Shown here: in pieces, positions 1 to 64,000 of the stretch
Layout: every line of letters begins with the position of its first letter
How positions within the stretch are numbered: the first letter of the stretch is position 1
NCBI RefSeq assembly: GCF_024494645.1
Contig: NZ_JANHDJ010000006.1
Coordinates: 1-64,000 of the forward strand
Length of the DNA stretch: 64,000 bases
Source of the DNA: Halohasta litorea
GTDB taxonomy: Archaea > Halobacteriota > Halobacteria > Halobacteriales > Haloferacaceae
Direction: 5' to 3'
Program-made: the position numbers and the translations under genes
Notes under the pieces: model-generated
Seen by the model: only the letters and a program-made list of their open reading frames with translations
Told to the model about the DNA's origin: nothing
The model's database searches: none

Positions 1-59
1 GGGCAGTCAAGAACGTTTGCCCGGCGCAAACCGCGCGCCGGTTTCCCGCTCTTACTGCC
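1..59. repeat. Nested hairpin at window edge
   Basis: Outer arms GGGCAGT (1-7) and ACTGCCC (about 53-59) are complementary and enclose an inner CCGGCGC/GCGCCGG hairpin. The loop CGCAAACCGCGCG is also found in the stem-loop at 10925-11005, so this may be an isolated member of the array at 10.5-12.1 kb. No gene is seen in 1-370. Confidence 0.45.
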
Positions 60-241
60 CCAGCCCCTCCCGCGTCATCCCGCCACCGCGCGTGGGCTAC
101 TCCCCTGTAGCTCCGATACCCACTCACGATGTCGAGCGTCGCGCTCCCCGTCCGGGCTCACCGCCTCGTACTTCACCTCGTTCGGGTGGACGGACTTGGC
201 CGTCGTCACGACTTGCCGACGACCGATTTGCTGCTTCGGGC

Positions 242-370
242 CACTCCCGAACTTCCGCGCTTGCGGGTAAATCCGTCGCCGCTCGCTCTCTACACCGCCC
301 GCTCGCGGTTCCCCTTGGTCACCCCACAAGGGGGCGAGGAATTACCCACAACCGCGGCTTTCGGTCGAAC
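242..370 (+). repeat. R100 leader repeat, copy 1
   Basis: A ~130-bp block nearly identical to 3033-3162; both end exactly at the ATG of a small cysteine-containing protein gene. It contains CTCTCTACACCGCCCGC, close to the 3' part of the R90 repeat, and an ACCCC-ACAA-GGGGG palindrome followed by GCGAGG that resembles the promoter module without a clear TATA box. It probably carries the promoter or leader of the gene at 371. Confidence 0.6.
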
Positions 371-532
371 ATGGCCCGAAGCGAATCGGACGACGGCGGC
401 GAGCAGCGCGACGACGGCCAGTGTTGCGACAACCCGAACGTCGGGAAGCTACCAAAGGCGCGGTTCCCAACTGGGGACGGCGATCGCGCCGTCTATCATG
501 AGTGCGCCAATTGCGGAGCTACCTGGGGGTAG
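371..532 (+). CDS. Small cysteine-rich protein (53 aa)
   Basis: A 53-residue acidic protein with cysteines at 18, 19, 45 and 48. The final CANCGATWG is a typical second knuckle of a zinc ribbon. It could be a DNA- or protein-binding adaptor, but no family is recognised. The ATG follows directly on the R100 repeat, in the same arrangement as the gene at 3163, which supports this start. An R90 repeat follows the stop codon. Confidence 0.6.
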   Translation: MARSESDDGGEQRDDGQCCDNPNVGKLPKARFPTGDGDRAVYHECANCGATWG

Positions 533-595
533 CCACCCTCGGCGCTCTCGTCAGGCCGGTGAGACGCGCTCCGAGTGAATCGTTCGCCACTGTGG

Positions 596-686
596 CCCTC
601 CCGCCGAGGCCGGAGACGCTCACTCTCCGCCAGTCGTTCGCGCCTCCCCCTCCCTCGCTCTCCACACCGCCCGCTCGGGCTGCGCC
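596..686. repeat. R90 intergenic repeat, copy 1
   Basis: About 91 bp running from CCCTCCCGCCGAGGCCGG to CTCGGGCTGCGCC, with the shared block CTCCACACCGCCCGCTCGGG. It lies 64 bp after a stop codon and before the next promoter, as in most other copies. Confidence 0.85.
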
Positions 687-740
687 ACAGCTCGGTACCT
701 ACCCGCAGTCGCTCAGGTGTCCGCAGTCTCACCCCCCGCG

Positions 741-776
741 GCACTGTTTTTACCTCCCGACACTGAGGTAGAGGAG
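741..776 (+). promoter_or_regulatory. Palindromic promoter module 1
   Basis: TATA-like TTTTTA at 747, then ACCTC-8 nt-GAGGT arms and TAGAGG. The first T is 36 nt before the ATG at 783. Confidence 0.75.
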
Positions 777-782
777 TACATC

Positions 783-1067
783 ATGAAGTCCACCAACACG
801 ACGACCGAATCAGAGAGCTCGCCGACCGATCACCACGTCCTCGTCCAAATCTACCCCCACCAAGAGCCCTCGGACGGAATCGTCGTCGCAACTGGCGCGG
901 AACGCGATTGCGAAACCCTCTGCGAATCCCGAGATGCGGCGTTCGACGACGTCTCTCACGTTGTGAAACCCGAGTCCTTCGCTACCGACCACGATCTCAA
1001 CAACGTTGGCCCCCAGTCGCTCAACCCAGAACACGCGAAGGACCTCGCCTCCCGGTTCCGAAACTAA
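783..1067 (+). CDS. Hypothetical acidic protein (94 aa)
   Basis: No family is recognised. The first ~15 residues are a Ser/Thr-rich tail; the rest (HHVLVQIYPHQEP onward) looks like a small alpha/beta domain with two cysteines near residues 43 and 47. The start is fixed by promoter module 1, which lies 36 nt upstream. It is a single-gene unit bounded by R90 copies 1 and 2. Confidence 0.65.
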   Translation: MKSTNTTTESESSPTDHHVLVQIYPHQEPSDGIVVATGAERDCETLCESRDAAFDDVSHVVKPESFATDHDLNNVGPQSLNPEHAKDLASRFRN

Positions 1068-1145
1068 CGCCACGCACACGGCTCACCTGGCTCACCGGGA
1101 TCCCCTATCGGCTCGGGCGACTCCCAGGTCCGACGCTGTTGCGCT

Positions 1146-1235
1146 CCTCCCGCCGAGGCCGGAGACGCTCACTCTCCGCCAATCGTTCGCGCCTCCCCCT
1201 CCCTCGCTCTCCACACCGCCCGCTCGGGCTGCGCC
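1146..1235. repeat. R90 intergenic repeat, copy 2
   Basis: Ninety bp, nearly identical to copy 1 (GGAGACGCTCACTCTCCGCC variant). It starts 79 bp after the stop codon of the gene at 783-1067. Confidence 0.85.
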
Positions 1236-1317
1236 TGACCACTCGCGAACGCCCAGCCGGACGGCACCGGACTAATCAGCCGAGTCCCGTCGCCCGTCGT
1301 TGTGATCTCCTCGCCGT

Positions 1318-1353
1318 TGGGTATTTTCTGACCTCCGAGGGGAACTGAGAGAT
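1318..1353 (+). promoter_or_regulatory. Palindromic promoter module 2 (degenerate)
   Basis: TATTTTCT near 1323, then ACCTCCGAGGGGA and GAGAGAT. The palindrome is weaker than in other copies, but the spacing to the ATG at 1358 (35 nt) fits. Confidence 0.5.
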
Positions 1354-1357
1354 AGAA

Positions 1358-1981
1358 ATGACTCCAAGTCAGACCAGCGAGCAGACGCCTCGAACTGTTG
1401 CCGAATCCCTCGGTATGGGCTTCATGTACCACGACCAGCGACAGCGAGCGGCATCCATCGAGGCGTTCGCCGCCGTCGATGCCTTCCAGTTCGAACATCT
1501 AGACGAAGCGGCCGCGATCGAAGCAGGCGAAGCGTATGTCGACGCACTCTGGGAAAAGGACGCCCTCGAAGACACCTGTCGCAACGGCGGTGAGCTGGAC
1601 CTTTCAGAACTCGCCGACGCGGATTGGTCCCCCATCCGAGACGCATTCAGCCGCCGCGCGACCGTCGTCGGGATGGACTCGGAGTACGCAGACTGCTCCA
1701 CGATCGCCTGGCGTCGCCACAAGGTCGGCGGCGACTACTGGACGCCGATGAAGCAGGCGCAGGTGTACGAACTCCAAGCAGCACTCCAAGACCCGGACTA
1801 CCCCAACAAGCCGCGAGAAGGCCAGTCCGGCCACGGACCGGAGGCCGCCCGATACGCGCTCGGCGTCGAACTCCACGACACCCGCCGCTTCGAACCCATG
1901 GTCGACGTGATGATCCCCTACTTCGAACGGATCGCCCACCGGCACCAAACGCACAACAAGCCGGCGTGGAACAGCGACTAG
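1358..1981 (+). CDS. Hypothetical protein (207 aa)
   Basis: No recognised family. The sequence is acidic, soluble and rich in predicted helix, with a Trp/His-rich middle (TIAWRRHKVGGDYWTP, about residues 115-130) and a His-rich C-terminus. No signal peptide or membrane segment is seen. The start is supported by module 2 at the expected distance. R90 copy 3 follows 53 nt after the stop codon. Confidence 0.65.
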   Translation: MTPSQTSEQTPRTVAESLGMGFMYHDQRQRAASIEAFAAVDAFQFEHLDEAAAIEAGEAYVDALWEKDALEDTCRNGGELDLSELADADWSPIRDAFSRRATVVGMDSEYADCSTIAWRRHKVGGDYWTPMKQAQVYELQAALQDPDYPNKPREGQSGHGPEAARYALGVELHDTRRFEPMVDVMIPYFERIAHRHQTHNKPAWNSD

Positions 1982-2033
1982 AGGCGACCGCTCCAACCGG
2001 GTCCCCGCCGACCGCGGCCAGCTTCCGTTCAGT

Positions 2034-2120
2034 CCCTCCCGCCGAGGCCGGAGACCGACGGACATAGTTGCGTCGGCCTCCCCCTCCCTCGCTCTCCTCA
2101 CCGCCCACTCGGGCTGCGCC
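2034..2120. repeat. R90 intergenic repeat, copy 3
   Basis: Variant with the internal hairpin CCGACG-10 nt-CGTCGG nested in GAGG/CCTC; the 3' part CTCACCGCCCACTCGGGCTG is conserved. Copy 10 has the same internal hairpin. Confidence 0.8.
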
Positions 2121-2165
2121 ATTCAGCGATACAACCCCGCCCCATGAACTGTCCTGACCAGCAGA

Positions 2166-2195
2166 GCTTTATCAACATACCGAGAAAAGTGCTGT
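2166..2195 (+). promoter_or_regulatory. Ordinary TATA promoter
   Basis: CTTTATCAAC starts about 29 nt before the GTG at 2196, which fits a leaderless start. It lacks the palindrome of the module family. Confidence 0.45.
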
Positions 2196-2654
2196 GTGGA
2201 ACTCCCAATCACGAACGACGTGGAGATCATCTTTACCGATGGCACCTCCCGTGATGTATTGCTAACCATCCAACACCGCGACTCAGAGTTCATTTACGCT
2301 CCGAGACTCACAGGAGTCAACGAGGAAACCCTCGCAGAGGATGTCACCAAAGAGGACATCGCCGAAATGGACATTCTTCCCCTTGTCTATCAAGCCGCGC
2401 CGAGTTTCAGAGACTCTGACGTGTTCGACATCAACGAGAAGCTTCACGCCAAACATAGCGTCAACACAATCGACGCTCACCAGTTCACGTCAACCGACTC
2501 ATGCACCATCGGCCACCCAGAACACGACGGCTTACTGTCCGTTTCGGATCGCGACATCAACAACATTCACCCAGACCCCGTCGGGAAAGGCATCGCAGAA
2601 CTCCTTAGTGGCATTGCAGATCCGGCAAATAACCACCTCTCATTCTCGAGATAG
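2196..2654 (+). CDS. Hypothetical protein (152 aa)
   Basis: Not recognised. The N-terminus (DVEIIFTDGTSRDVLLTI) looks like a beta-rich segment; the rest is acidic and soluble. The GTG start is chosen because the TATA-like box lies about 29 nt upstream and there is no earlier in-frame ATG. It is one of the few genes in the first 10 kb without a module. R90 copy 4 follows about 100 nt downstream. Confidence 0.55.
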   Translation: MELPITNDVEIIFTDGTSRDVLLTIQHRDSEFIYAPRLTGVNEETLAEDVTKEDIAEMDILPLVYQAAPSFRDSDVFDINEKLHAKHSVNTIDAHQFTSTDSCTIGHPEHDGLLSVSDRDINNIHPDPVGKGIAELLSGIADPANNHLSFSR

Positions 2655-2757
2655 CTTCGGTGAGGGCGTACAGAATCGTCATACCGGGGACCGCGAAAAC
2701 CCCGACACGCTCGGTTTCTTCAGTGGGTTACACTCCAAGCAACCGTTCGCCACTAGG

Positions 2758-2847
2758 CCCCTCCCGCCGAGGCCGGAGCCGTTCGCTCACCGCCAATCGC
2801 TCACGCCTCCCCCTCCCTCGCTCTCAGCCAGTCGCTCGGGCTGCGCC
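2758..2847. repeat. R90 intergenic repeat, copy 4
   Basis: Divergent 3' part (CTCTCAGCCAGTCGCTCGGG) but the same 5' part CCCTCCCGCCGAGGCCGGAG. From here to the R100 repeat at 3033 the DNA is GC-rich and has no supported gene. Confidence 0.75.
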
Positions 2848-3032
2848 TGTCCGCTGCCGCCGGCTCCGCGAGGCCGTCCGCTCGGGCCGCCCCGCTTGCC
2901 GCCGCACGCCGCACCGGGGCCACCACCCCGCTCGCCGCGTCATGGCCGGCAGAACTCCACCCGCGGTTGTCGCCTGAACGTTCCGACGGCTCGGCCGCCG
3001 ACGCGCTCTCCGGCGCTGGCGGAGTCACCGGG

Positions 3033-3162
3033 CACTCACCCGACTTCCGCGGTTGCTGGTAAAACCGTCGCCGCTCGCTCTCCACACCGCCCGCTCGCGG
3101 TTCCCTTCGGTCACCCCACAAGGGGGCGAGGTAATACCCGCAACCGCGGTTCGGATTCAGAC
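3033..3162 (+). repeat. R100 leader repeat, copy 2
   Basis: Matches 242-370 over its whole length with scattered changes. It ends at the ATG of the gene at 3163. Confidence 0.6.
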
Positions 3163-3423
3163 ATGCCCGGTGACACCGCCGCTACAGAGCGCATCGACGA
3201 GGAACCCGAGCCGATGGTCGTCACGTTCAAGAGTCGCGACGAACCGGAGTTCCAGAAGCCCGACCATGACCCCCACGGCGAGACGTGCGCGGCGGCGGCC
3301 CACTCGACGGCGTCGTGCGACCGCTGCGGCAAGTCGGGGGTCGTCCCCACGGCCAACCTCGAGTACGCATCCGGCTTCGTCGGCGGCCCCGAGCGCGAGG
3401 TCATCTGCGAGGACTGCGCCTGA
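3163..3423 (+). CDS. Zinc-ribbon-like small protein (86 aa)
   Basis: Two CxxC knuckles (residues 52-55 and 82-85) plus a cysteine at 42, arranged like a treble-clef or zinc-ribbon module. The N-terminal half is acidic and probably disordered. The start is supported by the R100 leader shared with 371. The longer upstream reading frame is translated repeat DNA. Function unknown; nucleic-acid or protein binding is an inference from the zinc motif. Confidence 0.65.
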   Translation: MPGDTAATERIDEEPEPMVVTFKSRDEPEFQKPDHDPHGETCAAAAHSTASCDRCGKSGVVPTANLEYASGFVGGPEREVICEDCA

Positions 3424-3490
3424 CCGAGGCGCGGTCCTCGACCGTCGACAGCACCGATCCGCGCGATACCGCTTCGCGAGCAGCGACAAC

Positions 3491-3581
3491 CCCTCCCGCC
3501 GAGGCCGGAGACGCTCACTCTCCGCCAATCGCTCGCGCCTCCCCCTCCCTCGCTCTCCACACCGCCCGCTCGGGCTGCGCC
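3491..3581. repeat. R90 intergenic repeat, copy 5
   Basis: Close to copies 1 and 2 in sequence; begins 68 bp after a stop codon. Confidence 0.85.
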
Positions 3582-3682
3582 GGAAGAAAGCAGCACCAAT
3601 CCTAGAAAACGAGGCCGATCAATCGGACCCGGCGATCACGTTTCAAGACCCGAACTCAGTTCACTACGAACAAACTCCTGTC

Positions 3683-3997
3683 TTATTCTCTCTCACAGAG
3701 CAGATAGAGGTTATCTTCGAGGGCAATAGCAGAATCACTAGGAATTGCCAGAGCAGGAAACTCGACATCTTCAACTGTTGATATAATACCCTCACCATCG
3801 GCACAGCGCCTGAACTTGTACATATTGTCCCCCCCAGTCGTGAAGATCAGATGCCCGGAACCGCCGGACGTACTTCCCTCCGTAGTACACTCCTCTATGA
3901 CCATCGTACCCGTCACCCATTCCCCCTCATAGTCCAATTTCACTCTTTCTGGGGCTGCCCTTTCTCCAACATGAGTAGGTTCTATCTCAACCTTCAT
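3683..3997 (-). CDS. Hypothetical protein (104 aa), minus strand
   Basis: Not recognised. Beta-rich sequence with a Gly/Ser stretch (GSTSGGSGH) and cysteines near residues 38, 85 and 101. It is one of only six minus-strand genes in the window. A TATA-like TTAACTATAG lies upstream on the minus strand near 4015-4025. The region has a lower GC content than its neighbours, which hints at a separate origin. Confidence 0.55.
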   Translation of the reverse strand: MKVEIEPTHVGERAAPERVKLDYEGEWVTGTMVIEECTTEGSTSGGSGHLIFTTGGDNMYKFRRCADGEGIISTVEDVEFPALAIPSDSAIALEDNLYLLCERE

Positions 3998-4061
3998 ATT
4001 CAGATATCACGTTCAACTATAGTTAATGTACCTCTCAGAACACCACCCCCTAAGCGCCCCG

Positions 4062-4096
4062 CAGAGATTTTTTTAACCACCGTTTTGGGTGAGGCG
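4062..4096 (+). promoter_or_regulatory. Palindromic promoter module 3
   Basis: GCAGAGA, T-run with TTTTTTTAA at 4068-4076, CACC-GTTTT-GGGTG arms, then GAGG. It lies 37 nt before the ATG at 4105. Confidence 0.65.
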
Positions 4097-4104
4097 TATT
4101 CGAA

Positions 4105-4479
4105 ATGAGTACACACCAGACCCAGACCGCAGGACGAGCCGGACAGACTGAGGCCGAAATCGCTGAACTCGACATCTACGATATTCACAACCGGTCGCTC
4201 GCCATCCAGCACATGCCGGATGCGCTGATCAATATCGAGAGTCTGTTCGGCGTCGGGAAGCAGCTCGCGACGAACCTTCGGCGGGCCGGCTTCTCGACGA
4301 TTCCCGACATCCACCACAACGAGAAGTGGAAGCTCACGCTGATCGACGGTGTCGGCGAAGATACTGCCCGCGGTCTCAAGTCGCTCGCCGCAGGTCGGTG
4401 TAATTACCACTTCGGCAACTACGCCTGGAAGCCGTTCAAGGAGCACGACCCGACGATCGTCGCGGAACTCGACGCCTAA
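4105..4479 (+). CDS. Helix-hairpin-helix DNA-binding protein (124 aa)
   Basis: Two helix-hairpin-helix motifs are visible: FGVGKQLATNLRRAG (about residues 48-62) and DGVGEDTARGLKS (81-93). Such tandem motifs bind the DNA backbone without sequence specificity, as in RadA, UvrC or ligase C-termini (family knowledge). No catalytic domain is attached, so it is probably a stand-alone DNA-binding or adaptor protein. It is followed after 6 nt by the gene at 4486, with which it likely forms an operon. A second tandem HhH protein is encoded at 51964. Confidence 0.75.
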   Translation: MSTHQTQTAGRAGQTEAEIAELDIYDIHNRSLAIQHMPDALINIESLFGVGKQLATNLRRAGFSTIPDIHHNEKWKLTLIDGVGEDTARGLKSLAAGRCNYHFGNYAWKPFKEHDPTIVAELDA

Positions 4480-4485
4480 CCACCT

Positions 4486-4749
4486 ATGACGGACAACCCC
4501 AACAAATTCGACGACCCGCTGATCACTGAACCGACGCACGAACTGGGCTTTCTCGGTGACATCAAGATCCACCAGGATGCCGAGGACGTCGTCACGATCC
4601 GACTCGTCGCCCGTGATACGGACGACAGTGTCGACTTCCAAGTCACCGACCACACGATGATCCAGCTAGCTGAGGCGGCGAAAGCCGCGTTCACCAAGAT
4701 CCACGGCAGCATGGCCTCGATATTCGACGCGCTCGACCGAGACGAGTGA
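4486..4749 (+). CDS. Hypothetical protein (87 aa), HhH operon
   Basis: Not recognised. A beta-rich middle (EDVVTIRLVARDTDDSVDF) is followed by an amphipathic C-terminal helix. The gene starts 6 nt after the HhH gene and has no promoter of its own, so the two are probably co-transcribed and may work together on DNA. Confidence 0.65.
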   Translation: MTDNPNKFDDPLITEPTHELGFLGDIKIHQDAEDVVTIRLVARDTDDSVDFQVTDHTMIQLAEAAKAAFTKIHGSMASIFDALDRDE

Positions 4750-4963
4750 CGACCCGTTCCGAACCACACCGGACTGCGTCGTCTCCCCCCGCGCCCTCCA
4801 GACGCCACCGCCGACCGTGAGACGTTCCGCGCTCCCGCGAGTGGAAAACCACACCCGAATCCGGCGGACGCACAGCGAGCATCCTACGGCGTCTGAGCCA
4901 CCACCACGCGCGTCGGAGTCACGCGCGACGAGTGGGACCCCACAGACACCACAGACCGCTCAG

Positions 4964-5046
4964 CCCCTCCCACCGAGGCCGGAACCCTCCTTTCAGTCGG
5001 CCTCCCCCTCCCTTGCGCTCGTACGGCGAGCGCGGCGGGCTGCGCC
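4964..5046. repeat. R90 intergenic repeat, copy 6
   Basis: Variant with GAGGCCG... CGGCCTC arms and an altered 3' part (GCGCTCGTACGGCGAGCG in place of the CTCCACACCG block). The gap 4750-5143 holds only this repeat and module 4. Confidence 0.75.
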
Positions 5047-5098
5047 ATTCCGCCCGCTTCGCTTCGTATCGGCCCACCCCAAGTATGTCCAAGCGCCC

Positions 5099-5134
5099 CG
5101 CAGAGAGTTTCTATTCCCCGGTTTCGAGTGAGGT
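5099..5134 (+). promoter_or_regulatory. Palindromic promoter module 4
   Basis: CGCAGAGAG, TTTCTA at 5108, CCCCGGTTTCGAG, GTGAGG. It lies 36 nt before the ATG at 5144. Confidence 0.7.
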
Positions 5135-5143
5135 CTAATAACA

Positions 5144-5302
5144 ATGGCTTGCCAATCAGGCTGCAACTCAGAACCGCTCAGCGAGAACAAATTCCAGTGT
5201 AGCAACTGCGGTCACGTCCACCGTGTTGACGAACCCGTCTTCGATGAGTTCCTCACCTCGTCAGCGTCACCCATCGACACTGGTCGCCGCCAGCGAGTGT
5301 AG
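5144..5302 (+). CDS. Zinc-ribbon micro-protein (52 aa)
   Basis: Cysteines at 3, 7, 19 and 22 (CxxxC and CSNCGHVHR) form a probable zinc ribbon in the N-terminal half; the C-terminus is Ser/Arg-rich. The start is set by module 4. It resembles other 50-90 aa zinc micro-proteins in this window that sit alone behind a module. Role unknown. Confidence 0.65.
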   Translation: MACQSGCNSEPLSENKFQCSNCGHVHRVDEPVFDEFLTSSASPIDTGRRQRV

Positions 5303-5353
5303 GACCCCCCTTTTGGTACCATCACGCCGCTTCGCCGTACTCCCGATCTGGGC

Positions 5354-5444
5354 TCCTCCCGCCGAGGCCGGAACCGCTCGCTCGCCGCCGATCGCTCGCG
5401 CCTCCCCCTCCCTCGCTCTCCACACCGCCCGCTCGGGCTGCGCC
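5354..5444. repeat. R90 intergenic repeat, copy 7
   Basis: Full-length copy of the ACCGCTCGCTCGCCG variant, 51 bp after a stop codon. Confidence 0.85.
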
Positions 5445-5508
5445 GGGGGACAGCCACCGATCCGCAAGCGAGCCAGCGACCGACTGATGCGATACCAAGG
5501 GCAGCACC

Positions 5509-5544
5509 GCAGGAGAGGTTTATATGACCCGAGTGAAGTGAGGG
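5509..5544 (+). promoter_or_regulatory. Palindromic promoter module 5 (first of a triplet)
   Basis: GAGAGG, TTTATA at 5519, GACCCGAGTGAAGTGAGGG. It is the first of three modules spaced 125-130 bp apart upstream of the gene at 5878. An ATG at 5545 opens a 107-codon frame ending at 5868, treated here as doubtful. Confidence 0.65.
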
Positions 5545-5639
5545 ATGACTCGAACAGTAGCATACGGGAGTACCACTGACCAGCCTACGAGAGTGGTTGG
5601 ACAGGGACTTCCGTCGTGTATCCCACACAGCAGGCCCAC

Positions 5640-5676
5640 GCCGGGAGATTTTATAGTCCCCGAATTGGGTAGAGGG
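5640..5676 (+). promoter_or_regulatory. Palindromic promoter module 6 (second of a triplet)
   Basis: GGGAGA, TTTATA at 5649, CCCC-GAATT-GGG, TAGAGGG. An ATG lies 28 nt after the first T and is in the same frame as the ATG at 5545. Confidence 0.7.
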
Positions 5677-5765
5677 ATGTTCGAGAAGTCACACTCCGAC
5701 CAGACCACCACAGCCAGCGTGCTGGGTGAGATGTCGGAACGCATCCCAAGCTCCTCGAAGCGACC

Positions 5766-5802
5766 GCAGGAGGGTTTATATACCCCGGTTGGGGCGAGGG
5801 GC
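5766..5802 (+). promoter_or_regulatory. Palindromic promoter module 7 (third of a triplet)
   Basis: GGAGGG, TTTATA at 5774, ACCCC-GGTT-GGGGC, GAGGGG. It lies 104 nt before the ATG at 5878. A GAACGA/TCGTTC hairpin follows at about 5818-5842. Confidence 0.7.
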
Positions 5803-5877
5803 GTTGAAGTGAGAGGCGCGAACGAAGACATGTTCTCGTTCGTTCCGATGATCCATCCCTCGATTTAGGTGAATCCA

Positions 5878-6855
5878 ATGAGCGCAACCAGCACTCCCCA
5901 GAACGGTAGTATCGACTCCAACAACACTGTCCTCGTCATCCCCACCGGCATCGCCGGGAACCCGCGATACATCGCGGACATGGATGCGATGGCGGACGAG
6001 ATCTGCTCGGCTGTGAACGGTCTCGCTGGCAACCTCGGCCAGTCCATGGACGAAGTCGTCGTCCGCGGAAGCTACGAGATCGCTGAGGCGGTCGGCGAGA
6101 TGTTCGGTTCGGACGGCCCCGATGTCGACAGCTACTCGCTCGACTTCCGGATGTTCCTCGATGACCCCGCCGAGAGCGGCAGCGGCTACTCCGTGGAGGG
6201 CGTCGCCCAGGACGGCGACAAGCCCATCGTGGCGGCAGTCGCGCAGGTCCACGACATGACGGCTGACGAGATCGAGGCGTTCGACCTCTCGGACCGTGAC
6301 GACCGGAACCTCATCAACTACGAGGTTCTCCAGCTGCTCGAAGACGAGAACAGCCTCGACGAGAGCGAGCGCGAGTTCGGCGGCAGCGCGCGTATCGGGC
6401 GGGCGAAGGCGAAGTCGAAGGCGAAAGCGACCGAGCGGCTCCTCTCGGACTACTTCGACAGTCTGGCGACGGCCGAGCACGTCATCATCATCGAGGACGG
6501 CACGGACAGCTACGAGCACGCGGCTGGCGACGTTCGCGGCCAGAACGACTGGGTCAAGTTCGCGTCGAAGGCACCGGGCGAGATCCGCTCTGTCCGACCC
6601 AGCGGCGGCGTCGGCGGTGTGCTCGACTGGACGCGCGCGCTCCTCGAGAGCAACCGCGAGGGCGGCATCGAGGTCGAGGACCTGACCGACGAGCAGGAAG
6701 CGGACCTGCGCGAGCGCCTCTCGGACGAGGACCTCGAGAACGTCGGGCTGGGCGTCGAAGAGCCGGCCGAGACGGCCGAGCCGGAGACGCCCCAGGACGA
6801 CAGTCGCCCGGTCGCGGCCGAGGCCGCTGCGGTCGCCGGCCCGGCTGACGACTGA
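5878..6855 (+). CDS. Large acidic paralogue A, possibly SLOG-like (325 aa)
   Basis: One of three paralogues (with 16100 and 22202). Shared features in order: a V/I-rich strand near residue 20 (VLVIPTGIAGNPRY), VVVRGSYEIAEAV near 60, SLDFRMFLDDP near 85, FDLSDRDDRN near 140, and HVIIIEDGTD near 205. The layout of short strands followed by Gly-rich or helical segments recalls SLOG/DUF2493 nucleotide-binding proteins, but this is only an inference. The C-terminal ~30 residues are Ala/Pro/Glu-rich. ATG 5878 is preferred to GTG 5869 because it aligns with the start of 16100. Three upstream modules suggest strong or layered expression. Confidence 0.75.
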   Translation: MSATSTPQNGSIDSNNTVLVIPTGIAGNPRYIADMDAMADEICSAVNGLAGNLGQSMDEVVVRGSYEIAEAVGEMFGSDGPDVDSYSLDFRMFLDDPAESGSGYSVEGVAQDGDKPIVAAVAQVHDMTADEIEAFDLSDRDDRNLINYEVLQLLEDENSLDESEREFGGSARIGRAKAKSKAKATERLLSDYFDSLATAEHVIIIEDGTDSYEHAAGDVRGQNDWVKFASKAPGEIRSVRPSGGVGGVLDWTRALLESNREGGIEVEDLTDEQEADLRERLSDEDLENVGLGVEEPAETAEPETPQDDSRPVAAEAAAVAGPADD

Positions 6856-6926
6856 GGCGAGGCGAGCCCCCTTCCGTCGTTGTTGTGTGCGTCTGCCCCT
6901 CTCTTCTCTTCTTTCTCTTTTGTGCG

Positions 6927-7007
6927 CCCCTCCCGCCGAGGCCGGAGCCCTCCTTTCAGTCGGCCTCCCCCTCCCTCGCTCTCCACACCGCCCGCTCGGG
7001 CTGCGCC
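6927..7007. repeat. R90 intergenic repeat, copy 8
   Basis: Variant with GAGGCCG...CGGCCTC arms around CCTCCTTTCAGT, as in copy 6; the 3' block CTCCACACCGCCCGCTCGGG is intact. Confidence 0.85.
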
Positions 7008-7051
7008 TGACCGCATTCCTGATCACCGCCCCGGACAGCAGGTTCGCGCCC

Positions 7052-7088
7052 CGCAGAGCAGTTTTTACATCTCGATTGAAGCGAGAGA
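7052..7088 (+). promoter_or_regulatory. Palindromic promoter module 8
   Basis: CGCAGAGCAG, TTTTTA at 7062, CTCG-ATTGAAG-CGAG arms, GAGAT. The ATG at 7090 is 28 nt from the first T, which implies a leaderless mRNA. Confidence 0.7.
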
Positions 7089-7089
7089 T

Positions 7090-7707
7090 ATGACTGGCAG
7101 TTCACAACCCCAGACCCAAGAGACGATGACCGAGAGCACGCACGAATGCGGCCACTCCACCGACCGTGACGCGATCTCCCTCCCCGAGGTCGGCCGCATC
7201 TGCCGAAGCTGCTACACTCCGTTCTCGCTGAAGAAGTGGGACGCTTCCCTCCGACGCACCAAGGTCCACCACCAGACCGGCGAAACCACCCACTACAACA
7301 CGTGGCTCGTCGGCGTCGACGACTTCGGGCGGGCAGTGTATCACGACGAGAAGCAGGGCCGGATCCTCAAGGTCGTCCCGAAACACCACCGCGCCTTCCG
7401 GGACGAAGTCGATGACGACATGCGAATCCTCCGTGGGTACCCGCACCCGCACGCCGCCGGCTACGGACATATCCTCAACGCCCCGGACAACGACGTTCTC
7501 GTCGCCGTCGACTCGATCAAGACATCCTCGCGCGACTTCAGCAAGGACGACCTCGTCGGCTACGTTACCGAGCACGCCTCAGTGGAAGGCTGGCACGCGA
7601 TCTCGTCGCCGATGCTCGACTGTATCCGGCGGTACAACTCCCCCCGGACGCGCCACGAATACGAACACGCCGACGAGGTCCTCAACGAGTTCGCCGACGA
7701 CGAGTAG
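7090..7707 (+). CDS. Zinc-binding hypothetical protein (205 aa)
   Basis: An N-terminal ECGH...CRSCY pattern (Cys20, His22, Cys38, Cys41) suggests a zinc knuckle. The remaining ~155 residues form an unrecognised alpha/beta domain with a His-rich stretch (RGYPHPHAAGYGH, about residues 115-128). No membrane segment is seen. It is a single-gene unit with module 8 upstream and three copies of a T-rich 25-bp repeat just after the stop codon. Confidence 0.65.
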   Translation: MTGSSQPQTQETMTESTHECGHSTDRDAISLPEVGRICRSCYTPFSLKKWDASLRRTKVHHQTGETTHYNTWLVGVDDFGRAVYHDEKQGRILKVVPKHHRAFRDEVDDDMRILRGYPHPHAAGYGHILNAPDNDVLVAVDSIKTSSRDFSKDDLVGYVTEHASVEGWHAISSPMLDCIRRYNSPRTRHEYEHADEVLNEFADDE

Positions 7708-7709
7708 AC

Positions 7710-7815
7710 CCACTCCGGTTTTCCAGTGTTCTTCCCCCCTGCCCCACACCGTTTTTCCAGTGTTTTTCGTGCCACCACTTCCCGAGACCCCCCACACCGT
7801 TTTTCCAGTGTTCTT
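7710..7815 (+). repeat. T-rich 25-bp repeat, three copies (possible terminator)
   Basis: Copies at 7710-7733, 7743-7767 and 7791-7815 follow CCCACACCGTTTTTCCAGTG plus TTTTT or TTCTT. The last two start 48 bp apart, exactly as at 17113 and 17161. They lie immediately after a stop codon and have two T-tracts each, which suits transcription termination on the + strand. Confidence 0.6.
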
Positions 7816-7879
7816 GTAACGCCAGTCCGTGGGCTACTCCGCGAGATGTAGCGGCCCCACTCGGCGGTAAACGAACCCG

Positions 7880-7915
7880 CAGAGAGTTTCTATTCCCCGA
7901 TTTGGACAGAGGATT
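7880..7915 (+). promoter_or_regulatory. Palindromic promoter module 9
   Basis: CGCAGAGAG, TTTCTA at 7887, TTCCCCGATTTGGACAGAGG. It lies 36 nt before the ATG at 7923. Confidence 0.7.
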
Positions 7916-7922
7916 CGAGACA

Positions 7923-8579
7923 ATGTCACAGTCAACAGTTAGCCCAGTTAGCCAGCACAACCGCGAGACCATCGACGATCCGATCGAGAAGCTCACCGAG
8001 ATCGCTCACACTATGCCCGAGCTCGTCGACGCGAATCCGGTCATCCGCTTCAGTGGGTTGCCGGCGAGCCGCGACGCCGTGTACGAACAGGACGTGACGT
8101 ACCGGAAGAAGGACGATATCTTCTTTGCCGGCTCGGTTTCGCTCCCCAGCGACGATGGGCGATTCATGAATGAACGGCTCATAACCAAAACCCCGTACAA
8201 GACGAGAGATGCGTTCAACGCGATCCCCGAACTCACAGCGCACGCCCGATTCGATGGTGGCCGGTGGCACTTCGAGGCGGGCGCTACCGAGAGCTGTCTC
8301 CAGCACTTCCTCGATTGGGGCCACGATGTCGCGGGACACCTCCAGACATTCCTCAAGCACATCGACATCCCCGCGGCGGAGACCGCAGCCGAGCCCGTAG
8401 GTGAACAGTCCGGCGGTGGAGCAGTCACCCCCTACGTCGAGACGGGGGCCTGTCCCGCAAGCGGCTGTAGCTTCCACTCTGACGAGTTCAAGCAGCTCCG
8501 CGGCCATATCGGCGGGAAGGTCGCCGGAGGCGACGACTCTCACAAGCACCTGAAAGTGCGGATCGACGACTACCGCTGA
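7923..8579 (+). CDS. Protein with C-terminal C2H2-type zinc finger (218 aa)
   Basis: The C-terminal ~43 residues carry CPASGCSF...LRGH...H with Cys177, Cys182, His195 and His207/209, and end IDDYR. The same C-terminal unit makes up most of the 85-aa protein at 14414. The N-terminal ~165 residues are not recognised. A DNA- or RNA-contacting role is inferred from the finger alone. It is followed by the gene at 8625 without a new module, so the two may be one operon. Confidence 0.7.
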   Translation: MSQSTVSPVSQHNRETIDDPIEKLTEIAHTMPELVDANPVIRFSGLPASRDAVYEQDVTYRKKDDIFFAGSVSLPSDDGRFMNERLITKTPYKTRDAFNAIPELTAHARFDGGRWHFEAGATESCLQHFLDWGHDVAGHLQTFLKHIDIPAAETAAEPVGEQSGGGAVTPYVETGACPASGCSFHSDEFKQLRGHIGGKVAGGDDSHKHLKVRIDDYR

Positions 8580-8624
8580 CTGTTCCGAGCTCGCCGCGAA
8601 ACCCACAGCAGAGACTCCACACCC

Positions 8625-9200
8625 ATGTCCACCACCGCATACAACGTCCGAATCGAAGACGAGACCTACACCGTTTCCGAAAACAGCGAACTCGACGCGA
8701 GGTATCTCGCAGCCTCGCGCCACAAGGCCAGCGACGACGGCCCCGAAGTCGGGATCGGCGTCGAGGAGTTCGCCCAGCACGCGACCGTCGTTGATGACTC
8801 CGTCGAGGCGTTCTCGTTCGACTCGCCGCGCGTCACCCGTGAGGACCTCCCCGCAGAACTCCAAACCACAGGCGATGCCGAGGGATCCTTCGGCGGCGTC
8901 GACGTCCGCTCCGTCCACACCGAGTACGGCGGTGTGTTCTACGGCATTCTGGTCCGCCCCGAGGATGTCCCCGCCGTCGTCGCCGCGATCGACGTCGAGG
9001 ACCGCGACCGTCACGAGGTTCCCGCCCACGCCCCGCGGACGCCGATCTTCACCCACACCGCCGCGTTCGCGTCGAAACTCGACATGCGAGACGCCGCCAC
9101 CGGACTGGTCCTCACGCAGATCAACTTCGGCTCAGTCCCGAAGACGATCCCCTTCCTCGATCTCCGCCCCAACGCAACCTCGTTGTGGTCGATGGCCTAG
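8625..9200 (+). CDS. Hypothetical protein (191 aa)
   Basis: Not recognised. Acidic, soluble and mixed alpha/beta, with a segment rich in beta-branched residues near residues 105-125 (GGVFYGILVRPEDVPAVVAAI). The ATG lies 45 nt after the zinc-finger gene, so co-transcription is likely. R90 copy 9 starts 24 nt after the stop codon, the tightest spacing seen. Confidence 0.65.
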   Translation: MSTTAYNVRIEDETYTVSENSELDARYLAASRHKASDDGPEVGIGVEEFAQHATVVDDSVEAFSFDSPRVTREDLPAELQTTGDAEGSFGGVDVRSVHTEYGGVFYGILVRPEDVPAVVAAIDVEDRDRHEVPAHAPRTPIFTHTAAFASKLDMRDAATGLVLTQINFGSVPKTIPFLDLRPNATSLWSMA

Positions 9201-9223
9201 CCGACCTTCTCGTCTTTTCAGCG

Positions 9224-9315
9224 CCCCTCCCACCGAGGCCGGAGCCGCTCGCTCACCGCTAATCGCTCGCGCCTCCCCCTCCCTCGCTCTCCACACCGCC
9301 CGCTCGGGCTGCGCC
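9224..9315. repeat. R90 intergenic repeat, copy 9
   Basis: Ninety-two bp, close to copies 4 and 7 in its middle part. Confidence 0.85.
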
Positions 9316-9409
9316 AAGACGTAGATGTTTGCCGGGGCCGGCGCGTGCGTCGCCAGCAGGCTGGCGACCCACTCGCCGGGTATGTCTGCTTCGCGCCAGC
9401 GCCCGGTCT

Positions 9410-9531
9410 TCCCGAACACCCCTAAAGGCCATGCAACCGCCCTTCCGGTGCAGTAGCGCCGGCTTGCGGTTGCCCCACTGGGGCCGCTCGCTTCGCTCGC
9501 GGCAAGACCATTAGGGGCGTTCGGGGTACGG
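9410..9531. repeat. Long imperfect inverted repeat
   Basis: CCCGAACACCCCTAA near 9411 is matched in reverse by ATTAGGGGCGTTCGGG near 9510-9526, with GCAACCGC/GCGGTTGC as an inner arm. Together they can form a ~115-nt hairpin just before the gene at 9540. It could be a structured leader or a trace of a small mobile element. Confidence 0.5.
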
Positions 9532-9539
9532 GAGCGCGT

Positions 9540-9749
9540 ATGGCGCGAAGCGCAGGCGGTCGAACCCTCGTGCGTGGTACCGAGAAAGCAACCAACGCCT
9601 CCGAACACCTCGAGCACCTCATCGAGTGCCGCGAGATGAGCTGTTCCGCGGTCGAGACCATCGACGAAGACGAGGCAAAGCAGGTCGCCGAGACGCTCCG
9701 CGAAGCAGCGGATATGATCGAAGCGGGCGCGGACTCGATGCGGTACTGA
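9540..9749 (+). CDS. Small helical protein (69 aa)
   Basis: Not recognised. The C-terminal two thirds look helical (DEDEAKQVAETLREAADMIEAG) with two cysteines near residues 30 and 35. A TATA-like CATTAG lies about 30 nt upstream, next to the inverted repeat. R90 copy 10 follows 53 nt after the stop codon. Confidence 0.55.
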   Translation: MARSAGGRTLVRGTEKATNASEHLEHLIECREMSCSAVETIDEDEAKQVAETLREAADMIEAGADSMRY

Positions 9750-9801
9750 TCGAGTCCGTCCCTTTCGCTTTCGCTCGCTGCTACCGTTACGCTCCGCTCC
9801 G

Positions 9802-9889
9802 CCCCTCCCGCCGAGGCCGGAGACCGACGGACATAGTTGCGTCGGCCTCCCCCTCCCTCGCTCTCCACACCGCTCGCTCGGGCTGCGCC
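9802..9889. repeat. R90 intergenic repeat, copy 10
   Basis: Contains the CCGACG-GACATAGTTG-CGTCGG internal hairpin of copy 3, but with an intact CTCCACACCG block. Confidence 0.85.
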
Positions 9890-9903
9890 TGACCGCGACC
9901 ACC

Positions 9904-9936
9904 AGCCGTTTTTACCTCCCGAGTCAGGTGGAGGAT
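9904..9936 (+). promoter_or_regulatory. Palindromic promoter module 10
   Basis: TTTTTA at 9909, ACCT-CCCGAGTC-AGGT arms, GGAGG. It lies 31 nt before the ATG at 9940. Confidence 0.7.
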
Positions 9937-9939
9937 CAG

Positions 9940-10101
9940 ATGGACGAGACCAACACCCCCGACTACAGTCATCCGCCAGACGGACCAAACGACATCACCC
10001 CTGCCGACGAGGTCTACCGGCTCGGTGAGGAAGTGGTGATCGTCCACGGACCAGGTAGCGAGACCCGCGTCGACGCTGACGACTTCTACGACGAGACCTA
10101 A
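9940..10101 (+). CDS. Acidic micro-protein (53 aa)
   Basis: Not recognised. Pro/Asp-rich N-terminus followed by a short beta-like segment (RLGEEVVIVHGPGSETRVD). The start is supported by module 10. It is the last gene before the 2.2-kb structured non-coding region. Confidence 0.55.
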   Translation: MDETNTPDYSHPPDGPNDITPADEVYRLGEEVVIVHGPGSETRVDADDFYDET

Positions 10102-10120
10102 GAGCCCACCTCGAAAGCCC

Positions 10121-10222
10121 CTCGCCCTGTCGCGGCCGCTCGACGGCATATCCGTGCCTCTCCACACCGTTCGGCTCGGATAGGGGCCGGTCGAGGCGAC
10201 CACGTGAACGCGACAGGGCGAG
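10121..10222. repeat. K-type hairpin 1
   Basis: Perfect 14-bp arms CTCGCCCTGTCGCG (10121-10134) and CGCGACAGGGCGAG (10209-10222), then CTCGAC/GTCGAG and ATCCG/CGGAT, closing on CCTCTCCACACCG. Confidence 0.75.
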
Positions 10223-10534
10223 CCCCTTTCAGTCCCACCAGTACCGCGAGCCACCAGCACGCGCGTTCCTCGCACGCGACAGCTGGATCCAGAGCGACAC
10301 GACGATCGGAGATAGTCGGCCACTCTCACCGCGCCGCACGTGGGTGATTTAGGCGCACGTCGTTTATAGCGGCTGATTTCCGGGACGCTGCTCTACGCGC
10401 GGTGGGTTACTGACCCCGCACGCCTCCGGCGAATCGCGTTGCTTTCGCCGGACGCGCACGGCTCAGTACCCACCCCCCGAGAGCCGATGTTCACTGCGAC
10501 CACCGCAGTCGAGAACTGCGCGGCCCCGACCCGA

Positions 10535-10597
10535 CTGACGTCGCCGGACCCTACCCGCGAGCGCAAGCCGCTCGCGGGTCCCTTCCACCGACCTCAG
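10535..10597. repeat. H-type nested stem-loop 1
   Basis: Core GCCGGACCCTACCC and GGGTCCCTTCC around an 11-bp hairpin (10553-10579). Outer helix CTGACGTC/GACCTCAG with one mismatch. Confidence 0.7.
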
Positions 10598-10739
10598 CCG
10601 CGTCGCGACACCGCTCGTCACTCGCCTGCGGCGGCCTTTGTTCACATCGGGTCGTGCTACGACCAGGTTTCCTCACTTCCTCGATTTCTGCGCTGGCGCG
10701 TGCAGTAGCGCGCGCCGCGCACTCGCCGCCCTGCCTACT

Positions 10740-10811
10740 CGACCCACCGGCATCCGGCGGACCCTACCCGCCCCTCCGGGCGGGTCCCTTCCGCCGCATC
10801 CCGGCGCGTCG
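10740..10811. repeat. H-type nested stem-loop 2
   Basis: Core hairpin ACCCGCCC-CTCC-GGGCGGGT (10766-10785). Outer helices GGCGG/CCGCC, CCGG/CCGG and CGAC/GTCG. Confidence 0.7.
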
Positions 10812-10924
10812 ACTGGCAGTGCCGCCGAGTCGAAACGGTTCCGGGAACGCGCCCTGGCTTGCCGCCCCCACCGAACCGCTTGCTCGCTGCGCGCTCGCAT
10901 TCCGCGTCGTCGGAACGGCTCGCC

Positions 10925-11005
10925 GAGCCGGGCCGGGCCGAATCCGGCAGACAACTCCCCGCGCAAACCGCGCGCGGGTCCCGTCTGCCGCAATTCGACC
11001 GGCTC
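10925..11005. repeat. H-type nested stem-loop 3 (divergent core)
   Basis: CGGCAGAC/GTCTGCCG (10945-10952 and 10983-10990) encloses a CCCGCGC/GCGCGGG hairpin; farther out are CGAAT/ATTCG and GAGCCGG/CCGGCTC. Confidence 0.65.
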
Positions 11006-11198
11006 GGCGGCCGTTCTCGCCGTCGGTCGTACTCGCTGGCCACTCTCCGAACCGCGAGCGGCACTGAGCCGGGTCACGATTTCTCACAGAAATCGACCGG
11101 CTCAGCGACCACGCTCGCGCTGGAGAGTGCCCGCTCGCAGCCGACGGCTCGCGCGGAATCCCGACCATATCCGCCCGATTCATCTGCGTTCACTCCAC

Positions 11199-11272
11199 CG
11201 CGCACGGCTCACGATCTCGACGGACCCTACCCGCCTTCGGCGGGTCCCTTCCGACGACATCGACCGTGCGCG
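11199..11272. repeat. H-type nested stem-loop 4
   Basis: Core ACCCGCC-TTC-GGCGGGT (11229-11245). Outer helix CGCGCACGG/CCGTGCGCG, with CGAT/ATCG inside it. Confidence 0.75.
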
Positions 11273-11425
11273 CCGGGTTCACGTTGTTCATCGAGCGCAT
11301 CTGACGGGTGACGCGGTTCGACGGCGGCGGCTGCCAGGCCACGTACCGGGAACCGCTCCGGCGGTGGGGGCCGACCGCCGGAGTCCGCGGAAACAGCACA
11401 ATTTTCTTAGCACTTAACCGCTCGC

Positions 11426-11471
11426 GGTTCTGCGCCGGGCCTCTCCACACCGCTCGGCCCGCCACAGAACC
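11426..11471. repeat. K-type hairpin 2
   Basis: GGTTCTG...CCGGGCC and GGCCCG...CAGAACC arms around CTCTCCACACCGCT. Confidence 0.7.
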
Positions 11472-11529
11472 CAGTGGCGGTCGCGCTATCACACAGGCGC
11501 GACCACCACTGCTCCGGCAAGCTGCGGGC

Positions 11530-11607
11530 GCTGTCGCGGACGATTCCTGCCGGACTCCTTCCCGCTCTTCGAGCGGGTCCCTTCCGATTGAAATCGCCCG
11601 CGACAGC
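11530..11607. repeat. H-type nested stem-loop 5
   Basis: Core CCCGCTC-TTC-GAGCGGG (11561-11577). Outer helix GCTGTCGCG/CGCGACAGC. Confidence 0.75.
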
Positions 11608-11713
11608 ACTCCTCGCCGTGCCGGAAGGACCGGATAAGTGCTAACCACACCCCCCACTTGTCGGCGGTCAACCGGGCGGGTTGGGGAGACCACTTGTCGG
11701 TTCGTTCAGGCGC

Positions 11714-11803
11714 GTGCCCTCGTTGATATCGGTCGGATCACGCCGGACCCTACCCGCCTTCGGCGGGTCCCTTCCACCGTCTCCGACCGATTCAACGGGG
11801 CAC
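11714..11803. repeat. H-type nested stem-loop 6
   Basis: Core ACCCGCC-TTC-GGCGGGT (11752-11768). Long outer helix ATCGGTCGGA/TCCGACCGAT continued by CGTTGA/TCAACG and GTGCC/GGCAC. Confidence 0.8.
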
Positions 11804-11830
11804 CCACCTGTACGCTTCCAACTTGTGGCG

Positions 11831-11918
11831 GTGATGTGGTCCTCGATACCGCCGGACCCTACCCGCTCGGATCCGGTAGGTCCTCGCGGGTCCCTTCCAG
11901 CGGTATCGGCCACTTCAC
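11831..11918. repeat. H-type nested stem-loop 7
   Basis: Core ACCCGC/GCGGGT with a longer loop. Outer helix CGATACCGC/GCGGTATCG continued by GTGG/CCAC and GTG/CAC. Confidence 0.75.
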
Positions 11919-11926
11919 CGGCCAAT

Positions 11927-11986
11927 CCCTCACGGTTCTGTCCGGGCCTCTCCACACCGCTCGGCCCGACCAGAACACAGCGAGGG
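11927..11986. repeat. K-type hairpin 3
   Basis: CCCTC/GAGGG and GGTTCTG...CCGGGCC paired with GGCCCG...CAGAAC around CTCTCCACACCGCT. Confidence 0.75.
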
Positions 11987-12025
11987 TCGCGCCGACCGCT
12001 AGCGCGACCCCCGCTGTTCCGACAG

Positions 12026-12120
12026 CTGCGGGCGCAGGCACACCCGATTCCTTCCGGACCCTTCCCGCTCTCCGAGCGGGACCCTTCCCTCGGAATCGAC
12101 CGTGCCTGAGCTCCTCGCAG
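12026..12120. repeat. H-type nested stem-loop 8
   Basis: Core CCCGCTC-TCC-GAGCGGG (12064-12080). Outer helices GATTCC/GGAATC, CAGGCAC/GTGCCTG and CTGCG/CGCAG. Confidence 0.75.
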
Positions 12121-12256
12121 TGCCGGACGCCGCCCGGTTGCTTCCAACTGTTGAGGGGTGTTGAAAATCATAGTGAGGATGAACCCAGTAGGGGTCGTGC
12201 CGGCTGTCGGCGGCGGTTGTGTGAGTTTTGTTCCACACAGGCTGCTCGCTGATTCG

Positions 12257-12295
12257 CCAGAGAGTTTTTATCACCCAGTCGGGGTGATGGGGTTC
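12257..12295 (+). promoter_or_regulatory. Palindromic promoter module 11
   Basis: CAGAGAG, TTTTTA at 12265, then TCACCC-AGTC-GGGGTGA. The ATG at 12331 is 66 nt from the first T, so a leader of about 40 nt is expected. Confidence 0.7.
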
Positions 12296-12330
12296 TCGAA
12301 AGGCCTCATTGGGTTTGGAGTTGAATACAA

Positions 12331-13545
12331 ATGCGTAACATCGACATCGGCGAGACGGGCGCGTACGGCATCTCAGACAACGACGTGAACATGCAGGGCG
12401 TGTGGTCGAATGAGGAGACTGGCCGACAGTCGTTCGGCGGGACGGGCGGGATCACGGTCGGCGCGGACGTGATGACGGTCGCGCTCGGTGACGCGAACGA
12501 GGCGGCGGGCGGGCTGAAGACGACTGACATGGGCATCGAAGGGCAGGTCAGTCGGCGTGAGTCGCGGCGTGCGCCTCGGGGCTTCGATGACCCGGAGATG
12601 GACCGTGAATCGTACACGTTAGCGGTCGAAGAGCGGATCGAAGGCGAAGCCGAGGCGGACCGGAAATCGACGCACCTCGCAGAGCGGTTCGAGCGCGTGC
12701 GCCAGCAGGCGGCCGAGAAGGGCGAGGACATCCCGGACCGGGCCGAGCGATGTCGGGCCGAGGTCACGGCTGACACGCACTACGCGCGGACGACGAGCGA
12801 CGAGACACCGGAGGTCGAGACGAACGAGAACCCGTGGGGCGACCTCGAGCAATCGCAGGTTGCGGAGGCGAACACGTCGGCTCAGCGGCTGGCTGACCAC
12901 TTCGGGCACGAAACGTACATGGGACGCGCGTCGTTCGCCCGGTGTCTCGCCGTTCGACTCGCGGCTGGCCAGCACATCACGAACGCGACCATCGGGCTCA
13001 AAGAGAGCGTCGAGCAGTTCCCGGACGTGAAGCAGTCGATTGCCTCTATCGATCCCTTCCAGCAGTACCAGACGACGATCGAGGCGACGGTTGACGTGCT
13101 CTGGTCCCCGCGTGGAACGGGCCAGCGGCAGGTCGGGCTGCTCTCGGACGAAAACGACGACACGGTGAAGGTGGTCATCTGGCAGAAGTCGGGTCGCAAG
13201 CCGACGCTCAAGGAGGGCGACCAGGTGCGTATCGAGCGCGGCAAGGTCAACGCCTACCAGCGGAACGGTGAGTGGGAAACGTCGATTGCGGTGGACGCGG
13301 AAGCCGAAATCGTCCATCTCGCACACGGGGATGGGCCGGGCACCCGTCGCAAGATGTCCAGTGAAGCGCCCTCGCCGCCCGCGTGGGACATGGACGCGAA
13401 GAACCACCAGTGGCTGATGGAGATGAACGCAGACGGGTCGAAAGCCGGCGAGCACGACATCTCGGCCGAGCGGATCGAAGCGACGAACGACTGGCTGATG
13501 GGCCGAATCTCCGACGAGGAGTTCGACGCGGGTCGCGAGGAGTAA
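12331..13545 (+). CDS. OB-fold (RPA-like) ssDNA-binding protein (404 aa)
   Basis: Residues about 248-330 fit an OB fold as in archaeal RPA/SSB: VDVLWSPRGTGQRQVGLLSD, VKVVIWQKSG, LKEGDQVRIERGKVNAYQRN, then a final strand. The N-terminal ~90 residues are Gly-rich and unrecognised; 90-190 is charged and probably helical; the C-terminus (350-404) is acidic. A role in binding single-stranded DNA during replication or repair of the element is inferred. It directly follows the structured non-coding region. A T-run at 13563-13570 is a likely terminator. Confidence 0.7.
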   Translation: MRNIDIGETGAYGISDNDVNMQGVWSNEETGRQSFGGTGGITVGADVMTVALGDANEAAGGLKTTDMGIEGQVSRRESRRAPRGFDDPEMDRESYTLAVEERIEGEAEADRKSTHLAERFERVRQQAAEKGEDIPDRAERCRAEVTADTHYARTTSDETPEVETNENPWGDLEQSQVAEANTSAQRLADHFGHETYMGRASFARCLAVRLAAGQHITNATIGLKESVEQFPDVKQSIASIDPFQQYQTTIEATVDVLWSPRGTGQRQVGLLSDENDDTVKVVIWQKSGRKPTLKEGDQVRIERGKVNAYQRNGEWETSIAVDAEAEIVHLAHGDGPGTRRKMSSEAPSPPAWDMDAKNHQWLMEMNADGSKAGEHDISAERIEATNDWLMGRISDEEFDAGREE

Positions 13546-13562
13546 CACCGGGCCATCGTCGT

Positions 13563-13625
13563 CTTTTTTTGCCAAGGTGCGAGCGCACTGAATCCCGAAC
13601 GGAGGCGGCCGCTCCCTCCGTTCGG
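13563..13625 (+). terminator. T-run and hairpin after the RPA-like gene
   Basis: A TTTTTTT tract begins 18 nt after the stop codon. A CCGAACGGAGG/CCTCCGTTCGG hairpin lies at 13595-13625. Poly-T tracts terminate transcription in haloarchaea. Confidence 0.55.
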
Positions 13626-13754
13626 TCACGATCCGGACAGCGACGGGGCGATGCGTCCCCTTCGGGGACACGTTCCACCGTGCCTGCCTGCGGTAGCGGG
13701 CGGGCGCGGTCCCCGCTCCGAAACGGCGACTACGTCAGTCCCGGAAAACGGCGC

Positions 13755-13790
13755 GCAGAGGGTTTGTATCCCTCGATTGGGGTAGAAGGA
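13755..13790 (+). promoter_or_regulatory. Palindromic promoter module 12
   Basis: CAGAGGG, TTTGTA at 13763, TCCCTCGATTGGGGTAGAAGG. It lies 31 nt before the ATG at 13794. Confidence 0.75.
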
Positions 13791-13793
13791 AAC

Positions 13794-14417
13794 ATGAATG
13801 CTCACTCCCCCACTCTTGATCGAATCGACTTCGAGGCGATCACGCCGGACCGGCTGGTCGGTGTCGTCGAGTACGACATCTTCGATCAGCTCGTCGACTT
13901 CGAGCATCGTGGCTGTCGGTGCAAGGTCGACCGACTGCTGTCGTATCTCGGAGCCGCCATCGAGAACCGCGCCATCGTCAACGGCGAGACGTCCGAGCCC
14001 GGACCGATGTCCGAACTCGAAGCCGTCAACGTCGCGACCGCCGCGCTCTCCGGCCGCTTCCCGACGTGGTTCGGCGACCCTGACGAGCTCGCCGACCTCA
14101 ACATGGCGACCTCCGACCGACACCTCTCAGAGGCCGACATCCGCGAGGACTACTGGCAAGACGAGTTCGTCGGCACCGAGATCGACACCACCGACTGGAC
14201 CAGCATCAAGCAGGTGATCGTCCCGCTCACCGCGATCGCACTCGAGGGCGTCGACGCCCAGAAGGTGGCCGACGAGCAGTTCGGAACCGACTCTGCCCAG
14301 GAAGCGATCCGTCGCACCGTGATGAAGGAGGCGTTCCAGCACAGCCTCTCCGATGACGAGATCGACGAGGCCGTCCAAGACGCCAAGCGAACGCTCCAGA
14401 ACCAGTACGGCCGATGA
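13794..14417 (+). CDS. Hypothetical helical protein (207 aa)
   Basis: Not recognised. Mostly helical and acidic, with HRGCRCKVDRLLSYLG near residue 41 and a C-terminal segment (DEIDEAVQDAKRTLQNQYGR) that looks like an exposed helix. The start is set by module 12. Its stop overlaps the next ATG (ATGA), so it is translationally coupled to the zinc-finger gene at 14414. Confidence 0.65.
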   Translation: MNAHSPTLDRIDFEAITPDRLVGVVEYDIFDQLVDFEHRGCRCKVDRLLSYLGAAIENRAIVNGETSEPGPMSELEAVNVATAALSGRFPTWFGDPDELADLNMATSDRHLSEADIREDYWQDEFVGTEIDTTDWTSIKQVIVPLTAIALEGVDAQKVADEQFGTDSAQEAIRRTVMKEAFQHSLSDDEIDEAVQDAKRTLQNQYGR

Positions 14418-14671
14418 GCGAGTTCACCGACGAGACGATCAGCGTGCCCGGCCTTGGCGACGTGCCGAGCCCGTCCGAGCTCGCCGAGCGCAACCGCTCG
14501 AAGTACGAGACCGACCACGTCGGCGTTCCAGACGGCTGTCCCGTCGAAGGCTGTACAGCGAACGGCTTCCACACGTTCGCCCAGCTTCGCGGCCACTTCG
14601 GCAGCGCAGGCGACCGCGCTCACCGCGCTTACGACCTCTCTATCGACGACTACCGCGAGGAGGCCGAGTGA
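14414..14671 (+). CDS. C2H2-type zinc-finger protein (85 aa)
   Basis: Cys42, Cys47, His61 and His70 in CPVEGC...LRGHFG...H form a C2H2-like finger, and the protein ends with an IDDYREEAE tail. The same unit is the C-terminus of the protein at 7923. It overlaps the upstream gene by 4 nt. It is a candidate DNA-binding partner of the protein at 13794. Confidence 0.7.
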   Translation: MSEFTDETISVPGLGDVPSPSELAERNRSKYETDHVGVPDGCPVEGCTANGFHTFAQLRGHFGSAGDRAHRAYDLSIDDYREEAE

Positions 14672-14706
14672 ATCGACGCCTGCCCGCCTGTATGAACTCG
14701 CTCCAG

Positions 14707-14740
14707 AGCGAGTTTTTACCCACCGAGGGGGGTAGAGTGA
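14707..14740 (+). promoter_or_regulatory. Palindromic promoter module 13
   Basis: GAGCGAG, TTTTTA at 14713, ACCC-ACCGAGG-GGGT, AGAGTG. It lies 36 nt before the ATG at 14749. Confidence 0.75.
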
Positions 14741-14748
14741 ATTCTGAT

Positions 14749-15048
14749 ATGGGATGGACCAAACCACCGAAAGAGACGACCGAAGCATACACAGGCCCGA
14801 TGGACACTCCAACCGACACCAGCGTCGAGCCGATCGGCGAGCGCACAGACGAGCCCCGGTCGACGTTCCGGCCCGTGTACACCGCGTTCGACGAGGACCT
14901 CGAAGTCGAAATCGTCGAGCGTGTTCCGGCCGCCAAGAGCCCACACCAGTACGGCCACGTCGTCATCGACCGGCCCGACTGGGACACCACGCGGAAGGCA
15001 CTCACGCAGAACGTCCGGGTCGACGTCGTCGACGCGACGGAGGAGTGA
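14749..15048 (+). CDS. Hypothetical acidic protein (99 aa)
   Basis: Not recognised. The N-terminal ~45 residues are Thr/Pro/Glu-rich and probably disordered; the rest (VYTAFDEDLEVEIVERVPAA) looks beta-rich. The start is set by module 13. The next small membrane-protein gene begins 2 nt after its stop. Confidence 0.6.
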   Translation: MGWTKPPKETTEAYTGPMDTPTDTSVEPIGERTDEPRSTFRPVYTAFDEDLEVEIVERVPAAKSPHQYGHVVIDRPDWDTTRKALTQNVRVDVVDATEE

Positions 15049-15050
15049 CC

Positions 15051-15143
15051 ATGGAGAAGCATATCGGATATCCCATCGCCGCCGGCTGCTTCCTGTCCAG
15101 CACGCTCGTCACCGCCGCGATCTTCGTCTCGCTGCTCGGATGA
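15051..15143 (+). CDS. Single-span membrane micro-protein (30 aa)
   Basis: MEKHIGYPIAAG followed by about 18 hydrophobic residues ending SLLG: one membrane span with a tiny N-terminal domain. It starts 2 nt after the previous stop, which suggests coupled translation. Other micro-membrane proteins occur at 18073, 18222 and 19919. Confidence 0.55.
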   Translation: MEKHIGYPIAAGCFLSSTLVTAAIFVSLLG

Positions 15144-15164
15144 CACCGGTTGTTCGTTTTTGCG

Positions 15165-15272
15165 CGTGCCCTCCCCCGTCGCCCGGAGGGTCGGACCGCA
15201 ACGTTCCACCTCCCTCCCCTCCTCCCCTCCTCGACGCTCTCTCAACACCGCCCGAGCGTCTCGGCTGCGCCG
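15165..15272. repeat. Divergent R90-like repeat
   Basis: C/T-rich block with TCAACACCGCCCGAGCG and CTCGGCTGCGCC at its 3' end; it matches R90 only in the 3' third. It is the rightmost trace of the family. Confidence 0.45.
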
Positions 15273-15327
15273 GAGGCCTGTCTGTGGGGACCGGGCGAAG
15301 CGAAGCTCACAAAAATAGGGACGCCCC

Positions 15328-15366
15328 GCAGAGAGTTTCTACCCTCCGAGTGGAGGCGGAGAGAGA
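15328..15366 (+). promoter_or_regulatory. Palindromic promoter module 14
   Basis: CGCAGAGAG, TTTCTA at 15336, CCTCC-GAGT-GGAGG, GGAGAGAG. It lies 40 nt before the ATG at 15376. Confidence 0.8.
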
Positions 15367-15375
15367 TAAAACAAC

Positions 15376-15606
15376 ATGTGTGACTCATACGTCATTGACC
15401 AACCGGAAGCAGCGCAAGCGGCGCGAGAAAGCGCAGACCACGGGGCATTCGAAGTCGTCGTCCTCGACGCAGACGACGCCGAGCTCGGCACGCTCGATCG
15501 AACGTTCTCCAACGACTTCGACGCCACCATGGCGGCGCGCGAAGCCGAAATCCCGGACATCGGCGTCTCAACCGAGATCCGAGACGCTGCGGACGAAACG
15601 CACTGA
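15376..15606 (+). CDS. Hypothetical acidic protein (76 aa)
   Basis: Not recognised. A compact alpha/beta sequence: a helix near 9-22, a strand (FEVVVLDADD), then a helix near 45-58. No cysteine pairs beyond Cys2. The start is set by module 14. It is a single-gene unit upstream of the triple-module promoter of 16100. Confidence 0.6.
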   Translation: MCDSYVIDQPEAAQAARESADHGAFEVVVLDADDAELGTLDRTFSNDFDATMAAREAEIPDIGVSTEIRDAADETH

Positions 15607-15706
15607 GGGAACCTGTCTTGTCAATCATTCTAACGCAGATGGTCGAAGCGATTGACAAGACACGACTTCGGGTTTCCGACGGGCTGGACGGCCAGCTCGA
15701 CGCTCC

Positions 15707-15743
15707 GCTGGGGAGTTTTTACTCCTCGATGGAGGTACAGGAG
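15707..15743 (+). promoter_or_regulatory. Palindromic promoter module 15 (first of a triplet)
   Basis: GGGGAG, TTTTTA at 15716, CTCC-TCGAT-GGAG, CAGGAG. An ATG at 15744 opens a frame that runs to 16094; that frame is treated as doubtful. Confidence 0.7.
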
Positions 15744-15839
15744 ATGATTCGAAAGCAGGCACTCGGGGGAGATTCCAGTCTCGACTCGCGGCGAGTTGAG
15801 TGTGAATGTCCCGCCTGGCCCCTGTCCAGCAGTCCGTCC

Positions 15840-15876
15840 CAGCGAGGTTTGTATTCCTCGGGGATGGGCGAAGGGG
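15840..15876 (+). promoter_or_regulatory. Palindromic promoter module 16 (second of a triplet)
   Basis: GCGAGG, TTTGTA at 15848, TTCCTCGGGGATGGGCGAAGGGG. It lies 132 bp after module 15. Confidence 0.65.
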
Positions 15877-15974
15877 AACTCGAATTCTCTTCGACCAACG
15901 GTGTTCGGGATATCGTCCTCTGCGGTGAGGATGACAGCGAGCGCCGCCGCGCCCTGTCAGTCCAGGTGCGTGAG

Positions 15975-16011
15975 TTGGGGAGTTTGTATTCCCAATTTGG
16001 GGTAGGGGGAG
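15975..16011 (+). promoter_or_regulatory. Palindromic promoter module 17 (third of a triplet)
   Basis: GGGGAG, TTTGTA at 15983, TCCC-AATTTG-GGGTA, GGGGGA. It lies 135 bp after module 16 and 117 nt before the ATG at 16100. Confidence 0.7.
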
Positions 16012-16099
16012 ATGTGATCGAGGCAGTCCAGACAGACTGTCTCGGTGCGAATCCCCAAACGGCAGATGCGGTTGCGGTCAAACAATCCAAGTGATAACA

Positions 16100-17017
16100 A
16101 TGTCGACAGAAGCATCCCAGAACGGCGGTAGCATGGCCAGTACGAACACCAACGACGAGCTCAACGTCTTCGTGGCGGCACTCGGGCTGACGGGCAACGA
16201 TCGGTACGTTCGCGACATGGACGCACTCGCGGACCGCGCTGAGGAGGGCATCAAGAAGATCGCGGCGATGGCCGACCAGCGTGTCGACAACATCGTCGTT
16301 CGCGAGAACTACGCGCTCTCGCAGCTCCTCGAAGAGCGATTCGACGACGACGTCTTCCCCGACGTGGAGTATTACAGCATGGACTGGCGGATGTTCCTCG
16401 ACGACCCTGCGGAGGACGGCGACAACTTCTCCGTGGAGGGCGTGATGATGGAGGACGATGTCCCGGTCGGCCAGCTGATGGCCGCCGAGCACGGCGTCGA
16501 CGCGAGTGCGTTCGACCTGAGCGATCGCGATGATCGCAACGACATCGACTACAGTCTCCTCGAGCAGTCGCGGATCAACCGCGCGAAGGCCAAGGCGCGT
16601 GGAAAGACGGACGAGCGTGTGTACAACGACTACTTCGACACGGTCACGACGGCGACGCACGCCGTCTTCCTCCACGACGGCACCGACCGGGGGATGGAGG
16701 CGATCACGACGGCTCGCGGCACGAATCCGTGGGTCAAGTACGCAACGGAGCTCAGCGGCGACTACGTGGACGTTTCGGCCAACAAGGACGGCGATCAGAT
16801 CCTCGACTGGGCGCGCTACCTCGTCGAGTCCTCGCGCAGCGATGTCGAGGTCGAGGACCTGACGGACGGGCAGGTGGCGGACCTGCGTGCCCGGCTGTCG
16901 GCCGACGACCTGGAGTACCTCGGACTGGAGCCGCAGGCGGCCCCGGAGACGGAGCCGGAACCGGACGCGGCTGTGGCGGCGGAGGCCAGCGAGGTCTCCC
17001 CGGCGCAGGCTGACTGA
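16100..17017 (+). CDS. Large acidic paralogue B, possibly SLOG-like (305 aa)
   Basis: Clear paralogue of the gene at 5878. It shares NDRYVRDMDALAD (near 33), DNIVVRENYALSQLLEE, MDWRMFLDDPAEDGDNFSVE, FDLSDRDDRNDIDY, a basic RAKAKARGKTDER helix, HAVFLHDGTDRG, and VEVEDLTDGQVADLRARLS. The Ala/Pro/Glu-rich tail is also shared. The match extends to the triple promoter, so gene and control region were probably duplicated together. Function unknown; SLOG/DUF2493-like nucleotide binding is only a guess from the strand order. Confidence 0.75.
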   Translation: MSTEASQNGGSMASTNTNDELNVFVAALGLTGNDRYVRDMDALADRAEEGIKKIAAMADQRVDNIVVRENYALSQLLEERFDDDVFPDVEYYSMDWRMFLDDPAEDGDNFSVEGVMMEDDVPVGQLMAAEHGVDASAFDLSDRDDRNDIDYSLLEQSRINRAKAKARGKTDERVYNDYFDTVTTATHAVFLHDGTDRGMEAITTARGTNPWVKYATELSGDYVDVSANKDGDQILDWARYLVESSRSDVEVEDLTDGQVADLRARLSADDLEYLGLEPQAAPETEPEPDAAVAAEASEVSPAQAD

Positions 17018-17112
17018 ACGCTCCACTCGGCACCAGTCTCTCCAACCCATCCCTGGAGGGGATCACCCCTCCGCCATTCATCGGGTCGATACGACCCACC
17101 AACGACACCCAC

Positions 17113-17185
17113 CACACACCGTTTTTCCAGTGTTTTTCATGCTATCGCCCCACATGTTCTCCCACACCGTTTTTCCAGTGTTCTT
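17113..17185 (+). repeat. T-rich 25-bp repeat, two copies (possible terminator)
   Basis: Copies at 17113-17137 and 17161-17185 match those at 7743 and 7791 and have the same 48-bp offset, with unrelated sequence between them. They follow the stop codon of the gene at 16100 by about 96 nt. The gap 17018-17275 holds nothing else recognisable. Confidence 0.6.
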
Positions 17186-17276
17186 CTCGGCGACGATCGC
17201 CCACCCGAACAGGCGTTCTGTAGCGGATACAGCCCCGCTACCGGCACAGTCCACCCCGACAGCCCCGCCTGAGCGC

Positions 17277-17314
17277 CCCAGAGAGTTTGTACCCTCCGAG
17301 GGGCGGCGAGGAGG
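17277..17314 (+). promoter_or_regulatory. Palindromic promoter module 18
   Basis: CAGAGAG, TTTGTA at 17286, CCCTCCGAGGGGCGGCGAGG. It lies 34 nt before a 10-codon leader frame and 68 nt before the gene at 17354. Confidence 0.7.
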
Positions 17315-17319
17315 TCAGA

Positions 17320-17352
17320 ATGAACATTCCACCACTCACGAGAGGAGACTAG
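17320..17352 (+). CDS. Possible leader peptide frame (10 aa)
   Basis: MNIPPLTRGD and stop. It is the first ATG after module 18 at the usual distance and ends 1 nt before the ATG of the next gene. Its end also carries GGAG, which can act as a ribosome binding site for 17354. Similar short frames precede 22202, 44918 and 53274. Confidence 0.35.
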   Translation: MNIPPLTRGD

Positions 17353-17353
17353 C

Positions 17354-17515
17354 ATGGGAGAACAGCCACCAGTCATTGGGATCCACGATCCCGATCCGAC
17401 GACAGAGCTCTGTACGACGGAGACGGACATCTTCGTCTGCTACGATCCGGAGGACCCGGACTCGACACTGCTCCAAGGCGGCGGCCTTCACGCACCGGGG
17501 CCGTCGATCGGGTAG
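17354..17515 (+). CDS. Hypothetical acidic micro-protein (53 aa)
   Basis: Asp/Pro/Thr-rich, with cysteines at 20 and 29 and a Gly-rich C-terminus. No family is recognised. AGAGGAG lies 7-13 nt upstream of the ATG and is a plausible Shine-Dalgarno site, unusual here because most module-driven genes have almost no leader. It is followed by the first 17-bp tandem repeat region. Confidence 0.5.
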   Translation: MGEQPPVIGIHDPDPTTELCTTETDIFVCYDPEDPDSTLLQGGGLHAPGPSIG

Positions 17516-17640
17516 TGCCAAGCCCAGCCCAACAGCGAGTCGCTGCTGCCACGACCGCGTGTTCGGGCCACACGGCCATACGGAGTCGCAGATCAACACC
17601 GGCAGCGAGGAGCGCGATGCGACTGCCAGCTGGGGCTCGG

Positions 17641-17947
17641 GTGCCCGCAACAACCGGGTGCCCCCAACAACCAGTGTCGCTTGAGTTTTGGTGCCCGCAA
17701 CAACCGAGATACGAGGGGCTCCGGTGCCCTCTCCTGCCCGGTGCCCTCAATAACCCGTAGCCAGCCAGACTCGCAGAGCGAGCCAGGAAGGCAGTGCGTA
17801 GTGTGGGCGATGCCGGTGCCCTCAACTGCCCGGTGCCCCCCGTTGCCCGGTGCCCCCCGTTGCCCGGTGCCCCCTACTGCCCGGTGCCCCTACTGCCCGG
17901 TGCCCCCTACTGCCCAAACGGTCCAAGCTCGGGTGCCCCCTACTGGC
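17641..17947. repeat. 17-bp tandem repeat array A
   Basis: Degenerate units of GGTGCCCYYNANTGCCC. The best run is six units from 17815 to 17915 (one is 16 bp), followed by ACGGTCCAAGCTCGGGTGCC, a block that is also in array B near 29086. Irregular units (GTGCCCGCAACAACCGG) extend back to 17641. Open frames through it are Pro/Cys/Arg repeats and are rejected. The whole gap 17516-18031 holds only this array. Confidence 0.85.
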
Positions 17948-18029
17948 TACTTCTGGCCGCTATCGAAGAGCAGGCGGGTCTGATCGGACAGCAGCACCCC
18001 TCAGCCAGTGACATCCCGGTGAGCGTATC

Positions 18030-18066
18030 GTAGAGAGTTTCTAAACCCCGTTTGGGGTAGAGGAAT
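18030..18066 (+). promoter_or_regulatory. Palindromic promoter module 19
   Basis: TAGAGAG, TTTCTA at 18038, perfect ACCCC-GTTT-GGGGT, AGAGG. It lies 35 nt before the ATG at 18073 and is one of the cleanest copies. Confidence 0.85.
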
Positions 18067-18072
18067 TAGATA

Positions 18073-18225
18073 ATGCCCATCACCCCACCAGATTTCCTGA
18101 CGATCGTCGCGACGACAGCACCGCCCGCCATCGCCGCCGCCATCCTACTGACCATTCTGGGAGTTCTCGGGTGGCTCGAGGCCGGCGCATCTCCTTCCAC
18201 GCCGCACGTGAGGTCGTGGCGATGA
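18073..18225 (+). CDS. Single-span membrane micro-protein (50 aa)
   Basis: Residues about 8-36 are hydrophobic (DFLTIVATTAPPAIAAAILL...), with a short polar C-terminus. The start is set by module 19. It overlaps the next gene by 4 nt (ATGA), so the pair at 18073 and 18222 probably acts together at the membrane. Confidence 0.6.
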   Translation: MPITPPDFLTIVATTAPPAIAAAILLTILGVLGWLEAGASPSTPHVRSWR

Positions 18226-18518
18226 GCACCCCGCCGAAGGCTGGCGACACCGACACTCTCCCACCGATGTCGACACAGAGTGCGTTCACCGACACCCAAC
18301 TCCGACCCATCTGCCGGATCGCCGTTCGAGCAGCCGCCGACGCCGTCGTCTGGCTCGGGAAGGTGTTCCTGTTCTTCGCAACAGTGGCCTTCGTCAGCGT
18401 CGCCGTCGCGCTGCTCGCGACAACGGCGGTGGGCGGCGGAGCATTGATTATCTCCGCGATGTTCTACCTCAGGTACGTACCCATCCGCCCGACACCGATG
18501 CTGTCCCACCACCAGTGA
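18222..18518 (+). CDS. Membrane protein with two hydrophobic segments (98 aa)
   Basis: Polar N-terminus of about 35 residues, then a long hydrophobic stretch (VWLGKVFLFFATVAFVSVAVALLATT...IISAMFYL, about residues 43-85) that could cross the membrane twice. Not recognised. Coupled to the gene upstream by ATGA; the next start also lies at its stop codon. Confidence 0.6.
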   Translation: MSTPPKAGDTDTLPPMSTQSAFTDTQLRPICRIAVRAAADAVVWLGKVFLFFATVAFVSVAVALLATTAVGGGALIISAMFYLRYVPIRPTPMLSHHQ

Positions 18519-18526
18519 ACTCACCC

Positions 18527-19270
18527 ATGGACGCTACCCACCGCGCCGACGCCGACGCACCCACCCCAGCAAATCGCACCCTCGAGATCGGGTACCTCCC
18601 CGACGAGTTCGGCATCCTGTTACCCGACAGTTCCGGATTTTCCATCCGGAAGCAAGCCGGGATGAGCTGTCGGAAACTCCAACTCGACGGCCAGTTCCTC
18701 CCGCTCAAACGACCCCAGATCAACCGAGGCTTCCCCGACTGGTTCCCGCAGGACGACGACGCTCTCTCACCGGGCGACTCCCACCCGGTGACCAAGTACG
18801 ACCTCGAAACCATTCCCGATCGGGATTACCACACTCTCCCCGACTGGGTGAAAGCACGCCCGCTCGTTGTGTTCCACAACTTCGAGGAGTTCTCCTACTG
18901 GCTGGACTCCGTGTGGTTCTACGGCCGCAACGACCTCATCGAGGAGGTCCGCAAGTGGAACTACGACCCGTCTGGCCATCTCCTCGACCGGACGATGACC
19001 GAGACGTGGGACAGCCTCGACGACATCTGGGCCGCCATCGAAGCGGAACTCGCCTTCACGTTCGACGAGTTCGACTACTTCGACCATGTCACCAGCTCAA
19101 AGAGCGACACCGACCTCCCGCTCGATCCCGACATCCACCAGACCCCGTGTGAGGGGGTCAAATGGATCACTCTCACCGGAAGCAAATACTACGACGGCAA
19201 GCCTCTCTGCCCATGGGCCGAGGAACTCAAAGGCGAGACGGTTATGCTGCTCTACCCCAACTGCGAATAA
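18527..19270 (+). CDS. Hypothetical protein, Trp/Asp-rich (247 aa)
   Basis: Not recognised. Soluble, very acidic and rich in Trp, Tyr and Phe (PDWFPQDDDALSPGD, NFEEFSYWLDSVWFYGRNDLIEEV). A GTG at 18515 overlapping the preceding stop is an alternative start in the same frame. It is the third gene of the 18073 operon, so it may bind the cytoplasmic side of the two small membrane proteins. Confidence 0.65.
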   Translation: MDATHRADADAPTPANRTLEIGYLPDEFGILLPDSSGFSIRKQAGMSCRKLQLDGQFLPLKRPQINRGFPDWFPQDDDALSPGDSHPVTKYDLETIPDRDYHTLPDWVKARPLVVFHNFEEFSYWLDSVWFYGRNDLIEEVRKWNYDPSGHLLDRTMTETWDSLDDIWAAIEAELAFTFDEFDYFDHVTSSKSDTDLPLDPDIHQTPCEGVKWITLTGSKYYDGKPLCPWAEELKGETVMLLYPNCE

Positions 19271-19305
19271 CCGTCTTAGCGTCGCACACCTCTGTTTAGG
19301 GGTGG

Positions 19306-19342
19306 CCGGGAGGTATTTATGTACCTCGTTGGAGGTAGAAGG
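19306..19342 (+). promoter_or_regulatory. Palindromic promoter module 20
   Basis: GGGAGG, TATTTAT at 19314, perfect TACCTC-GTTG-GAGGTA arms, AGAAGG. It lies 35 nt before the ATG at 19349. Confidence 0.85.
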
Positions 19343-19348
19343 TGAACC

Positions 19349-19918
19349 ATGATCCAGAGCAAGATAAGCCTCGTCCGTGTGAGTCGCTACGTTCCAATCA
19401 TAGTCACAATCGCGCTGCTCGCGACGATCGGCCTCGCGATGACCGCCGCCCCTGCGTCCGCCGCCAACTACAGTGACGAACTCAACGACACCGAAGAAGA
19501 GATGCTCGCGACCACCAACGACACTCTCGACAACCACTCCGAACTGTCCGCTGAAGCGACTACCGAGCCCCTGACGGGCTGTTTCGCCGGTAGCGGTCAC
19601 GCTCTCGATATCGGAAACGGATCGGCGACGATCGACGGCCTCGTTCATGCCTCCATCCTCACCGACCCGACCAACGGCAACGAGTTCGGCGTTGAACTCG
19701 CCGGCCAGATCAACGATGACGAAATCATCTCTCTCGCGGCTGGCGTCCGTCTGAGCCGCAGCGGCCTTCTCGAAGACGGGGTCAACCCGTTTGCCGCGTT
19801 CGACCTTTTGTACAACTACAATTTCCAGCTCCCGATGTTCTCCGGCATGATCGACCAGTCGACCTACACCGAGACCACGCCCCCGCTCACCTCCGCCGCT
19901 GGTGAGGTCGAGTGTTAG
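19349..19918 (+). CDS. Secreted protein with Sec-type signal peptide (189 aa)
   Basis: A basic start and hydrophobic core (YVPIIVTIALLATIGLAMTA) followed by APASAANY, a signal-peptidase-like A-x-A site near residue 38. The exported part is acidic and Asn/Thr-rich, with cysteines near 77 and 189. Mature function unknown. The stop is directly followed by the next ATG (TAGATG), so it forms an operon with the membrane protein at 19919. Confidence 0.7.
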   Translation: MIQSKISLVRVSRYVPIIVTIALLATIGLAMTAAPASAANYSDELNDTEEEMLATTNDTLDNHSELSAEATTEPLTGCFAGSGHALDIGNGSATIDGLVHASILTDPTNGNEFGVELAGQINDDEIISLAAGVRLSRSGLLEDGVNPFAAFDLLYNYNFQLPMFSGMIDQSTYTETTPPLTSAAGEVEC

Positions 19919-20191
19919 ATGCGCTCAAGACCAACCCAGATCAGTAATACAGAACACGAGAACGAGAATCCAGAAGCTCGACGTCGACACCGAAACCAGC
20001 GCGAACTCCCTGCTGTCGGAATCGTGATGGCGTGGCTCTCGCTGGGCTTCACCAGCGTAGCGTATGGCGTCATCACCAATCCCAGCACCCCTTCGATCGG
20101 CAGTATCGGTATGCTCGGCGTGATTCTCTTTGGGCTCGCCACCGGACTCTGCTTGACGCTCGCCGTCGTTAGGCTGTTGCGAAGGGCTTGA
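19919..20191 (+). CDS. Two-span membrane protein (90 aa)
   Basis: Charged N-terminus of about 30 residues, then two hydrophobic segments (about 33-53 and 63-84) and a final LLRRA anchor. The start abuts the stop of the secreted-protein gene. Not recognised; a holder or release partner for the upstream protein is possible. Confidence 0.6.
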   Translation: MRSRPTQISNTEHENENPEARRRHRNQRELPAVGIVMAWLSLGFTSVAYGVITNPSTPSIGSIGMLGVILFGLATGLCLTLAVVRLLRRA

Positions 20192-20237
20192 CTCACCCTC
20201 AACACGAACGACCGTCCGAAGCGAGATACCGCAGTAG

Positions 20238-20276
20238 AGCCCGAGAGTTTGTACATCCCGACTGAAATGGAGGAGA
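20238..20276 (+). promoter_or_regulatory. Palindromic promoter module 21
   Basis: CCGAGAG, TTTGTA at 20248, CATCCCGACTGAAATGGAGGAGAG. It lies 32 nt before the ATG at 20280. Confidence 0.7.
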
Positions 20277-20279
20277 GAG

Positions 20280-20375
20280 ATGACCACTCACCCACCCCCG
20301 ACGACAAGAACATTTATCTTGTCTGTTAGTGACTCGCATAGTATGCCCATCAACCGACGGTATCGACGATCCTAA
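20280..20375 (+). CDS. Possible micro-protein (31 aa)
   Basis: Short frame beginning MTTHPPPTT and ending RRYRRS. Its only support is the correct distance from module 21. A second TATA-like box (TTTATC near 20313) inside it probably serves the gene at 20423. Confidence 0.35.
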   Translation: MTTHPPPTTRTFILSVSDSHSMPINRRYRRS

Positions 20376-20422
20376 TCCACACTCAATGAATCAACGGACA
20401 CACCAACACACCACCCACACCC

Positions 20423-20929
20423 ATGAGCATCACGACGAATCCAGAAAACGGAAGTACAGCGCCCCTGGGGCCGGCTGACCCCCTTGAGCAATACGACTTC
20501 ACGACGGTCCTCACCGTCACCGGACAGGACAGTCCCGAACCAGCAACCTACGAACTCCACGCAACGAGGACGTACCGCACCATCCAAGACGTCACCGCCG
20601 TTTGGCCCGGCTGTTCCGACCTCGCGAACATCATCCGGCATTTCATCCACCGCCCGATCACCATCGAAGGCGACACCACGGAACCGACCCCTCGGCACGG
20701 TGTCGACATCTCGATCGTCTTCAAGGCCGGTACAGCAGGGCGGTTCCACCCGGTCGACATCCGTCTCGCCAACGTGAGCGTTGACCGCTTCGATATCGAC
20801 CCCGGCTTCTGGCAGATCAACGATCGCCTGGAGCAAATCCTCACTGAGCAGACCGCCGGACTCGTCGCCACCCAGATCCCGTACCGTGGCCGCAAGTACG
20901 AGACCGAAACGCCGTTCGCTACGGAATAG
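20423..20929 (+). CDS. Hypothetical protein (168 aa)
   Basis: Not recognised. Alpha/beta sequence with a Thr-rich strand region (YDFTTVLTVTGQD) and a HGVDISIVFKAG segment. The basic end PYRGRKYETETPF could contact nucleic acid. First gene before the MazG-like gene, from which it is separated by 66 nt. Confidence 0.6.
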   Translation: MSITTNPENGSTAPLGPADPLEQYDFTTVLTVTGQDSPEPATYELHATRTYRTIQDVTAVWPGCSDLANIIRHFIHRPITIEGDTTEPTPRHGVDISIVFKAGTAGRFHPVDIRLANVSVDRFDIDPGFWQINDRLEQILTEQTAGLVATQIPYRGRKYETETPFATE

Positions 20930-20995
20930 GCCCCCAGTAGCGTTATATCGGCGCGCTCCGACTGCTACGATAATGACGGTGAGTAGCTAGCCCGT

Positions 20996-21316
20996 ATGAC
21001 AGAAGCACTAGAAGACGAACCTGAACCTGAACGGTGGGATGCCGCGCTTTCCGAGTCTGATCTGCGGAAGCGAGCCGACCTCGCTTGGAGCAGAGATTCG
21101 CAACTTAACAAGGCCGCCGAAGAGTTCTCGGAACTCTCAGCAGCGATCAACCGAAGCCTGAACGGACAACAGGAACGGGAAAGCCTTCTCCAAGAGCTCG
21201 TCGACGCGCGGGTGATGCTTTGGCAGTTGGAGTTGCTGTTCACCGACGAAGAGCTCACCGAGGAATTGGAAACCGTCCTCGACGACTTGGACCACCGACT
21301 GGAGCTGTTCGGGTAA
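20996..21316 (+). CDS. MazG-like nucleotide pyrophosphohydrolase (106 aa)
   Basis: The all-helical MazG-type core is visible: KAAEEFSELSAAINR (EExxE metal site, about residues 39-53) and LLQELVDARVMLWQLEL (ExxD, about 64-80). Such enzymes hydrolyse (d)NTPs to monophosphate and pyrophosphate, cleaning or shrinking nucleotide pools; phages and plasmids often carry them (family knowledge). It heads a tight run with 21318 and 21725. With the dCTP deaminase at 43495 it suggests control of dNTP pools. Confidence 0.75.
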   Translation: MTEALEDEPEPERWDAALSESDLRKRADLAWSRDSQLNKAAEEFSELSAAINRSLNGQQERESLLQELVDARVMLWQLELLFTDEELTEELETVLDDLDHRLELFG

Positions 21317-21317
21317 C

Positions 21318-21728
21318 ATGTCTGACCGAGATACCGACCGCGACAGCCCGCCTGAGATGCCAGATCCACCCGACCATCCCGAGTGGAACGGTGTTGAAAC
21401 GTGGTCGAGAGCCAACCTCCGGTACCCAGTCCCCGGCGGCTGGGATATCGACGATCATGGTCCGTTCCACACCACGTGGGTTCACCAAGACGGGGCCAAA
21501 CTGACCCGCTCCTCGAAGCGGACCCCCGGCCCGAAGGACACCTTCGCGTTCAAACTTGACGGGACAGAGGTCCACCGCGTCGACACCGGCCCCAAGCGAA
21601 CCGAGCTACGAGAACAGACCGTCTGGCTGTTAACCTTCTACGACGAGGACGAAGACATCGACACGCCGGAAGCGTTCGAGCACCGAGTCCGCGAGAAGCA
21701 GAACCGGTCGCTAGGTGACTTCGCATGA
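21318..21728 (+). CDS. Hypothetical protein (136 aa), MazG operon
   Basis: Begins 1 nt after the MazG-like stop. Asp/Pro-rich start, then a beta-rich core with several Trp (VPGGWDIDDHGPFHTTWVHQDG) and a charged C-terminal helix. Not recognised. The next gene overlaps its stop by 4 nt. Confidence 0.65.
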   Translation: MSDRDTDRDSPPEMPDPPDHPEWNGVETWSRANLRYPVPGGWDIDDHGPFHTTWVHQDGAKLTRSSKRTPGPKDTFAFKLDGTEVHRVDTGPKRTELREQTVWLLTFYDEDEDIDTPEAFEHRVREKQNRSLGDFA

Positions 21729-22027
21729 GCAACGACCCCGACGAGGCTAACGGCGTCACCATTCACACGACCAGCGGCGAAACACTCGACGTCCAACACG
21801 TGGTCCGGCACTTCGAGAAAGACTGGGCGTACGCGAGTCGGATCACCGACAGCGACACGGTCGAGACCAACCGTCTCGTCATCCAGACCGAGAACATCGT
21901 CGCGATCGACGCCAAGTACATCAAGCGGACAACAGTCCCCAAGATCCGCATCCACCACTCAGGCAACGGCGCGGATTTCGACCATATGGACGGCGACCTC
22001 GCGTTCGAACTCGATCCAGACGAGTAA
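21725..22027 (+). CDS. Hypothetical protein (100 aa), MazG operon
   Basis: Starts within the previous stop (ATGA). A compact beta-rich sequence (GVTIHTTSGETLDVQHVVRHF...NRLVIQTENIVAIDAKYI) of a kind seen in small barrel proteins. Not recognised; probably co-expressed with the MazG-like enzyme. Confidence 0.65.
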   Translation: MSNDPDEANGVTIHTTSGETLDVQHVVRHFEKDWAYASRITDSDTVETNRLVIQTENIVAIDAKYIKRTTVPKIRIHHSGNGADFDHMDGDLAFELDPDE

Positions 22028-22073
22028 CGCCCACGAGGCTACGCCGGCACACCCACACCACTCCCGCGTGAAG

Positions 22074-22112
22074 CTCCAGAGGGGGTTTTTAACCCCCGTT
22101 TGGAGCGAGGGA
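22074..22112 (+). promoter_or_regulatory. Palindromic promoter module 22 (TATA inside hairpin)
   Basis: GGGGG-TTTTTAA-CCCCC places the TATA-like box in the loop of a hairpin; outer CTCCA/TGGAG arms extend it. GCGAGGG follows. It lies 38 nt before the short frame at 22124. Confidence 0.75.
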
Positions 22113-22123
22113 TATTCTCAAAG

Positions 22124-22201
22124 ATGTATCCGAAACCCACCCAGTCCACCGGCCGAGCCGCCCCAGCCAGCCTTGAACCCCAGTTCACACTTCGAAACTG
22201 A
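22124..22201 (+). CDS. Possible leader peptide frame (25 aa)
   Basis: First ATG after module 22 at the usual spacing. It is Pro/Ala-rich and ends TGA immediately before the ATG at 22202 with no gap, which would allow translational coupling. Confidence 0.4.
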   Translation: MYPKPTQSTGRAAPASLEPQFTLRN

Positions 22202-23116
22202 ATGGCCGAGCCAGCCCGACGAGTCACCTCCCTCGTGGACCCGATGTTCACGCTCGCGGTCATCCCCACCGGCATCCTCGCGAACCCCCGCTGTATCTCC
22301 GACCCTGAACAGCTCGCAAAGCACATCTGTACCGCGGCTGCGCCGGTTGACCGACGGCTCCGCATCGCTGGCGAGAAGATCAAGCATGTGGTCGTCGCCG
22401 GCCCCGCCTGTATCGCGACCGCCATCGACGAGATCACTCCAGCCTACGTTGAGGTGAGTTACAACCACGTTTCCTTCCGCCGCCACCTCGACGACGCTGG
22501 GGAGTCTGGAGACGGATTTCACATTCCATCCGTTGTCCGCGACGACCCGGTGGTCGGCGAGTACCTCGCCGGTCTCAACAAGCTCTCACGCGACTCCGTC
22601 GACGACCTCGACCTGAGCGACTACGAGGACCGAGCCCGCATTACCTCCGATGTTGTCCGCCATCTTGAGGCCGACCGCTTCTGTCGAGCCAACCAGAAAG
22701 CCGAGAGCAAGCGGTTCGAACAGATCACCAACGACTGGTTCGATATCCCGACCGCGAAGCACGCGCTCATCCTCGGCGACGGCGTGAACCCCCACGAACA
22801 TATCGTTGACCACGCCAACGGCTCGAACGACTGGATCAAGTACCCGACCGGCTGTGACGGGATGGTCATCGACGAGACCATCGACGGATCTGGCAACGAC
22901 GGACTCAGCTGGGTCCAGGCGGCCGTGTTCGACCCACGATTCCAGAAGCAGGTCGTCTACTCCCGCCTCTCCGACACGCAGAAACGCGAGATCCACCAGT
23001 GGCTGACCGAGACTGGCCGCCAGCACCTCTCGTTCCCGCAGTCCACCTCGACACCCACACACGCGAGCGCCACCGACGGGACCGCGTCTCCGACCGCCGA
23101 GACGGCCTCCCCGTGA
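22202..23116 (+). CDS. Large acidic paralogue C, possibly SLOG-like (304 aa)
   Basis: More distant paralogue of 5878 and 16100. The same ordered blocks are seen: LAVIPTGILANPRCISD (near 18), KHVVVAGPACIATAIDE (near 62), FRRHLDDAGESGDGF, LDLSDYEDRARI, NDWFDIPTAKHALILGDGVNPHEH, NGSNDWIKYPTG. It has extra cysteines (near 30, 40, 69) and a Ser/Thr/Pro tail. It has one module and a 25-codon leader frame instead of the triple module. The VVVAGPA and ALILGDG elements support a nucleotide-binding fold, but this is not proven. Confidence 0.75.
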   Translation: MAEPARRVTSLVDPMFTLAVIPTGILANPRCISDPEQLAKHICTAAAPVDRRLRIAGEKIKHVVVAGPACIATAIDEITPAYVEVSYNHVSFRRHLDDAGESGDGFHIPSVVRDDPVVGEYLAGLNKLSRDSVDDLDLSDYEDRARITSDVVRHLEADRFCRANQKAESKRFEQITNDWFDIPTAKHALILGDGVNPHEHIVDHANGSNDWIKYPTGCDGMVIDETIDGSGNDGLSWVQAAVFDPRFQKQVVYSRLSDTQKREIHQWLTETGRQHLSFPQSTSTPTHASATDGTASPTAETASP

Positions 23117-23152
23117 GGAGAGTTTGTACGCCCCGACTGAAGTAGAGGGAGA
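23115..23152 (+). promoter_or_regulatory. Palindromic promoter module 23
   Basis: GAGGAGAG, TTTGTA at 23123, CGCCCCGACTGAAGTAGAGGG. It begins inside the stop codon of the previous gene and lies 36 nt before the ATG at 23159. Confidence 0.75.
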
Positions 23153-23158
23153 TATCTA

Positions 23159-23659
23159 ATGAGAAGTCCACACGGAGACGGCCTCAGTCCCGGCGATATC
23201 GGTGATCCGGTCGCAGATGCGATCCGGAACGAACAGGCACACGCCGCGATGCCGAGCGCAGTCGAGCGGCATCGAACGCCCGAGTGCGACAACTGCGACG
23301 CCCAGAACGAGACCGTTGCGCGACGAAGCCTGATCGCCCCTGATTGTCTCGCGCTCCAGCAGCCGGATGTCCCGTACCGACTCCTCTGTGAGGACTGTGA
23401 CGACGAGCGACCGTCCCTGCGCGAGAAACACCGGCAGCAGGCCCAGAAGCGAGTCGAGGCCGACTACCACGACGACCCCGTCGCGATCGCGGTGTACGAG
23501 TGCGGTCGGGCGACCTTCGTCACCGAGGAGCCAGCCGACGACGGCCACCCCCCACACATGCGAGCGCCCCCGGAAGCGCCGGTCCAGTGTGCCTGTGGCG
23601 AGCCGCTGGCCACTGTCGAGCTCGCCGACGAGGACGGGCAGTTCGCCGACGACGCTTAG
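23159..23659 (+). CDS. Zinc-binding protein with several Cys pairs (166 aa)
   Basis: CDNCD (near residues 43-47) and CEDCD (near 76-80) form one four-cysteine site; CACGEP near 144 and Cys114 may form another. A charged helix (REKHRQQAQKRVEADYHDD) lies between. It looks like a multi-zinc adaptor protein, not recognised further. The start is set by module 23; module 24 follows 20 nt after the stop. Confidence 0.65.
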   Translation: MRSPHGDGLSPGDIGDPVADAIRNEQAHAAMPSAVERHRTPECDNCDAQNETVARRSLIAPDCLALQQPDVPYRLLCEDCDDERPSLREKHRQQAQKRVEADYHDDPVAIAVYECGRATFVTEEPADDGHPPHMRAPPEAPVQCACGEPLATVELADEDGQFADDA

Positions 23660-23679
23660 ACCCCCGAGAGCGCCCAGCG

Positions 23680-23714
23680 GGAGTATTTATACCCCCCGAG
23701 GGGGGTAGAGGGTG
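23680..23714 (+). promoter_or_regulatory. Palindromic promoter module 24
   Basis: CGGGAG, TATTTATA at 23684, perfect ACCCCCC-GA-GGGGGGT arms, AGAGGG. It lies 38 nt before the ATG of the helicase gene and has the longest perfect palindrome of the family. Confidence 0.85.
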
Positions 23715-23721
23715 AAATAAT

Positions 23722-25497
23722 ATGAGTACACAAGACCCAACCGCAACAACCGCAGAGCCGACCGCAGACGCCAGCCACATCGACATCGTCGTCCCCGAGG
23801 GGTATACGTGGTTCTTCGTCCAACACGCTAGTACGGTCGTCGACAAGCTACTCGCAGACGAACTCGCGTGGCGCGATCCGAACGCGCAATACACTGACCG
23901 CTACAAGAACGGATCGTGGGACGGCTTTCACCGGATCTACAACAGTGAGCACAGCGGCGCTCCAATCGGGCTGCTCGGTCGGGCCGTTCAACTCCTAGAA
24001 GCGGAAGGCTACACCGTTGAGACGACCATCGAGGGCGACCGCTCGGGGGCGTCGATCGCGACCGAGTGGAACTTCCCGCACTCGCTCCGTGCGTACCAGC
24101 AGGAGGCCGTCGAAGCGAGTCTCGACAAACAGATGGGCGTCATCTCCATCCCGACGGGCGGCGGCAAGACCGTCGTCGCGCTCAACCTCATCCACACCGT
24201 CGAGCAGCAGGCGATCGTCCTCGTTCACACCAAGAACCTCCTGTACCAGTGGGCAGATCAGATCGAATCCGTCCTCGGCGTCGAGCCGGGGATCATCGGC
24301 GACGGCGAGTGGTCGGAAGGCCCGGTTACCGTCGCGACGATTCAGAGCCTCCTGTCGAACGACATCGGCGACCTCGACGGCCGCTACGGCGTCGCCATCT
24401 TCGACGAGTGTCATACGACCTCCGGAGCGAAGAAGATGCAACAAATCGGCCTCGAGTTCGACACCGAGTACCGGATTGGGCTGTCGGCCACCCCGTGGCG
24501 TGCGACGCCCGGTGAAGAACTCGAAATCGAAGCCGCGGTCGGTGAGTGTATCAGCGTCATCGACGCCGAGCAGCTCATCGACGAAGGGCATCTCGCGAAA
24601 CCGGAGTTCCGGTTCGTCGACGCTGAGGGCCAGCGGACGGCGAAACCGGGAGAAGACTACCACGATGTCGTCCGTCACTGCCGTGAGCTCGCTCCCGTCC
24701 GAAACAGCACGGTCGCGGCGACTGCCGCCGACCTCGTCGACGAGGGCTACACCGTCCACGTCAGCGTCGACCGGATCAACCAGGGGAAACTGCTCGAGTA
24801 CGCTCTCGATGCGTCGACGACGGCGGCTGACGTTCGCGAGGACATCATCGGCGACGGCGACGACACCCAGGCCCGTGCCGAGAAGGACGCCGCGATCGAC
24901 ACCCTCGACGCTATCAGCGAGTACAATGCCGTGTTCCTCCACGGCAGCGACATCAACGACGTCCGCCAGGAGGCGTTCGACCAGTTCCAAGCCGGCGAAA
25001 TCGACATCCTGATCAGCACCCTGCTGAAGGAGGGCGTCGACATACCGGAAATCAGCGCAATCGTCCACGCAGAGGGTGGGAAATCCGAAATCGAGCGCAT
25101 CCAGCGTGCCGGCCGTGCGCTTCGCCCGAGCAACGGTGACCACGCCGTCATCGCCGACGTTCGCGACCAGGGCAAGTACCTCTCAGACCACTTCGAGGAG
25201 CGCGTCGATATCCTCGACCAATACTACGGGGCCTACGGGCCGACTGGCGGGATCGATGAACGGATCGAGACGGTGGAAGCGTATCTCGAGGACAAAGGCG
25301 TCTTCACCGACCCGTGTTCGTTCGCCGTCCGTGAGGATGGGGCCGTCGAGATCGAACTAGACGGCTATATGCCGGGCAACGAGTTCAACACGTTCCGGAA
25401 CGCCGTCCAGAACGCTTCCGGCATCCGCTATAACGGCGACGCGAATGTCGCCGCCCCGGACTGGGTAGAGCAGCTACCGACGCCGAACATGGCCTGA
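23722..25497 (+). CDS. SF2 helicase, UvsW/XPB-like (591 aa)
   Basis: SF2 motifs are clear: PTGGGKT (motif I, residues 144-150), FDECH (motif II, about 227-231), SATPWR (motif III, 255-260) and QRAGRALRP (motif VI, in the second RecA domain). The N-terminal ~110 residues with YKNGSWDGFHRIYN resemble the DNA-binding domain of phage UvsW-type helicases, which move branched DNA and regress forks (family knowledge). A role in recombination-dependent replication or repair of the element is inferred. Full length, with no frameshift. Confidence 0.85.
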   Translation: MSTQDPTATTAEPTADASHIDIVVPEGYTWFFVQHASTVVDKLLADELAWRDPNAQYTDRYKNGSWDGFHRIYNSEHSGAPIGLLGRAVQLLEAEGYTVETTIEGDRSGASIATEWNFPHSLRAYQQEAVEASLDKQMGVISIPTGGGKTVVALNLIHTVEQQAIVLVHTKNLLYQWADQIESVLGVEPGIIGDGEWSEGPVTVATIQSLLSNDIGDLDGRYGVAIFDECHTTSGAKKMQQIGLEFDTEYRIGLSATPWRATPGEELEIEAAVGECISVIDAEQLIDEGHLAKPEFRFVDAEGQRTAKPGEDYHDVVRHCRELAPVRNSTVAATAADLVDEGYTVHVSVDRINQGKLLEYALDASTTAADVREDIIGDGDDTQARAEKDAAIDTLDAISEYNAVFLHGSDINDVRQEAFDQFQAGEIDILISTLLKEGVDIPEISAIVHAEGGKSEIERIQRAGRALRPSNGDHAVIADVRDQGKYLSDHFEERVDILDQYYGAYGPTGGIDERIETVEAYLEDKGVFTDPCSFAVREDGAVEIELDGYMPGNEFNTFRNAVQNASGIRYNGDANVAAPDWVEQLPTPNMA

Positions 25498-25941
25498 CTA
25501 CCAAGTCCCGACCTTGAACGTCCAGCGGAGCAGCCCGAACAGGATATCGTAGCCGTAGTACAACAGCAACAAGAACCCGCCGCCGGTCCCAATCGCATAG
25601 CCCAGAAGCGAACGGTCGCCCCGGCGCGAGCCAAGAAAGCTGAGCACCACTCCGATCATTAGGGCGCTCAGTCCAACGTAGAACACCGTCACATGGACGA
25701 TTTCGAAGAGGTTGCCCATCAGATCATCGAGGACTGTCCCGTACGAATCCACCCGAGCGGCAAACGCCAAGTCGGCACCTGAGAGGACAACGGCCGAGGT
25801 AGCTGCTGCGCCCCCAGCGAACGCCCCAACGCCGACACAGGCCATCCCCACGAAAAGCAGCAGACGAACCGCCAGCGTACGCTTTTCGCGGGGTCGCATA
25901 CCTGTACTCACTCGGATCTGGCTCTTGGCTCTTTCGGTCAA
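25498..25941 (-). CDS. Small membrane protein with signal-like N-terminus (147 aa)
   Basis: A basic N-terminus (MRPREKRTLAVR, possible internal start) leads into hydrophobic segments at about 25-55, 82-105 and 115-135. The pattern of a cleavable-looking first segment followed by two spans recalls small conjugative pilin-like or holin-like proteins, but no motif proves it. It is convergent with the helicase gene and their stop codons touch. Confidence 0.6.
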   Translation of the reverse strand: MTERAKSQIRVSTGMRPREKRTLAVRLLLFVGMACVGVGAFAGGAAATSAVVLSGADLAFAARVDSYGTVLDDLMGNLFEIVHVTVFYVGLSALMIGVVLSFLGSRRGDRSLLGYAIGTGGGFLLLLYYGYDILFGLLRWTFKVGTW

Positions 25942-26051
25942 TTCTAATGTCCAATCTCAACAACTTTCCAATCAGAACATCTATTCGAATCTTGAAAACC
26001 GCTTATATCCCCTTCGTCCGACGCTCTATTCAGTGATGAACCACCACACGT

Positions 26052-26092
26052 CGCAGGAGAATTTGTATTCTCCGTTTGAAATGAGAGGTAAA
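26052..26092 (+). promoter_or_regulatory. Palindromic promoter module 25
   Basis: CAGGAGAA, TTTGTA at 26062, TTCTC-CGTTTGAAAT-GAGAG. It lies 38 nt before the ATG at 26100. Confidence 0.65.
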
Positions 26093-26099
26093 GATACTA

Positions 26100-26561
26100 A
26101 TGTTCGAAATCGCACTAGCAGCTGCCAGCACCGTCGTAAAACCCATCTGTAGCCTTGGAGACTCGTCCGAATCGCTCGACGGTGTCGAAGAGCGAACCAC
26201 GCTCCGTGACGTGATCACTCCGAGCGAGATCGCCCACCAGTTCGAAGGTGGCTGGGATGTCCAGTTCGAGATCACGCAGGGGCGTTCGGGCAGTCTCAAC
26301 CAGGTCGCGACGATCACCCACAATCAACTCCCGACCGAGTACCGGCTCGAACCGACCGACACGTTCGACCCGAACGGAGAAGTGGCGGTCACCCGCCGTC
26401 AGTCTCCGTCCAGCGGTCGCGACGTTCTCAACACGGCCGAGACCCTCGGCGATGCGATCACGCTCCTCAGCCAGCGCCTCCGGGCCACGACGGTCCCGTC
26501 GCCGGTCGAGCAGCCCCAGACGGCCGAGCCCGCCACGCCGACCACCGCACCGAGCATCTAA
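26100..26561 (+). CDS. Hypothetical protein (153 aa)
   Basis: Not recognised. Starts with a short non-polar stretch (MFEIALAAASTVVKPI), has a polar alpha/beta middle and a Pro/Thr-rich tail. The start is set by module 25. The next gene lies 84 nt downstream without a module. Confidence 0.6.
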   Translation: MFEIALAAASTVVKPICSLGDSSESLDGVEERTTLRDVITPSEIAHQFEGGWDVQFEITQGRSGSLNQVATITHNQLPTEYRLEPTDTFDPNGEVAVTRRQSPSSGRDVLNTAETLGDAITLLSQRLRATTVPSPVEQPQTAEPATPTTAPSI

Positions 26562-26645
26562 CCAGCGAGGAGGGGTCACCCCACCTCGTTCGATTGCTGC
26601 GAGCCGATACAGAACCCACAGAGCCGCGCGCATACCTACCCAGAC

Positions 26646-26960
26646 ATGAGCCAATACCCACTCAGCAAAACCGACGCTCGCGCTGTCAGAAGCGTCTCCC
26701 TGACCGAATCACACCACGGGCGACGACCCGCCCGCGAAGCACCGCTGGCCGCCGCTCACACCGACAACGGTACCTTGGCGCTCCACGTTGGAGCCGCCCC
26801 CGGCGAGACGCCGCCACTCGCCGACGTCGACCTGGAGACCGTATTCAACATCCAACTGGTCGACACCGACGGTGAGCCACTGACGAACCCGGAGTACCTC
26901 CTCGGCGTCGATCCCGTCTCTGAGGGGCACCTCCACCTCTTCACTGATAGCACGCTGTAA
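26646..26960 (+). CDS. Hypothetical protein (104 aa)
   Basis: Not recognised. Basic N-terminal 35 residues with several His/Arg, then an acidic domain (TVFNIQLVDTDGEPLTNPEYLLG). It lies between the genes at 26100 and 26993 on the same strand, likely in one transcript. Confidence 0.55.
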   Translation: MSQYPLSKTDARAVRSVSLTESHHGRRPAREAPLAAAHTDNGTLALHVGAAPGETPPLADVDLETVFNIQLVDTDGEPLTNPEYLLGVDPVSEGHLHLFTDSTL

Positions 26961-26992
26961 CCACTACGCCATCTACACAATTCTCTCCTCTT

Positions 26993-27352
26993 ATGGACGT
27001 ACCTCACGCACCTCAGGCATCGAACCATGTTCAGCTCCAGTGGTGGAGCCGGAACCCGAACCGAGATATCGATATCCAAACTGCATGGCGACTCAGCGTC
27101 CCGATCGGCGCACCCGACTACCACTACGATAACGCCCGGCTCCACGAGCCCAGCGGGATCATCATCCTCTCGCGAAACGACCGACTCGTCACCGTCATCT
27201 ACGCCGAGAACATTCGCGTTCGCGATAGCCACCTCGAATCCTGTTCCGATTGTGGTCACCGGTACGACCCAGAGCGCGACGACGGCGACTGCCACTGGTG
27301 TTCTGGTCCAGATCAGGCAATCATGTCCGCCGCGCAACCCGCAATGGCCTGA
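26993..27352 (+). CDS. Protein with C-terminal zinc ribbon (119 aa)
   Basis: The C-terminus has CSDCGHRY...CHWCSG: two CxxC knuckles separated by 11 residues, a classic zinc ribbon. The N-terminal ~80 residues look like a small beta-barrel-type domain (IIILSRNDRLVTVIYAENIRV). Not recognised; nucleic-acid binding is a reasonable inference. Confidence 0.65.
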   Translation: MDVPHAPQASNHVQLQWWSRNPNRDIDIQTAWRLSVPIGAPDYHYDNARLHEPSGIIILSRNDRLVTVIYAENIRVRDSHLESCSDCGHRYDPERDDGDCHWCSGPDQAIMSAAQPAMA

Positions 27353-27417
27353 CGGCCGGCGTCGACCAACAACATCTGGAGTCGCTCCTCCGAAAATCAA
27401 CCGTCTACCACCAGCGA

Positions 27418-27455
27418 GCTGGTGGTTTTCTATCTCCCGAGTGAGATAGAGGAAT
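27418..27455 (+). promoter_or_regulatory. Palindromic promoter module 26
   Basis: TTTTCTA at 27426, perfect TATCTC-CCGAGT-GAGATA, GAGG. It lies 38 nt before the ATG at 27464 and is the last module before an 11-kb module-free stretch. Confidence 0.85.
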
Positions 27456-27463
27456 TCAGAAAA

Positions 27464-27724
27464 ATGCCATCATCCATCACCGTCGGCTGTGCGTCTTGTG
27501 GAACCGACATCGAGACCGAAATCGACGAAGACGGCACCGTCGACGCCTGCTTCGGAAACACGATCGTCGCTGACGAAGAGCTCGTCCTCGACGATGCCGA
27601 GGGCGTCGGCGAACACCTCGACCGGTCCATCCCAGAGGGTCATATCGCGATCGTCTACGCAGAATGTCCCGACTGCTGCCCGAACTGTGGTAGTAGCACC
27701 TCGAAGACAGCGACTCCGGCCTGA
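27464..27724 (+). CDS. Small zinc-ribbon protein (86 aa)
   Basis: CASCG near residue 9 and CPDCCPNCG near residue 70 give a four- to six-cysteine zinc site around an acidic, EVD-rich middle. The start is set by module 26. The following gene at 27743 is probably in the same transcript. Function unknown. Confidence 0.65.
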   Translation: MPSSITVGCASCGTDIETEIDEDGTVDACFGNTIVADEELVLDDAEGVGEHLDRSIPEGHIAIVYAECPDCCPNCGSSTSKTATPA

Positions 27725-27742
27725 CCCGTACACTCAAATACC

Positions 27743-28141
27743 ATGTCCGCGAACACCGAATCTACAGCCCGGTCCAGCAGCCACACCACCATGGGAACAT
27801 CAAACCGATCGCGCCCAGCATCTGGGACAGCCGACGCACAGCCTGAGGTACCTCTCCGGCTGGATACCTTCCGAACCCAAGACATCGATCTCACACCCCA
27901 GCAGGGAGAGGAAATCCTGCTTGAGATCTGGCGGATGACTCGAAACACTCGACTCATCGAAATCGAGTACGCCCACCGCGGCGGCGTCCAAGCGGATCTT
28001 CAGTTGTCGACTCACGCTTCGGAGGCGAACCAGAAGCGGCTGAAGCCGGCGACGGCCGCGGCCAAGTCGTTCATCAAGACCGTCCGGAAAGACCACCCGC
28101 TCAAACTCGCCTGCGGTCCCTGCGGTGAAGACCGGAAATAG
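27743..28141 (+). CDS. Hypothetical protein (132 aa)
   Basis: Not recognised. Ser/Thr-rich disordered N-terminus of about 35 residues, then a helical region (QQGEEILLEIWRMTRNTRL) and a basic segment (NQKRLKPATAAAKSFIKTVRK) before CGPCG. The basic helix and cysteine pair suggest nucleic-acid contact. Probably expressed from module 26 with the gene at 27464. Confidence 0.6.
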   Translation: MSANTESTARSSSHTTMGTSNRSRPASGTADAQPEVPLRLDTFRTQDIDLTPQQGEEILLEIWRMTRNTRLIEIEYAHRGGVQADLQLSTHASEANQKRLKPATAAAKSFIKTVRKDHPLKLACGPCGEDRK

Positions 28142-28202
28142 CGCCACCCGCGACGTCGAGCGAACCGCCCCTGAATTCTACACCCAATCCGGGTGACAAA
28201 GC

Positions 28203-28709
28203 ATGACAACCACTGATAGCGGCGAGATCATCGACACCAACGACACGGATCGGCGTCGGGCCGACTTACCGACTCCAGAAGTTCTGGAGACGCAATCACA
28301 ACAATACCCAGAAGGCGCGATCGACGCAGTGCTGTACTGTCTCGGCTTTCAGGTATGGACCGAGCCAACCTCTCCAACTGAACAGGCCGAACAGGCTACG
28401 AAAGTGACCACGGGCATCTACGCAATAGTCTGTCTCACGAACGCACAGTTCGAAGAGCGACATCCGCTTAGTCCATCTCCGAATTGGGCACAGATCCGAA
28501 GTCACCGCGAACTCATCTTCGCTACCTGCTTCAATTGTCCCGAACTCTTCGAGACTCTGGAGTACGACACCCCAGACGACATGTTCGATGCTGTCGAAAT
28601 CGGTCTCGAAGCGACTGGTTACCTGGATGCGGAATCTCCCCCGCGAGAGGCCCAGTTCGTCACCGAACTAGCGTTCCATCAGGACATTTCACAGCATAAC
28701 CTCGAGTAG
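28203..28709 (+). CDS. Hypothetical protein (168 aa)
   Basis: Not recognised. Acidic and mostly helical, with cysteines near 66, 98, 130 and 133 and no ribbon spacing. It is the last gene before the tRNA-like gene. Confidence 0.6.
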   Translation: MTTTDSGEIIDTNDTDRRRADLPTPEVLETQSQQYPEGAIDAVLYCLGFQVWTEPTSPTEQAEQATKVTTGIYAIVCLTNAQFEERHPLSPSPNWAQIRSHRELIFATCFNCPELFETLEYDTPDDMFDAVEIGLEATGYLDAESPPREAQFVTELAFHQDISQHNLE

Positions 28710-28828
28710 CTCCGTTCGCCGATGGGGACGAGAAAGCGTCTAAGCCCCATCAAGATATCTGAATAACAGAAGCGGAAACTCTTTTCATAGATGGCAGAGA
28801 AGATGTGCCTGTAAGCAAGCCACGCCGC

Positions 28829-28949
28829 GGGGTCGTAGCTCAAACGGCAGAGCACTCGGGGGGCAGTACGGCTCGTGCTCCACTTGGCTCGTGCGTACGG
28901 ACGTGCGCCGCGCCCCGAGCGGTTCTGGGTTCAAGTCCCAGCGACCCTG
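28829..28949 (+). tRNA. tRNA-like gene with a ~48-nt insert in the anticodon arm
   Basis: Acceptor GGGGTCG pairs with CGACCCT (28942-28948, one G-U). D-arm GCTC/GAGC, anticodon stem CTCGG/CCGAG, a 5-nt variable loop and T-arm CTGGG-TTCAAGT-CCCAG are all present. Between the anticodon-stem strands lie 55 nt (28860-28914) rather than 7, with an inner GTACG/CGTAC helix and a direct repeat GGCTCGTGC, so an intron of about 48 nt is likely. I cannot assign an anticodon, because no U33 is found at either exon edge. It may be a real intron-containing tRNA or a decayed one marking an insertion site. Confidence 0.55.
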
Positions 28950-29048
28950 TAACCGGTCTTCGCTCAGGCCACACGACCAAGCGGCGGGGAATACCAACCA
29001 AGAGAGCGCAGTGCGACCGGGTTTGGATTTTTAGACCATCTCTGTTTA

Positions 29049-29301
29049 GGTGCCCTCAACTGCCCGGTGCCCCCTACTGCCCGGACGGTCCAAGCTCGGG
29101 TGCCCCCAACAGCCGGTACTATCAGAATTCTGGTGCCCCTCGTTGCCCGGTGCCCCTCGTTGCCCGGTGCCCCTCGTTGCCCGGTGCCCCTCGTTGCCCG
29201 GTGCCCCTCGTTGCCCGGTGCCCCCCGTTGCCCGGTGCCCCCCGTTGCCCGGTGCCCTCAACTGCCCGGTGCCCTCAACTACCCGGTGCCCTCAACTACC
29301 C
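29049..29301. repeat. 17-bp tandem repeat array B
   Basis: Ten contiguous 17-bp units at 29132-29301: five GGTGCCCCTCGTTGCCC, two GGTGCCCCCCGTTGCCC and three GGTGCCCTCAACTRCCC. Two more units lie at 29049-29082, followed by GGTCCAAGCTCGGGTGCCCC, shared with array A. The stretch 28950-29403 has no other feature. Confidence 0.9.
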
Positions 29302-29403
29302 GACAACAGCCCCACTACCCTCGGATTGCCTCAGGGATTGAATATCGCCCTTACTGTTTCCAAAATTTTATCAGTTATCCGACTAAGTTTGGCATCGTAC
29401 ACT

Positions 29404-29679
29404 ATGTATGACCTTACTGGCTTTCAACGTGACCTGTTGTACGTGACTGCTGGCCTCGAGGAACCGCATGGCCTCGCCCTCAAGGAAGAACTCGAAGACT
29501 ACTACGAAAAGGAGATCCACCACGGCCGACTGTACCCCAATTTGGACACACTCGTCGAGAAAGGGCTTGTCGAAAAATCTGAGAAGGACAGACGGACCAA
29601 CATGTATTCGCTCACCCGGAGAGGCCAGCGAGAAATTGAGGCCCGCCAGAAATGGGTCGATCAATACGTCGATCAGTAG
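29404..29679 (+). CDS. PadR-like winged-helix transcription regulator (91 aa)
   Basis: The whole protein is a PadR-type winged helix: TGFQRDLLYVTAGLEEPHGLALKEELEDYY, HHGRLYPNLDTLVEKGLVEKS (recognition helix and turn) and RTNMYSLTRRGQREIEAR (wing). The ATG here starts exactly at the family's first helix; the upstream frame is repeat DNA. PadR proteins are dimeric and usually repress genes nearby. It sits between array B and the LamG genes, so it may control the 29.7-37.3 kb cargo. Confidence 0.85.
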   Translation: MYDLTGFQRDLLYVTAGLEEPHGLALKEELEDYYEKEIHHGRLYPNLDTLVEKGLVEKSEKDRRTNMYSLTRRGQREIEARQKWVDQYVDQ

Positions 29680-29734
29680 CCGCGTTACCTACACGACCGA
29701 CTGTTTTATCTATCCGACTTGGGTATCTTTTCAC

Positions 29735-30526
29735 ATGTCGGAAGACCGCCCATCAATCACCACTATACGGAAAGGATGCGATCGCCAGCCGGTAGCGTGG
29801 GGGGCGGACAACTGGAAAACAGACATCTCCGAGCAGTCAGCAACCTACGTTGAAAGCACAGCCGTTCACGGTCACCGCATTGCCGAAGGGCCTACTAACG
29901 GCCTCCAATCATGGTGGAAGCTCACCGAGAGCAACTCCCCATCTACGCTCACCGACTCGGTTGGCGGCCACCACGCCACACTCCACGGAGGCAACTTCGT
30001 GAATACCAGCCGGGGGACAGCAGTCTACTTTGACGGGAACGACCACGCCAGTGTCGAACTTCCTTTCACTCAGAGCTTCACGACATCCATCTGGGCTAAG
30101 TCCGGACCATCCAGTGGGTGGTCTGGATCTGGAGTGCTGCTTTCCGCTCGAGACGCGAACGGGTTCATCATCCATCCGCGAGATGGAAGCCGCGAATGGG
30201 GTGGGTACGTTCTAGACACAACCGACAACTCGCACCACCAGATTGCCGATGACCACCCCATCTCGAACATTGATGTGTGGCACCAGTACGCGATTACATA
30301 TGACCACGAGTCCGGGGTCGCAATATCATATTTTGATGGCGCGAAACAGGGAGCCACAACACTCCAGATTCCGCGAGAGGAAGCCACGATCACGACGTAC
30401 TTCGGCCGCGACACAGGGGGCCACCAGGACCGCTACTACGTGGGCTACCTCAGTGAAGCTCGGTACTATTCGCGGGCGCTTTCGAGTACCGAAATAGAGT
30501 CACTCTACACAGCAACCAACAAATGA
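29735..30526 (+). CDS. LamG-like protein with N-terminal WxxxxW motif (263 aa)
   Basis: A short N-terminal domain with PVAWGADNWKTDI (Trp22, Trp27) and a strand ending HGHRI precedes a concanavalin-A-like LamG domain of about 190 residues. LamG marks are GGHHATLHGG, AVYFDGNDHASV, the VWHQYAITYD strand and the closing ARYYSRALSSTEIESLY. There is no signal peptide. Four other proteins here share this plan (30523, 41426, 53274, 54095). A carbohydrate- or surface-binding part of a virion or appendage is inferred. It overlaps the next gene by 4 nt. Confidence 0.75.
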   Translation: MSEDRPSITTIRKGCDRQPVAWGADNWKTDISEQSATYVESTAVHGHRIAEGPTNGLQSWWKLTESNSPSTLTDSVGGHHATLHGGNFVNTSRGTAVYFDGNDHASVELPFTQSFTTSIWAKSGPSSGWSGSGVLLSARDANGFIIHPRDGSREWGGYVLDTTDNSHHQIADDHPISNIDVWHQYAITYDHESGVAISYFDGAKQGATTLQIPREEATITTYFGRDTGGHQDRYYVGYLSEARYYSRALSSTEIESLYTATNK

Positions 30527-31299
30527 GCAACCAAGGGAAATTCACCACCAACCGGAAGACACCTGCTGAGGTAGTCGCATGGGGAAGTGCAGGTTGGGAA
30601 GACGATCTCGACGACCATTCAAACATCACCATCTCCCAGGGCCGGATCAAGCCCCAAGTACACACCCGCCCCCCGAGCGGGATCACCCACTGGACATTCA
30701 ACGATTCAGAAACCCAGGACACCACTATATCCGATGTCTGGGGCGACCACAACGGCACATTACACTCAGTTACAACCAGCGTCGAGGGGCGGTCCTCTGA
30801 CGCATATTCGTTCGATGGCTCAGGATTCATAGAGTTCGATCGCGATATCCTCTCCGAATTATCTCAAACCAGTTTCTCAATTGCCATCCGTGTCTACCGT
30901 ACAGGGCCTGGGGCAATAATCGGGTTCATCTCCGACAACCACGACGACTACATCCTCCTCAGACAGAGATCTGACTATCCAAACTTCCGGCTCAGCAACC
31001 AATTAGAATTGGACACCCCTTGGGCTACATACACGGATCGGTGGGTCGACATTATCCTCGTGTTTAGCATCGAAACTGACTCTCTAACGCTCTACATCGA
31101 AAACGAACAAGTCGATGAAACCACGATTACAAACGCTCTCCCCCTCGATTTAACGAACGAGAGAGCAAGCATTGGTCGAGATCCCCGGTCCTATGACCGA
31201 GGCTTTCACGGCCGCATTTCGGACCTACGCTTCTACAATAAGGCAATCACCCAAGACGAAGTAGACCGCCTATACCACACCGGATCGATAATCCCCTAA
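30523..31299 (+). CDS. LamG-like protein with N-terminal WxxxxW motif (258 aa)
   Basis: Second of the pair, translationally coupled (ATGA). VVAWGSAGWEDDLDD holds Trp20 and Trp25; SNITISQGRIKP follows. The LamG domain shows ITHWTFND, VWGDHNGTLHS, AYSFDGSGFIEF, RWVDIILVFS and the final DLRFYNKAITQDEVDRLY. The two coupled genes have diverged, which may provide two binding specificities. No signal peptide or membrane anchor. Confidence 0.75.
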   Translation: MSNQGKFTTNRKTPAEVVAWGSAGWEDDLDDHSNITISQGRIKPQVHTRPPSGITHWTFNDSETQDTTISDVWGDHNGTLHSVTTSVEGRSSDAYSFDGSGFIEFDRDILSELSQTSFSIAIRVYRTGPGAIIGFISDNHDDYILLRQRSDYPNFRLSNQLELDTPWATYTDRWVDIILVFSIETDSLTLYIENEQVDETTITNALPLDLTNERASIGRDPRSYDRGFHGRISDLRFYNKAITQDEVDRLYHTGSIIP

Positions 31300-31439
31300 C
31301 CCCCGAGACGAAACGCGGTTACCTTGTTTCACCGGTACTGTCCCTTTTGAACAATTATGTACAACCGTCTGATTATACGCCATTCTTTCGTACAATCATT
31401 TGACATGGGTGGAAAAATCCCAGTAACCGAGGAAAATGC

Positions 31440-31490
31440 TTATATCCCCTGTCTGTGGAGGTGGTAGTACGTGGTCTAGAACCACGAGAA
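31440..31490 (+). promoter_or_regulatory. TATA promoter with CGTGGT palindrome
   Basis: CTTATATCCCC near 31440 is followed by the palindrome CGTGGT-CTAG-AACCACG at about 31470-31486, just before the ATG at 31498. GGTCTAGA recurs near 32061, upstream of the next gene, so one regulator may bind both. Confidence 0.5.
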
Positions 31491-31497
31491 ACCAACT

Positions 31498-32046
31498 ATG
31501 AACCGACGCAACTTCGTTATCGGTGCTGGCGGCGCTATCACCGCGGGAACAGTCGGCTCGCTTGCGTTCACGCAGGCGACCGTCGAGCGCAATCTGGATG
31601 TTCAGGTTGTCACGGACGACTCGGCCGACGCGGCCCTGCGGTTCCAGTCCAACGACGGTACGACGATCACGGACGACGGACAGATCGCAATCAACGGAAT
31701 CTCGGAGCACAACGGCGGCGGCGACGCCTACCTCACCCCGAACGGTGAGTTCACCTTCGGCGACGTCGCGAGCCCCTCGACGAACAACGCCTTCACGATG
31801 ACCAACCAGCTCACCTCCGAGCGCACCTTCGACATCTCGATCGCGAACCTCGCGACGACCGACGTCGACTTCGTCATCAAGCTGTTCGACGACACGGGAG
31901 CGGAACTCGGTCAGGTCAACGGCGAGACCGACCTCACGGGCATGGCCCTTACCTCAGGCCAGACTGTCTACGGTGTCATCGAGATCCACACCGGACCCGA
32001 CGACTCCAACGTCACTGGCGACGTGACGATCTCGGCCTCCGCGTAA
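31498..32046 (+). CDS. Exported beta-rich protein, DUF1102/TasA-like (182 aa)
   Basis: MNRRNFVIGAGGAITAGTVG is a Tat-type signal: RRNF followed by a weakly hydrophobic core. The mature part (VERNLDVQVVTDDSADAALRF onward) is beta-rich, acidic and lacks cysteine, like DUF1102/CalY/TasA-type filament subunits (family knowledge). It heads a cluster with a close relative (32114) and an S26 signal peptidase (32980), as in known DUF1102 gene clusters. A role as a secreted filament or surface-fibre subunit is inferred. Confidence 0.65.
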   Translation: MNRRNFVIGAGGAITAGTVGSLAFTQATVERNLDVQVVTDDSADAALRFQSNDGTTITDDGQIAINGISEHNGGGDAYLTPNGEFTFGDVASPSTNNAFTMTNQLTSERTFDISIANLATTDVDFVIKLFDDTGAELGQVNGETDLTGMALTSGQTVYGVIEIHTGPDDSNVTGDVTISASA

Positions 32047-32113
32047 TCCAACTCGAAACTGGTCTAGAGTCACTACTAATCACCCGCCACACCCTCACAA
32101 AATATAGGATGAA

Positions 32114-32968
32114 ATGAACCGACGAAACTTCTTACTCGGCTCAGCAGGCGCTCTCGGAACCGTTACCGTCGGGTCCGTCGCGTATACGTCTGCAACGGCG
32201 GCGCGCACTGTCGATGTTCGTGTCGAAGCGGACGACAGCGCAAGCGCAGCCCTGCGACTTGAGCCGGGTCCAGCAGGAGGCACCGACATTCGCGGGTCGC
32301 AATTAGTTGTGACCGGTGAAGCAGACGATAAGTACACAACACCGGACGGATCGTTCGTCTTCGGTGATGGGACCGACCCAACTAACGTGTACGCATTCCG
32401 GATGACGAACAACCTCACAGAACAGCGTGAGTACGCCCTCACGTCCTACGTCGAGCCCGAGACCGCCGGAGTAGGCGTGAGCCTCTTCGACATCAACGGG
32501 AACGAACTCGGGTCTTCTGCTGGAGCGATCACCGCAGTCAGCTCGGACCTGATCGTCATGGAGACCACGGCGTCCCTTCCGGGGAATACCGGAATCGACA
32601 TCACCGTCTATGAAGATACCGACCCAAACGATGACGCCGCCCCGGTCAACGAAGAACTTGTTGCGCTTGATGACGGTACCAACACCTACGAGCTCCAAAA
32701 CATCGACTTCGACGACGGAAACGAACTCTGGTTCGAAGCAGAGTTCACAACCGACGACACCATCGAAGAAGACCCCTCCCTCAGCGAAGTAACCCTTCGC
32801 AACGACGGAGGCGATGAAATCCAGTCTGTCGACAACACTGGTGAGGTCGTTGTTCTTGACCCCGGCCAGGTCGCATACGCGATCCTAGCCATCGAGACGT
32901 CAACCGATGATACGGATATCTCCGGCATCGTCGAGATCTCGTCATCGGCGAACGAAGACTTCAGCTAG
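32114..32968 (+). CDS. Exported beta-rich protein, DUF1102/TasA-like (284 aa)
   Basis: MNRRNFLLGSAGALGTVTVG is again a Tat-type signal, followed by the same RTVDVRVEADDSASAALRLEP opening as the 31498 protein. It is ~100 residues longer, with an added acidic region (VNEELVALDDGTNTYELQN, near residues 178-197). Probably a second or capping subunit of the same structure. The signal peptidase gene starts 11 nt after its stop. Confidence 0.65.
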   Translation: MNRRNFLLGSAGALGTVTVGSVAYTSATAARTVDVRVEADDSASAALRLEPGPAGGTDIRGSQLVVTGEADDKYTTPDGSFVFGDGTDPTNVYAFRMTNNLTEQREYALTSYVEPETAGVGVSLFDINGNELGSSAGAITAVSSDLIVMETTASLPGNTGIDITVYEDTDPNDDAAPVNEELVALDDGTNTYELQNIDFDDGNELWFEAEFTTDDTIEEDPSLSEVTLRNDGGDEIQSVDNTGEVVVLDPGQVAYAILAIETSTDDTDISGIVEISSSANEDFS

Positions 32969-32979
32969 ACGGTCTTACA

Positions 32980-34026
32980 ATGGGACGTGTAGAATCGGTG
33001 CTGACCGGTTTCGCGCTCCTATTCCTACTCATAACCACACTTAGCCTCGTAGCCCCAGCTGGGACCATGCCCGTCGTCTTCACGTCGCCCATCAGCGACA
33101 GCATGACCCCGACAATCACCCAAGACGACTTCCTCGTTGTGACTGCCGGGGATGTCGAAGTCGGTGATGCGATCCTGTTCGAAACGTCACAGCATAACCG
33201 CAACGTCCTCCACCGGATCGTCGACACTACCGAGGACGGTCAGTACATCACCCAAGGCGACGCTAACGATCTCACGGATCAGCAAGATGGGTTCGAACCG
33301 GTTAGTGACGACGACATCTACGGTTCGGTCATGACGCTTGGAGGGTCAACAACTGTATCAGTACCAATCATCGGTGCGATCCTCTCGAACCCCACCACGG
33401 TCATCTCGATGTGGGTTGTAATTTCGCTCATCGGCTTCGCGCCCACCATCTTCGGAGATAACCAACGGACTTCCCTATCTGTCCCCGTTGAACGGGGCTC
33501 ATCAGACCGGAAGATCGTCATCGGCGTCGCCATCTGTACGATGCTTCTACTCCCGGTCGCAATACTGGGGACTCCCGTTACCGAGGGTGCAACCATCATC
33601 TCATCCGAATCGGTCAACCCAGAAGACGATACTCAACGAACAGCTGCTATCGGCCACTCAACGACCCAGGAGGTGATTCTCACCAGCGACTCCCTCGTCG
33701 GGATGACCCAATCTGCTCACTTAGAAGGCGATCTCCGTCTAGAGGAAGTCCAAAGCTCACCAATACGACCGGAGACAACAGTCTTCGTCAGCAACCCACC
33801 CCGGAAAAGCCCAACAGCGGACATCGCTCAGATCACCCTCTATGCGTACCCGAGCACACTCCCACAATCGACCTTACAGACGCTCGCGAACACCCACCCA
33901 GTTCTCGCAGCGTTAGCAAGCAGCGGCGTGATTGCTTTCATCCTCTCAGCGTCCGCCTTCATATTCATCAATCCACACCGGATCACCCGGCAGAAGAAGG
34001 CCACTATCTATGAAAACAGACGCTGA
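32980..34026 (+). CDS. Signal peptidase I, archaeal S26B type (348 aa)
   Basis: An N-terminal membrane segment (10-27) is followed by VFTSPISDSMTPTI with nucleophile Ser41, the DDFLVV strand, and NVLHRIVDTTEDGQYITQGDAND with the catalytic His and Asp of Ser-His-Asp archaeal enzymes. Two further spans near 130-150 and 170-190 and a C-terminal span near 295-320 make it longer than housekeeping peptidases. It is clustered with two secreted substrates, so it is probably dedicated to processing them. Confidence 0.8.
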   Translation: MGRVESVLTGFALLFLLITTLSLVAPAGTMPVVFTSPISDSMTPTITQDDFLVVTAGDVEVGDAILFETSQHNRNVLHRIVDTTEDGQYITQGDANDLTDQQDGFEPVSDDDIYGSVMTLGGSTTVSVPIIGAILSNPTTVISMWVVISLIGFAPTIFGDNQRTSLSVPVERGSSDRKIVIGVAICTMLLLPVAILGTPVTEGATIISSESVNPEDDTQRTAAIGHSTTQEVILTSDSLVGMTQSAHLEGDLRLEEVQSSPIRPETTVFVSNPPRKSPTADIAQITLYAYPSTLPQSTLQTLANTHPVLAALASSGVIAFILSASAFIFINPHRITRQKKATIYENRR

Positions 34027-34092
34027 CACTACAGAACTGACAAGCAGGTTTATGACCCGCTCCTGTGACCACTTTGATAGTCGACTAGAGAC

Positions 34093-35412
34093 ATGAGCGA
34101 GCATCCATATCACCTCAAATGTAAATGGGCGATCGCAGCCCACGCACGAGCCATCATCGCAGTGAGCATCCTTATCTGCGTCCTCACAAGTCTCATCGTC
34201 CTCACCGGCTTTGTGACCCCGGCCAGTGCATACAGCCCAGCAACACTCCTTGCTGAAGAAGAACCAGAGCCCCCGGAAATCGACCACTTGGTCGATCAAA
34301 CTCAGGAGGTTTCGACGACGGTCGACACGTCCACCTCCGCATACACCGAGGGAGAACGACTCACCAATACGAACACGTATCCGATAGACGCAGCCGGAGA
34401 CATACGGTTTACAGCGTCCGCTGTTGGGACCGAAACGACCCTCACCAAACACCGGGTGCTACTCCAATACGAAGCCACGGTCAACGGCGAAGAAGCCGCC
34501 TTCTGGACCGAGACCTCGACTCTTGAAGAGACCACCATCGATGACTACGAAGAAGGCGAGACCGCCTCCATTCGCTCGCTGATCGATATCGATGATGTCC
34601 ACGAACAGATCCAGGAGTACGACAACGAACTCGGGCAGGATGCGTCCCTGAGTGTCTACACTATCATCGAAACGGACTACTCCTACGAGAGCTCAGAGTC
34701 CCGGATCAGCGACGACGAGCCCGTCATCGCCACCGCCACCGCGAAACACAAACAGGAGATCGTATTCGGAAATACCGTCTTCACGATCCCGACCTCCACA
34801 GACACTACCTCAACCACTACCGGCGGGCTCTCCCAGTCAACAGACTCTGAGGGCGGTCTCACGAACATCACATCGGCCTTCCTCTTTCTCATCAGCGGAG
34901 CGAGTGCCGGCTACTGCTACCGTCACAGAGACGATTACGACGCCGAGATACTCGAAATGAGACTCGAGGAAGTCCAAAACCAAAACTGGATCACGGTCGT
35001 CGACAAGTTCGACAGTTCGGACGCCAGATCGACATCCGCGGTCGGGTCTCTCAAAGACATCATCAACCTCGCGATCGACAAGGGAGACCGTGCCGTGTAC
35101 TGCTACGATCAGCAACTGTTCGTCTTCGTCGACGGAGACACTGAGTATATCTACAGCCCCCCCGAACCACCTCTCGTCGCAGAGAACATCGATATCACCG
35201 AACTAGAATCTACCACGTCCCGAAGCCAAGCTCACAACGGGGAGGAAGACGGGGTGTTCATTTGGGAGGACAGCAGCACCGACACAGCCGAGGTGCCTCA
35301 AGAGGAAGCAGTCCCGCCCACAAACGGCCATGATGACCCGTCAGTCATCCCAGCGGGAAAGTCCAAGAACCCCACAGCGGACGCCATCGACGAGATCTGG
35401 ATTAAGAAATGA
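34093..35412 (+). CDS. DUF5305-like membrane protein (439 aa)
   Basis: N-terminal membrane segment (about 14-45), a long acidic beta-rich extracellular region with YSPATLLAEEEPEPPEIDHL and repeated Thr/Glu strands, a second span near 262-280, then a cytoplasmic half (DKFDSSDARSTSAVGSLKDIINLAIDKGDRAVYCYDQQLFVFVDG) and a disordered tail. This layout and the link to a signal peptidase match DUF5305 proteins of haloarchaea. It may anchor or guide assembly of the exported subunits. Its stop overlaps the next start by 4 nt. Confidence 0.7.
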   Translation: MSEHPYHLKCKWAIAAHARAIIAVSILICVLTSLIVLTGFVTPASAYSPATLLAEEEPEPPEIDHLVDQTQEVSTTVDTSTSAYTEGERLTNTNTYPIDAAGDIRFTASAVGTETTLTKHRVLLQYEATVNGEEAAFWTETSTLEETTIDDYEEGETASIRSLIDIDDVHEQIQEYDNELGQDASLSVYTIIETDYSYESSESRISDDEPVIATATAKHKQEIVFGNTVFTIPTSTDTTSTTTGGLSQSTDSEGGLTNITSAFLFLISGASAGYCYRHRDDYDAEILEMRLEEVQNQNWITVVDKFDSSDARSTSAVGSLKDIINLAIDKGDRAVYCYDQQLFVFVDGDTEYIYSPPEPPLVAENIDITELESTTSRSQAHNGEEDGVFIWEDSSTDTAEVPQEEAVPPTNGHDDPSVIPAGKSKNPTADAIDEIWIKK

Positions 35413-35927
35413 ACCGGAGACAGGCCGACTCGAAGACTAGCCCACACATCTACATCAGCGTATTCGCACTCCTGACCGGCGCTCTCCTCTTTGGGCTCAT
35501 CGGGGCTGAAGCGATGACAACGTCTGATATCACTCGCCAGTCGGAGGTAAACCTAGTCCAAACTGACAGCCAAGACGCCATCATCGGCATCTCTCCACAG
35601 ACTTCGATCCAGGAGAACACGACCAACCAAGAGTTCGCCACGATCTCGAATCACCAATCCACGGCCGGTGACTACACCATTACCCTCGACCCAGCTGTGG
35701 CTGAGAGCGTCTCATTCCGCTCTACGCTCGCGACCAGCGTTTCACCCGATGGATCCACAGCCACAACCACCCTCAGCAGCGGCGAAGCGGTGACTCTCTA
35801 CGTCGACGTAGAACCAACCGCGTCTCAGGACATCGCCACCGCGAGCTTCACAGTAGACGGTGTCGGTGACGGGAAGAATCTCAAGCTCTCAGTCACCAAC
35901 GACGGCCCAACCGTCACCACCGCGTGA
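35409..35927 (+). CDS. Small exported beta-rich protein (172 aa)
   Basis: Polar, basic N-terminus (MNRRQADSKTSPHIY), one hydrophobic segment (about 15-36), then a beta-rich Thr/Ser domain of about 130 residues that could be an immunoglobulin-like or TasA-like fold. Translationally coupled to the DUF5305-like gene. Probably another component of the same surface structure. Confidence 0.65.
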   Translation: MNRRQADSKTSPHIYISVFALLTGALLFGLIGAEAMTTSDITRQSEVNLVQTDSQDAIIGISPQTSIQENTTNQEFATISNHQSTAGDYTITLDPAVAESVSFRSTLATSVSPDGSTATTTLSSGEAVTLYVDVEPTASQDIATASFTVDGVGDGKNLKLSVTNDGPTVTTA

Positions 35928-36023
35928 CCTCCCACGCGATATCACCTGCCCCACCTCTGTCAAATTCAGTACACACCACACCCGAGAGAAACGGCTTTAA
36001 CAGAGTGTTGAGTCGGAATTCGT

Positions 36024-37298
36024 ATGGCGGAAGATCTACCGTGGATGAGGAGCAACCCGAAGGCCGTAACCGGCGACGAAGAGGTGCTCTTCCGAGAAGA
36101 ACAGGAAGAATGGGACGCCTCTATCGAGGAATCGAGATCCCTCTTCTTCTTCGACCAAATCGCAACGACGATCGGCCCTCCTGTCAAGACGAAGACCGAG
36201 ACTCTCGACGTCGTCGGTCAACAGGAAGGCGGCCCGATAATTCTCATGGGGCTCGACTCAGAGCAGGAACCAAACAACAGCAACCACGGCCCACCGGAGG
36301 AACACGCTTCGATGGTCGCGTCGATGCTTGAAAACGTCACCAACGGCAACGACGGGATCATCGTTCTCGGAGCTGCTGACAACGGCGACGACGTCGTCAA
36401 ATACTGGCGCGGCGACGTGGGCAATGACCCACAGGTCGACGAAGAGGTCACCTTCATCTCTGGGGCCGACAACATCCGAAATGTCGACTTCACCGACTAC
36501 GCGATGATCGGTATCCCGAGCAGCAATAACCAAATCAATGGAGGTACCGCCCTAACGAGTTCAGAGAACCGCGCACTCATCGATCGCCAATTCGACATCG
36601 CCATGTTCGTGAACGAAGGCGGCGCACTCCTGGGCAAGACTCAGCACGGCTTCTCTGACAGTGAATCGTGGGAGTACATCAGCCCGCTCGCAAACATCAG
36701 CGCCAGTCAGGACAGTTTCGACAGTATCACTGTCACGGACGCAGGCAAGCATCTCGGTCTCACCCAAAACGGCATGGACGGCTGGTGCTGTTACCATGAG
36801 CGTCTCCATGAGGACAGCGTCCCAGACTTCCTCGACGTTCTCATCCGCAAGGGCGGATCATCTGGCCCACCGGCAGCAATCGGCGGCCACGACGTCATCA
36901 TCGAGCCCGCAGTCCGCGTCGAGAGTACCGGCCCAACCACTGTCGAGGCAGAGACTGTAGTCCAATACAAGATCACGCTCGATAACGCGCTAAACAACCA
37001 CGAGCGGAACGTCGACCTCCTCTTCCGCGTCACCCGAGACGGGGGCATCCAAGAGGGCGACATCACTCTCACGGATGGAACCGCAACCGCCGACGGCTCG
37101 GCGCTCACCAGTGTGATCACTGATGAACCGATCGCCCTCTCGAGCGGCGTCAGCGAAGAATTCACCACGACGCTCTCGTTCAACACCCACGACACCTACC
37201 ATGTCGAGATCGACGCTCTCGACGCCGACACAGGTGAAGTCCCAGCTCGGCTCCCGTTCGATGTCACGTCCATCGACCGACGCCACATCGAGAAGTAG
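36024..37298 (+). CDS. Two-domain protein, GATase-like plus Ig-like (424 aa)
   Basis: Residues about 70-275 look like an alpha/beta fold (PIILMGLDSEQEPNN, GIIVLGAADNGDD, YAMIGIPSSNNQ, DIAMFVNEGGALLG), similar in outline to glutamine-amidotransferase-like domains of haloarchaeal surface proteins, without a catalytic Cys that I can identify. Residues about 290-420 form a beta-rich Ig-like region. No signal peptide is visible. It lies 97 nt after the exported-protein operon and may belong to it. Function unknown. Confidence 0.6.
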   Translation: MAEDLPWMRSNPKAVTGDEEVLFREEQEEWDASIEESRSLFFFDQIATTIGPPVKTKTETLDVVGQQEGGPIILMGLDSEQEPNNSNHGPPEEHASMVASMLENVTNGNDGIIVLGAADNGDDVVKYWRGDVGNDPQVDEEVTFISGADNIRNVDFTDYAMIGIPSSNNQINGGTALTSSENRALIDRQFDIAMFVNEGGALLGKTQHGFSDSESWEYISPLANISASQDSFDSITVTDAGKHLGLTQNGMDGWCCYHERLHEDSVPDFLDVLIRKGGSSGPPAAIGGHDVIIEPAVRVESTGPTTVEAETVVQYKITLDNALNNHERNVDLLFRVTRDGGIQEGDITLTDGTATADGSALTSVITDEPIALSSGVSEEFTTTLSFNTHDTYHVEIDALDADTGEVPARLPFDVTSIDRRHIEK

Positions 37299-37337
37299 TC
37301 TCCCCTGCTGGTTCTTTTGGAACAGCCTAATGCCGTT

Positions 37338-38561
37338 TCACGCCCGACCGTAGGTCAGCGATCGCCACACCCACTCAGCAGGCCCGTACCGGAATCTCTG
37401 GAGCCACAGAACGGATAACACCACTTGGACCACCCAAATCAAGAGAACGATGCCCATCTGCTCCACGCGGCTCACCTGTCCGAATAAGGCAAGCCCATGT
37501 CCGTAGAAGATCGTCGTCGCGACGACCGTCTGAAGCAGATAGTTGCTCAGTGCGGTTCGGCCAACAGACGACAAAGCCTTCTCGACACGCCCACCAGCCC
37601 ACCGCCGACAGAACAGCATAACGACGCCCACATACGAGATAGAGACGAGGATGCTTCCCCAGTAGTTGAACAGCCCCCAGGAAAACCCAGCCACGCTCCC
37701 CCAGTCGTGATAGTGGAGGTACGCGACACCCGCGACCGTGATCGTGATGCCCGCAGTGAAACACCCAGCAACCAATTTGATGTACTCTTCCGAGCTCCGC
37801 TCATTCGAGAGTACACCCCAACGGAACAGGGCCATCCCCAACAGCATCGCACCAGAATACCGCCATCCCGCCCGGTCCACAACCGCAATCGTCTGTGAGT
37901 ACACGTTCGAACCGAACCGATCAGCAGCCAGCGCCGACCAACTACCCTGATGGACAGCAATCTCCTGTTGGAGTTCTTCGGGCGTTGTAGTCCAATACCC
38001 CAATTCCATCCCGTGATCCAGCATCATCACCGTCTCTACCTGCTGGATGAACGGAACCGAGAGGAGAACCACCGCCGCAACCACAAGCCGCTCCGCAGGC
38101 CAGTTATACGCTAAAACGACCACCAACGAGCACAGTGCGTACGTGACCAAGATGTCACCATCCCAGAGAAGATACGCATGAGCCAGCCCGATGACTAAGA
38201 GCCAGAACGTTCGCTTGTAGTGGAGCTTCAGCGCCGGCTCTCCCTTCGATTGCTTGGAAGAGACGAACAGGAGCACACCAGCGCCGAAAAGCATCGAGAA
38301 CAGTACGATAAACTTCTGCTCGACGAAGACGTGGCTTAGCAACCACACGATGTAGTTCGCGCCTTCAAACCCACCGTACGTAGCGGGGTTGATCCTCGCG
38401 ATCGACGGCATCGAGATCGACTGAATATTGATGACGAGTATCCCGAGGATGGCCACGCCTCGGAGAACGTCGAGACTGATGATCCGATCTTCTGGAGTTG
38501 TCGGGGCCGCACTAGAGCTCACAGTTGGGAGAGGATATGGACCCCCCGGTAATGAACCCAC
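37338..38561 (-). CDS. DUF418 (YeiB-like) membrane protein (407 aa)
   Basis: The family signature ISLDVLRGVAILGILVINIQS (about residues 28-48) opens a protein with roughly ten membrane spans and the C-terminal LLIWVVQVVLSVLWLQRFRYGPAEWVWRSLTYG typical of DUF418. Family function is not well defined; acyl-group transfer or lipid-related membrane roles have been proposed. Full family length. A GTG start near 38561 is used because no upstream ATG fits. It faces away from the module-driven gene at 38644. Confidence 0.85.
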   Translation of the reverse strand: MGSLPGGPYPLPTVSSSAAPTTPEDRIISLDVLRGVAILGILVINIQSISMPSIARINPATYGGFEGANYIVWLLSHVFVEQKFIVLFSMLFGAGVLLFVSSKQSKGEPALKLHYKRTFWLLVIGLAHAYLLWDGDILVTYALCSLVVVLAYNWPAERLVVAAVVLLSVPFIQQVETVMMLDHGMELGYWTTTPEELQQEIAVHQGSWSALAADRFGSNVYSQTIAVVDRAGWRYSGAMLLGMALFRWGVLSNERSSEEYIKLVAGCFTAGITITVAGVAYLHYHDWGSVAGFSWGLFNYWGSILVSISYVGVVMLFCRRWAGGRVEKALSSVGRTALSNYLLQTVVATTIFYGHGLALFGQVSRVEQMGIVLLIWVVQVVLSVLWLQRFRYGPAEWVWRSLTYGRA

Positions 38562-38567
38562 CCCTCA

Positions 38568-38604
38568 GATAGAGAATTTGTATCCCCCGAAGGTAGGTGA
38601 AGGT
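38568..38604 (+). promoter_or_regulatory. Palindromic promoter module 27
   Basis: TAGAGAA, TTTGTA at 38577, TCCCCCGAAGGTAGGTGAAGG. It lies 67 nt before the ATG at 38644 and overlaps the start region of the minus-strand DUF418 gene. Confidence 0.6.
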
Positions 38605-38643
38605 CGGTGACTCTGAGAGTTGCCGATCAAGAGGACTAATACC

Positions 38644-38973
38644 ATGAGACGCTCACGCCCATTCCTGCCGCGGACGTACAGTACGGACACGCTCGATGAT
38701 GAACTGGGGATCACCTCCACGCCGAACGACCGATCCATACACACTCTGTTCGCCATCCTGATCAACGACATCGACAGGCGCTCCAATATGAGCCAGTCGC
38801 TGAAAGACGAGGTTCTCACGGGCCTCGGGGAAGCATGGATGTACACGCTCGAACAACAGGAAGGCGAGAAAACCATCGACGTCGAATCCACCCAGCACGG
38901 TGTCTCCACCGACCTGACCACTCACGAAGAGACCCGTCCGTCGCCGACGGGCCACGCCCGAGCCGACGACTAG
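38644..38973 (+). CDS. Hypothetical protein (109 aa)
   Basis: Basic N-terminus (MRRSRPFLPRTY), then a helical region (SIHTLFAILINDIDRRSNMSQSLKDEVLTGLGEAWMYTLEQQEG) and a polar tail. Not recognised. A TTG at 38620 in the same frame is a possible earlier start. Co-transcribed with 38978, which starts 4 nt after its stop. Confidence 0.6.
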   Translation: MRRSRPFLPRTYSTDTLDDELGITSTPNDRSIHTLFAILINDIDRRSNMSQSLKDEVLTGLGEAWMYTLEQQEGEKTIDVESTQHGVSTDLTTHEETRPSPTGHARADD

Positions 38974-38977
38974 CCCC

Positions 38978-39742
38978 ATGCCCCGGACGAAGTACCGGAA
39001 GGAGATCACTGCTGACCCAGCTCACCCATCCGGAAACGACCACTACGCGATCGGCATCTCCCCGCCGACTGCTAGCGATACCACCTACTGCCGGGTCCGG
39101 GTTGAGGGGAAAAGTTGGGGCCGGTCTGGTCGAAAGTTCGAGACCCGCAGCGAGGCGATCGGCTACATCCGGCAGACGCTGGACGACCTCGAGGAGAAGT
39201 CTCTCGACGACAAATACCGAGGGAGCATCAACTACTACCCAGAACCACCCAAACCGTCGAACACACGCTACGTTGTCCACCCGGATTATGAAGGCGAAAT
39301 CGGCCCTCGCGAGATCTGGGGAGATGCGACACTCGGCTCATTCGGCGTCGCTTCCCAGTCACGGCTCGAAGAAAAACCGTGGTACCAGGTACGAGACGCA
39401 TACGCCGACTGGGGCAAGCCACTCGGCGAGGGAGATACCGTACTCCAGCTGTTCGGAGAGCGGCATACTCAGTATGCCTTCTGGTGGTTCACCGTTTCTG
39501 ATGGCTCAGTTCAGATGATCGAATACCAGTTTGGGAGGCCGTCTGTCACAGTGTCCGAATCCTCTTGGACGACTGTAACGCGCTGCGCCGGAGGCATCGG
39601 GCTTACCAGAGCCAAACCTCTGGACCGCCGCCACCTCCCAGCCGACCGTACCCCATTCAGAGTCGGCCACTCCGACGAGGCGATCGTAGAGTGGCTACAA
39701 CAACATCCCCCAGAACCGCCAGAAACCGTTCGACCAGACTAA
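38978..39742 (+). CDS. Hypothetical protein (254 aa)
   Basis: Not recognised. Basic start (MPRTKYRKE), an N-terminal domain with VRVEGKSWGRSGRKFETRSEAIGYI (about 41-65), a central Trp-rich part and a Pro-rich tail. The order suggests two small alpha/beta domains. Directly follows 38644 in one transcript. Confidence 0.6.
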   Translation: MPRTKYRKEITADPAHPSGNDHYAIGISPPTASDTTYCRVRVEGKSWGRSGRKFETRSEAIGYIRQTLDDLEEKSLDDKYRGSINYYPEPPKPSNTRYVVHPDYEGEIGPREIWGDATLGSFGVASQSRLEEKPWYQVRDAYADWGKPLGEGDTVLQLFGERHTQYAFWWFTVSDGSVQMIEYQFGRPSVTVSESSWTTVTRCAGGIGLTRAKPLDRRHLPADRTPFRVGHSDEAIVEWLQQHPPEPPETVRPD

Positions 39743-39888
39743 CGCCGTGGTGTAGATGCTACGTCCCCACACCGCCCGATGAAAATTTGCCGATACGTAT
39801 AAGCACGAATCGGAGGAACGTATCCGTAAGTACCGCCTCAACGTGAGTTCAAGCAGGAAGACAACCGAGCTATCCAAAGATAACCCCG

Positions 39889-40191
39889 ATGGCCCCTAAG
39901 ACCGACACCAGCCTCAAGAGCACAGACATCGCGAACACCACGCAGCTCCTCCAAGCGCCGATGTCTCAAGTCGAGTGCGGAAGGGCTGTCCTCGTCCGGC
40001 GGAATGAAGCAGACAAAATCGTCCAGCACGCCGGCCGCGTTACCAAGCGATCGCACCCGTTCATTACCTTACGGCAGGCCTCACACACCGTCGATGTCAA
40101 CCTCACGGAACACGACTGGGAACTAGCCGATTGGATCCCTATCCGCTCACCCACAGAACGGATGCTCATCAAACAAGAGTGGGAGAAATAG
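39889..40191 (+). CDS. Hypothetical protein (100 aa)
   Basis: Not recognised. A beta-rich core (RAVLVRRNEADKIVQHAGRVTKRSHPFITLRQ) and a charged C-terminus. A TATA-like CGTATAAGC lies near 39795, well upstream, with no module. Confidence 0.55.
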   Translation: MAPKTDTSLKSTDIANTTQLLQAPMSQVECGRAVLVRRNEADKIVQHAGRVTKRSHPFITLRQASHTVDVNLTEHDWELADWIPIRSPTERMLIKQEWEK

Positions 40192-40214
40192 CCAGTCACC
40201 AGCCAACGGCCGCG

Positions 40215-40469
40215 TCACTCCTGAATCTGGACCATCCACGTCGTTGCGCCCGAATACCCCCACTTCTCGATACACAACACACCGGAAGCGTCAGCCAAGG
40301 TACGCATGTTATGCCCGACACTCTTCGATGACAGGTCGAGGTCCTTCGCAATCAGTCGCGATTTGAAATACGCGACGCCGTCGGCTTCGTCCAACAGATA
40401 CTCCTCCAACTGGCGCTCGGTCTCGTTCAGATCCGGGCTGCTGCCGACAGATGTTGCTTCTACGGACAC
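40215..40469 (-). CDS. DUF7123-like winged-helix protein (84 aa)
   Basis: ERQLEEYLLDEADGVAYFKSRLIAKDLDLSSKSVGHNMRTLAD...IEKWGYSGATTWMVQ matches the compact haloarchaeal DUF7123 pattern, a small helix-turn-helix-like domain. GTG start with TTATTA about 25-30 nt upstream on the minus strand, so leaderless. Divergent from 40588; it may regulate that gene. Confidence 0.7.
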   Translation of the reverse strand: MSVEATSVGSSPDLNETERQLEEYLLDEADGVAYFKSRLIAKDLDLSSKSVGHNMRTLADASGVLCIEKWGYSGATTWMVQIQE

Positions 40470-40551
40470 ATTCGGGAGTTTTTCCCTTCCGTAATAAGTG
40501 TCTCTATATTGAACACCGAGACAGTTATTGATGAAAACAGATATGAGACCC

Positions 40552-40587
40552 CACAGTTTTTAGTACGACTCTTTCGTAGTGTGTTCC
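40552..40587 (+). promoter_or_regulatory. TATA promoter of the 40588 gene
   Basis: AGTTTTTAGTACG near 40556 lies about 30 nt before the ATG, without the palindrome of the module family. Confidence 0.5.
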
Positions 40588-41421
40588 ATGCGAGAATACA
40601 CAATTCACCGCGTCGACGAAGCCGGAAAGCAGATCCCGGCAGACGAAGACGCGCAATTCGACCCACGCCTCTTCGAGCAGTCAATTCACGGGTTACAGTC
40701 TCTCGTCATGGACATCACCCGAATCGACGATCGCCAAGGCTTCGATGCTGACGATGACGAACCGGAGTACAGGGCGGAACACGAGCTGGACACCGAAGAC
40801 GGCCAAGAAGTCATCCACATCGACCCCGAATCGATGCTCCATGACGCCATCTTCATGATCAACCCCGAGTGGGACGTCAGCGTCGTCACCGATCGCCTCC
40901 ACGAATTCGGCTACGGTATCCGGACGAGCGTCGATTGCGGCGGTGGCGTCCTCGTCTATGCCGACCTCTTCGTCCAGAACGGCGCGTTCCGCTGGGGGCG
41001 AGTGGGTCACACCGATATCGTCGACGACGCAGGTGACGGGTTCGAGGTTGACCATATCGACCGTCACACAAGCAGCCGGGTTGCTACCCACCTCATCCGC
41101 GAACTAGAGAATAGCGTGCGGACAGGCTACGCGACGACTGTCGATAGCGCGGCAACCGCTTTCGACTTCATCGCGACCAAAACGGACATCCCACCGAGCG
41201 GACGGCGACCGCCGGGTTCGCGAGAGCTCCGAGAGACAGCATGGCAGAAGACCTGGGCCGAAGCGAGAGGCAAGACACAGCAGACGGTGAGCGACAACGT
41301 GCGCTCCGCTCGAAGCGATCTCCGTGGCCGTCTCGACAATCCATCGCTCGGCTCTCGGGGTCCGGCTCTCGAACAGATTGATCCAGACGGCGACGAACCC
41401 GGAGCGATCCGACTCGTCTAA
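40588..41421 (+). CDS. Hypothetical protein (277 aa)
   Basis: Not recognised. An N-terminal acidic alpha/beta part, a central region with YGIRTSVDCGGGVLVYADLFVQNGAFRWGRVG (about 109-140), and a basic, helical C-terminus (QKTWAEARGKTQQTVSDNVRSARSDLRGRL) that could bind nucleic acid. GTG 40579 is an alternative start. The gene converges on the minus-strand LamG gene 4 nt away. Confidence 0.6.
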   Translation: MREYTIHRVDEAGKQIPADEDAQFDPRLFEQSIHGLQSLVMDITRIDDRQGFDADDDEPEYRAEHELDTEDGQEVIHIDPESMLHDAIFMINPEWDVSVVTDRLHEFGYGIRTSVDCGGGVLVYADLFVQNGAFRWGRVGHTDIVDDAGDGFEVDHIDRHTSSRVATHLIRELENSVRTGYATTVDSAATAFDFIATKTDIPPSGRRPPGSRELRETAWQKTWAEARGKTQQTVSDNVRSARSDLRGRLDNPSLGSRGPALEQIDPDGDEPGAIRLV

Positions 41422-41425
41422 CCGC

Positions 41426-42247
41426 TCATCCGTCGATCGTCCCAGTCTCGTATAGCCCCACTGCCTCACTCGGGGACAACACCTTGTCGTAGACTCGGAC
41501 ATCTTTCAGAAAGCCACTCAGAAACTCTTGTATCGGGCCTCCAGATGCGTCCTTTTCTCTCGTACCGATGTACGAGTATGTCGTATAACCGTATTTGGAC
41601 GTATCCAACTCTCCGGTGAGTTGCTGAGACGCAATCTCAGATCCATCTACGTACATTCGAACGTACCCATCACCGTAGACGCCGAGGAGGTGGTGTCGTG
41701 TATCCCACGCAAACGTCTGATCAGGGTATTCCCACGGTTGGCCGGCCGTCCCTCGATCGTGCTCTGTCGTGATATCGAAATACGGCTCCCAAGAGCCCGA
41801 CCCGTGACCGTAGATCACCAAATTGAACGGCTGATACGTCCCTGCCGATAGGACTCTATCATACGACGATTCGCCGTGATGCGTTGGCTTCACCCAGGCA
41901 GATACCGACATTTCAGGACCGGCAAGCTGTACCTGGGGGAGAGCGATATAGTCCTCGCTGCCAGCGTTAAACCACGCGCCGTCACGGAGTTCAGAGTCAG
42001 ACGTGAACGAAGCACCCCTGTTCACCCCATCATGCTCGCCCCACACGTCCTCAACGGTCTCTTCAAGCGGCCACCGTGCGACACCGCTTGCTGGAGGCCC
42101 ACCGTATTTTGTCCCCCTGAACCGGATCCCGTCGCCTTCGAGATCGACCGAGGACAAATCACCAGACTCCCAATCAGCGGCGGTGGCCCATGAGGCATTC
42201 TCAGGGACAACGCGCCTACTGGTGTATGTTCCTCGGTCGATACCCAT
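41426..42247 (-). CDS. LamG-like protein with N-terminal WxxxxxW motif (273 aa)
   Basis: Minus-strand member of the LamG set. ENASWATAADWESGDLSSVDLEG holds Trp20 and Trp26. The LamG domain shows VEDVWGEHDGVNRGASF, MSVSAWVKPTHHGES, RMYVDGSEIASQQL and the end DVRVYDKVLSPSEAVGLYETG. No signal peptide. A CTTTTTAAG TATA-like box lies upstream on the minus strand. It is isolated from the other four genes, so it was probably inserted or moved separately. Confidence 0.75.
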   Translation of the reverse strand: MGIDRGTYTSRRVVPENASWATAADWESGDLSSVDLEGDGIRFRGTKYGGPPASGVARWPLEETVEDVWGEHDGVNRGASFTSDSELRDGAWFNAGSEDYIALPQVQLAGPEMSVSAWVKPTHHGESSYDRVLSAGTYQPFNLVIYGHGSGSWEPYFDITTEHDRGTAGQPWEYPDQTFAWDTRHHLLGVYGDGYVRMYVDGSEIASQQLTGELDTSKYGYTTYSYIGTREKDASGGPIQEFLSGFLKDVRVYDKVLSPSEAVGLYETGTIDG

Positions 42248-42307
42248 ACACGCCGATACAAAGGCGTCTTAAAAAGCAGTTCCGGTCAAGTAACCACTCG
42301 ATGCTGC

Positions 42308-42862
42308 CTACCGCCTCATCTGCCAGACCTTCCAGTCGTCGCCGTCCGTCCGGACCTCAAGTGTAACTTCGCTCCGCCGGACAACACCCTCCTCTCCCGT
42401 GAGAACGAGGAAGAACGCAACCACGGCACTCGAATCACCCTCCTCGACCAGCTCAACATCTTCGAGTTCGTGCGTATACGCTTCGAATGACGACACCACT
42501 TCGTCAGTGTACATTGGCGCGGGGCTCTCAGGATGGAGCAGCCCATTTGCCATCTCAAGGTCTGGCGCGTAGAGAGCATCGTAGAACGTCTCTACAACCG
42601 TGACGGGGTCGTTACTCTCTAACGTCACCTTCGCCTCGTCATCCGCTTCTTCGGGTGACGGATCAGTCGCTTGTTCCCCCACGTCACTGTCGTTTTCTTC
42701 GCTGGTTTCACCACTTTGACCACCCTGATCGGGGGCCTCATCGCGCTCTGGCTGATTATCTGAACCGCTCCCTGGAAGCACATCGCTCCCCCCGATGCCC
42801 AAACAGCCGGACAGAGAAGCAGCAAACCCGATACTAGATGCTAGAAATACCCGTCGGCGCAT
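42308..42862 (-). CDS. Lipoprotein with NTF2-like domain (184 aa)
   Basis: MRRRVFLASSIGFAASLSGCLG is a Tat-type signal with a lipobox (LSGC), giving a lipid-anchored Cys20. A Pro/Asp/Glu linker (about 30-80) leads to a C-terminal domain (VTVVETFYDALYAPDLEMANGLLHPESP...) of the DUF4878/NTF2-like kind. It is predicted to sit on the outer face of the cell membrane. Ligand unknown. Confidence 0.75.
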   Translation of the reverse strand: MRRRVFLASSIGFAASLSGCLGIGGSDVLPGSGSDNQPERDEAPDQGGQSGETSEENDSDVGEQATDPSPEEADDEAKVTLESNDPVTVVETFYDALYAPDLEMANGLLHPESPAPMYTDEVVSSFEAYTHELEDVELVEEGDSSAVVAFFLVLTGEEGVVRRSEVTLEVRTDGDDWKVWQMRR

Positions 42863-42983
42863 GATTCGTTCATATCGTACATTGACACACCTCTATCTGA
42901 ATCTTTCGGCGTGATGGCCGTTACAGAGAGATAATCGGACGGTACACTTTTATCGGTTCTCTGGGACTCTCCTGTAGAGGCAA

Positions 42984-43457
42984 ATGAGCGAACCAGAACA
43001 TGCGGCCAGCAGCGCAGAGGACACTCCAGAGAGTCCGGACACCACCGAAGCAGAGACCGACAGCCCACAGCTGTCTGATGACGAGAAGCTCGCGAATCTC
43101 TCCAAGCTCACTGGGAAGGACCCGATCAAGAAGCCGCCCAAGCTTTCGTTCCGAGCGTCTGCGGCGATCGCTCCAACCAGCAGCGCAGTCGACTTATTCG
43201 AGGGGTACGAGGCTGTCACGTACATTTTCGACGATGACGAGAACACACTCTGGATCGTCCCCCTCAACGAGTACGACGAAGACGATTCCTCGAAGAAGAG
43301 CATCAGCAATGACCCCCAAGATGGCTTCAACGCTCGCGCCCTGTACGAGCGACTCGACCTGAACTACGAGAAGGCCCGACGCTTCACATGTGAGTGGGTC
43401 GATGAACATGAAGCCGTCAAGGTCGACATGGACCAGACTCCCGAAAAGCACGGATAA
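42984..43457 (+). CDS. Hypothetical acidic protein (157 aa)
   Basis: Not recognised. The first ~55 residues are Ser/Glu/Pro-rich and likely disordered; the rest has a beta-rich stretch ([20 protein letters not shown]). A TATA-like CTTTTATCGG lies near 42945. It precedes dcd by 37 nt, so co-transcription is possible. Confidence 0.6.
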
Positions 43458-43494
43458 CGCAGCGAGCAGCCAGCCCCACCGACCAGTCACATCC

Positions 43495-44076
43495 ATGATC
43501 CTCTCAGACACCGACATCCTACATCGGTTAGAACAGGGCGACCTCGTGATCGACCCGCTAACCGACATCGACCAGCAAGTCCAACCATGTAGCGTCGACC
43601 TCCGGCTGGGCAGTACGTTTCTGGAGTTTAACCGAACCCAGATCCCCTGTATCCACCCAAACAACGTCGATGAAGTGAACCAGTACGTCTCCGAAACCCA
43701 CGTCGACAACGACAGTGAGTTCATCCTTCATCCCGGTGAGTTCGCCCTCGCAACAACCATCGAATCGGTCACTGTCCCCGACGATCTCGTCGGGCACGTC
43801 GAGGGGCGGTCCTCGCTCGGGCGGCTTGCGATAATCATCCACGCCACGGCAGGCCTCGCGGATGCCGGGTACTCGGGGCAGATCACCCTCGAACTCTCAA
43901 ACCTCGGCGCTGCGCCAGTCGCACTGACGCCGGGTATGCGGATCTCGCAGATCACGTTTACTCAGATGACGTCGCCTGCCGAGAGGCCGTACGGCTCAGA
44001 GCGCGGGTCGAAATATCAGGGCCAGTCCGGCCCCGAGCCATCTCGCATCGGCGACGACCCTGAGTTCACCGCGTAA
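43495..44076 (+). CDS. dcd: dCTP deaminase (193 aa)
   Basis: [21 protein letters not shown] is the family's opening. [18 protein letters not shown] (residues 103-120) and [11 protein letters not shown] (126-136) with the catalytic Glu133 are intact, and the [16 protein letters not shown] tail is present. The enzyme deaminates dCTP to dUTP on the path to dTTP. The start is fixed by family alignment; the 35 upstream codons in this frame lie within the previous gene. A plasmid- or virus-borne copy would let the element shape its own pyrimidine pool, along with the MazG-like enzyme. Confidence 0.9.
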
Positions 44077-44077
44077 C

Positions 44078-44392
44078 ATGCCCCTGTTCGACCTCATCGC
44101 CGAATCGCTCTCTCAACCGGGCGTCGAGGCGTTTTCGATCTTCGCCCTCATGGCAGGCGCAGCTACCCTTGCTGAGTTTGACCGCCTGAAAGCCCACACT
44201 CTTGCGCTCGGTTGGACCATCGTCCCGCTGGCGTGGGGTGGTTTACTCCTTACAGAGACAGGGTCGCTGGGTCTCGCATTCGTTGGGGCAGCCTCGCTTT
44301 GGTTTCTCCCCGGTCTCGGATTCGTTCTTCCCGTACTTCTCCTACTTCTGATCCCAATCCAGGTTTACTATCGGGCTTCCCAACCCGCGTAA
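44078..44392 (+). CDS. Membrane protein, three to four spans (104 aa)
   Basis: Begins 1 nt after dcd. Almost entirely hydrophobic from residue 18 (VEAFSIFALMAGAATLAEF, HTLALGWTIVPLAWGGLLL, LAFVGAASLWFLPGLGF, VLPVLLLLLIPIQVYY). Not recognised. Its coupling to dcd may only reflect a shared transcript. Confidence 0.65.
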   Translation: MPLFDLIAESLSQPGVEAFSIFALMAGAATLAEFDRLKAHTLALGWTIVPLAWGGLLLTETGSLGLAFVGAASLWFLPGLGFVLPVLLLLLIPIQVYYRASQPA

Positions 44393-44440
44393 AGCAGCGA
44401 TTCGGACACCTTCATTACCCTCGCCACCTGATCTCTGAGC

Positions 44441-44845
44441 ATGGAAGGACTCCACGACACCTATCACGCCGCTCTCCAGCACGGTCACGTCGTCCCTGAC
44501 GACGATGACTACGTCGTCGGTGTCGTCCGCGAGCCGATGTACGGCATCCAGGCCCACCTCGACACCAACATCACCGCCCTCGCCCCACCGCGTGACCTCC
44601 TCACCGAGTTCAAGGAACTCGCCGACGAGATTGGCCACAACGACGCGATCGACGCCTGCGACTTCGAGCAGCGATACCGCGCTCACCTCGAGGGCGACAC
44701 CCAGCGTCGGGCGATGCGAGATATCCTCTCGATGCTCCCCGAAACCGCCGTCTACCTCGTGTGCTACGAGAATACCGACGACAAGATCTGTCACCGGACG
44801 TATCTCAAAGACGAACTCGAGCAGCTTGCTGACGCCACTGCGTGA
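44441..44845 (+). CDS. DUF488-like protein (134 aa)
   Basis: The haloarchaeal DUF488 pattern is seen: YHAALQHGHVVPDDDDYVVGVVREP at the start, CDFEQRYRAHL in the middle and VYLVCYENTDDKICHRTYLKDELEQ at the end, with Cys and His in the CYEN...CHR block. DUF488 proteins are of uncertain function, with proposals around cysteine chemistry. Module 28 begins at its stop codon. Confidence 0.75.
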   Translation: MEGLHDTYHAALQHGHVVPDDDDYVVGVVREPMYGIQAHLDTNITALAPPRDLLTEFKELADEIGHNDAIDACDFEQRYRAHLEGDTQRRAMRDILSMLPETAVYLVCYENTDDKICHRTYLKDELEQLADATA

Positions 44846-44876
44846 GGTGGTTTTTGCTCTCCGGGGAGAGTGAGAG
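44843..44876 (+). promoter_or_regulatory. Palindromic promoter module 28
   Basis: TTTTTG at 44851 and the perfect CTCTCC-GG-GGAGAG palindrome, then TGAGAG. It lies 28 nt before the short frame at 44879. Confidence 0.7.
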
Positions 44877-44878
44877 AT

Positions 44879-44914
44879 ATGGTTGGACAATCCAAAGACG
44901 AACGGGGTTGCTAG
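44879..44914 (+). CDS. Possible leader peptide frame (11 aa)
   Basis: MVGQSKDERGC and stop. First ATG after module 28, ending 3 nt before the ATG at 44918. Confidence 0.35.
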   Translation: MVGQSKDERGC

Positions 44915-44917
44915 CCG

Positions 44918-45088
44918 ATGACCTACATGAAATCGGTGATCTTCCGATGCGACGGTGAAGGATGCCCGAAAACAACGGGCTACGCATGTTGGACCGCCAC
45001 CAGAGAGCGAGAGAAGGCCCGCGAAGACGGATGGACAAACCGTGGGAGCGAAGACTACTGTCCAGACTGTAGTGAAAATGACAACTAA
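44918..45088 (+). CDS. Small zinc protein (56 aa)
   Basis: CDGEGC near residues 11-16 and CPDC near 49-52 enclose a basic, Trp-containing middle (CWTATREREKAREDGW), typical of a small zinc ribbon. It overlaps the next gene by 11 nt. Probably co-expressed with 45078. Confidence 0.6.
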   Translation: MTYMKSVIFRCDGEGCPKTTGYACWTATREREKAREDGWTNRGSEDYCPDCSENDN

Positions 45089-46145
45089 TGCATCTAACAA
45101 CGGAGAATCAAGCGATGCTGAACAGCAGGACGCCGAGGGATTCGCAGAACTCACAGCGATGGAGGAGGAGATGGAAGCCGAAAAACGAGAGGCATTAGAG
45201 GAGATAGCGAAGTTCTCCGTCAGCCCCCCTTCAGAGCTCTCCCGGTATCAAGACCGGTTCGCTGACGGACTCCCCAGTGATTTCAGACCGGAAGTCGTGG
45301 AGTTCTTCGATACCCGGAACCGCCTTTCCCATTGGTTCCCCCGCTTAGAGCCGCTCAATATCCCAACCATCGACACCCAGATCCTCGAATTGGAGGGTGG
45401 GGGTGGGGGAGAGTTCCTCGAGGAGGAAGAGATCGACCCGATCGGCATCATCATGACTGAAGACCCCGAGCCGGTCTTCAAATTCTTCGGTCAGCCAGAC
45501 TTCAGCGTGATTACCTCCTTCGTGGAGAATACCGACAACAAGCAGGCATTCCTCCGAAGTGACTACAAATCCGCAACAAACCTCGGAGACGGGAACCACA
45601 TCGAGGTCAACTCACGGGCCGAAATCGTGAGGACGGTCATGCACCAGCTCCAGGATCGGCTCATGGCTGAGATGCCACCATTCACCCCACTTCCCATCCG
45701 CGAACACCTCGATTTAGACTTTTACCCAGACGGCCGCTACACCCTCCACCCCGAAGTCCGGTTCTTCATCGCTGATGGCGAAGTGCTGTATCATTTTCCC
45801 CGCGTCGACAAGGAGACGTTCGCGAGAGCAACTGATGGGGCCGCACACTACGAGCGCGTGATCGACGCCATCGACGATAACATTGACCAGTTGTACGAGT
45901 GGGCGTCCCGAGCCGCCCAAGAGTTCGACGACGCCTCTTGGTCACTCGACTTCGTGATGGACACCGACGACAACTGGTTCGCAACGGATATGGCGCTCAA
46001 CACGCTCTATTACAGCTCGGAAAAGAACCGCTGGCACAACCTGAGTGAGCACGATACGGGGAGTCCATACAACCTCGAAGAACAGGTCGGTGATACCTTC
46101 CCGGAACCGGAGATCCCTAACGACGGCGGAGAATCAACGCGATAG
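45078..46145 (+). CDS. Hypothetical protein, ATP-grasp-like C-terminus (355 aa)
   Basis: The N-terminal ~50 residues are Glu-rich and coiled-coil-like. The C-terminal part holds SWSLDFVMDTDDNWFATDMALNTLYY, which resembles the metal-binding end of ATP-grasp enzymes (D-x-D...x-M/N), though here an Asn/Glu pair is not clear. LDLDFYPDGRYTLHPEVRFFIADGEV could be a preceding strand pair. I treat the link to ATP-grasp as weak. It starts inside the preceding zinc gene, so translation is coupled. Confidence 0.6.
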   Translation: MTTNASNNGESSDAEQQDAEGFAELTAMEEEMEAEKREALEEIAKFSVSPPSELSRYQDRFADGLPSDFRPEVVEFFDTRNRLSHWFPRLEPLNIPTIDTQILELEGGGGGEFLEEEEIDPIGIIMTEDPEPVFKFFGQPDFSVITSFVENTDNKQAFLRSDYKSATNLGDGNHIEVNSRAEIVRTVMHQLQDRLMAEMPPFTPLPIREHLDLDFYPDGRYTLHPEVRFFIADGEVLYHFPRVDKETFARATDGAAHYERVIDAIDDNIDQLYEWASRAAQEFDDASWSLDFVMDTDDNWFATDMALNTLYYSSEKNRWHNLSEHDTGSPYNLEEQVGDTFPEPEIPNDGGESTR

Positions 46146-46226
46146 TGCCAATAAACGCGCTTCGAAACGTAAACGGACCCATGACCACAGTCCACACTAG
46201 AACTGACACACTCAATACTCCCACAG

Positions 46227-46265
46227 GCAGCAGAGTGTTTTTGCTCACCGAAAGGAGGTGAGTGT
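46227..46265 (+). promoter_or_regulatory. Palindromic promoter module 29
   Basis: CAGAGTG, TTTTTG near 46238, CTCACC-GAAAGGA-GGTGAG. The ATG used for the next gene is about 65 nt away; an in-frame GTG at 46269 is closer. Confidence 0.65.
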
Positions 46266-46301
46266 TGAGTGATACACCCGGCTCTGAGACTCCACCCACC
46301 A

Positions 46302-46475
46302 ATGACCTTCAGTCACATTCATCGTGAAGAGGCGCGTCACGTCGGCGATCCCGACGACGCCAGCATCAGCGAGTTGACCGGCGTCGCCCCACCCTGTAAG
46401 CAGTGTGGAGAAGAGCCCGGCACCGACACCGACCGTAACGGCGATCCCATCTGTCCGGATTGCCCCAACGACTGA
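46302..46475 (+). CDS. Small zinc-ribbon protein (57 aa)
   Basis: CKQCGEEPGTDTDRNGDPICPDC: two CxxC pairs spaced as in a zinc ribbon at the C-terminus, with a His/Glu-rich N-terminus (HIHREEARHVGDPDD). GTG 46269 in the same frame would add 11 residues and fits the module spacing better. Function unknown. Confidence 0.6.
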   Translation: MTFSHIHREEARHVGDPDDASISELTGVAPPCKQCGEEPGTDTDRNGDPICPDCPND

Positions 46476-46521
46476 ATCGCACCCAGAGAACCACCACGCA
46501 GATCCGCTCTCACAACCCACC

Positions 46522-46893
46522 ATGACCTCACTAGAAGACCTCAGCGAAGGCGACCGCCTGTATATTGACGATACCGACACCATCCTCACCGCCACGTCCA
46601 TCGACGCCGACTTCGATACCGAGGGACTCCCCGATGGGACCGTCACGTTTGATGACCAGGGCGAGGAATTCACCACCGACGCCGAGACCGTCGATATGGA
46701 CCTCCACACTGGAGCGATGTCCATTGTCGACCCGGCGGTGATCGAGAACGCAAACCAGATCCTCTTCGAGTTCGCTTCGAGTGAGATATCCACATACGCC
46801 GCCACCGTCGGACGTGGACACGACTTCAACGGCATTTCTCACGTCGACACCGTCCGCGACCTCGCGATCGCAACCCAGTTCGCAGCAGAGTAG
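46522..46893 (+). CDS. Hypothetical acidic protein (123 aa)
   Basis: Not recognised. The first half reads as a small beta-barrel (LSEGDRLYIDDTDTILTATSIDADFDTEG); the second half is helical. It lies 46 nt after the zinc-ribbon gene with no new module. Confidence 0.6.
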   Translation: MTSLEDLSEGDRLYIDDTDTILTATSIDADFDTEGLPDGTVTFDDQGEEFTTDAETVDMDLHTGAMSIVDPAVIENANQILFEFASSEISTYAATVGRGHDFNGISHVDTVRDLAIATQFAAE

Positions 46894-46934
46894 CCCGCCG
46901 CGACGTTTTTGACCGTCAAGCGAGCAGAAAAACC

Positions 46935-47366
46935 ATGAACGAAATCATCCCCCACCTCCACATCGGCGATGCCCGAACGGCACGCGCACTGTCTGAAATC
47001 GACAACCCATTCGACGAGGTGGTCACAGTCGGTTACGCTCGGGTCCTTGGGAGGGAATGCCCACGCGAATCTACAACGGGCGATGAGTTCGTGTTCCCGG
47101 ACGGCCCCCACGAGTACGAAACGTTCGAGGCGGCCGCTGACTACGTGCTCGACGCCGTCGAGAGCGGGGAGGTGACCTTCGTTCACTGTCAGGCCGGCGT
47201 CTCGCGCAGCTGTTCAGTCTGTGCCGCGGTCCTCGCGGTTCATTCGGGCGGCGACGTCGACGAAGCCCGCAGACGAGTGAAGCAGGTGCGGCCTCGCGTC
47301 GATCCAGAACAGGAGGTCTGGTCGAGCGCCACCCGCTACGTCGACGAACACCCCCGGACCGACTGA
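46935..47366 (+). CDS. Dual-specificity protein phosphatase (143 aa)
   Basis: The HCxxGxxR signature is exact: VHCQAGVSRS with Cys85 nucleophile and Arg91. A likely general acid (Asp56 in FPDGPHEYETF) and the opening NEIIPHLHIGDARTA fit the compact DSP fold. It removes phosphate from proteins or other phosphoesters. No partner kinase is seen. TATA-like GTTTTTGACC lies about 30 nt upstream. It may modify host regulation. Confidence 0.85.
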   Translation: MNEIIPHLHIGDARTARALSEIDNPFDEVVTVGYARVLGRECPRESTTGDEFVFPDGPHEYETFEAAADYVLDAVESGEVTFVHCQAGVSRSCSVCAAVLAVHSGGDVDEARRRVKQVRPRVDPEQEVWSSATRYVDEHPRTD

Positions 47367-47399
47367 GATTTTTTGTCTCCCGGAAGTGGGACAGAGGAG
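47362..47399 (+). promoter_or_regulatory. Palindromic promoter module 30
   Basis: ACTGAGA, TTTTTTG at 47370, TCCC-GGAAGT-GGGA, CAGAGGAG. It begins at the phosphatase stop codon and lies 37 nt before the ATG at 47407. Confidence 0.7.
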
Positions 47400-47406
47400 T
47401 TCATAG

Positions 47407-47790
47407 ATGTCTACTAACCCATCTCGCGGATACAGCACCATCCACCACCTCCCGTTCGAAAACCGGGAACTCCGACACCAAGTCGGATACGGTGATCGCG
47501 ACCCCGACGAGGAGACCTTCGAGACAGCGTATCGCCCAGCAGAGACCATTCTCGACGTGACTGACCGAGACCGAGCGTACCACCACGCGCAAGGCGAGAT
47601 CGTCAACACCGTTCAGGATGCCCGACACATGGTCCGGTCAGCCTCTGTCGGAGACATCATCGAAATCGTCTACCCATCCGATCGCCGTGAGTTCCATCTC
47701 GTCGACGCGATCGGGTTCACCGAGTTGGAGTTCGAAGCACCAGCAGAACCCACCCACGCCAGCTCATCGAAGCCCCCGGCAAGCACCTAA
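47407..47790 (+). CDS. Hypothetical protein (127 aa)
   Basis: Not recognised. The end of the core, VRSASVGDIIEIVYPSDRREFHLVDAIGFTELEFE, reads as a small beta domain; the tail is Pro/Ser-rich. The start is set by module 30. First of three closely spaced genes (47407, 47795, 48218). Confidence 0.6.
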   Translation: MSTNPSRGYSTIHHLPFENRELRHQVGYGDRDPDEETFETAYRPAETILDVTDRDRAYHHAQGEIVNTVQDARHMVRSASVGDIIEIVYPSDRREFHLVDAIGFTELEFEAPAEPTHASSSKPPAST

Positions 47791-47794
47791 GCAA

Positions 47795-48211
47795 ATGCAA
47801 GAAACACTCACTACGAACGACCGCCCGAACGAAGGCCCAGCGCCGAAAGCGGACAGCGTCTCCAAACGTTGGAGCGTTACTCGGCAGAGTTCGCTCCGGA
47901 CGACGTACCGCTACCACAAGCGACTGGACGGCGTCCGAGTCTCGATCCACGTTTCGACACCCCAGGACGGGACGTGGCTACTCGACGCCACGATCGAGGT
48001 CGACCCACGAGGCCGAGCGTTCCTCCCGACGCTCTCTAGAGGCTACGAGAGCCGGCCCGAAGCCGAATTCGCCGCGGTGAGACTGATCACGGGACTCAAC
48101 TCCGACGTGATGGTCCGGCAGTTTATCATCGGCCAGTCGAATCCCTTCCGCGAACGTGAACTCTCGACAGTTACTACCATACGCCAGGCCCTCGAAGCGG
48201 ACCTACAGTAG
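47795..48211 (+). CDS. Hypothetical protein (138 aa)
   Basis: Not recognised. Polar start, then a basic beta-rich core (RTTYRYHKRLDGVRVSIHVSTPQDGTWLLDATIEVD), then a helical end. Many Arg residues make it less acidic than most neighbours. It starts 4 nt after the previous stop. Confidence 0.6.
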   Translation: MQETLTTNDRPNEGPAPKADSVSKRWSVTRQSSLRTTYRYHKRLDGVRVSIHVSTPQDGTWLLDATIEVDPRGRAFLPTLSRGYESRPEAEFAAVRLITGLNSDVMVRQFIIGQSNPFRERELSTVTTIRQALEADLQ

Positions 48212-48217
48212 TCACCC

Positions 48218-48544
48218 ATGACACCACCGCCGCCCACTGGCCCATACGCCGACGCACTCGCAGACACCGACCTCCGTTTCGCGTTCTCCCGGATTGGAAG
48301 CCTCATCCGCGAAGGCGTGTACAAGCAGTTTCCGGAGAACTGCCCGGAATGCGGCGGGGGCGTCCTCGTTAGCCACGGCGGCGATCGCGTTCGATGCTGG
48401 GCCAACCGCGGCGTCGACGACTGCGGATGGAACGAAACGCGCTGTCACGACTGCGGGGTCACTCCATCAGGGTGGTTCACCTACGTTCAAAACGGCGACC
48501 TCCTGAACCCTCCTTGTGTCCAACACAGGGGCTACCCGCTCTGA
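48218..48544 (+). CDS. Zinc-ribbon protein (108 aa)
   Basis: CPECGGGVLVSHGGDRVRCWA...CGWNETRCHDCGV gives two sets of cysteine pairs, consistent with one or two zinc ribbons in residues 42-80; a further Cys is near 100. Resembles DNA-topoisomerase-type zinc ribbons in spacing, without an enzyme domain. Third gene of the module-30 transcript. Confidence 0.65.
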   Translation: MTPPPPTGPYADALADTDLRFAFSRIGSLIREGVYKQFPENCPECGGGVLVSHGGDRVRCWANRGVDDCGWNETRCHDCGVTPSGWFTYVQNGDLLNPPCVQHRGYPL

Positions 48545-48615
48545 CTCACCCCCCGTGTGCGAGATGAAATTCGCACTCAGAAACGTGGGGTGAGAGCACA
48601 CGAACACACCCCCAG

Positions 48616-48651
48616 CCGACTGTTTTTACCCCCCAGAGAAGTGAGGGGGAC
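48616..48651 (+). promoter_or_regulatory. Palindromic promoter module 31
   Basis: TTTTTA at 48623, CCCCCC-AGAGAAGTGA-GGGGG. It lies 83 nt before the ATG at 48706, so the mRNA probably has a ~55-nt leader. Confidence 0.7.
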
Positions 48652-48705
48652 CCTTGAGGAGTCCGACACCGGACACAGCGTTCTGAACACCCCCGAAAGC
48701 ACACC

Positions 48706-49062
48706 ATGAGACCAGTTCCAATCGTCAGCGACGAAGAAGCCTCAGCTGTCCAGCACGCGATCAACGTCCACATCGACCACTACCACGACATCGACGAGGA
48801 CGACAACGCTGAAACGCTCAGAGACGCCCGTGACTCGGTTCACGAAGACCACGTAATCCCCGCCGACGCAGTCAGTCTCGTCTGGGAGATCCTCGTCGAG
48901 CACGACCACTTCGCGATCGCGATGCAGTCTGACTACAACAATGGAGAGGATGGCCCGTACCTGCTCAACGTTCTCACCTCCATCGTCGCGTTCAACGGCG
49001 ATCACCTCTTCGAGACCTACGAGCAGTTCCGCGAGCGAGCCGACGTCTCCGTCGCGCAGTGA
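48706..49062 (+). CDS. Hypothetical acidic helical protein (118 aa)
   Basis: Not recognised. Helical throughout, Asp/His-rich N-terminal half (INVHIDHYHDIDEDDNAETL). No motif points to an enzyme. Followed after 22 nt by 49085. Confidence 0.6.
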   Translation: MRPVPIVSDEEASAVQHAINVHIDHYHDIDEDDNAETLRDARDSVHEDHVIPADAVSLVWEILVEHDHFAIAMQSDYNNGEDGPYLLNVLTSIVAFNGDHLFETYEQFRERADVSVAQ

Positions 49063-49084
49063 CCACCGGCCTCACCAAAACACC

Positions 49085-49561
49085 ATGATCAACCCAATCG
49101 CAATCGTCTATCTGGACAACGCAGAAGTCGACACGGCCGATGGCCGCGAAGATGGCGTGTTCCGCATCGCTGTCTGGGACTGGCAGGAGTTCGACGACGA
49201 CGGAACAGCCACGATGAAGCTCCACACGAACAACGGCGATGTCTACGTCGACAAAGACGATGTTCGAGACATCGACGAGTTCACCAGCTCGCACACGCTC
49301 GAACATGGCCACGTCGTCTCCCTCGGTGGGGAATACACGATGGACTACGATAACCGGCAGTTGGAAATCCCGGAGGGAACACAGCTCACCGTGAGCGCGA
49401 TCCGCTACGCACCCGACGGCCCCCACATCGAGTTCGACTGTGAGTTCCCCGACGACTCGGGGCCGCTCAACCAAGAGCGATTCCAAGAGATTCCGACAAC
49501 GATCTACGCCTTCGCGATGGACAACCTTCTCGAGGATGGCGGTATGTCTCAGGGGCACTAA
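49085..49561 (+). CDS. Hypothetical acidic protein (158 aa)
   Basis: Not recognised. An N-terminal beta-rich domain (NPIAIVYLDNAEVDTADGREDGVFRIAVWDW) and a second one with EYTMDYDNRQLEIPEGTQLTVSAIRYA. Likely a cytosolic two-barrel protein, co-transcribed with 48706. Confidence 0.6.
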   Translation: MINPIAIVYLDNAEVDTADGREDGVFRIAVWDWQEFDDDGTATMKLHTNNGDVYVDKDDVRDIDEFTSSHTLEHGHVVSLGGEYTMDYDNRQLEIPEGTQLTVSAIRYAPDGPHIEFDCEFPDDSGPLNQERFQEIPTTIYAFAMDNLLEDGGMSQGH

Positions 49562-49614
49562 GATATCAAGCGACACACTTAGGGAGTAGATTATCTTCTG
49601 AGTTTTTAGCACCC

Positions 49615-50520
49615 ATGCCAACAATCAACTCATACAAAAACGACCCTGGTTACTACATCCGGGCTTGGACCTCCGAGCTGGGGAACATCAACTACCAGCT
49701 CAAGCCTCAAGGCTGGGATATCATCAACGACTGGGATAGCCTCCCAACTGACGGCAGCATCTCTTGGCAGCAGATTAACGCGCTCAAATCTGTCGGTGTG
49801 GTGTACACCGACGATACTGGGGTTATCCACCCCGACGACGAGAAGTTCCAACCAGACCCCGACCAAATCGATTCGACCGATCTGACCAGCGAAGAGGTGG
49901 AGTCCTTCTTGGACGCGATCCGCACTAATTGTAGTCTCTCATCAGAACAGATATCCGCACTATACCAAATATTCGGTATTCAGCCACCTGAAACCGAGGT
50001 TGACGAACAATTCGAAGGCGCAGTCAAATCTCTCAAAGCAGACCTAAAAGCCGACATCTCTGCTGGCAACATACCGGTCAACGAGACGCTTCCTCTGACA
50101 CGGGCTCAGAAATTTTTCCGTGTCGATCCAGACGACGGGACCACGAAGCGGGACGATGTTGAGGTCGTTTGTTTCGTCTTGGAAGCAGAAGATGTTGAAG
50201 AAAGAGGCGTTGAGTTTGAAGAGACGGAGGAGATGAACACTGTGGCCGTGACGATAGTCAGCCCTGGCACAGGCGAAGAACAACACCGTGATTTCGTGAT
50301 GCACTTCATCTTCTTCAACGACACCGAAATCGCCGCATGGTCTGCTCTTAGCTCTCAGGAACTGACGTGGGAGATCCGATCAGAGTTGTTTGGCCAGATC
50401 AGCACCATACTCCCACCCACTGTCGATGCTTTAACCGACTCAGGCACCACCATCAGCGAGAAACCGTCCAACTTCGACATCTCGTTCACACATGAGGACC
50501 TGAAGCTCATCGAACAGTAG
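49615..50520 (+). CDS. Hypothetical protein (301 aa)
   Basis: Not recognised. No cysteine-based or hydrolase motif; soluble and acidic. Residues about 70-150 are helical (SEEVESFLDAIRTNCSLSSEQISALYQIF), followed by a beta-rich domain (VEVVCFVLEAEDVEERGVEFEETEEMNTVAVTIV) that may bind a partner. GC content is lower than in flanking genes. TATA-like GTTTTTAGC lies 20-25 nt upstream. Confidence 0.6.
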   Translation: MPTINSYKNDPGYYIRAWTSELGNINYQLKPQGWDIINDWDSLPTDGSISWQQINALKSVGVVYTDDTGVIHPDDEKFQPDPDQIDSTDLTSEEVESFLDAIRTNCSLSSEQISALYQIFGIQPPETEVDEQFEGAVKSLKADLKADISAGNIPVNETLPLTRAQKFFRVDPDDGTTKRDDVEVVCFVLEAEDVEERGVEFEETEEMNTVAVTIVSPGTGEEQHRDFVMHFIFFNDTEIAAWSALSSQELTWEIRSELFGQISTILPPTVDALTDSGTTISEKPSNFDISFTHEDLKLIEQ

Positions 50521-50553
50521 AGGGTTTCTGCCCTCCGGTGGGGGGTGAGAGGT
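50515..50553 (+). promoter_or_regulatory. Palindromic promoter module 32
   Basis: GTAGAGGG, TTTCTG at 50525, CCCTCCGGTGGGGGGTGAGAGG. It overlaps the previous stop codon and lies 37 nt before the GTG at 50562. Confidence 0.65.
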
Positions 50554-50561
50554 CATCAATT

Positions 50562-50819
50562 GTGAATTACGGAGATCAGATGAAGTTCGTTGCCAGAGAC
50601 GGCAGCACCGTTCAACGATTCCTCCTGGTTCGGTCTGCGGGAGCGACCAGTTCGGGCTATAAACTCTACGGATACGACCCCGAGGAGAACGCCCGCAACT
50701 TCCTCGAAGACTTCGGGATCGACGGCCACCCCAACCACCACGCGGAAATCCAAGCCGCGAAGCGTAAGATACGGTTCTACGCCGGCCCGAACGCCGACAT
50801 CAGCACCCACGGGAGTTAA
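50562..50819 (+). CDS. Hypothetical protein (85 aa)
   Basis: The GTG start is preferred because it lies at the standard distance from module 32; ATG 50580 (MKFVARDG) is the alternative. The core (STVQRFLLVRSAGATSSGYKLYGYD) looks like a small alpha/beta domain with a His-rich end (GHPNHHAEIQ). Not recognised. Next gene starts 2 nt after the stop. Confidence 0.6.
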   Translation: MNYGDQMKFVARDGSTVQRFLLVRSAGATSSGYKLYGYDPEENARNFLEDFGIDGHPNHHAEIQAAKRKIRFYAGPNADISTHGS

Positions 50820-50821
50820 CC

Positions 50822-51355
50822 ATGCTAGCAGATAGAGACCACGTCACGCTCGAACCGCAGGGCTACGATGGAAGCGAGACGTTTCCAATTCTGAATGGGC
50901 GTCGAATCGACGAGCTATCGATCCTGTTCAACATCCCCGTCGAAGAGCTCACTTCGAAGTACATGCTCAGACTCGAAGAACTCCGTGCCGACAAGACGTT
51001 CGAGAACGACTACGACGGGTACGACGTCTTTCACCTCAAGTGCCAGAAGGCACTTGAATCAGCTATCAACACGCACGACCCGCGGGTGAAAAACGCACGC
51101 GCCGACGACGTGGTCGCAGAAAACGTCGGGCACATGTACACAGAAGGGACGACCGACTGGTCAGAGTTGGCGCTTACGTGGCTCACTGAGTGGCTCCGCC
51201 TCTACAACAGCAATCTGCGATACAACACCAACGACCTCGCAGAAGGCATATTCGAGGCAATTCGCAACGCAGCCGAAAACGAGTATATCACGAGAGACGA
51301 AATCGATCACCTCGTCGATGTGGCCCTCTCTGAGGAACCCACCGACCACCAGTAG
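50822..51355 (+). CDS. Hypothetical protein (177 aa)
   Basis: Not recognised. Mainly helical and acidic, with an ILFNIPVEELTSKYMLRLEEL helix pair near 35-56 and a long amphipathic C-terminus. Part of the run 50562-51915 with very short gaps. Confidence 0.6.
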   Translation: MLADRDHVTLEPQGYDGSETFPILNGRRIDELSILFNIPVEELTSKYMLRLEELRADKTFENDYDGYDVFHLKCQKALESAINTHDPRVKNARADDVVAENVGHMYTEGTTDWSELALTWLTEWLRLYNSNLRYNTNDLAEGIFEAIRNAAENEYITRDEIDHLVDVALSEEPTDHQ

Positions 51356-51363
51356 CCACTCTC

Positions 51364-51915
51364 ATGCACCTCCACGAACACGAAGACACCCACCTCTGGG
51401 AGGGGTCTTTCGCGGCGCTGGCGGCCGGGCAGATCGACGCCGCCACCGACGATGTCCTGATCTTGGCCGAAGACGAGTCGGAAGTTCGCCGGCTTCACAG
51501 CGACATCGTGACCGAGTTAGGGACCCCAATCGCCCACGCCGAGACCTACGCAGGAGCGCAAGAAGAGCTCCCCTTTGACGTCGACACGTTCGATGTGACT
51601 GTTCAGGTCAATCCCTCCCGCAGCCCGTTCAAGCGACACCAACCGCTGTACCAAGCATCGGCCGTCACCCGCCCGAACGGGACGATCGTCTACAAAGCCC
51701 CCAGGAGCCTCGCACACAGCGAGGCGGTTGACATCGACACGATATACGCACTCAACTGGAAACACCACGAGACGCCCGCCCTCGCCGCTCTGATGACCGT
51801 CTCTCTAGAAGGCACCCTCGGGAAGACGAACCCCACCGCTACAGCATCGCATACTCGCCCGTCTCACGAACAGCCACCAGAAACCGAAGAGACAACTATC
51901 ACGTCGTTCGCGTGA
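51364..51915 (+). CDS. Hypothetical protein, possibly Rossmann-like (183 aa)
   Basis: Alternating strands and helices (DDVLILAEDESEVRRLHSDIVTELG, FDVTVQVNPSRSPF, VTRPNGTIVYKAPRSLA) recall the second half of a class I methyltransferase (acid loop, then a Pro/Asn strand, then GG-type turn), but no SAM-binding glycine loop is seen. It ends in a Thr/Pro/Glu tail. I do not assign a function. Confidence 0.55.
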   Translation: MHLHEHEDTHLWEGSFAALAAGQIDAATDDVLILAEDESEVRRLHSDIVTELGTPIAHAETYAGAQEELPFDVDTFDVTVQVNPSRSPFKRHQPLYQASAVTRPNGTIVYKAPRSLAHSEAVDIDTIYALNWKHHETPALAALMTVSLEGTLGKTNPTATASHTRPSHEQPPETEETTITSFA

Positions 51916-51963
51916 CCCCCAAAGGCTATTATCCCCAGACTGAGGCAGTACACACAATCCACG

Positions 51964-52539
51964 ATGTCAGCCACCACCGAAGCCGACACTGTAACAGCCG
52001 AAGCACAGACCCCGCTGTCTGAAGGACAAGTCTACACCGACAGCCGTGAAAGCGAGACACCAGAACCGGCCGAGACATACACCATCATCTTCGCCGATCA
52101 CCAGACCGTCGTTCTCGAAGACAGCGGCGGACACCGTCGCTTCGAAAGCCGAGACCAGTTCGACACCGCCCGAGGCGATCGTTGGAAGTTCGCGGAAGAC
52201 GCTCAAGCTGACAACGACTCGCCCGCGGTCACGACCCCAGAGCCGTTCATCTCCTCGTTAGCCGTTCTCCGTCAGTCCTACAAGGCGAGCGAAGAGCTGG
52301 ATCCAACGGACACTCGTGCGGACACGATCACCGACGCCATCAACCTCATCTCGAAGAACACGACAGACCCCATCCCTCTGACCGAGATCGACGGGATCGG
52401 GGACCGAACAGCCAAGAACCTCCGCGAGGCTGGTGTCACGACCGAACTCGATGTCCACGCGGCCAGCGACGAGTTCCTCTTGGACCTCCCAGGAGTTGGG
52501 CAGAAGAACCTCACAAACCTGCGCCGGCACATCAACTAA
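51964..52539 (+). CDS. Helix-hairpin-helix DNA-binding protein (191 aa)
   Basis: Two HhH motifs at the C-terminus: EIDGIGDRTAKNLREAGV (about 140-157) and DLPGVGQKNLTNLRRHI (about 174-190), spaced as in tandem (HhH)2 domains. The N-terminal ~80 residues are acidic, with a beta segment (YTIIFADHQTVVLEDSGGHRRF). Compared with the 124-aa HhH protein at 4105, it has an extra N-terminal domain. Role inferred: structure-specific, sequence-independent DNA binding. A weak TATA-like GCTATTATCC lies near 51925. Confidence 0.75.
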   Translation: MSATTEADTVTAEAQTPLSEGQVYTDSRESETPEPAETYTIIFADHQTVVLEDSGGHRRFESRDQFDTARGDRWKFAEDAQADNDSPAVTTPEPFISSLAVLRQSYKASEELDPTDTRADTITDAINLISKNTTDPIPLTEIDGIGDRTAKNLREAGVTTELDVHAASDEFLLDLPGVGQKNLTNLRRHIN

Positions 52540-52577
52540 CCTCCGTAATCACTCAGCGTACATAGAACGCCCCAACA

Positions 52578-53117
52578 ATGTGCCCAGCACCCCTAAGCAG
52601 TCTCAAGCCCGGACAGCTATTCTACGATACCCAACACGAGCAGAACGCCGTTGTGCTTGGGCACAACGGCATCGGCTGGTTATTCCAGTACGAAGACGGC
52701 GATATTGTTGAACTCGGTGGCCCAACCTACCCGAACTACCTCTCAGATCAGATGGTGTATATGCCAGCCTCACGCGAAGTTGAGCGGCGACGCCCTACAC
52801 TGGACAAGGCCTGCCACCCAGCTGAGCATGTATTCTTCGCAGACCCAACCACACCTCACGAACGAGACGATGAATCAGTCCGCTGTGCCATTTGTGGTCT
52901 TGAGCGGGAGGTATTAATCGATGACTTAGGCCAGCCTTTCGACTTCATAAACATCCTGACACGCGGGAAATGCCAACACTGTAAAAAGGAAATCCCTCCC
53001 GGAGAGCCAGAACACGCCTCTCACACCGACTTCTACACTTGTACCGACTGCCACGATGAGGTCAAAGACATGTCTTGGGCAGAATACACAGCAGAGTTCG
53101 GACCGCTTTACCAATAA
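52578..53117 (+). CDS. Protein with two zinc sites (179 aa)
   Basis: CAICGLE near residue 97 is one cysteine pair; CQHCKKE...CTDCHDE (about 131-158) is a complete four-cysteine zinc finger in the C-terminus. The N-terminal ~70 residues look like a small barrel (LKPGQLFYDTQHEQNAVVLGHNGIGWLFQY). Not recognised. Lower GC than neighbours. Confidence 0.65.
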   Translation: MCPAPLSSLKPGQLFYDTQHEQNAVVLGHNGIGWLFQYEDGDIVELGGPTYPNYLSDQMVYMPASREVERRRPTLDKACHPAEHVFFADPTTPHERDDESVRCAICGLEREVLIDDLGQPFDFINILTRGKCQHCKKEIPPGEPEHASHTDFYTCTDCHDEVKDMSWAEYTAEFGPLYQ

Positions 53118-53149
53118 TCTCCCTACCGACACATCGACCATGTGCTCAC

Positions 53150-53185
53150 CGGTACTGTTTATACAATCTACTGGGTAGAGTCAAC
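53150..53185 (+). promoter_or_regulatory. Possible module variant upstream of LamG pair
   Basis: TGTTTATACAATCTACTGGGTAGAGTC near 53156 keeps the TATA-like box and the GGGTAGAG end but lacks the palindromic arms. Confidence 0.4.
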
Positions 53186-53273
53186 CACAGCACGGCCACA
53201 GATCACTCGCCTGAGGGATTGACACCGCCCCCGTAACCAACAGGACCCAAGCTATGGCCCACAGATCGCCCCT

Positions 53274-54089
53274 ATGACCAATACCCCCCGTATCACGAGC
53301 GATCGGCGAGCTCCCAGAGATAACTCCACCTCTTGGGGAGGCGAGAGTGGGTGGGAAGGTGAGGTTGTTGATGCTCAGTACGTCACCGTCGCGAACGGAA
53401 CTATCACTGCGGATCGTATTCGAGGCCCGACAGAGGGGCTCGTCGCACAGTGGACGTTCGAAGACCCGACCACCCCCGACGCAATCGACACTGTCGGGAC
53501 CAACGACGGAGCGATCGACGGGGCGACGTACGCGGGAGCTGGGCGAGTCGGTGCGAACTCACTGCTGGTCGATCCCGGAAGTCGAGGGTCGGTCACGTTC
53601 ACCAGCAGTGAGTTAGACATCCAAGGCTCATTCACGATCGCCGCATACGCCCGGATGGACGGAAGTGCCCTCGAAGGGTGGCAGCGGATCTATCAGAAGG
53701 GGCGGGGGAAGGATGACCGAACTGTTGAACTCTACGTCGCTGACAATAACAACAAATCGACAGGCCTCACCGGCTTTCGCGTTAACGAGGAAACGCCCTC
53801 CAAAGCCACACGCATCCACCACGAGCGCCCCGGATTTTCTTTCGGTACGTACTACCACTACACTGCCGTGTACGATGCGGTAAACGAATATCTCCGAGTA
53901 TACATCGATGGAACGCTCCTCGACTCGGTCACTCATACAGATGGTATTGACTCGAACACACGACATACGATTGGAAACTGGGCAACCAACGGATCGCGCC
54001 CATGGAACGGAGGGATCGACGATGTTCGGATATACAACCGGGCGTTACCCAGAGCAGACGTCGAGAGCCTCTACAGCGCAGTCAGGTAA
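53274..54089 (+). CDS. LamG-like protein with N-terminal WxxxxxW motif (271 aa)
   Basis: STSWGGESGWEGEVVDAQYVTV carries Trp21 and Trp27. The LamG domain shows VAQWTFED, VGTNDGAIDGATYAGAG, GSFTIAAYARMDG, TYYHYTAVYDAVNEYLRVYIDGTLLD and DDVRIYNRALPRADVESLY. No signal peptide. A seven-codon frame (53254-53277) overlaps the start (ATGA). The related gene 54095 follows 5 nt after its stop, like the pair at 29735/30523. Confidence 0.75.
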   Translation: MTNTPRITSDRRAPRDNSTSWGGESGWEGEVVDAQYVTVANGTITADRIRGPTEGLVAQWTFEDPTTPDAIDTVGTNDGAIDGATYAGAGRVGANSLLVDPGSRGSVTFTSSELDIQGSFTIAAYARMDGSALEGWQRIYQKGRGKDDRTVELYVADNNNKSTGLTGFRVNEETPSKATRIHHERPGFSFGTYYHYTAVYDAVNEYLRVYIDGTLLDSVTHTDGIDSNTRHTIGNWATNGSRPWNGGIDDVRIYNRALPRADVESLYSAVR

Positions 54090-54094
54090 CCGAT

Positions 54095-54823
54095 ATGGCA
54101 GATAAAACGCACCGTTACACATCACAAGCAAAACAGACCCTGCGGAATGGCGAGTTGCGATGGGGTGGCACCGCCGGGTGGGAACCAGAACTGGACCAAC
54201 AAGAGGGCATCAAACTACAGGGTGGGCAGATCCTTCCCTCGGAAGCCAGAGGAGATCATACGTTCTCAGAAGATTTCGAGTCTGGTGACCTAGATGATTG
54301 GGACGTTGAGCAAAGGTCAAGCGGTTTTAGCTGGCAGCTCGCTTCTGAGCCCACCCACTCAGGAAACTTCGCCGGGCGTCTCCATACTGATGGCAAAGGC
54401 TCCGTGCGAAGGCCAGTTCCGGAAACAACGGCATCTGGCCCCTACGTTGCTTGGATCCAGCAGACAGCTGACCCCTACGACGATGTGAAACTCTACTGGA
54501 AGTCCGCCGCTGAGGAGACACTGTTCAGACTGAACTTCAACCGGGAGACCACACAGAACGTCCACGTGAACCACACGAACAGAGGGTGGAGATTCCCGTC
54601 TAACACTTGGGTGCGAATCACCGTCTCCAATGTGGATTTCGGTAGTGGAACCTACAACTGGAAAATCGACCGCGAGGATGGTCATGTATACGACTCAGCT
54701 GAAGCAACGTTCGACCCATTAGTCGCTTCGGAAGTGGGGCAGTTCTGTATCCATGCCTCCCACTACGGCAAAGGGACCGGCAACTTCTACGTCGACGATA
54801 TCAGCATCAGCGACACCGCATAA
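54095..54823 (+). CDS. Beta-sandwich protein with N-terminal WxxxxxW motif (242 aa)
   Basis: Shares the N-terminal unit (LRWGGTAGWEPELDQQEGIKLQGGQILP; Trp23, Trp29) but has a different C-terminal sandwich: TFSEDFESGDLDDWDV opens it and NFYVDDISISDTA closes it, a pattern of carbohydrate-binding or MAM-like jelly rolls rather than canonical LamG. The same N-terminal unit with a swapped C-terminal binding domain suggests a modular adhesin or virion fibre. Confidence 0.7.
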   Translation: MADKTHRYTSQAKQTLRNGELRWGGTAGWEPELDQQEGIKLQGGQILPSEARGDHTFSEDFESGDLDDWDVEQRSSGFSWQLASEPTHSGNFAGRLHTDGKGSVRRPVPETTASGPYVAWIQQTADPYDDVKLYWKSAAEETLFRLNFNRETTQNVHVNHTNRGWRFPSNTWVRITVSNVDFGSGTYNWKIDREDGHVYDSAEATFDPLVASEVGQFCIHASHYGKGTGNFYVDDISISDTA

Positions 54824-54845
54824 CCCCAACATAGGTCCACAACGA

Positions 54846-54882
54846 CAGGGGTGTTTTTACCTCTCGGGGGTGGGGAGAAGAG
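54846..54882 (+). promoter_or_regulatory. Palindromic promoter module 33
   Basis: GGGGTG, TTTTTA at 54854, CTCTCGGGGGTGGGGAGAAGAG. It lies 64 nt before the ATG at 54918. Confidence 0.65.
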
Positions 54883-54917
54883 TTAGTAGAGAAAGGCGAC
54901 TCTGAGAAACCACCACC

Positions 54918-55193
54918 ATGTCCACTGAAGATACTCACCACGACAGCAGCCCGCAGCGAGAGCTCGAACCAAACGAAGTCCCCCTCTCCACGCTCGACGT
55001 TGGAGACGTCTTCTCGTTCAACGACGACGACCCACGATACGAGCTGATCGACATGAAGTTCCTCGGCGAACACCGCGATAATGTCTGGGCGTACGCCAAC
55101 GCAGAAACTGGCGAGTTCGAAGGACTCATCCGCGACGGCGCGTGCCCCGCTCACTTCCCCGAACCTGTCGTTCCCCACGACACCGAGCAGTAA
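54918..55193 (+). CDS. Hypothetical acidic protein (91 aa)
   Basis: Not recognised. Disordered acidic start, then a small beta-rich domain (STLDVGDVFSFNDDDPRYELIDMKFLG) that resembles the barrel-like openings of 46522 and 52578. Followed by 55231 on the same strand. Confidence 0.6.
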   Translation: MSTEDTHHDSSPQRELEPNEVPLSTLDVGDVFSFNDDDPRYELIDMKFLGEHRDNVWAYANAETGEFEGLIRDGACPAHFPEPVVPHDTEQ

Positions 55194-55230
55194 CACTAGA
55201 TCGCGTCTCTCCTCCCCGTAGCAAGACCCT

Positions 55231-55527
55231 ATGAACGGAACTACCTACCAGCAGGCAGAACAAGACGTGTACTACGTACACGGTATCATCGAAATAAGCG
55301 ACGACGCTGCTCAACGAGGCGGATTCATCGACGAATTCGACGACGCACACACCGTCGAGCAGTCTCGACCTCGCGTTTTCGACATCGGGTACCACGTAGT
55401 AGCTCCAACGAGCAACGAAGCCTACCGCCGGGCAGCCAACCTTATCCACGCGAAAGCCGCTGTGGGTGGCTACTCCGGCGAGTACAACCTCGGATCGCTC
55501 CTCCCCCGAATCGCGGCCACCGACTAA
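55231..55527 (+). CDS. Hypothetical protein (98 aa)
   Basis: Not recognised. Tyr-rich N-terminus (YQQAEQDVYYVHGIIEI), a central acidic part and a helical end (NEAYRRAANLIHAKAAVGGY). It precedes the methyltransferase gene by 4 nt, so they are co-transcribed. Confidence 0.6.
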   Translation: MNGTTYQQAEQDVYYVHGIIEISDDAAQRGGFIDEFDDAHTVEQSRPRVFDIGYHVVAPTSNEAYRRAANLIHAKAAVGGYSGEYNLGSLLPRIAATD

Positions 55528-55531
55528 CACC

Positions 55532-56521
55532 ATGCCAGACACCCACGACGCCGATCACGAGTTCAAAGGCACCTGGCGGTGGCCCGCGCCGTTCGAAGCG
55601 TGGGTCGAATCGCTCATTGCCGACGTCGACGGACCGATAGCCAACATCGCGGCTGGGCTCTCCCCCCTCGGGACCGTCCGGATCGACATGAAGACGCCAG
55701 TCGAACTCATCGAGAACCTCCAAGCCGAGTCCAGCACTACACTCCAAGATGCTCGCGAGTATCTCGCCGATCTCATCGTCGGGAACCCGCCGATCGACGT
55801 CGTCGGATCACTGTATACAGCCGACAATCCTTCAGAACACCCGGCAGCAGAGTACATCCTGACGAACAACACCGTCCGAGCAGACGTGCTAAGCGATACG
55901 CTCCCGTTCGACGACGACACATTCGCTTTCGTCATCTGTGACCCCCCCTGGCTCAAGTTGAATACTGCCCGGAGGGCTCGCCTCTTCGACGAGTTGATCC
56001 GAATCACCGAGCCCGGCGGGAGGATACTCTTCAATGCGTATTGGACGCCGACCGCCGACGGCCCTGTCACCCTCGACCGCCTCGTACCGAGACAAGACAC
56101 CGATCGCTGGTCAGTCGGAACGCCGAACGTCAGTTGGGCCTCTCTCTACACCGTCCACGACTCCGTCCACACAGCGCGACATCTCTCGGCACCCCTCACC
56201 CAACGTGAGTTCACTCCATCTCCGTCTACTCTCGAGGAATCCACCCGCGCCCACCGACACTACGAGCTTACCCAGATTCACGGACACGACCCCGACAGCT
56301 TCGATCTCGATATCGTCGACCCCGCGACGACCGATCAGTGCTGTCCACAGTGTGGCCACACCGATCTGTATCCCGTCTCTCAAAGCGAGGTCAACACCAG
56401 TTCTGAAGCCCGACTCTACGAATGTGCCAACTGCCAGTTCCGTTCGTTCCCCGACGAAACGGACCAATCTCCGGCCCAAGCCACCATCTCAAGTGCCGCT
56501 CCGAAGCGAAGCGTCGCCTGA
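55532..56521 (+). CDS. Class I SAM-dependent methyltransferase with zinc ribbon (329 aa)
   Basis: FVICDPPWLKL (residues 133-143) is the DPPW/DPPY-type motif IV of amino-methylating enzymes such as DNA N6-adenine or N4-cytosine methyltransferases. LFDELIRITEPGGRILFNAYWTP fits the following helix and strand. The SAM loop may be NIAAGLSPLGTVRIDM (38-53). A C-terminal zinc ribbon (CCPQCGHTDLY...YECANCQFRSF, about 275-315) could hold DNA or protein substrate. The start at 55532 is preferred because the longer frame overlaps the previous gene. Confidence 0.75.
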   Translation: MPDTHDADHEFKGTWRWPAPFEAWVESLIADVDGPIANIAAGLSPLGTVRIDMKTPVELIENLQAESSTTLQDAREYLADLIVGNPPIDVVGSLYTADNPSEHPAAEYILTNNTVRADVLSDTLPFDDDTFAFVICDPPWLKLNTARRARLFDELIRITEPGGRILFNAYWTPTADGPVTLDRLVPRQDTDRWSVGTPNVSWASLYTVHDSVHTARHLSAPLTQREFTPSPSTLEESTRAHRHYELTQIHGHDPDSFDLDIVDPATTDQCCPQCGHTDLYPVSQSEVNTSSEARLYECANCQFRSFPDETDQSPAQATISSAAPKRSVA

Positions 56522-56556
56522 GAAATTGTTTAATAATAGGGGTGAGAGCGGGTAGT

Positions 56557-56811
56557 ATGGACGATTCGCTGCTCACCAGCTACCTCGCCGTATGGAGTAA
56601 AGCCAGAGCAACACTCGAAGAGCAAACCGCCCACGGAGCATCGCTCTTCTACAGTAGCATCCTTTTCGTTGCCTCTCTATCTACTCTCCTGTTCGTCCTC
56701 AATATCGCAGAACTCGTAACCGGAACGACAGTTACTCTCTGGATACACGGGCTCGCATACCTCCTCGCAGGCTGCGCCGGACTTGTCGGCTGGCGGTATG
56801 GGAAGCTCTAG
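56557..56811 (+). CDS. Two-span membrane protein (84 aa)
   Basis: Short polar start, then hydrophobic segments at about 31-54 and 60-80 (LFYSSILFVASLSTLLFVL; WIHGLAYLLAGCAGLVGW). TATA-like TTTAATAATAG lies about 28 nt upstream, so it has its own leaderless promoter. Not recognised. Confidence 0.6.
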   Translation: MDDSLLTSYLAVWSKARATLEEQTAHGASLFYSSILFVASLSTLLFVLNIAELVTGTTVTLWIHGLAYLLAGCAGLVGWRYGKL

Positions 56812-56827
56812 TCCAATAACCGGCACA

Positions 56828-56864
56828 CCGCGTGAGTTTTTGAGACCCGATGGGGGTAGAGGAT
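56828..56864 (+). promoter_or_regulatory. Palindromic promoter module 34
   Basis: GCGTGAG, TTTTTG at 56836, GACCC-GATG-GGGGT, AGAGG. It lies 36 nt before the ATG at 56872. Confidence 0.75.
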
Positions 56865-56871
56865 ATAGATA

Positions 56872-57369
56872 ATGAGCCACACGAAGACTCTGACCGCACG
56901 TGAAGCGTACCATGATTCGCTCCAGTTTTTCGAAGAGATCAAACAGAACATCGGCCACGGCATCATCAACGGCAAGTCCACCGTTAGCTTCACCGAAAAG
57001 CTCGAGCCGGAGGAAGACTTCCAGATCCGCCTCAAGGCGACCCACGCCACCTTAGCGATGTTCGTCAAGCGGTATCGCGCAGCCGAATTCACCTTCCACA
57101 CCGAGCGGGCTCCCATCGATGGATACCCCGAAACAGCCCGCCAGAACAACCCACTCGTCACCCACTACGCTGAGTTCACCGTCGACTTCACCCCGTACGG
57201 GACCATCTTCGGAGGCCACAGCGACGACAACGGCGGCAACGCCACGAAGCAGACCTGTTCGTCACACCGAGATGGAAACGCCCTCACCGGCCCCACTGGA
57301 CCGGCAACACCGGACACACCAACCGGCCCCATGGCCGAACAGACATCCGCTGTACAGTCGTTAGTATAA
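56872..57369 (+). CDS. Hypothetical protein (165 aa)
   Basis: Not recognised. The first ~115 residues look folded (REAYHDSLQFFEEIKQNIGHGIINGKSTVSFTEKL, then a beta-rich part with FTFHTERAPIDGY); the last 50 are Gly/Asn/Thr/Pro-rich and likely disordered. The start is set by module 34. Confidence 0.6.
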   Translation: MSHTKTLTAREAYHDSLQFFEEIKQNIGHGIINGKSTVSFTEKLEPEEDFQIRLKATHATLAMFVKRYRAAEFTFHTERAPIDGYPETARQNNPLVTHYAEFTVDFTPYGTIFGGHSDDNGGNATKQTCSSHRDGNALTGPTGPATPDTPTGPMAEQTSAVQSLV

Positions 57370-57422
57370 AACGTGTTGATAAACGAATAATATAAGAACG
57401 TCAACCACCCAAAATTTCTCAG

Positions 57423-58184
57423 ATGGACATTAATGATATCTTTGCGCCTAATCGGTACCCCCGCGGCAACTACATCGAACGGGATGAGAAAATCGACCAC
57501 AGTAAGCTCGATGAAACCCTCCCGGATGGGAACACCCACATCGTTGGCCCCTCCGATTCCGGACGGTCAGCTATTGTTCAACACCACCTCTCAGGCAGTC
57601 ATCCTCTCGTCGTCGACGGCGTCGAAGTGACGACTGTTGGAGACATGTTCAGTCACTTCCTCAACAACCTGATCAGCAAGCCCGTTCCGCCAAGGCACGA
57701 AATAACCGAGCCCGACCTCCAGTCAATCACGAGATCTGAAAAACTCGTCCGAGGGGCAGTCAAAGACCGGATCGAGACTGGCCACTACACGCTCGTTTTC
57801 GACGACTTTGGGGAGATGCCCAGCGGAATCCAAGAATACGTCGCCGACTGGATCGAGGACTACGTCGACACCGAGATCGGCACCGCCACGATCGTCAGCG
57901 ACGACAACAAGGACGCCGTGTACGAAGCGAACCCCAACCTTCGCGACCAGCTCACCGTTACCCACATCCCCGAGTGGGACCAACCGAGCCTCAAACAGAT
58001 CGGGAAAAGCGGGTTCGAGACGGTCGGTGCCCCGATGGACGACCCCACTCTGGACAGTCTCGCAGACATGGCAGAGGGTTCGCCCACCCGAATGCACGAA
58101 CTCTGTTTAGCGACGTTCATCGACATCGCGACAGAGCGGGAATACGACGTCGGCCAAGAATACCTGCCCAACGGAGTCAAGTAG
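57423..58184 (+). CDS. P-loop ATPase with Arg in Walker A (253 aa)
   Basis: HIVGPSDSGRSAIVQHHL (residues 39-56) has the GxxxxG[KR]S shape of Walker A but with Arg48 in place of Lys. TLVFDDFGEMP (123-133) is Walker B. The opening DIFAPNRYPRGNYIERDEKI resembles the N-terminal linker of AAA+/STAND-type proteins (DxFxPxxxPxxxYxxR). A C-terminal helical part (SLADMAEGSPTRMHELCLATFIDIA) fits a lid. It could be a loader or a nucleotide-sensing switch. The Lys-to-Arg change may lower hydrolysis. Confidence 0.7.
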   Translation: MDINDIFAPNRYPRGNYIERDEKIDHSKLDETLPDGNTHIVGPSDSGRSAIVQHHLSGSHPLVVDGVEVTTVGDMFSHFLNNLISKPVPPRHEITEPDLQSITRSEKLVRGAVKDRIETGHYTLVFDDFGEMPSGIQEYVADWIEDYVDTEIGTATIVSDDNKDAVYEANPNLRDQLTVTHIPEWDQPSLKQIGKSGFETVGAPMDDPTLDSLADMAEGSPTRMHELCLATFIDIATEREYDVGQEYLPNGVK

Positions 58185-58212
58185 ATAGCCTGAGAACCAG
58201 CAAATAAGGAAG

Positions 58213-58704
58213 ATGACCACCTCAGAAAAACAAATCGCAGATGACCTCCTCGAGTATCTTCGAGAGCACCCGTCAGTCTGCGCTGACGTAAGCGCACAGG
58301 GATACCATAGGCCGTGGGTCAGATACCGCGACGGTGCGTACCAGCTCGCCGGCTACGGGGAGATCGACCGAATCCACGCCACCACGCTGGACGAAGACCA
58401 AGCGATCACCCTGTTCAAACATCACCCCGTCCAGTTACTCCCGGTCAGTAAGGCCTACCGCTGGAAGCCCGCCACCAAGACCGTGTGGGACGACGCCGCC
58501 GAACAGGACGCATTTACGTCGCTCACACGCTGCTGGTGGTGTGGCTTCAGCGAGCGAACGACCGATCTATCCCTCTACGAAACCGTCGAGGACGGTAACT
58601 GCTGGATCTGTACAGACTGCTACGACACGTGGGACGACCAGGACGAACTGGTGAGAGAGCTCGACCCAGATCGCGTTCCAGACAGCGAAATCAGCCGGGC
58701 CTGA
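58213..58704 (+). CDS. Protein with C-terminal zinc ribbon (163 aa)
   Basis: CWWCGFSERTTDLSLYETVEDGNCWICTDCYD: CxxC pairs at about 107-110 and 132-135 plus Cys129 build a zinc ribbon. The N-terminus (EKQIADDLLEYLREHPSVCADV) is helix-rich and may be a winged helix. It lies 28 nt after the ATPase gene and is probably in the same transcript. Confidence 0.65.
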   Translation: MTTSEKQIADDLLEYLREHPSVCADVSAQGYHRPWVRYRDGAYQLAGYGEIDRIHATTLDEDQAITLFKHHPVQLLPVSKAYRWKPATKTVWDDAAEQDAFTSLTRCWWCGFSERTTDLSLYETVEDGNCWICTDCYDTWDDQDELVRELDPDRVPDSEISRA

Positions 58705-58732
58705 CCCCGTAGAAGGTGGGGCTGAAGATCAG

Positions 58733-58770
58733 CTATTAGTTTCTATCCCCTGTGGGGGTGAAGGGTCAGA
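58733..58770 (+). promoter_or_regulatory. Palindromic promoter module 35
   Basis: TTTCTA at 58740, TCCCC-TGT-GGGG, GTGAAGGG. It lies 87 nt before the ATG at 58827. Confidence 0.65.
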
Positions 58771-58826
58771 GAAACCAGCGTGTTAGTCCACTCTCTTCGT
58801 GAACTCTGCCCCCAAGACCACACATC

Positions 58827-59096
58827 ATGGAAAACTGGACTGAAATGCCGAGCGAGCACCTGACGGGCAACGGCTACCGAAACATCATCCGCGGCTGGAA
58901 GAACACAGAAGCGCGCCTCAACAACGAAGTCCTCGTCTACCGCACGGAAGGGACCGACGTCGAGGCCACCGCCGAAGGCGAGTTCGCCGTCCAACATCCG
59001 CTCGACGAAGAGGGGCTGAACACCCACTTCTTCGATGACGAGGACGCCGCGCTCGACTACGCGAAGGAATACATGAAAGACAACCCGACGGTATAG
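58827..59096 (+). CDS. Hypothetical protein (89 aa)
   Basis: Not recognised. Basic and Trp-containing N-terminal third (SEHLTGNGYRNIIRGWKNTEARLNNEV), acidic C-terminal two thirds. Single gene with a ~60-nt leader from module 35. Confidence 0.6.
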   Translation: MENWTEMPSEHLTGNGYRNIIRGWKNTEARLNNEVLVYRTEGTDVEATAEGEFAVQHPLDEEGLNTHFFDDEDAALDYAKEYMKDNPTV

Positions 59097-59188
59097 AGCT
59101 ACCAAGAGGCCGACACCAGTATCGGAACTATTGATAGCTCAGAAACACATTCGAAAACATCAATACTCCCCACATCAACTGACGGGGT

Positions 59189-59389
59189 ATGAACCAGACG
59201 CCCGAGCCCGACATGCTCACCACTCAGTACGATTCGATCACGAGGGCACTCGACTCGCTCATCAAAGCCGGGACCTACGACAACTCGCTAGACGGAGACG
59301 ACGACGAGCACATCTCAAGCGAAGCGTACACTGATGCCAAGTTCCGGTTTATGACGGTCTGCGACAGGCTCGCAGATTCGGACGAGTGA
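59189..59389 (+). CDS. Hypothetical helical protein (66 aa)
   Basis: Not recognised. Acidic and helical (SITRALDSLIKAGTYDNSLDGDDDE). TATA-like TTGATAGC lies 55-60 nt upstream. Short but with normal haloarchaeal codon use. Confidence 0.5.
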   Translation: MNQTPEPDMLTTQYDSITRALDSLIKAGTYDNSLDGDDDEHISSEAYTDAKFRFMTVCDRLADSDE

Positions 59390-59540
59390 CTTTCTTCAAA
59401 ACCACAGCCAACCGGGCATCGCGATCGCACCAGATGTCGCTAGTGTCGATACTGGCCTCCGCAAGCGAATACACGAGGATAACCTAACAGAAACCGTCCT
59501 GATGTCAGGGCGGCCCACCACTCTCATAACTACCACCGGA

Positions 59541-59903
59541 ATGGAAGACCACAACAGCGGAGTTGGTGTCGACAGCCTTGACGAACGGGAACTCGACCGC
59601 CTTTGCCATCGCCTCGTCCATGTGACCCAAGACGAACTCTCGACCAGTGCCGACTCGATACATATCACCGGCTCATTCGCACGCGGTGTCGCCACTCCCA
59701 ACGAAAGCGACCTCGACATCCGTATCGTCACAGCTGGCTACGTCTCATCAACCGAGCTCTCCGATCTAACCGAACGAATCGAGTCTGAAGAAGATCCAGA
59801 ACGTACCCCCGCAGAATGCGATTCGCTGGACATCCACGCGACCCCCTTCGAGTTACTTCACTCGGAACCAAGCGTCGAGATCTGGAGCAACGGGAACCGA
59901 TAA
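59541..59903 (+). CDS. Nucleotidyltransferase, minimal Pol-beta type (120 aa)
   Basis: ITGSFARGVATPNESDLDIRIV (residues 42-63) has the GS motif and the DxD metal pair (Asp57, Asp59) of MNT/KNTase-fold enzymes, followed by the third-carboxylate region (DSLDIHATPFELL). Minimal enzymes of this type usually act with a HEPN or DUF86 partner as a toxin-antitoxin pair (MntA adenylylates the toxin); no HEPN neighbour is seen. The start could also be ATG 59502, adding 13 residues. Confidence 0.75.
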   Translation: MEDHNSGVGVDSLDERELDRLCHRLVHVTQDELSTSADSIHITGSFARGVATPNESDLDIRIVTAGYVSSTELSDLTERIESEEDPERTPAECDSLDIHATPFELLHSEPSVEIWSNGNR

Positions 59904-59972
59904 CAGCCCATTTTCTCAATACAAGGCAGGCACCAAATCCATTAAGTGCCCCCTCAGCAAGAATACAGAAAT

Positions 59973-60752
59973 ATGAGCCAACATCAGATCATCTCACAGG
60001 CACTCCCGAAAGGCGATACCCCAGTGTTGTGTGTCAACCTCCATTCAGAGCAGATCGCCACGCTCGCCGAAGACATGATCGCCGATGGGGATGAGCAGGT
60101 GGTTCACCTTCTGGCTGATGAGAGTCAAATCAAGGATGCGCTCTTTGACTTCATCACGGCCTCGAAAATCGCCGAACTGGTCGATCAGGGGCGGCTCGAC
60201 ATTCGGATACTTGACGAACCCGTCCAAAATGCCATCCTCACAACCGAATCCGAGGTCGTTGTACCGCTCATGAGCGGCCACACCGTCACGGGATCAGACG
60301 AAGACACCGCAACCTCGCTGTATACAGAATTCGAGACCACCTTCGAAGCCGCCGAATCCTACCACCTCCGGACACCAGCACTTTCGGAGGTGAAGGCTAC
60401 CCTTCGCGAAGAGATCGGTGACGACACTGCCGACGAGTTCGAAGAAGTGCTCGCCCACGCCGAAGAAATCTCCAACACGAACGAGTACCTCGATATCGTC
60501 GAGGTCGCACTTCTGCTCGCTGCCCGGAACGAAGTCCTCTTGTACGACATCTCCCGGTGGGGCGAAGACATCGGCGTCGCCTCGAAGGCCACCTTCTCAC
60601 GGACGAAGTCGGCGCTTGAAGAGGCCGGCTTGATCACGACAGAGAAGGTCCCCATCGACGTCGGCCGCCCACGACTCCGGCTCGTCGCTACCGAACAAAT
60701 AGCCAACGCGGACCTAACAACGCTCTCCGAAGACATCACATCCCAGATCTAA
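59973..60752 (+). CDS. TbsP-like transcription regulator (259 aa)
   Basis: The C-terminal ~90 residues with LLYDISRWGEDIGVASKATFSRTKSALEEAGLITTEKVPIDVGRPRLRL match, in my memory, the very conserved winged-helix end of haloarchaeal TbsP (DUF5821), a regulator acting with TrmB on central carbon genes. The N-terminal ~150 residues also follow its plan (HLLADESQIKDALFDFITASKIAELVDQG; FHLRTPALSEV-like segment near 130). A plasmid-type copy could retarget the host's TbsP network or control this element. It lies upstream of two small genes. Confidence 0.8.
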   Translation: MSQHQIISQALPKGDTPVLCVNLHSEQIATLAEDMIADGDEQVVHLLADESQIKDALFDFITASKIAELVDQGRLDIRILDEPVQNAILTTESEVVVPLMSGHTVTGSDEDTATSLYTEFETTFEAAESYHLRTPALSEVKATLREEIGDDTADEFEEVLAHAEEISNTNEYLDIVEVALLLAARNEVLLYDISRWGEDIGVASKATFSRTKSALEEAGLITTEKVPIDVGRPRLRLVATEQIANADLTTLSEDITSQI

Positions 60753-60754
60753 CC

Positions 60755-60919
60755 ATGTCCGACACCAACGACACCGCGGAAGCAGAAGCCGCCGTGGGGA
60801 ACGCACGAGCGTTCCTCTCGGACTTCGAAGACGAATCACTCGAGGTTCAGCATGGCGCTATTGAACACGCCATCAGCGAGTTACAGAACGCAAAACGCGC
60901 ACTCCCGGACGAGAACTAA
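60755..60919 (+). CDS. Helical micro-protein (54 aa)
   Basis: Two acidic helices (EAEAAVGNARAFLSDFEDE; QHGAIEHAISELQNAKRAL) joined by a short turn. Starts 2 nt after the TbsP-like stop and its stop overlaps the next start (TAATG). It may be a small partner of the regulator. Confidence 0.6.
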   Translation: MSDTNDTAEAEAAVGNARAFLSDFEDESLEVQHGAIEHAISELQNAKRALPDEN

Positions 60920-61188
60920 TGTCTGATCCATATCTCTCGCAGTTTTCGACGGGAGATATGATCGAGGTCTCCTGCCGGAAGACCAGCATGGAGGTCCAGA
61001 AGGCAGAACCCACCCCCGACTGGGATGGTCGCGTCTACAAGGTGATCGCTGAGAACCGCTACGGGCGCTACCGGGTTACTGAAAACGAAGACGGCGAGTT
61101 CACGTTCTACGTGAGTTCGAGTAACTACTGGGGGAAGACATGGTCACCAGAGGAATCCGGCATCAGCGTTTCACGACCTGACGAGTAG
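60919..61188 (+). CDS. Hypothetical protein (89 aa)
   Basis: Not recognised. Small beta-rich domain (GDMIEVSCRKTSMEV...GRVYKVIAENRYGRYRVTENEDGEFTFYV) of the kind seen in compact barrels. Third gene of the TbsP-like transcript. Confidence 0.6.
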   Translation: MSDPYLSQFSTGDMIEVSCRKTSMEVQKAEPTPDWDGRVYKVIAENRYGRYRVTENEDGEFTFYVSSSNYWGKTWSPEESGISVSRPDE

Positions 61189-61209
61189 CCCGATGTCCAA
61201 CTCACGCGC

Positions 61210-61249
61210 CGAGAGGTGTGTTTTTAGACACCGACTGTGGATAGAGTGA
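61210..61249 (+). promoter_or_regulatory. Palindromic promoter module 36
   Basis: GAGAGGTG, TTTTTA at 61221, GACACCGACTGTGGATAGAGTG. It lies 35 nt before the ATG at 61256; the arms are imperfect. Confidence 0.65.
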
Positions 61250-61255
61250 TGATAG

Positions 61256-62011
61256 ATGTCGAGAGATAAGTTCACCCACAAGAGGCACGGAGACAGCGTT
61301 ACTCTCGAGACCCGAGAGCATACCGACCACCCCGTCCTCGATTATTACGTCGCTGATCACTGCCCACGGGACGACTGCCGGTTCCGTGTGCTAACAGAGT
61401 ACCAAGTCGACCATGACGTCGCCCTCTCGTTCGACCTCGATGAACGACTCGACGCCCTCCAAGCAGAGATCAGCCTCCCCGTCATCGACACCTACCACTC
61501 AGCGGGCGGCCACCAAGAAGGGCGAAAAGCCTTCCAGACGCTCAGAGAGGCGAAACTCTACATCTTCGGCCGATACGGCGGAATTGGAAACAGAAACGCA
61601 ATCGGGAATCAGATCCGGAGGACCCACAGCCTGACTAGCGGGACGCATTCGCAGAACGCCCGAGAAGTCGATCACCCGATGATCTGCGCGATCGTCGACA
61701 CCCACCAGGACAAGCCGGTCTACACGAATCTCGTCCCTCGCGATGACGACATCCCCTCGAACGCCCCCAGCTGGCGGAACTCCATCGAATCCCGAGTCAA
61801 ATACCACCTCAACCCCCCGGAACACATCATCGAAAGCAAGCTCGGCGAAGACGACCAGTTCGCTCGGATCCCAGATGGCTACGAACACGACGCGCTCGCT
61901 TGGCACGTCGAGCAGGTGAGCCACTGGGAGTTCCAAATCCAAACGCCTGAGCTACTGCTTGAACAGGCCGATTACGAAACCGGCGTGGACTCCCTCAAAC
62001 AACCAGCGTGA
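61256..62011 (+). CDS. Hypothetical protein, His/Arg-rich (251 aa)
   Basis: Not recognised. Residues 1-60 contain HCPRDDCRF (one Cys pair). A central segment (HSAGGHQEGRKAFQTLREAKLYIFGRYGGIGNRNAIGNQIRRTHSLTSG, about 81-130) is rich in Gly, Arg and His and could bind nucleic acid. The last third is acidic. Set by module 36; the next gene overlaps its stop. Confidence 0.6.
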   Translation: MSRDKFTHKRHGDSVTLETREHTDHPVLDYYVADHCPRDDCRFRVLTEYQVDHDVALSFDLDERLDALQAEISLPVIDTYHSAGGHQEGRKAFQTLREAKLYIFGRYGGIGNRNAIGNQIRRTHSLTSGTHSQNAREVDHPMICAIVDTHQDKPVYTNLVPRDDDIPSNAPSWRNSIESRVKYHLNPPEHIIESKLGEDDQFARIPDGYEHDALAWHVEQVSHWEFQIQTPELLLEQADYETGVDSLKQPA

Positions 62012-62229
62012 GCAAACGCGAACCCACCCCGTCACAGGACACCGCCCAGCGGATGAAGAGTCTCACAGAACTGTGGCGAACGCGCTGTCCGAACGGGCAC
62101 TCTTCGTTCACTCACCGGCCCCAGGAAGAATTTTGGTACTGCAAGTCATGTCACGACAACCCGGATATCGACACGCACCGCCACACGTACCTCATCGATA
62201 CGAAAAACGGGACACGGATCACCAAGTGA
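62008..62229 (+). CDS. Small zinc protein (73 aa)
   Basis: GTG start overlapping the preceding TGA (GTGA). RCPNGHSSF and YCKSCHDN give Cys27, His30, Cys45 and Cys48, a compact zinc site. His-rich end (DTHRHTYLI). Co-translated with 61256, whose Cys pair may form a partner site. Confidence 0.6.
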   Translation: MSKREPTPSQDTAQRMKSLTELWRTRCPNGHSSFTHRPQEEFWYCKSCHDNPDIDTHRHTYLIDTKNGTRITK

Positions 62230-62326
62230 GCCAGCCCAACCACAGAGAATTCCCCATAGAACCACCAATACGGTGACGAGTTTAACACCCCATTAATTTT
62301 TGCCGAGGCGACACCAACTGAGCGTC

Positions 62327-62617
62327 ATGGCCACACCAAACTACATCATCGTCCCCAAAGAAGACGGAAGTTACGTGGTTGGGGGTCGCGCATATCCTAC
62401 CGAAGGCACGATCGGAGCCACGATTCTCCGGGAGCTAACAGACATCCCAGAGCGAATCGCCAACATCAGCGGGTTCGAGCCTGATGAATATGTGTTTTAC
62501 TTCGATGGCCCGAGTGAAGGCTACATCAACCCAAGCAGCGTAGAGACCGTCATAAACGTTGAAACCCTCCTCGAGGAGGAACTCAACAAGTTGGACAAGT
62601 CGATCGAACACCCTTGA
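62327..62617 (+). CDS. Hypothetical protein (96 aa)
   Basis: Not recognised. Beta-rich start (NYIIVPKEDGSYVVGGRAYPT) and a helical end. TATA-like TTAATTTTTG lies about 30-35 nt upstream, with no module. Its stop codon falls inside an IS200/IS605-like end sequence, so the original C-terminus may have been changed by insertion. Confidence 0.55.
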   Translation: MATPNYIIVPKEDGSYVVGGRAYPTEGTIGATILRELTDIPERIANISGFEPDEYVFYFDGPSEGYINPSSVETVINVETLLEEELNKLDKSIEHP

Positions 62618-62665
62618 CATCCTCCTCGCGCTGAAAGGGCGAGGCTTTCTCCTCGATTCTCCGTA
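62614..62665. mobile_element. IS200/IS605-like end sequence (solo)
   Basis: TTGACATCCTCCTCGCGCTG then AAAGGGCGAGGCTTTCTCC matches the well-known end of IS200/IS605/TnpB-type elements in archaea (TTGACATCCTCCCCG...hairpin...GATTC). CCTCGC/GCGAGG forms the terminal hairpin. No transposase or TnpB gene is next to it in the window, so it is a remnant or an isolated end. Confidence 0.6.
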
Positions 62666-62712
62666 ACCCCGGCCCGGATCCTCTGTAGTGACGGGCACAG
62701 CAACCAGGCCCA

Positions 62713-62748
62713 TCGAGTGGAGTTTGTAGCTACCATCTGGGGTAGAGT
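62713..62748 (+). promoter_or_regulatory. Palindromic promoter module 37
   Basis: GAGTGGAG, TTTGTA at 62723, CTACC-ATCTGG-GGTAG, AGT. The ATG at 62749 is 26 nt from the first T, so the mRNA should be leaderless. Confidence 0.75.
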
Positions 62749-63369
62749 ATGGATTCAGAAGGTACGCAGAGACGCCTCATCGATCAGCCGAGGCCAGATG
62801 TTGAATCGTTCACCCCGAACACGACTACCATCTCGACGATCGTGGAGATCGAAGCAGGTAGCGAGGCGAGGGCCAAGCAGGTCCTCGAGAAACTCCCTGC
62901 CGAGGTCAACAAGCTCGCGTTCAACGGGTGGCCCGTCTACAAATCTGACATGGAGCCGAACGACGACCCCGCAGTTGTTTCCCACTTCGATCACTCGATA
63001 GCGTGCTATCACGGCCACCCGCTGTATGAGTCGTCTCGGGGGCCGGGCATCCCCGAGGACTTCCCGGTCGAAGACAAGTGCGGCGGCCTCGCGTTCCATG
63101 TGACGAAAGACTACGACACGGCCATCTACCGATTCTTCGGCCCGTCGGTGACCGTCGCAGGAAGGCCCACCCACGATCAAATCGCCGGGACGTACGAGCT
63201 CTCCATCTCCGTGAAGAAGGACACAGAACGGACGAACCACATGCGGGGGCCGGGCAGGACCACCCACGATGTCCAGCTTCACCTCAACGGGATGCGTACT
63301 CGTGGAAGCATCTCCTACGGCGAAACCGTCATCGAACCCGTCAACAACACCGACACCGCCAGCGCGTAA
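62749..63369 (+). CDS. Hypothetical protein (206 aa)
   Basis: Not recognised. An N-terminal alpha/beta part (TTTISTIVEIEAGSEARAKQVLEKLPAEVNKLAF), a central CYHGHPLYESSRGPGIPEDF region and a C-terminal beta part (YELSISVKKDTERTNHMRG). Start set by module 37; the next gene begins 2 nt after the stop. Confidence 0.6.
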   Translation: MDSEGTQRRLIDQPRPDVESFTPNTTTISTIVEIEAGSEARAKQVLEKLPAEVNKLAFNGWPVYKSDMEPNDDPAVVSHFDHSIACYHGHPLYESSRGPGIPEDFPVEDKCGGLAFHVTKDYDTAIYRFFGPSVTVAGRPTHDQIAGTYELSISVKKDTERTNHMRGPGRTTHDVQLHLNGMRTRGSISYGETVIEPVNNTDTASA

Positions 63370-63371
63370 TC

Positions 63372-64000
63372 ATGCAAGCAAAACTACCGGGAACTGACGA
63401 CGTGGAGCAACCAGACCAGCCGAGGCCGCCAACGATCGAGAACTCCGAACAGTACGCACTTCCGAAGAAGGCGGATCTCCCCGACATTCCCGGCATCGTC
63501 TGGGGACTGTTCGACACTGACGGCGAGACGCGATACGTCAAAGGCGATACGCTAACCTCGCCAGCCGGCGTCGATACGGAACAACCACCACACGGAGAGC
63601 TCCCCGCGAACGCAGTAGTGGAAGGCGTCGGTGCCTACATCGAGTCTTACGGCATCGAAGAGATCGAGATCCCCGACTACTACAGCCGGTTCTCGGACTT
63701 CGAGCCCGTCATCAACACCTGGACAACGACGGCGACCGGGATTGGGTACGGAATCGAGCAGAACATGCTCCGGGGACTCGTCCGACTTGCCAACGGTTCC
63801 GGGCGAATTGACCACGACAAGACCCACGTCATCCTCTGTGAGAACGATACCGTCCTCGTCACCGGCCCCCGCGGTGCGTTCATCAAGGACCTCTGGGGAA
63901 TCAAAGGCGACAGGACGGACGAGGAACCGCCAGCAGACGTGTATCAGAACGTCCGAGGGTTCTCCATGCCCGAAGAGAACGAAACCGCTCTCGAGAAGAC
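63372..64000 (+). CDS. Hypothetical protein, runs off the window (at least 209 aa)
   Basis: Begins MQAKLPGTDDVEQP and stays open to the last base. Seen parts: an acidic start, DIPGIVWGLFDTDGETRYVKG (about 38-58), EIPDYYSRFSDFEPVINTW and THVILCENDTVLVTGPRGAFIKDLWG (about 155-180). Not recognised. Co-transcribed with 62749. Confidence 0.6.
   Translation, partial: MQAKLPGTDDVEQPDQPRPPTIENSEQYALPKKADLPDIPGIVWGLFDTDGETRYVKGDTLTSPAGVDTEQPPHGELPANAVVEGVGAYIESYGIEEIEIPDYYSRFSDFEPVINTWTTTATGIGYGIEQNMLRGLVRLANGSGRIDHDKTHVILCENDTVLVTGPRGAFIKDLWGIKGDRTDEEPPADVYQNVRGFSMPEENETALEK

Follow-up and report, generated by a model that had tools for sequence, protein, structure and literature searches.

The window analysed here (the first 64,000 positions of contig C31, which is 296,994 bp long, in the 3.81-Mb genome G000 of Halohasta litorea) contains a gene-free region of about 1.9 kb with a conserved, many-armed secondary structure, the shape of which is kept across haloarchaeal genera while the sequence drifts. 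The region lies in a conjugative transfer module, next to a gene for a protein resembling replication protein A (RPA). The reading that we tentatively prefer, with a confidence that falls somewhat short of even, is that of a DNA element selected for its shape as a single strand and acting in conjugation, with a promoter or priming role. A literature search limited to open-access papers turned up no description of the region.

Architecture of the gene-free region

The initial annotation described an array of at least eight stem-loop units in this part of the window. The eight that it listed are all found, far above the chance expectation, and share the core GGA[CCCT]ACCCGC…GCGGGT[CCCT]TCC, which is exact in five units and variant in three, with unit 3 being the most deviant (Table 1). 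In the variant core of unit 8, an A-T pair is replaced by T-A, that is, by a change on both sides. The exact pattern GGACCCTNCCCGC...GCGGGTCCCTTCC has five matches, all within the array, and none elsewhere in the genome; GCGGGTCCCTTCC with at most 2 mismatches has 10 matches in the window, compared to 2.98 expected, 8 of which are within the array, all on the plus strand. The outer helices were claimed to vary in sequence and yet to stay complementary, and comparison of the repeats agrees. The internal loop, in contrast, had been taken to be asymmetric and turns out to be a symmetric 4x4 loop, CCCT/CCCT, given that the A and T flanking the hairpin form a base pair. The units are arms of one bigger conserved structure that includes further, non-unit arms. 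The left terminal motif appears able to pair with the right end, which makes the two a candidate closing helix, imperfect in three lineages. An internal duplication of approximately 205 bp (11421-11625 and 11929-12127, 79.5% identical) is the source of units 5 and 8 in the lineage of the window.

Table 1. Features of the structured region and the adjacent gene (window coordinates)
Feature	Position	Strand	Basis
Whole conserved structured noncoding region	10284..12219	.	Similarity limits and conserved structure
Left terminal motif TGATTTC	10374..10380	.	Six-sequence alignment
Non-unit arm, conserved loop TCGCGT(A/T)GCT	10391..10483	.	Alignment, loops, consensus fold
Unit 1 arm, core 10546-10586	10484..10650	.	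Consensus fold, repeats, exact core
Unit 2 arm, core 10759-10792	10721..10830	.	Repeats, exact core, consensus fold
Unit 3 arm, variant core ~10950-10990	10918..11011	.	Repeats, consensus fold
Unit 4 arm, core 11222-11252, triloop TTC (minus strand: GAA)	11159..11310	.	Exact core, loops, consensus fold
Non-unit arm, conserved 10-nt loop TATCACACA(C/G)	11472..11511	.	Alignment, loops, consensus fold
Unit 5 arm, variant core 11552-11585	11512..11626	.	Repeats, consensus fold
Unit 6 arm, core 11745-11775	11690..11828	.	Exact core, consensus fold
Unit 7 arm, core 11854-11898	11829..11920	.	Exact core, consensus fold
Unit 8 arm, variant core 12056-12088, in 205-bp duplicate of unit-5 stretch	12024..12110	.	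Repeats, similarity, fold
Right terminal motif TTGAAAATCATAG (TTGAAATCATAG in lineages B and C)	12161..12173	.	Alignment
RPA-like OB-fold gene, 404 aa	12331..13545	+	NCBIfam, predicted fold, conserved neighbour

The view that this stretch lacks a recognisable gene is upheld. The long open reading frames listed mechanically in the region do not have the acidic bias of haloarchaeal proteins, and no genes are annotated in the homologous stretch of two annotated plasmids. A search of the window against Rfam at the gathering score matches no family in the region; the sole match is a tRNA gene at 28829-28949, which is probably intron-bearing (121 bases compared to a 71-position model). Readings of the array as terminators, CRISPR or attC sites were dropped on the grounds of architecture.

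Several other elements occur in the window. A separate hairpin, GAAAGCCCCTCGCCCTGTCGCG...CGCGACAGGGCGAGCCCCTTTC, at 10103-10240, is outside the main structure and recurs on many plasmids of haloarchaea, with 73-76% similarity to sites on those of Haloarcula, Halorussus and Haladaptatus. The sequence CTCTCCACACCGCYCG is present in 10 copies in the 3.81-Mb genome, all on the plus strand and within 11.3 kb (window 658-11963), mostly in an approximately 85-nt intergenic repeat that follows genes, with two copies inside arms of the element; the CTCTCCACACCGCYCG array is found also in Halorubrum laminariae. The window further encodes three paralogous proteins of about 300-330 aa (5869-6855, 16091-17017 and 22202-23116), and the two of these that were scanned have no Pfam matches.

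Relatives and conservation of the structure

Relatives were sought by scanning a single genome of each species for the pattern and, in addition, in plasmid records. The scan identified members in Halobellus, Halorubrum, Halosimplex, Halorarius, Natribaculum, Salinibaculum and one further haloarchaeon, and the plasmid records added a member from Natronomonas. Single matches in Robertkochia, Rhodococcus, an actinobacterium and a Chloroflexi bin are probably due to chance. Of the haloarchaeal plasmids and viruses named in the initial annotation as places to search, plasmids thus yielded members, as did genome contigs. No members were found in phage records or in one pattern scan of IMG/VR, and another IMG/VR scan returned two short contigs. 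The limits of the Blast similarity, which consists of blocks of about 70-75% DNA identity, define the approximate boundaries of the conserved region.

Five lineages were aligned, namely, A, the window; B, Halorubrum CSM-61 together with near-identical copies in other genera; C, Natribaculum; D, Halosimplex pelagicum; and E, genome G159. Identity between lineages is 59-70%, with the exception of B and C (93%). The copies of lineage B differ across genera at only 2-9 positions, and the window copy is nearly identical to that of Halorubrum laminariae, which indicates recent movement.

The conserved structure with compensating helices that had been proposed for the array is strongly borne out across these five lineages. 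When folded as RNA, positions 10400-11000 yield a z-score of -7.0 against shuffled sequences, and folding of 11400-12180 as DNA yields -24 for the plus strand and -16 for the minus strand. The consensus energy, computed in 250-column blocks on both strands and compared to column-shuffled alignments, has z-scores from -4.6 to -11.6, a range given for the well-aligned blocks, the last block being mostly gapped and uninformative. Of 599 plus-strand consensus pairs, 543 recur on folding of the reverse complement, i.e., nearly all are Watson-Crick pairs. Over the five lineages, 88% of the cells in these 543 pairs are Watson-Crick, compared to 27-31% when the partners are slid by 1-3 columns, and two-sided Watson-Crick compensation is observed for 193 pairs, compared to 26-35 for slid partners and a maximum of 95 in 200 shuffles; the slid values are low partly because the structure was predicted from the same alignment, so that the fairer tests are the shuffle and the comparison of lineages B and C. 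In the latter, paired columns are the less changeable, with 47 changes in 1024 paired columns as against 63 in the remaining columns. The alignment-based statistics come from one alignment method and from five lineages, two of which are close.

Neighbouring genes and a second family of structured regions

The 404-aa product of the gene downstream of the region matches the NCBIfam replication factor A model with an E-value of 1.4e-6 and a score that falls short of the curated cut-off. Its predicted C-terminal domain resembles single-stranded DNA-binding OB folds from the PDB (POT1, RPA and SSB), with the qualification that the AlphaFold model is poor outside residues ~170-330. Homologues of the OB-fold protein are encoded 3' of the region in lineages B-D and in HArc-gm2, and, judging from sequence, in lineage E; in Salinibaculum, an OB-fold gene is not recognised directly downstream. 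A T-rich, TATA-like stretch separates the region from the gene in the window genome and in Halosimplex. The window genome has a second copy of the OB-fold gene (G000:C31:295141-296346, 70% identical) near the contig end, with no structured array upstream, which rules out the notion that every RPA-like gene is accompanied by such a region.

In lineage B, the genes that precede the region include one for a VirB4-like transfer ATPase (8.4e-43) and one for a 2498-aa product, in which a VirD4/TraG signal is weak; the VirD4 signal is known for lineage B only. VirB4 homologues are present in all nine records searched.

When the Salinibaculum region was used as the query, 64 of 391 haloarchaeal genomes were matched, mostly via one 90-nt stretch that belongs to a second family of shorter structured regions, about 600 nt long. 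In the 26 contigs checked, these regions are located 230-510 bp upstream of a match to the RPA-like protein, on the same strand; a covarying hairpin abuts the start codon, and inspection by eye reveals no clear TATA-like box near the gene. Upstream of some of the second-family regions, there are ends of the form CTTTCAGTCC(C)ACC that resemble the hairpin at 10103-10240. Plasmid pHALXA02 of Halopiger xanaduensis, typed as MPF_T by MOB-suite, illustrates the gene order: a VirB4-like gene, a HerA-like ATPase, a PriS-like primase, the structured region (gene-free at 24838-25594) and then the RPA-like gene. Across both families, of the 27 contigs that hold both, 24 have VirB4 in the same orientation within the 50 kb upstream (rows compiled by hand, with near-relatives that are not independent), and the spacing between the region and VirB4 varies from 7 to 42 kb.

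Acting strand, proposed role and alternatives

In RNA helices, a one-sided change to G.U is tolerated whereas a change to A.C is not, and in DNA, too, G.T is the more readily tolerated of the two. Between lineages B and C, the one-sided pair changes read on the plus strand include 8 G.T and 20 A.C. This is the opposite of what is seen in haloarchaeal controls scored on Rfam structures, where the ratio of G.T to A.C is 145:64 for SRP RNA and 84:29 for RNase P RNA. These structure-mapped controls replaced a single-strand mismatch finder and RNAalifold applied to MAFFT alignments of 30 SRP or RNase P RNAs, which had performed poorly because real RNA helices were broken by G.U or misaligned. G.T is rarer than A.C in all ten lineage comparisons, which share sequences and are not independent, and in the cells overall (55 and 90, respectively, of 2609). 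Thus, the plus strand is not RNA-like, contrary to the initial annotation, in which the structure was considered most likely RNA; the role at the DNA level that it named as the alternative is a better fit than a plus-strand RNA. Read on the minus strand, the B-C changes become 20 wobble to 8 A.C, a wobble share of 71%, compared to 69% for SRP RNA and 74% for RNase P RNA. Any wobble signal therefore points to the minus strand, where an RNA-like ratio is also expected of single-stranded DNA. The second family shows no strand lean in its G.T and A.C changes. Hairpin loops of the element are most often three bases long, as opposed to four for the RNA controls, and the minus-strand sequence of several core loops is C(GAA)G or C(GGA)G; the GAA and GGA triloops are known as stable DNA loops. 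Taken together, these observations only moderately favour DNA, and its minus strand, as the acting form.

Conjugation delivers one strand. Under the model of a DNA element that acts as a single strand, the strand entering during transfer, most likely the minus strand, which is the template of the RPA-like gene, would adopt a branched, many-armed fold, in which the CCCT/CCCT loops (AGGG/AGGG on the minus strand) and the conserved apical loops are putative sites for the docking of proteins. Once folded in the recipient, this strand would attract transcription or priming factors, such that the RPA-like gene would be expressed, or second-strand synthesis begun, before the plasmid becomes double-stranded. 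What the analysis establishes is the structure with its conservation, the adjacent gene and the location in the transfer module, whereas the single-stranded state, the acting strand and the promoter or priming function are inferred. Transcription from the entering strand needs the minus template, the same strand towards which the wobble changes lean. Several observations speak against this model: the tolerance of wobble on the minus strand suits RNA equally and is not seen as a lean in the second family; the TATA-like stretches in G000 and Halosimplex imply that a conventional promoter may be enough; no relaxase or nick site was identified that would fix the polarity of transfer; the distance to VirB4 is far from constant; and Salinibaculum lacks a recognised OB-fold gene in the expected place.

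The proposed role is modelled on Frpo/ssi upstream of ssb in the F plasmid. In conjugative elements, Frpo/ssi is hairpin-forming DNA located directly upstream of the plasmid gene for the single-stranded DNA-binding protein (PMC11541004). Similarly, the haloarchaeal region is noncoding, has extensive secondary structure, is found immediately upstream of a gene for a predicted single-stranded DNA-binding protein (with Salinibaculum as the exception) and, as suggested by VirB4 and MPF_T typing, probably belongs to a conjugative element. It differs in being archaeal, in its length (about 1.9 kb compared to the regulatory regions of 50-350 bp searched in PMC11541004), and in having many arms with a repeated core, and the bacterial -10/-35 elements are inapplicable. 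The likeness rests on layout, no sequence relation is expected, and the region is not classed as a member of this group. A further parallel is offered by OrfL and OrfM of ICESt3, OB-fold proteins of a conjugative element that participate in relaxosome DNA processing (PMC12614216); this is a likeness by description, to a bacterial system, and the abstract mentions no giant structured DNA. The attC sites of integrons are likewise single-strand hairpins with variable stems that are recognised by structure. The region differs from them in that neither an association with an integrase nor gene cassettes were seen and in that its conserved core is near the arm apex.

The main rival is that the minus strand is transcribed, divergently from the RPA-like gene, into a large structured noncoding RNA involved in plasmid transfer or in control of RPA, a possibility that we regard as unlikely but deserving serious attention. 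The minus-strand wobble share, which matches the SRP and RNase P controls, is what such an RNA would produce, and the ends of the region could pair and close a single molecule. In size, in the ornate, conserved secondary structure and, for GOLLD and ROOL, also in the mobile-element setting, it would be comparable in kind to GOLLD, ROOL and OLE (PMC12286853). Conversely, comparison of the lineages by eye reveals no conserved archaeal promoter at the right end, the loops are triloops rather than tetraloops, there is no match to any Rfam family, and the second family has no minus-strand lean. The region further differs from GOLLD, ROOL and OLE in that its plus-strand wobble pattern is unlike that of RNA and in that it is found near the transfer module and the RPA-like gene instead of tRNA islands.

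The other possibilities appear less probable. The constant position of the region just upstream of the RPA-like gene on the same strand, along with the hairpin abutting the start codon and the apparent lack of a TATA-like box in the second family, is what would be expected of a structured 5' leader or another cis-regulatory RNA that controls this gene from the plus strand; given that G.T is rarer than A.C on this strand in the first family, opposite to the RNA controls, and that a TATA-like stretch intervenes between the region and the gene in the window, we consider this quite doubtful. Slightly better, and still improbable, are the prospects of an origin of transfer or a single-strand replication initiation site, that is, a platform for nicking or primase loading that has no promoter activity. 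The position within the transfer module and the PriS-like primase gene that pHALXA02 carries in the same stretch are compatible with this possibility, whereas the constant neighbour is the RPA-like gene and no relaxase or nick site was identified. Known oriT sites, moreover, are far shorter than the region. Archaea are reported to encode many VirB4 homologues and few relaxases (PMC3158045), so that an oriT was not located in these plasmids. Finally, the 205-bp internal duplication and the related cores within one lineage might reflect mere spread of palindromic repeats, with the whole having no function, which is highly improbable because the arms retain their positions from one lineage to another and are constrained, as seen in the B-C comparison of paired columns and the rest, and because the architecture is common to lineages at 60-70% identity.

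A bolder version of the single-stranded DNA model, which is speculative and on present evidence rather unlikely to be correct in full, is that haloarchaeal conjugative plasmids carry a kilobase-scale machine made of single-stranded DNA, with a fixed multi-arm architecture and a repeated docking motif, that acts in recipient cells ahead of second-strand synthesis. With the same reservation, such a machine would be the DNA counterpart of the large ornate RNAs. If the region indeed acts as folded DNA, it would be, to our knowledge, among the largest conserved single-stranded DNA structures. VirB4-type transfer genes are present on haloarchaeal plasmids, whereas few relaxases are reported from archaea (PMC3158045), and the region bears on the question of where and how the transfer of their DNA starts. 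It occupies a fixed position within the transfer module, beside the gene for a predicted single-stranded DNA-binding protein, and provides a concrete piece of DNA to test; it may be the landing or start site that is missing from the picture of plasmid transfer in archaea. If the region acts as folded DNA, archaea would use the same trick as the leading regions of bacterial conjugative elements, with unrelated parts.
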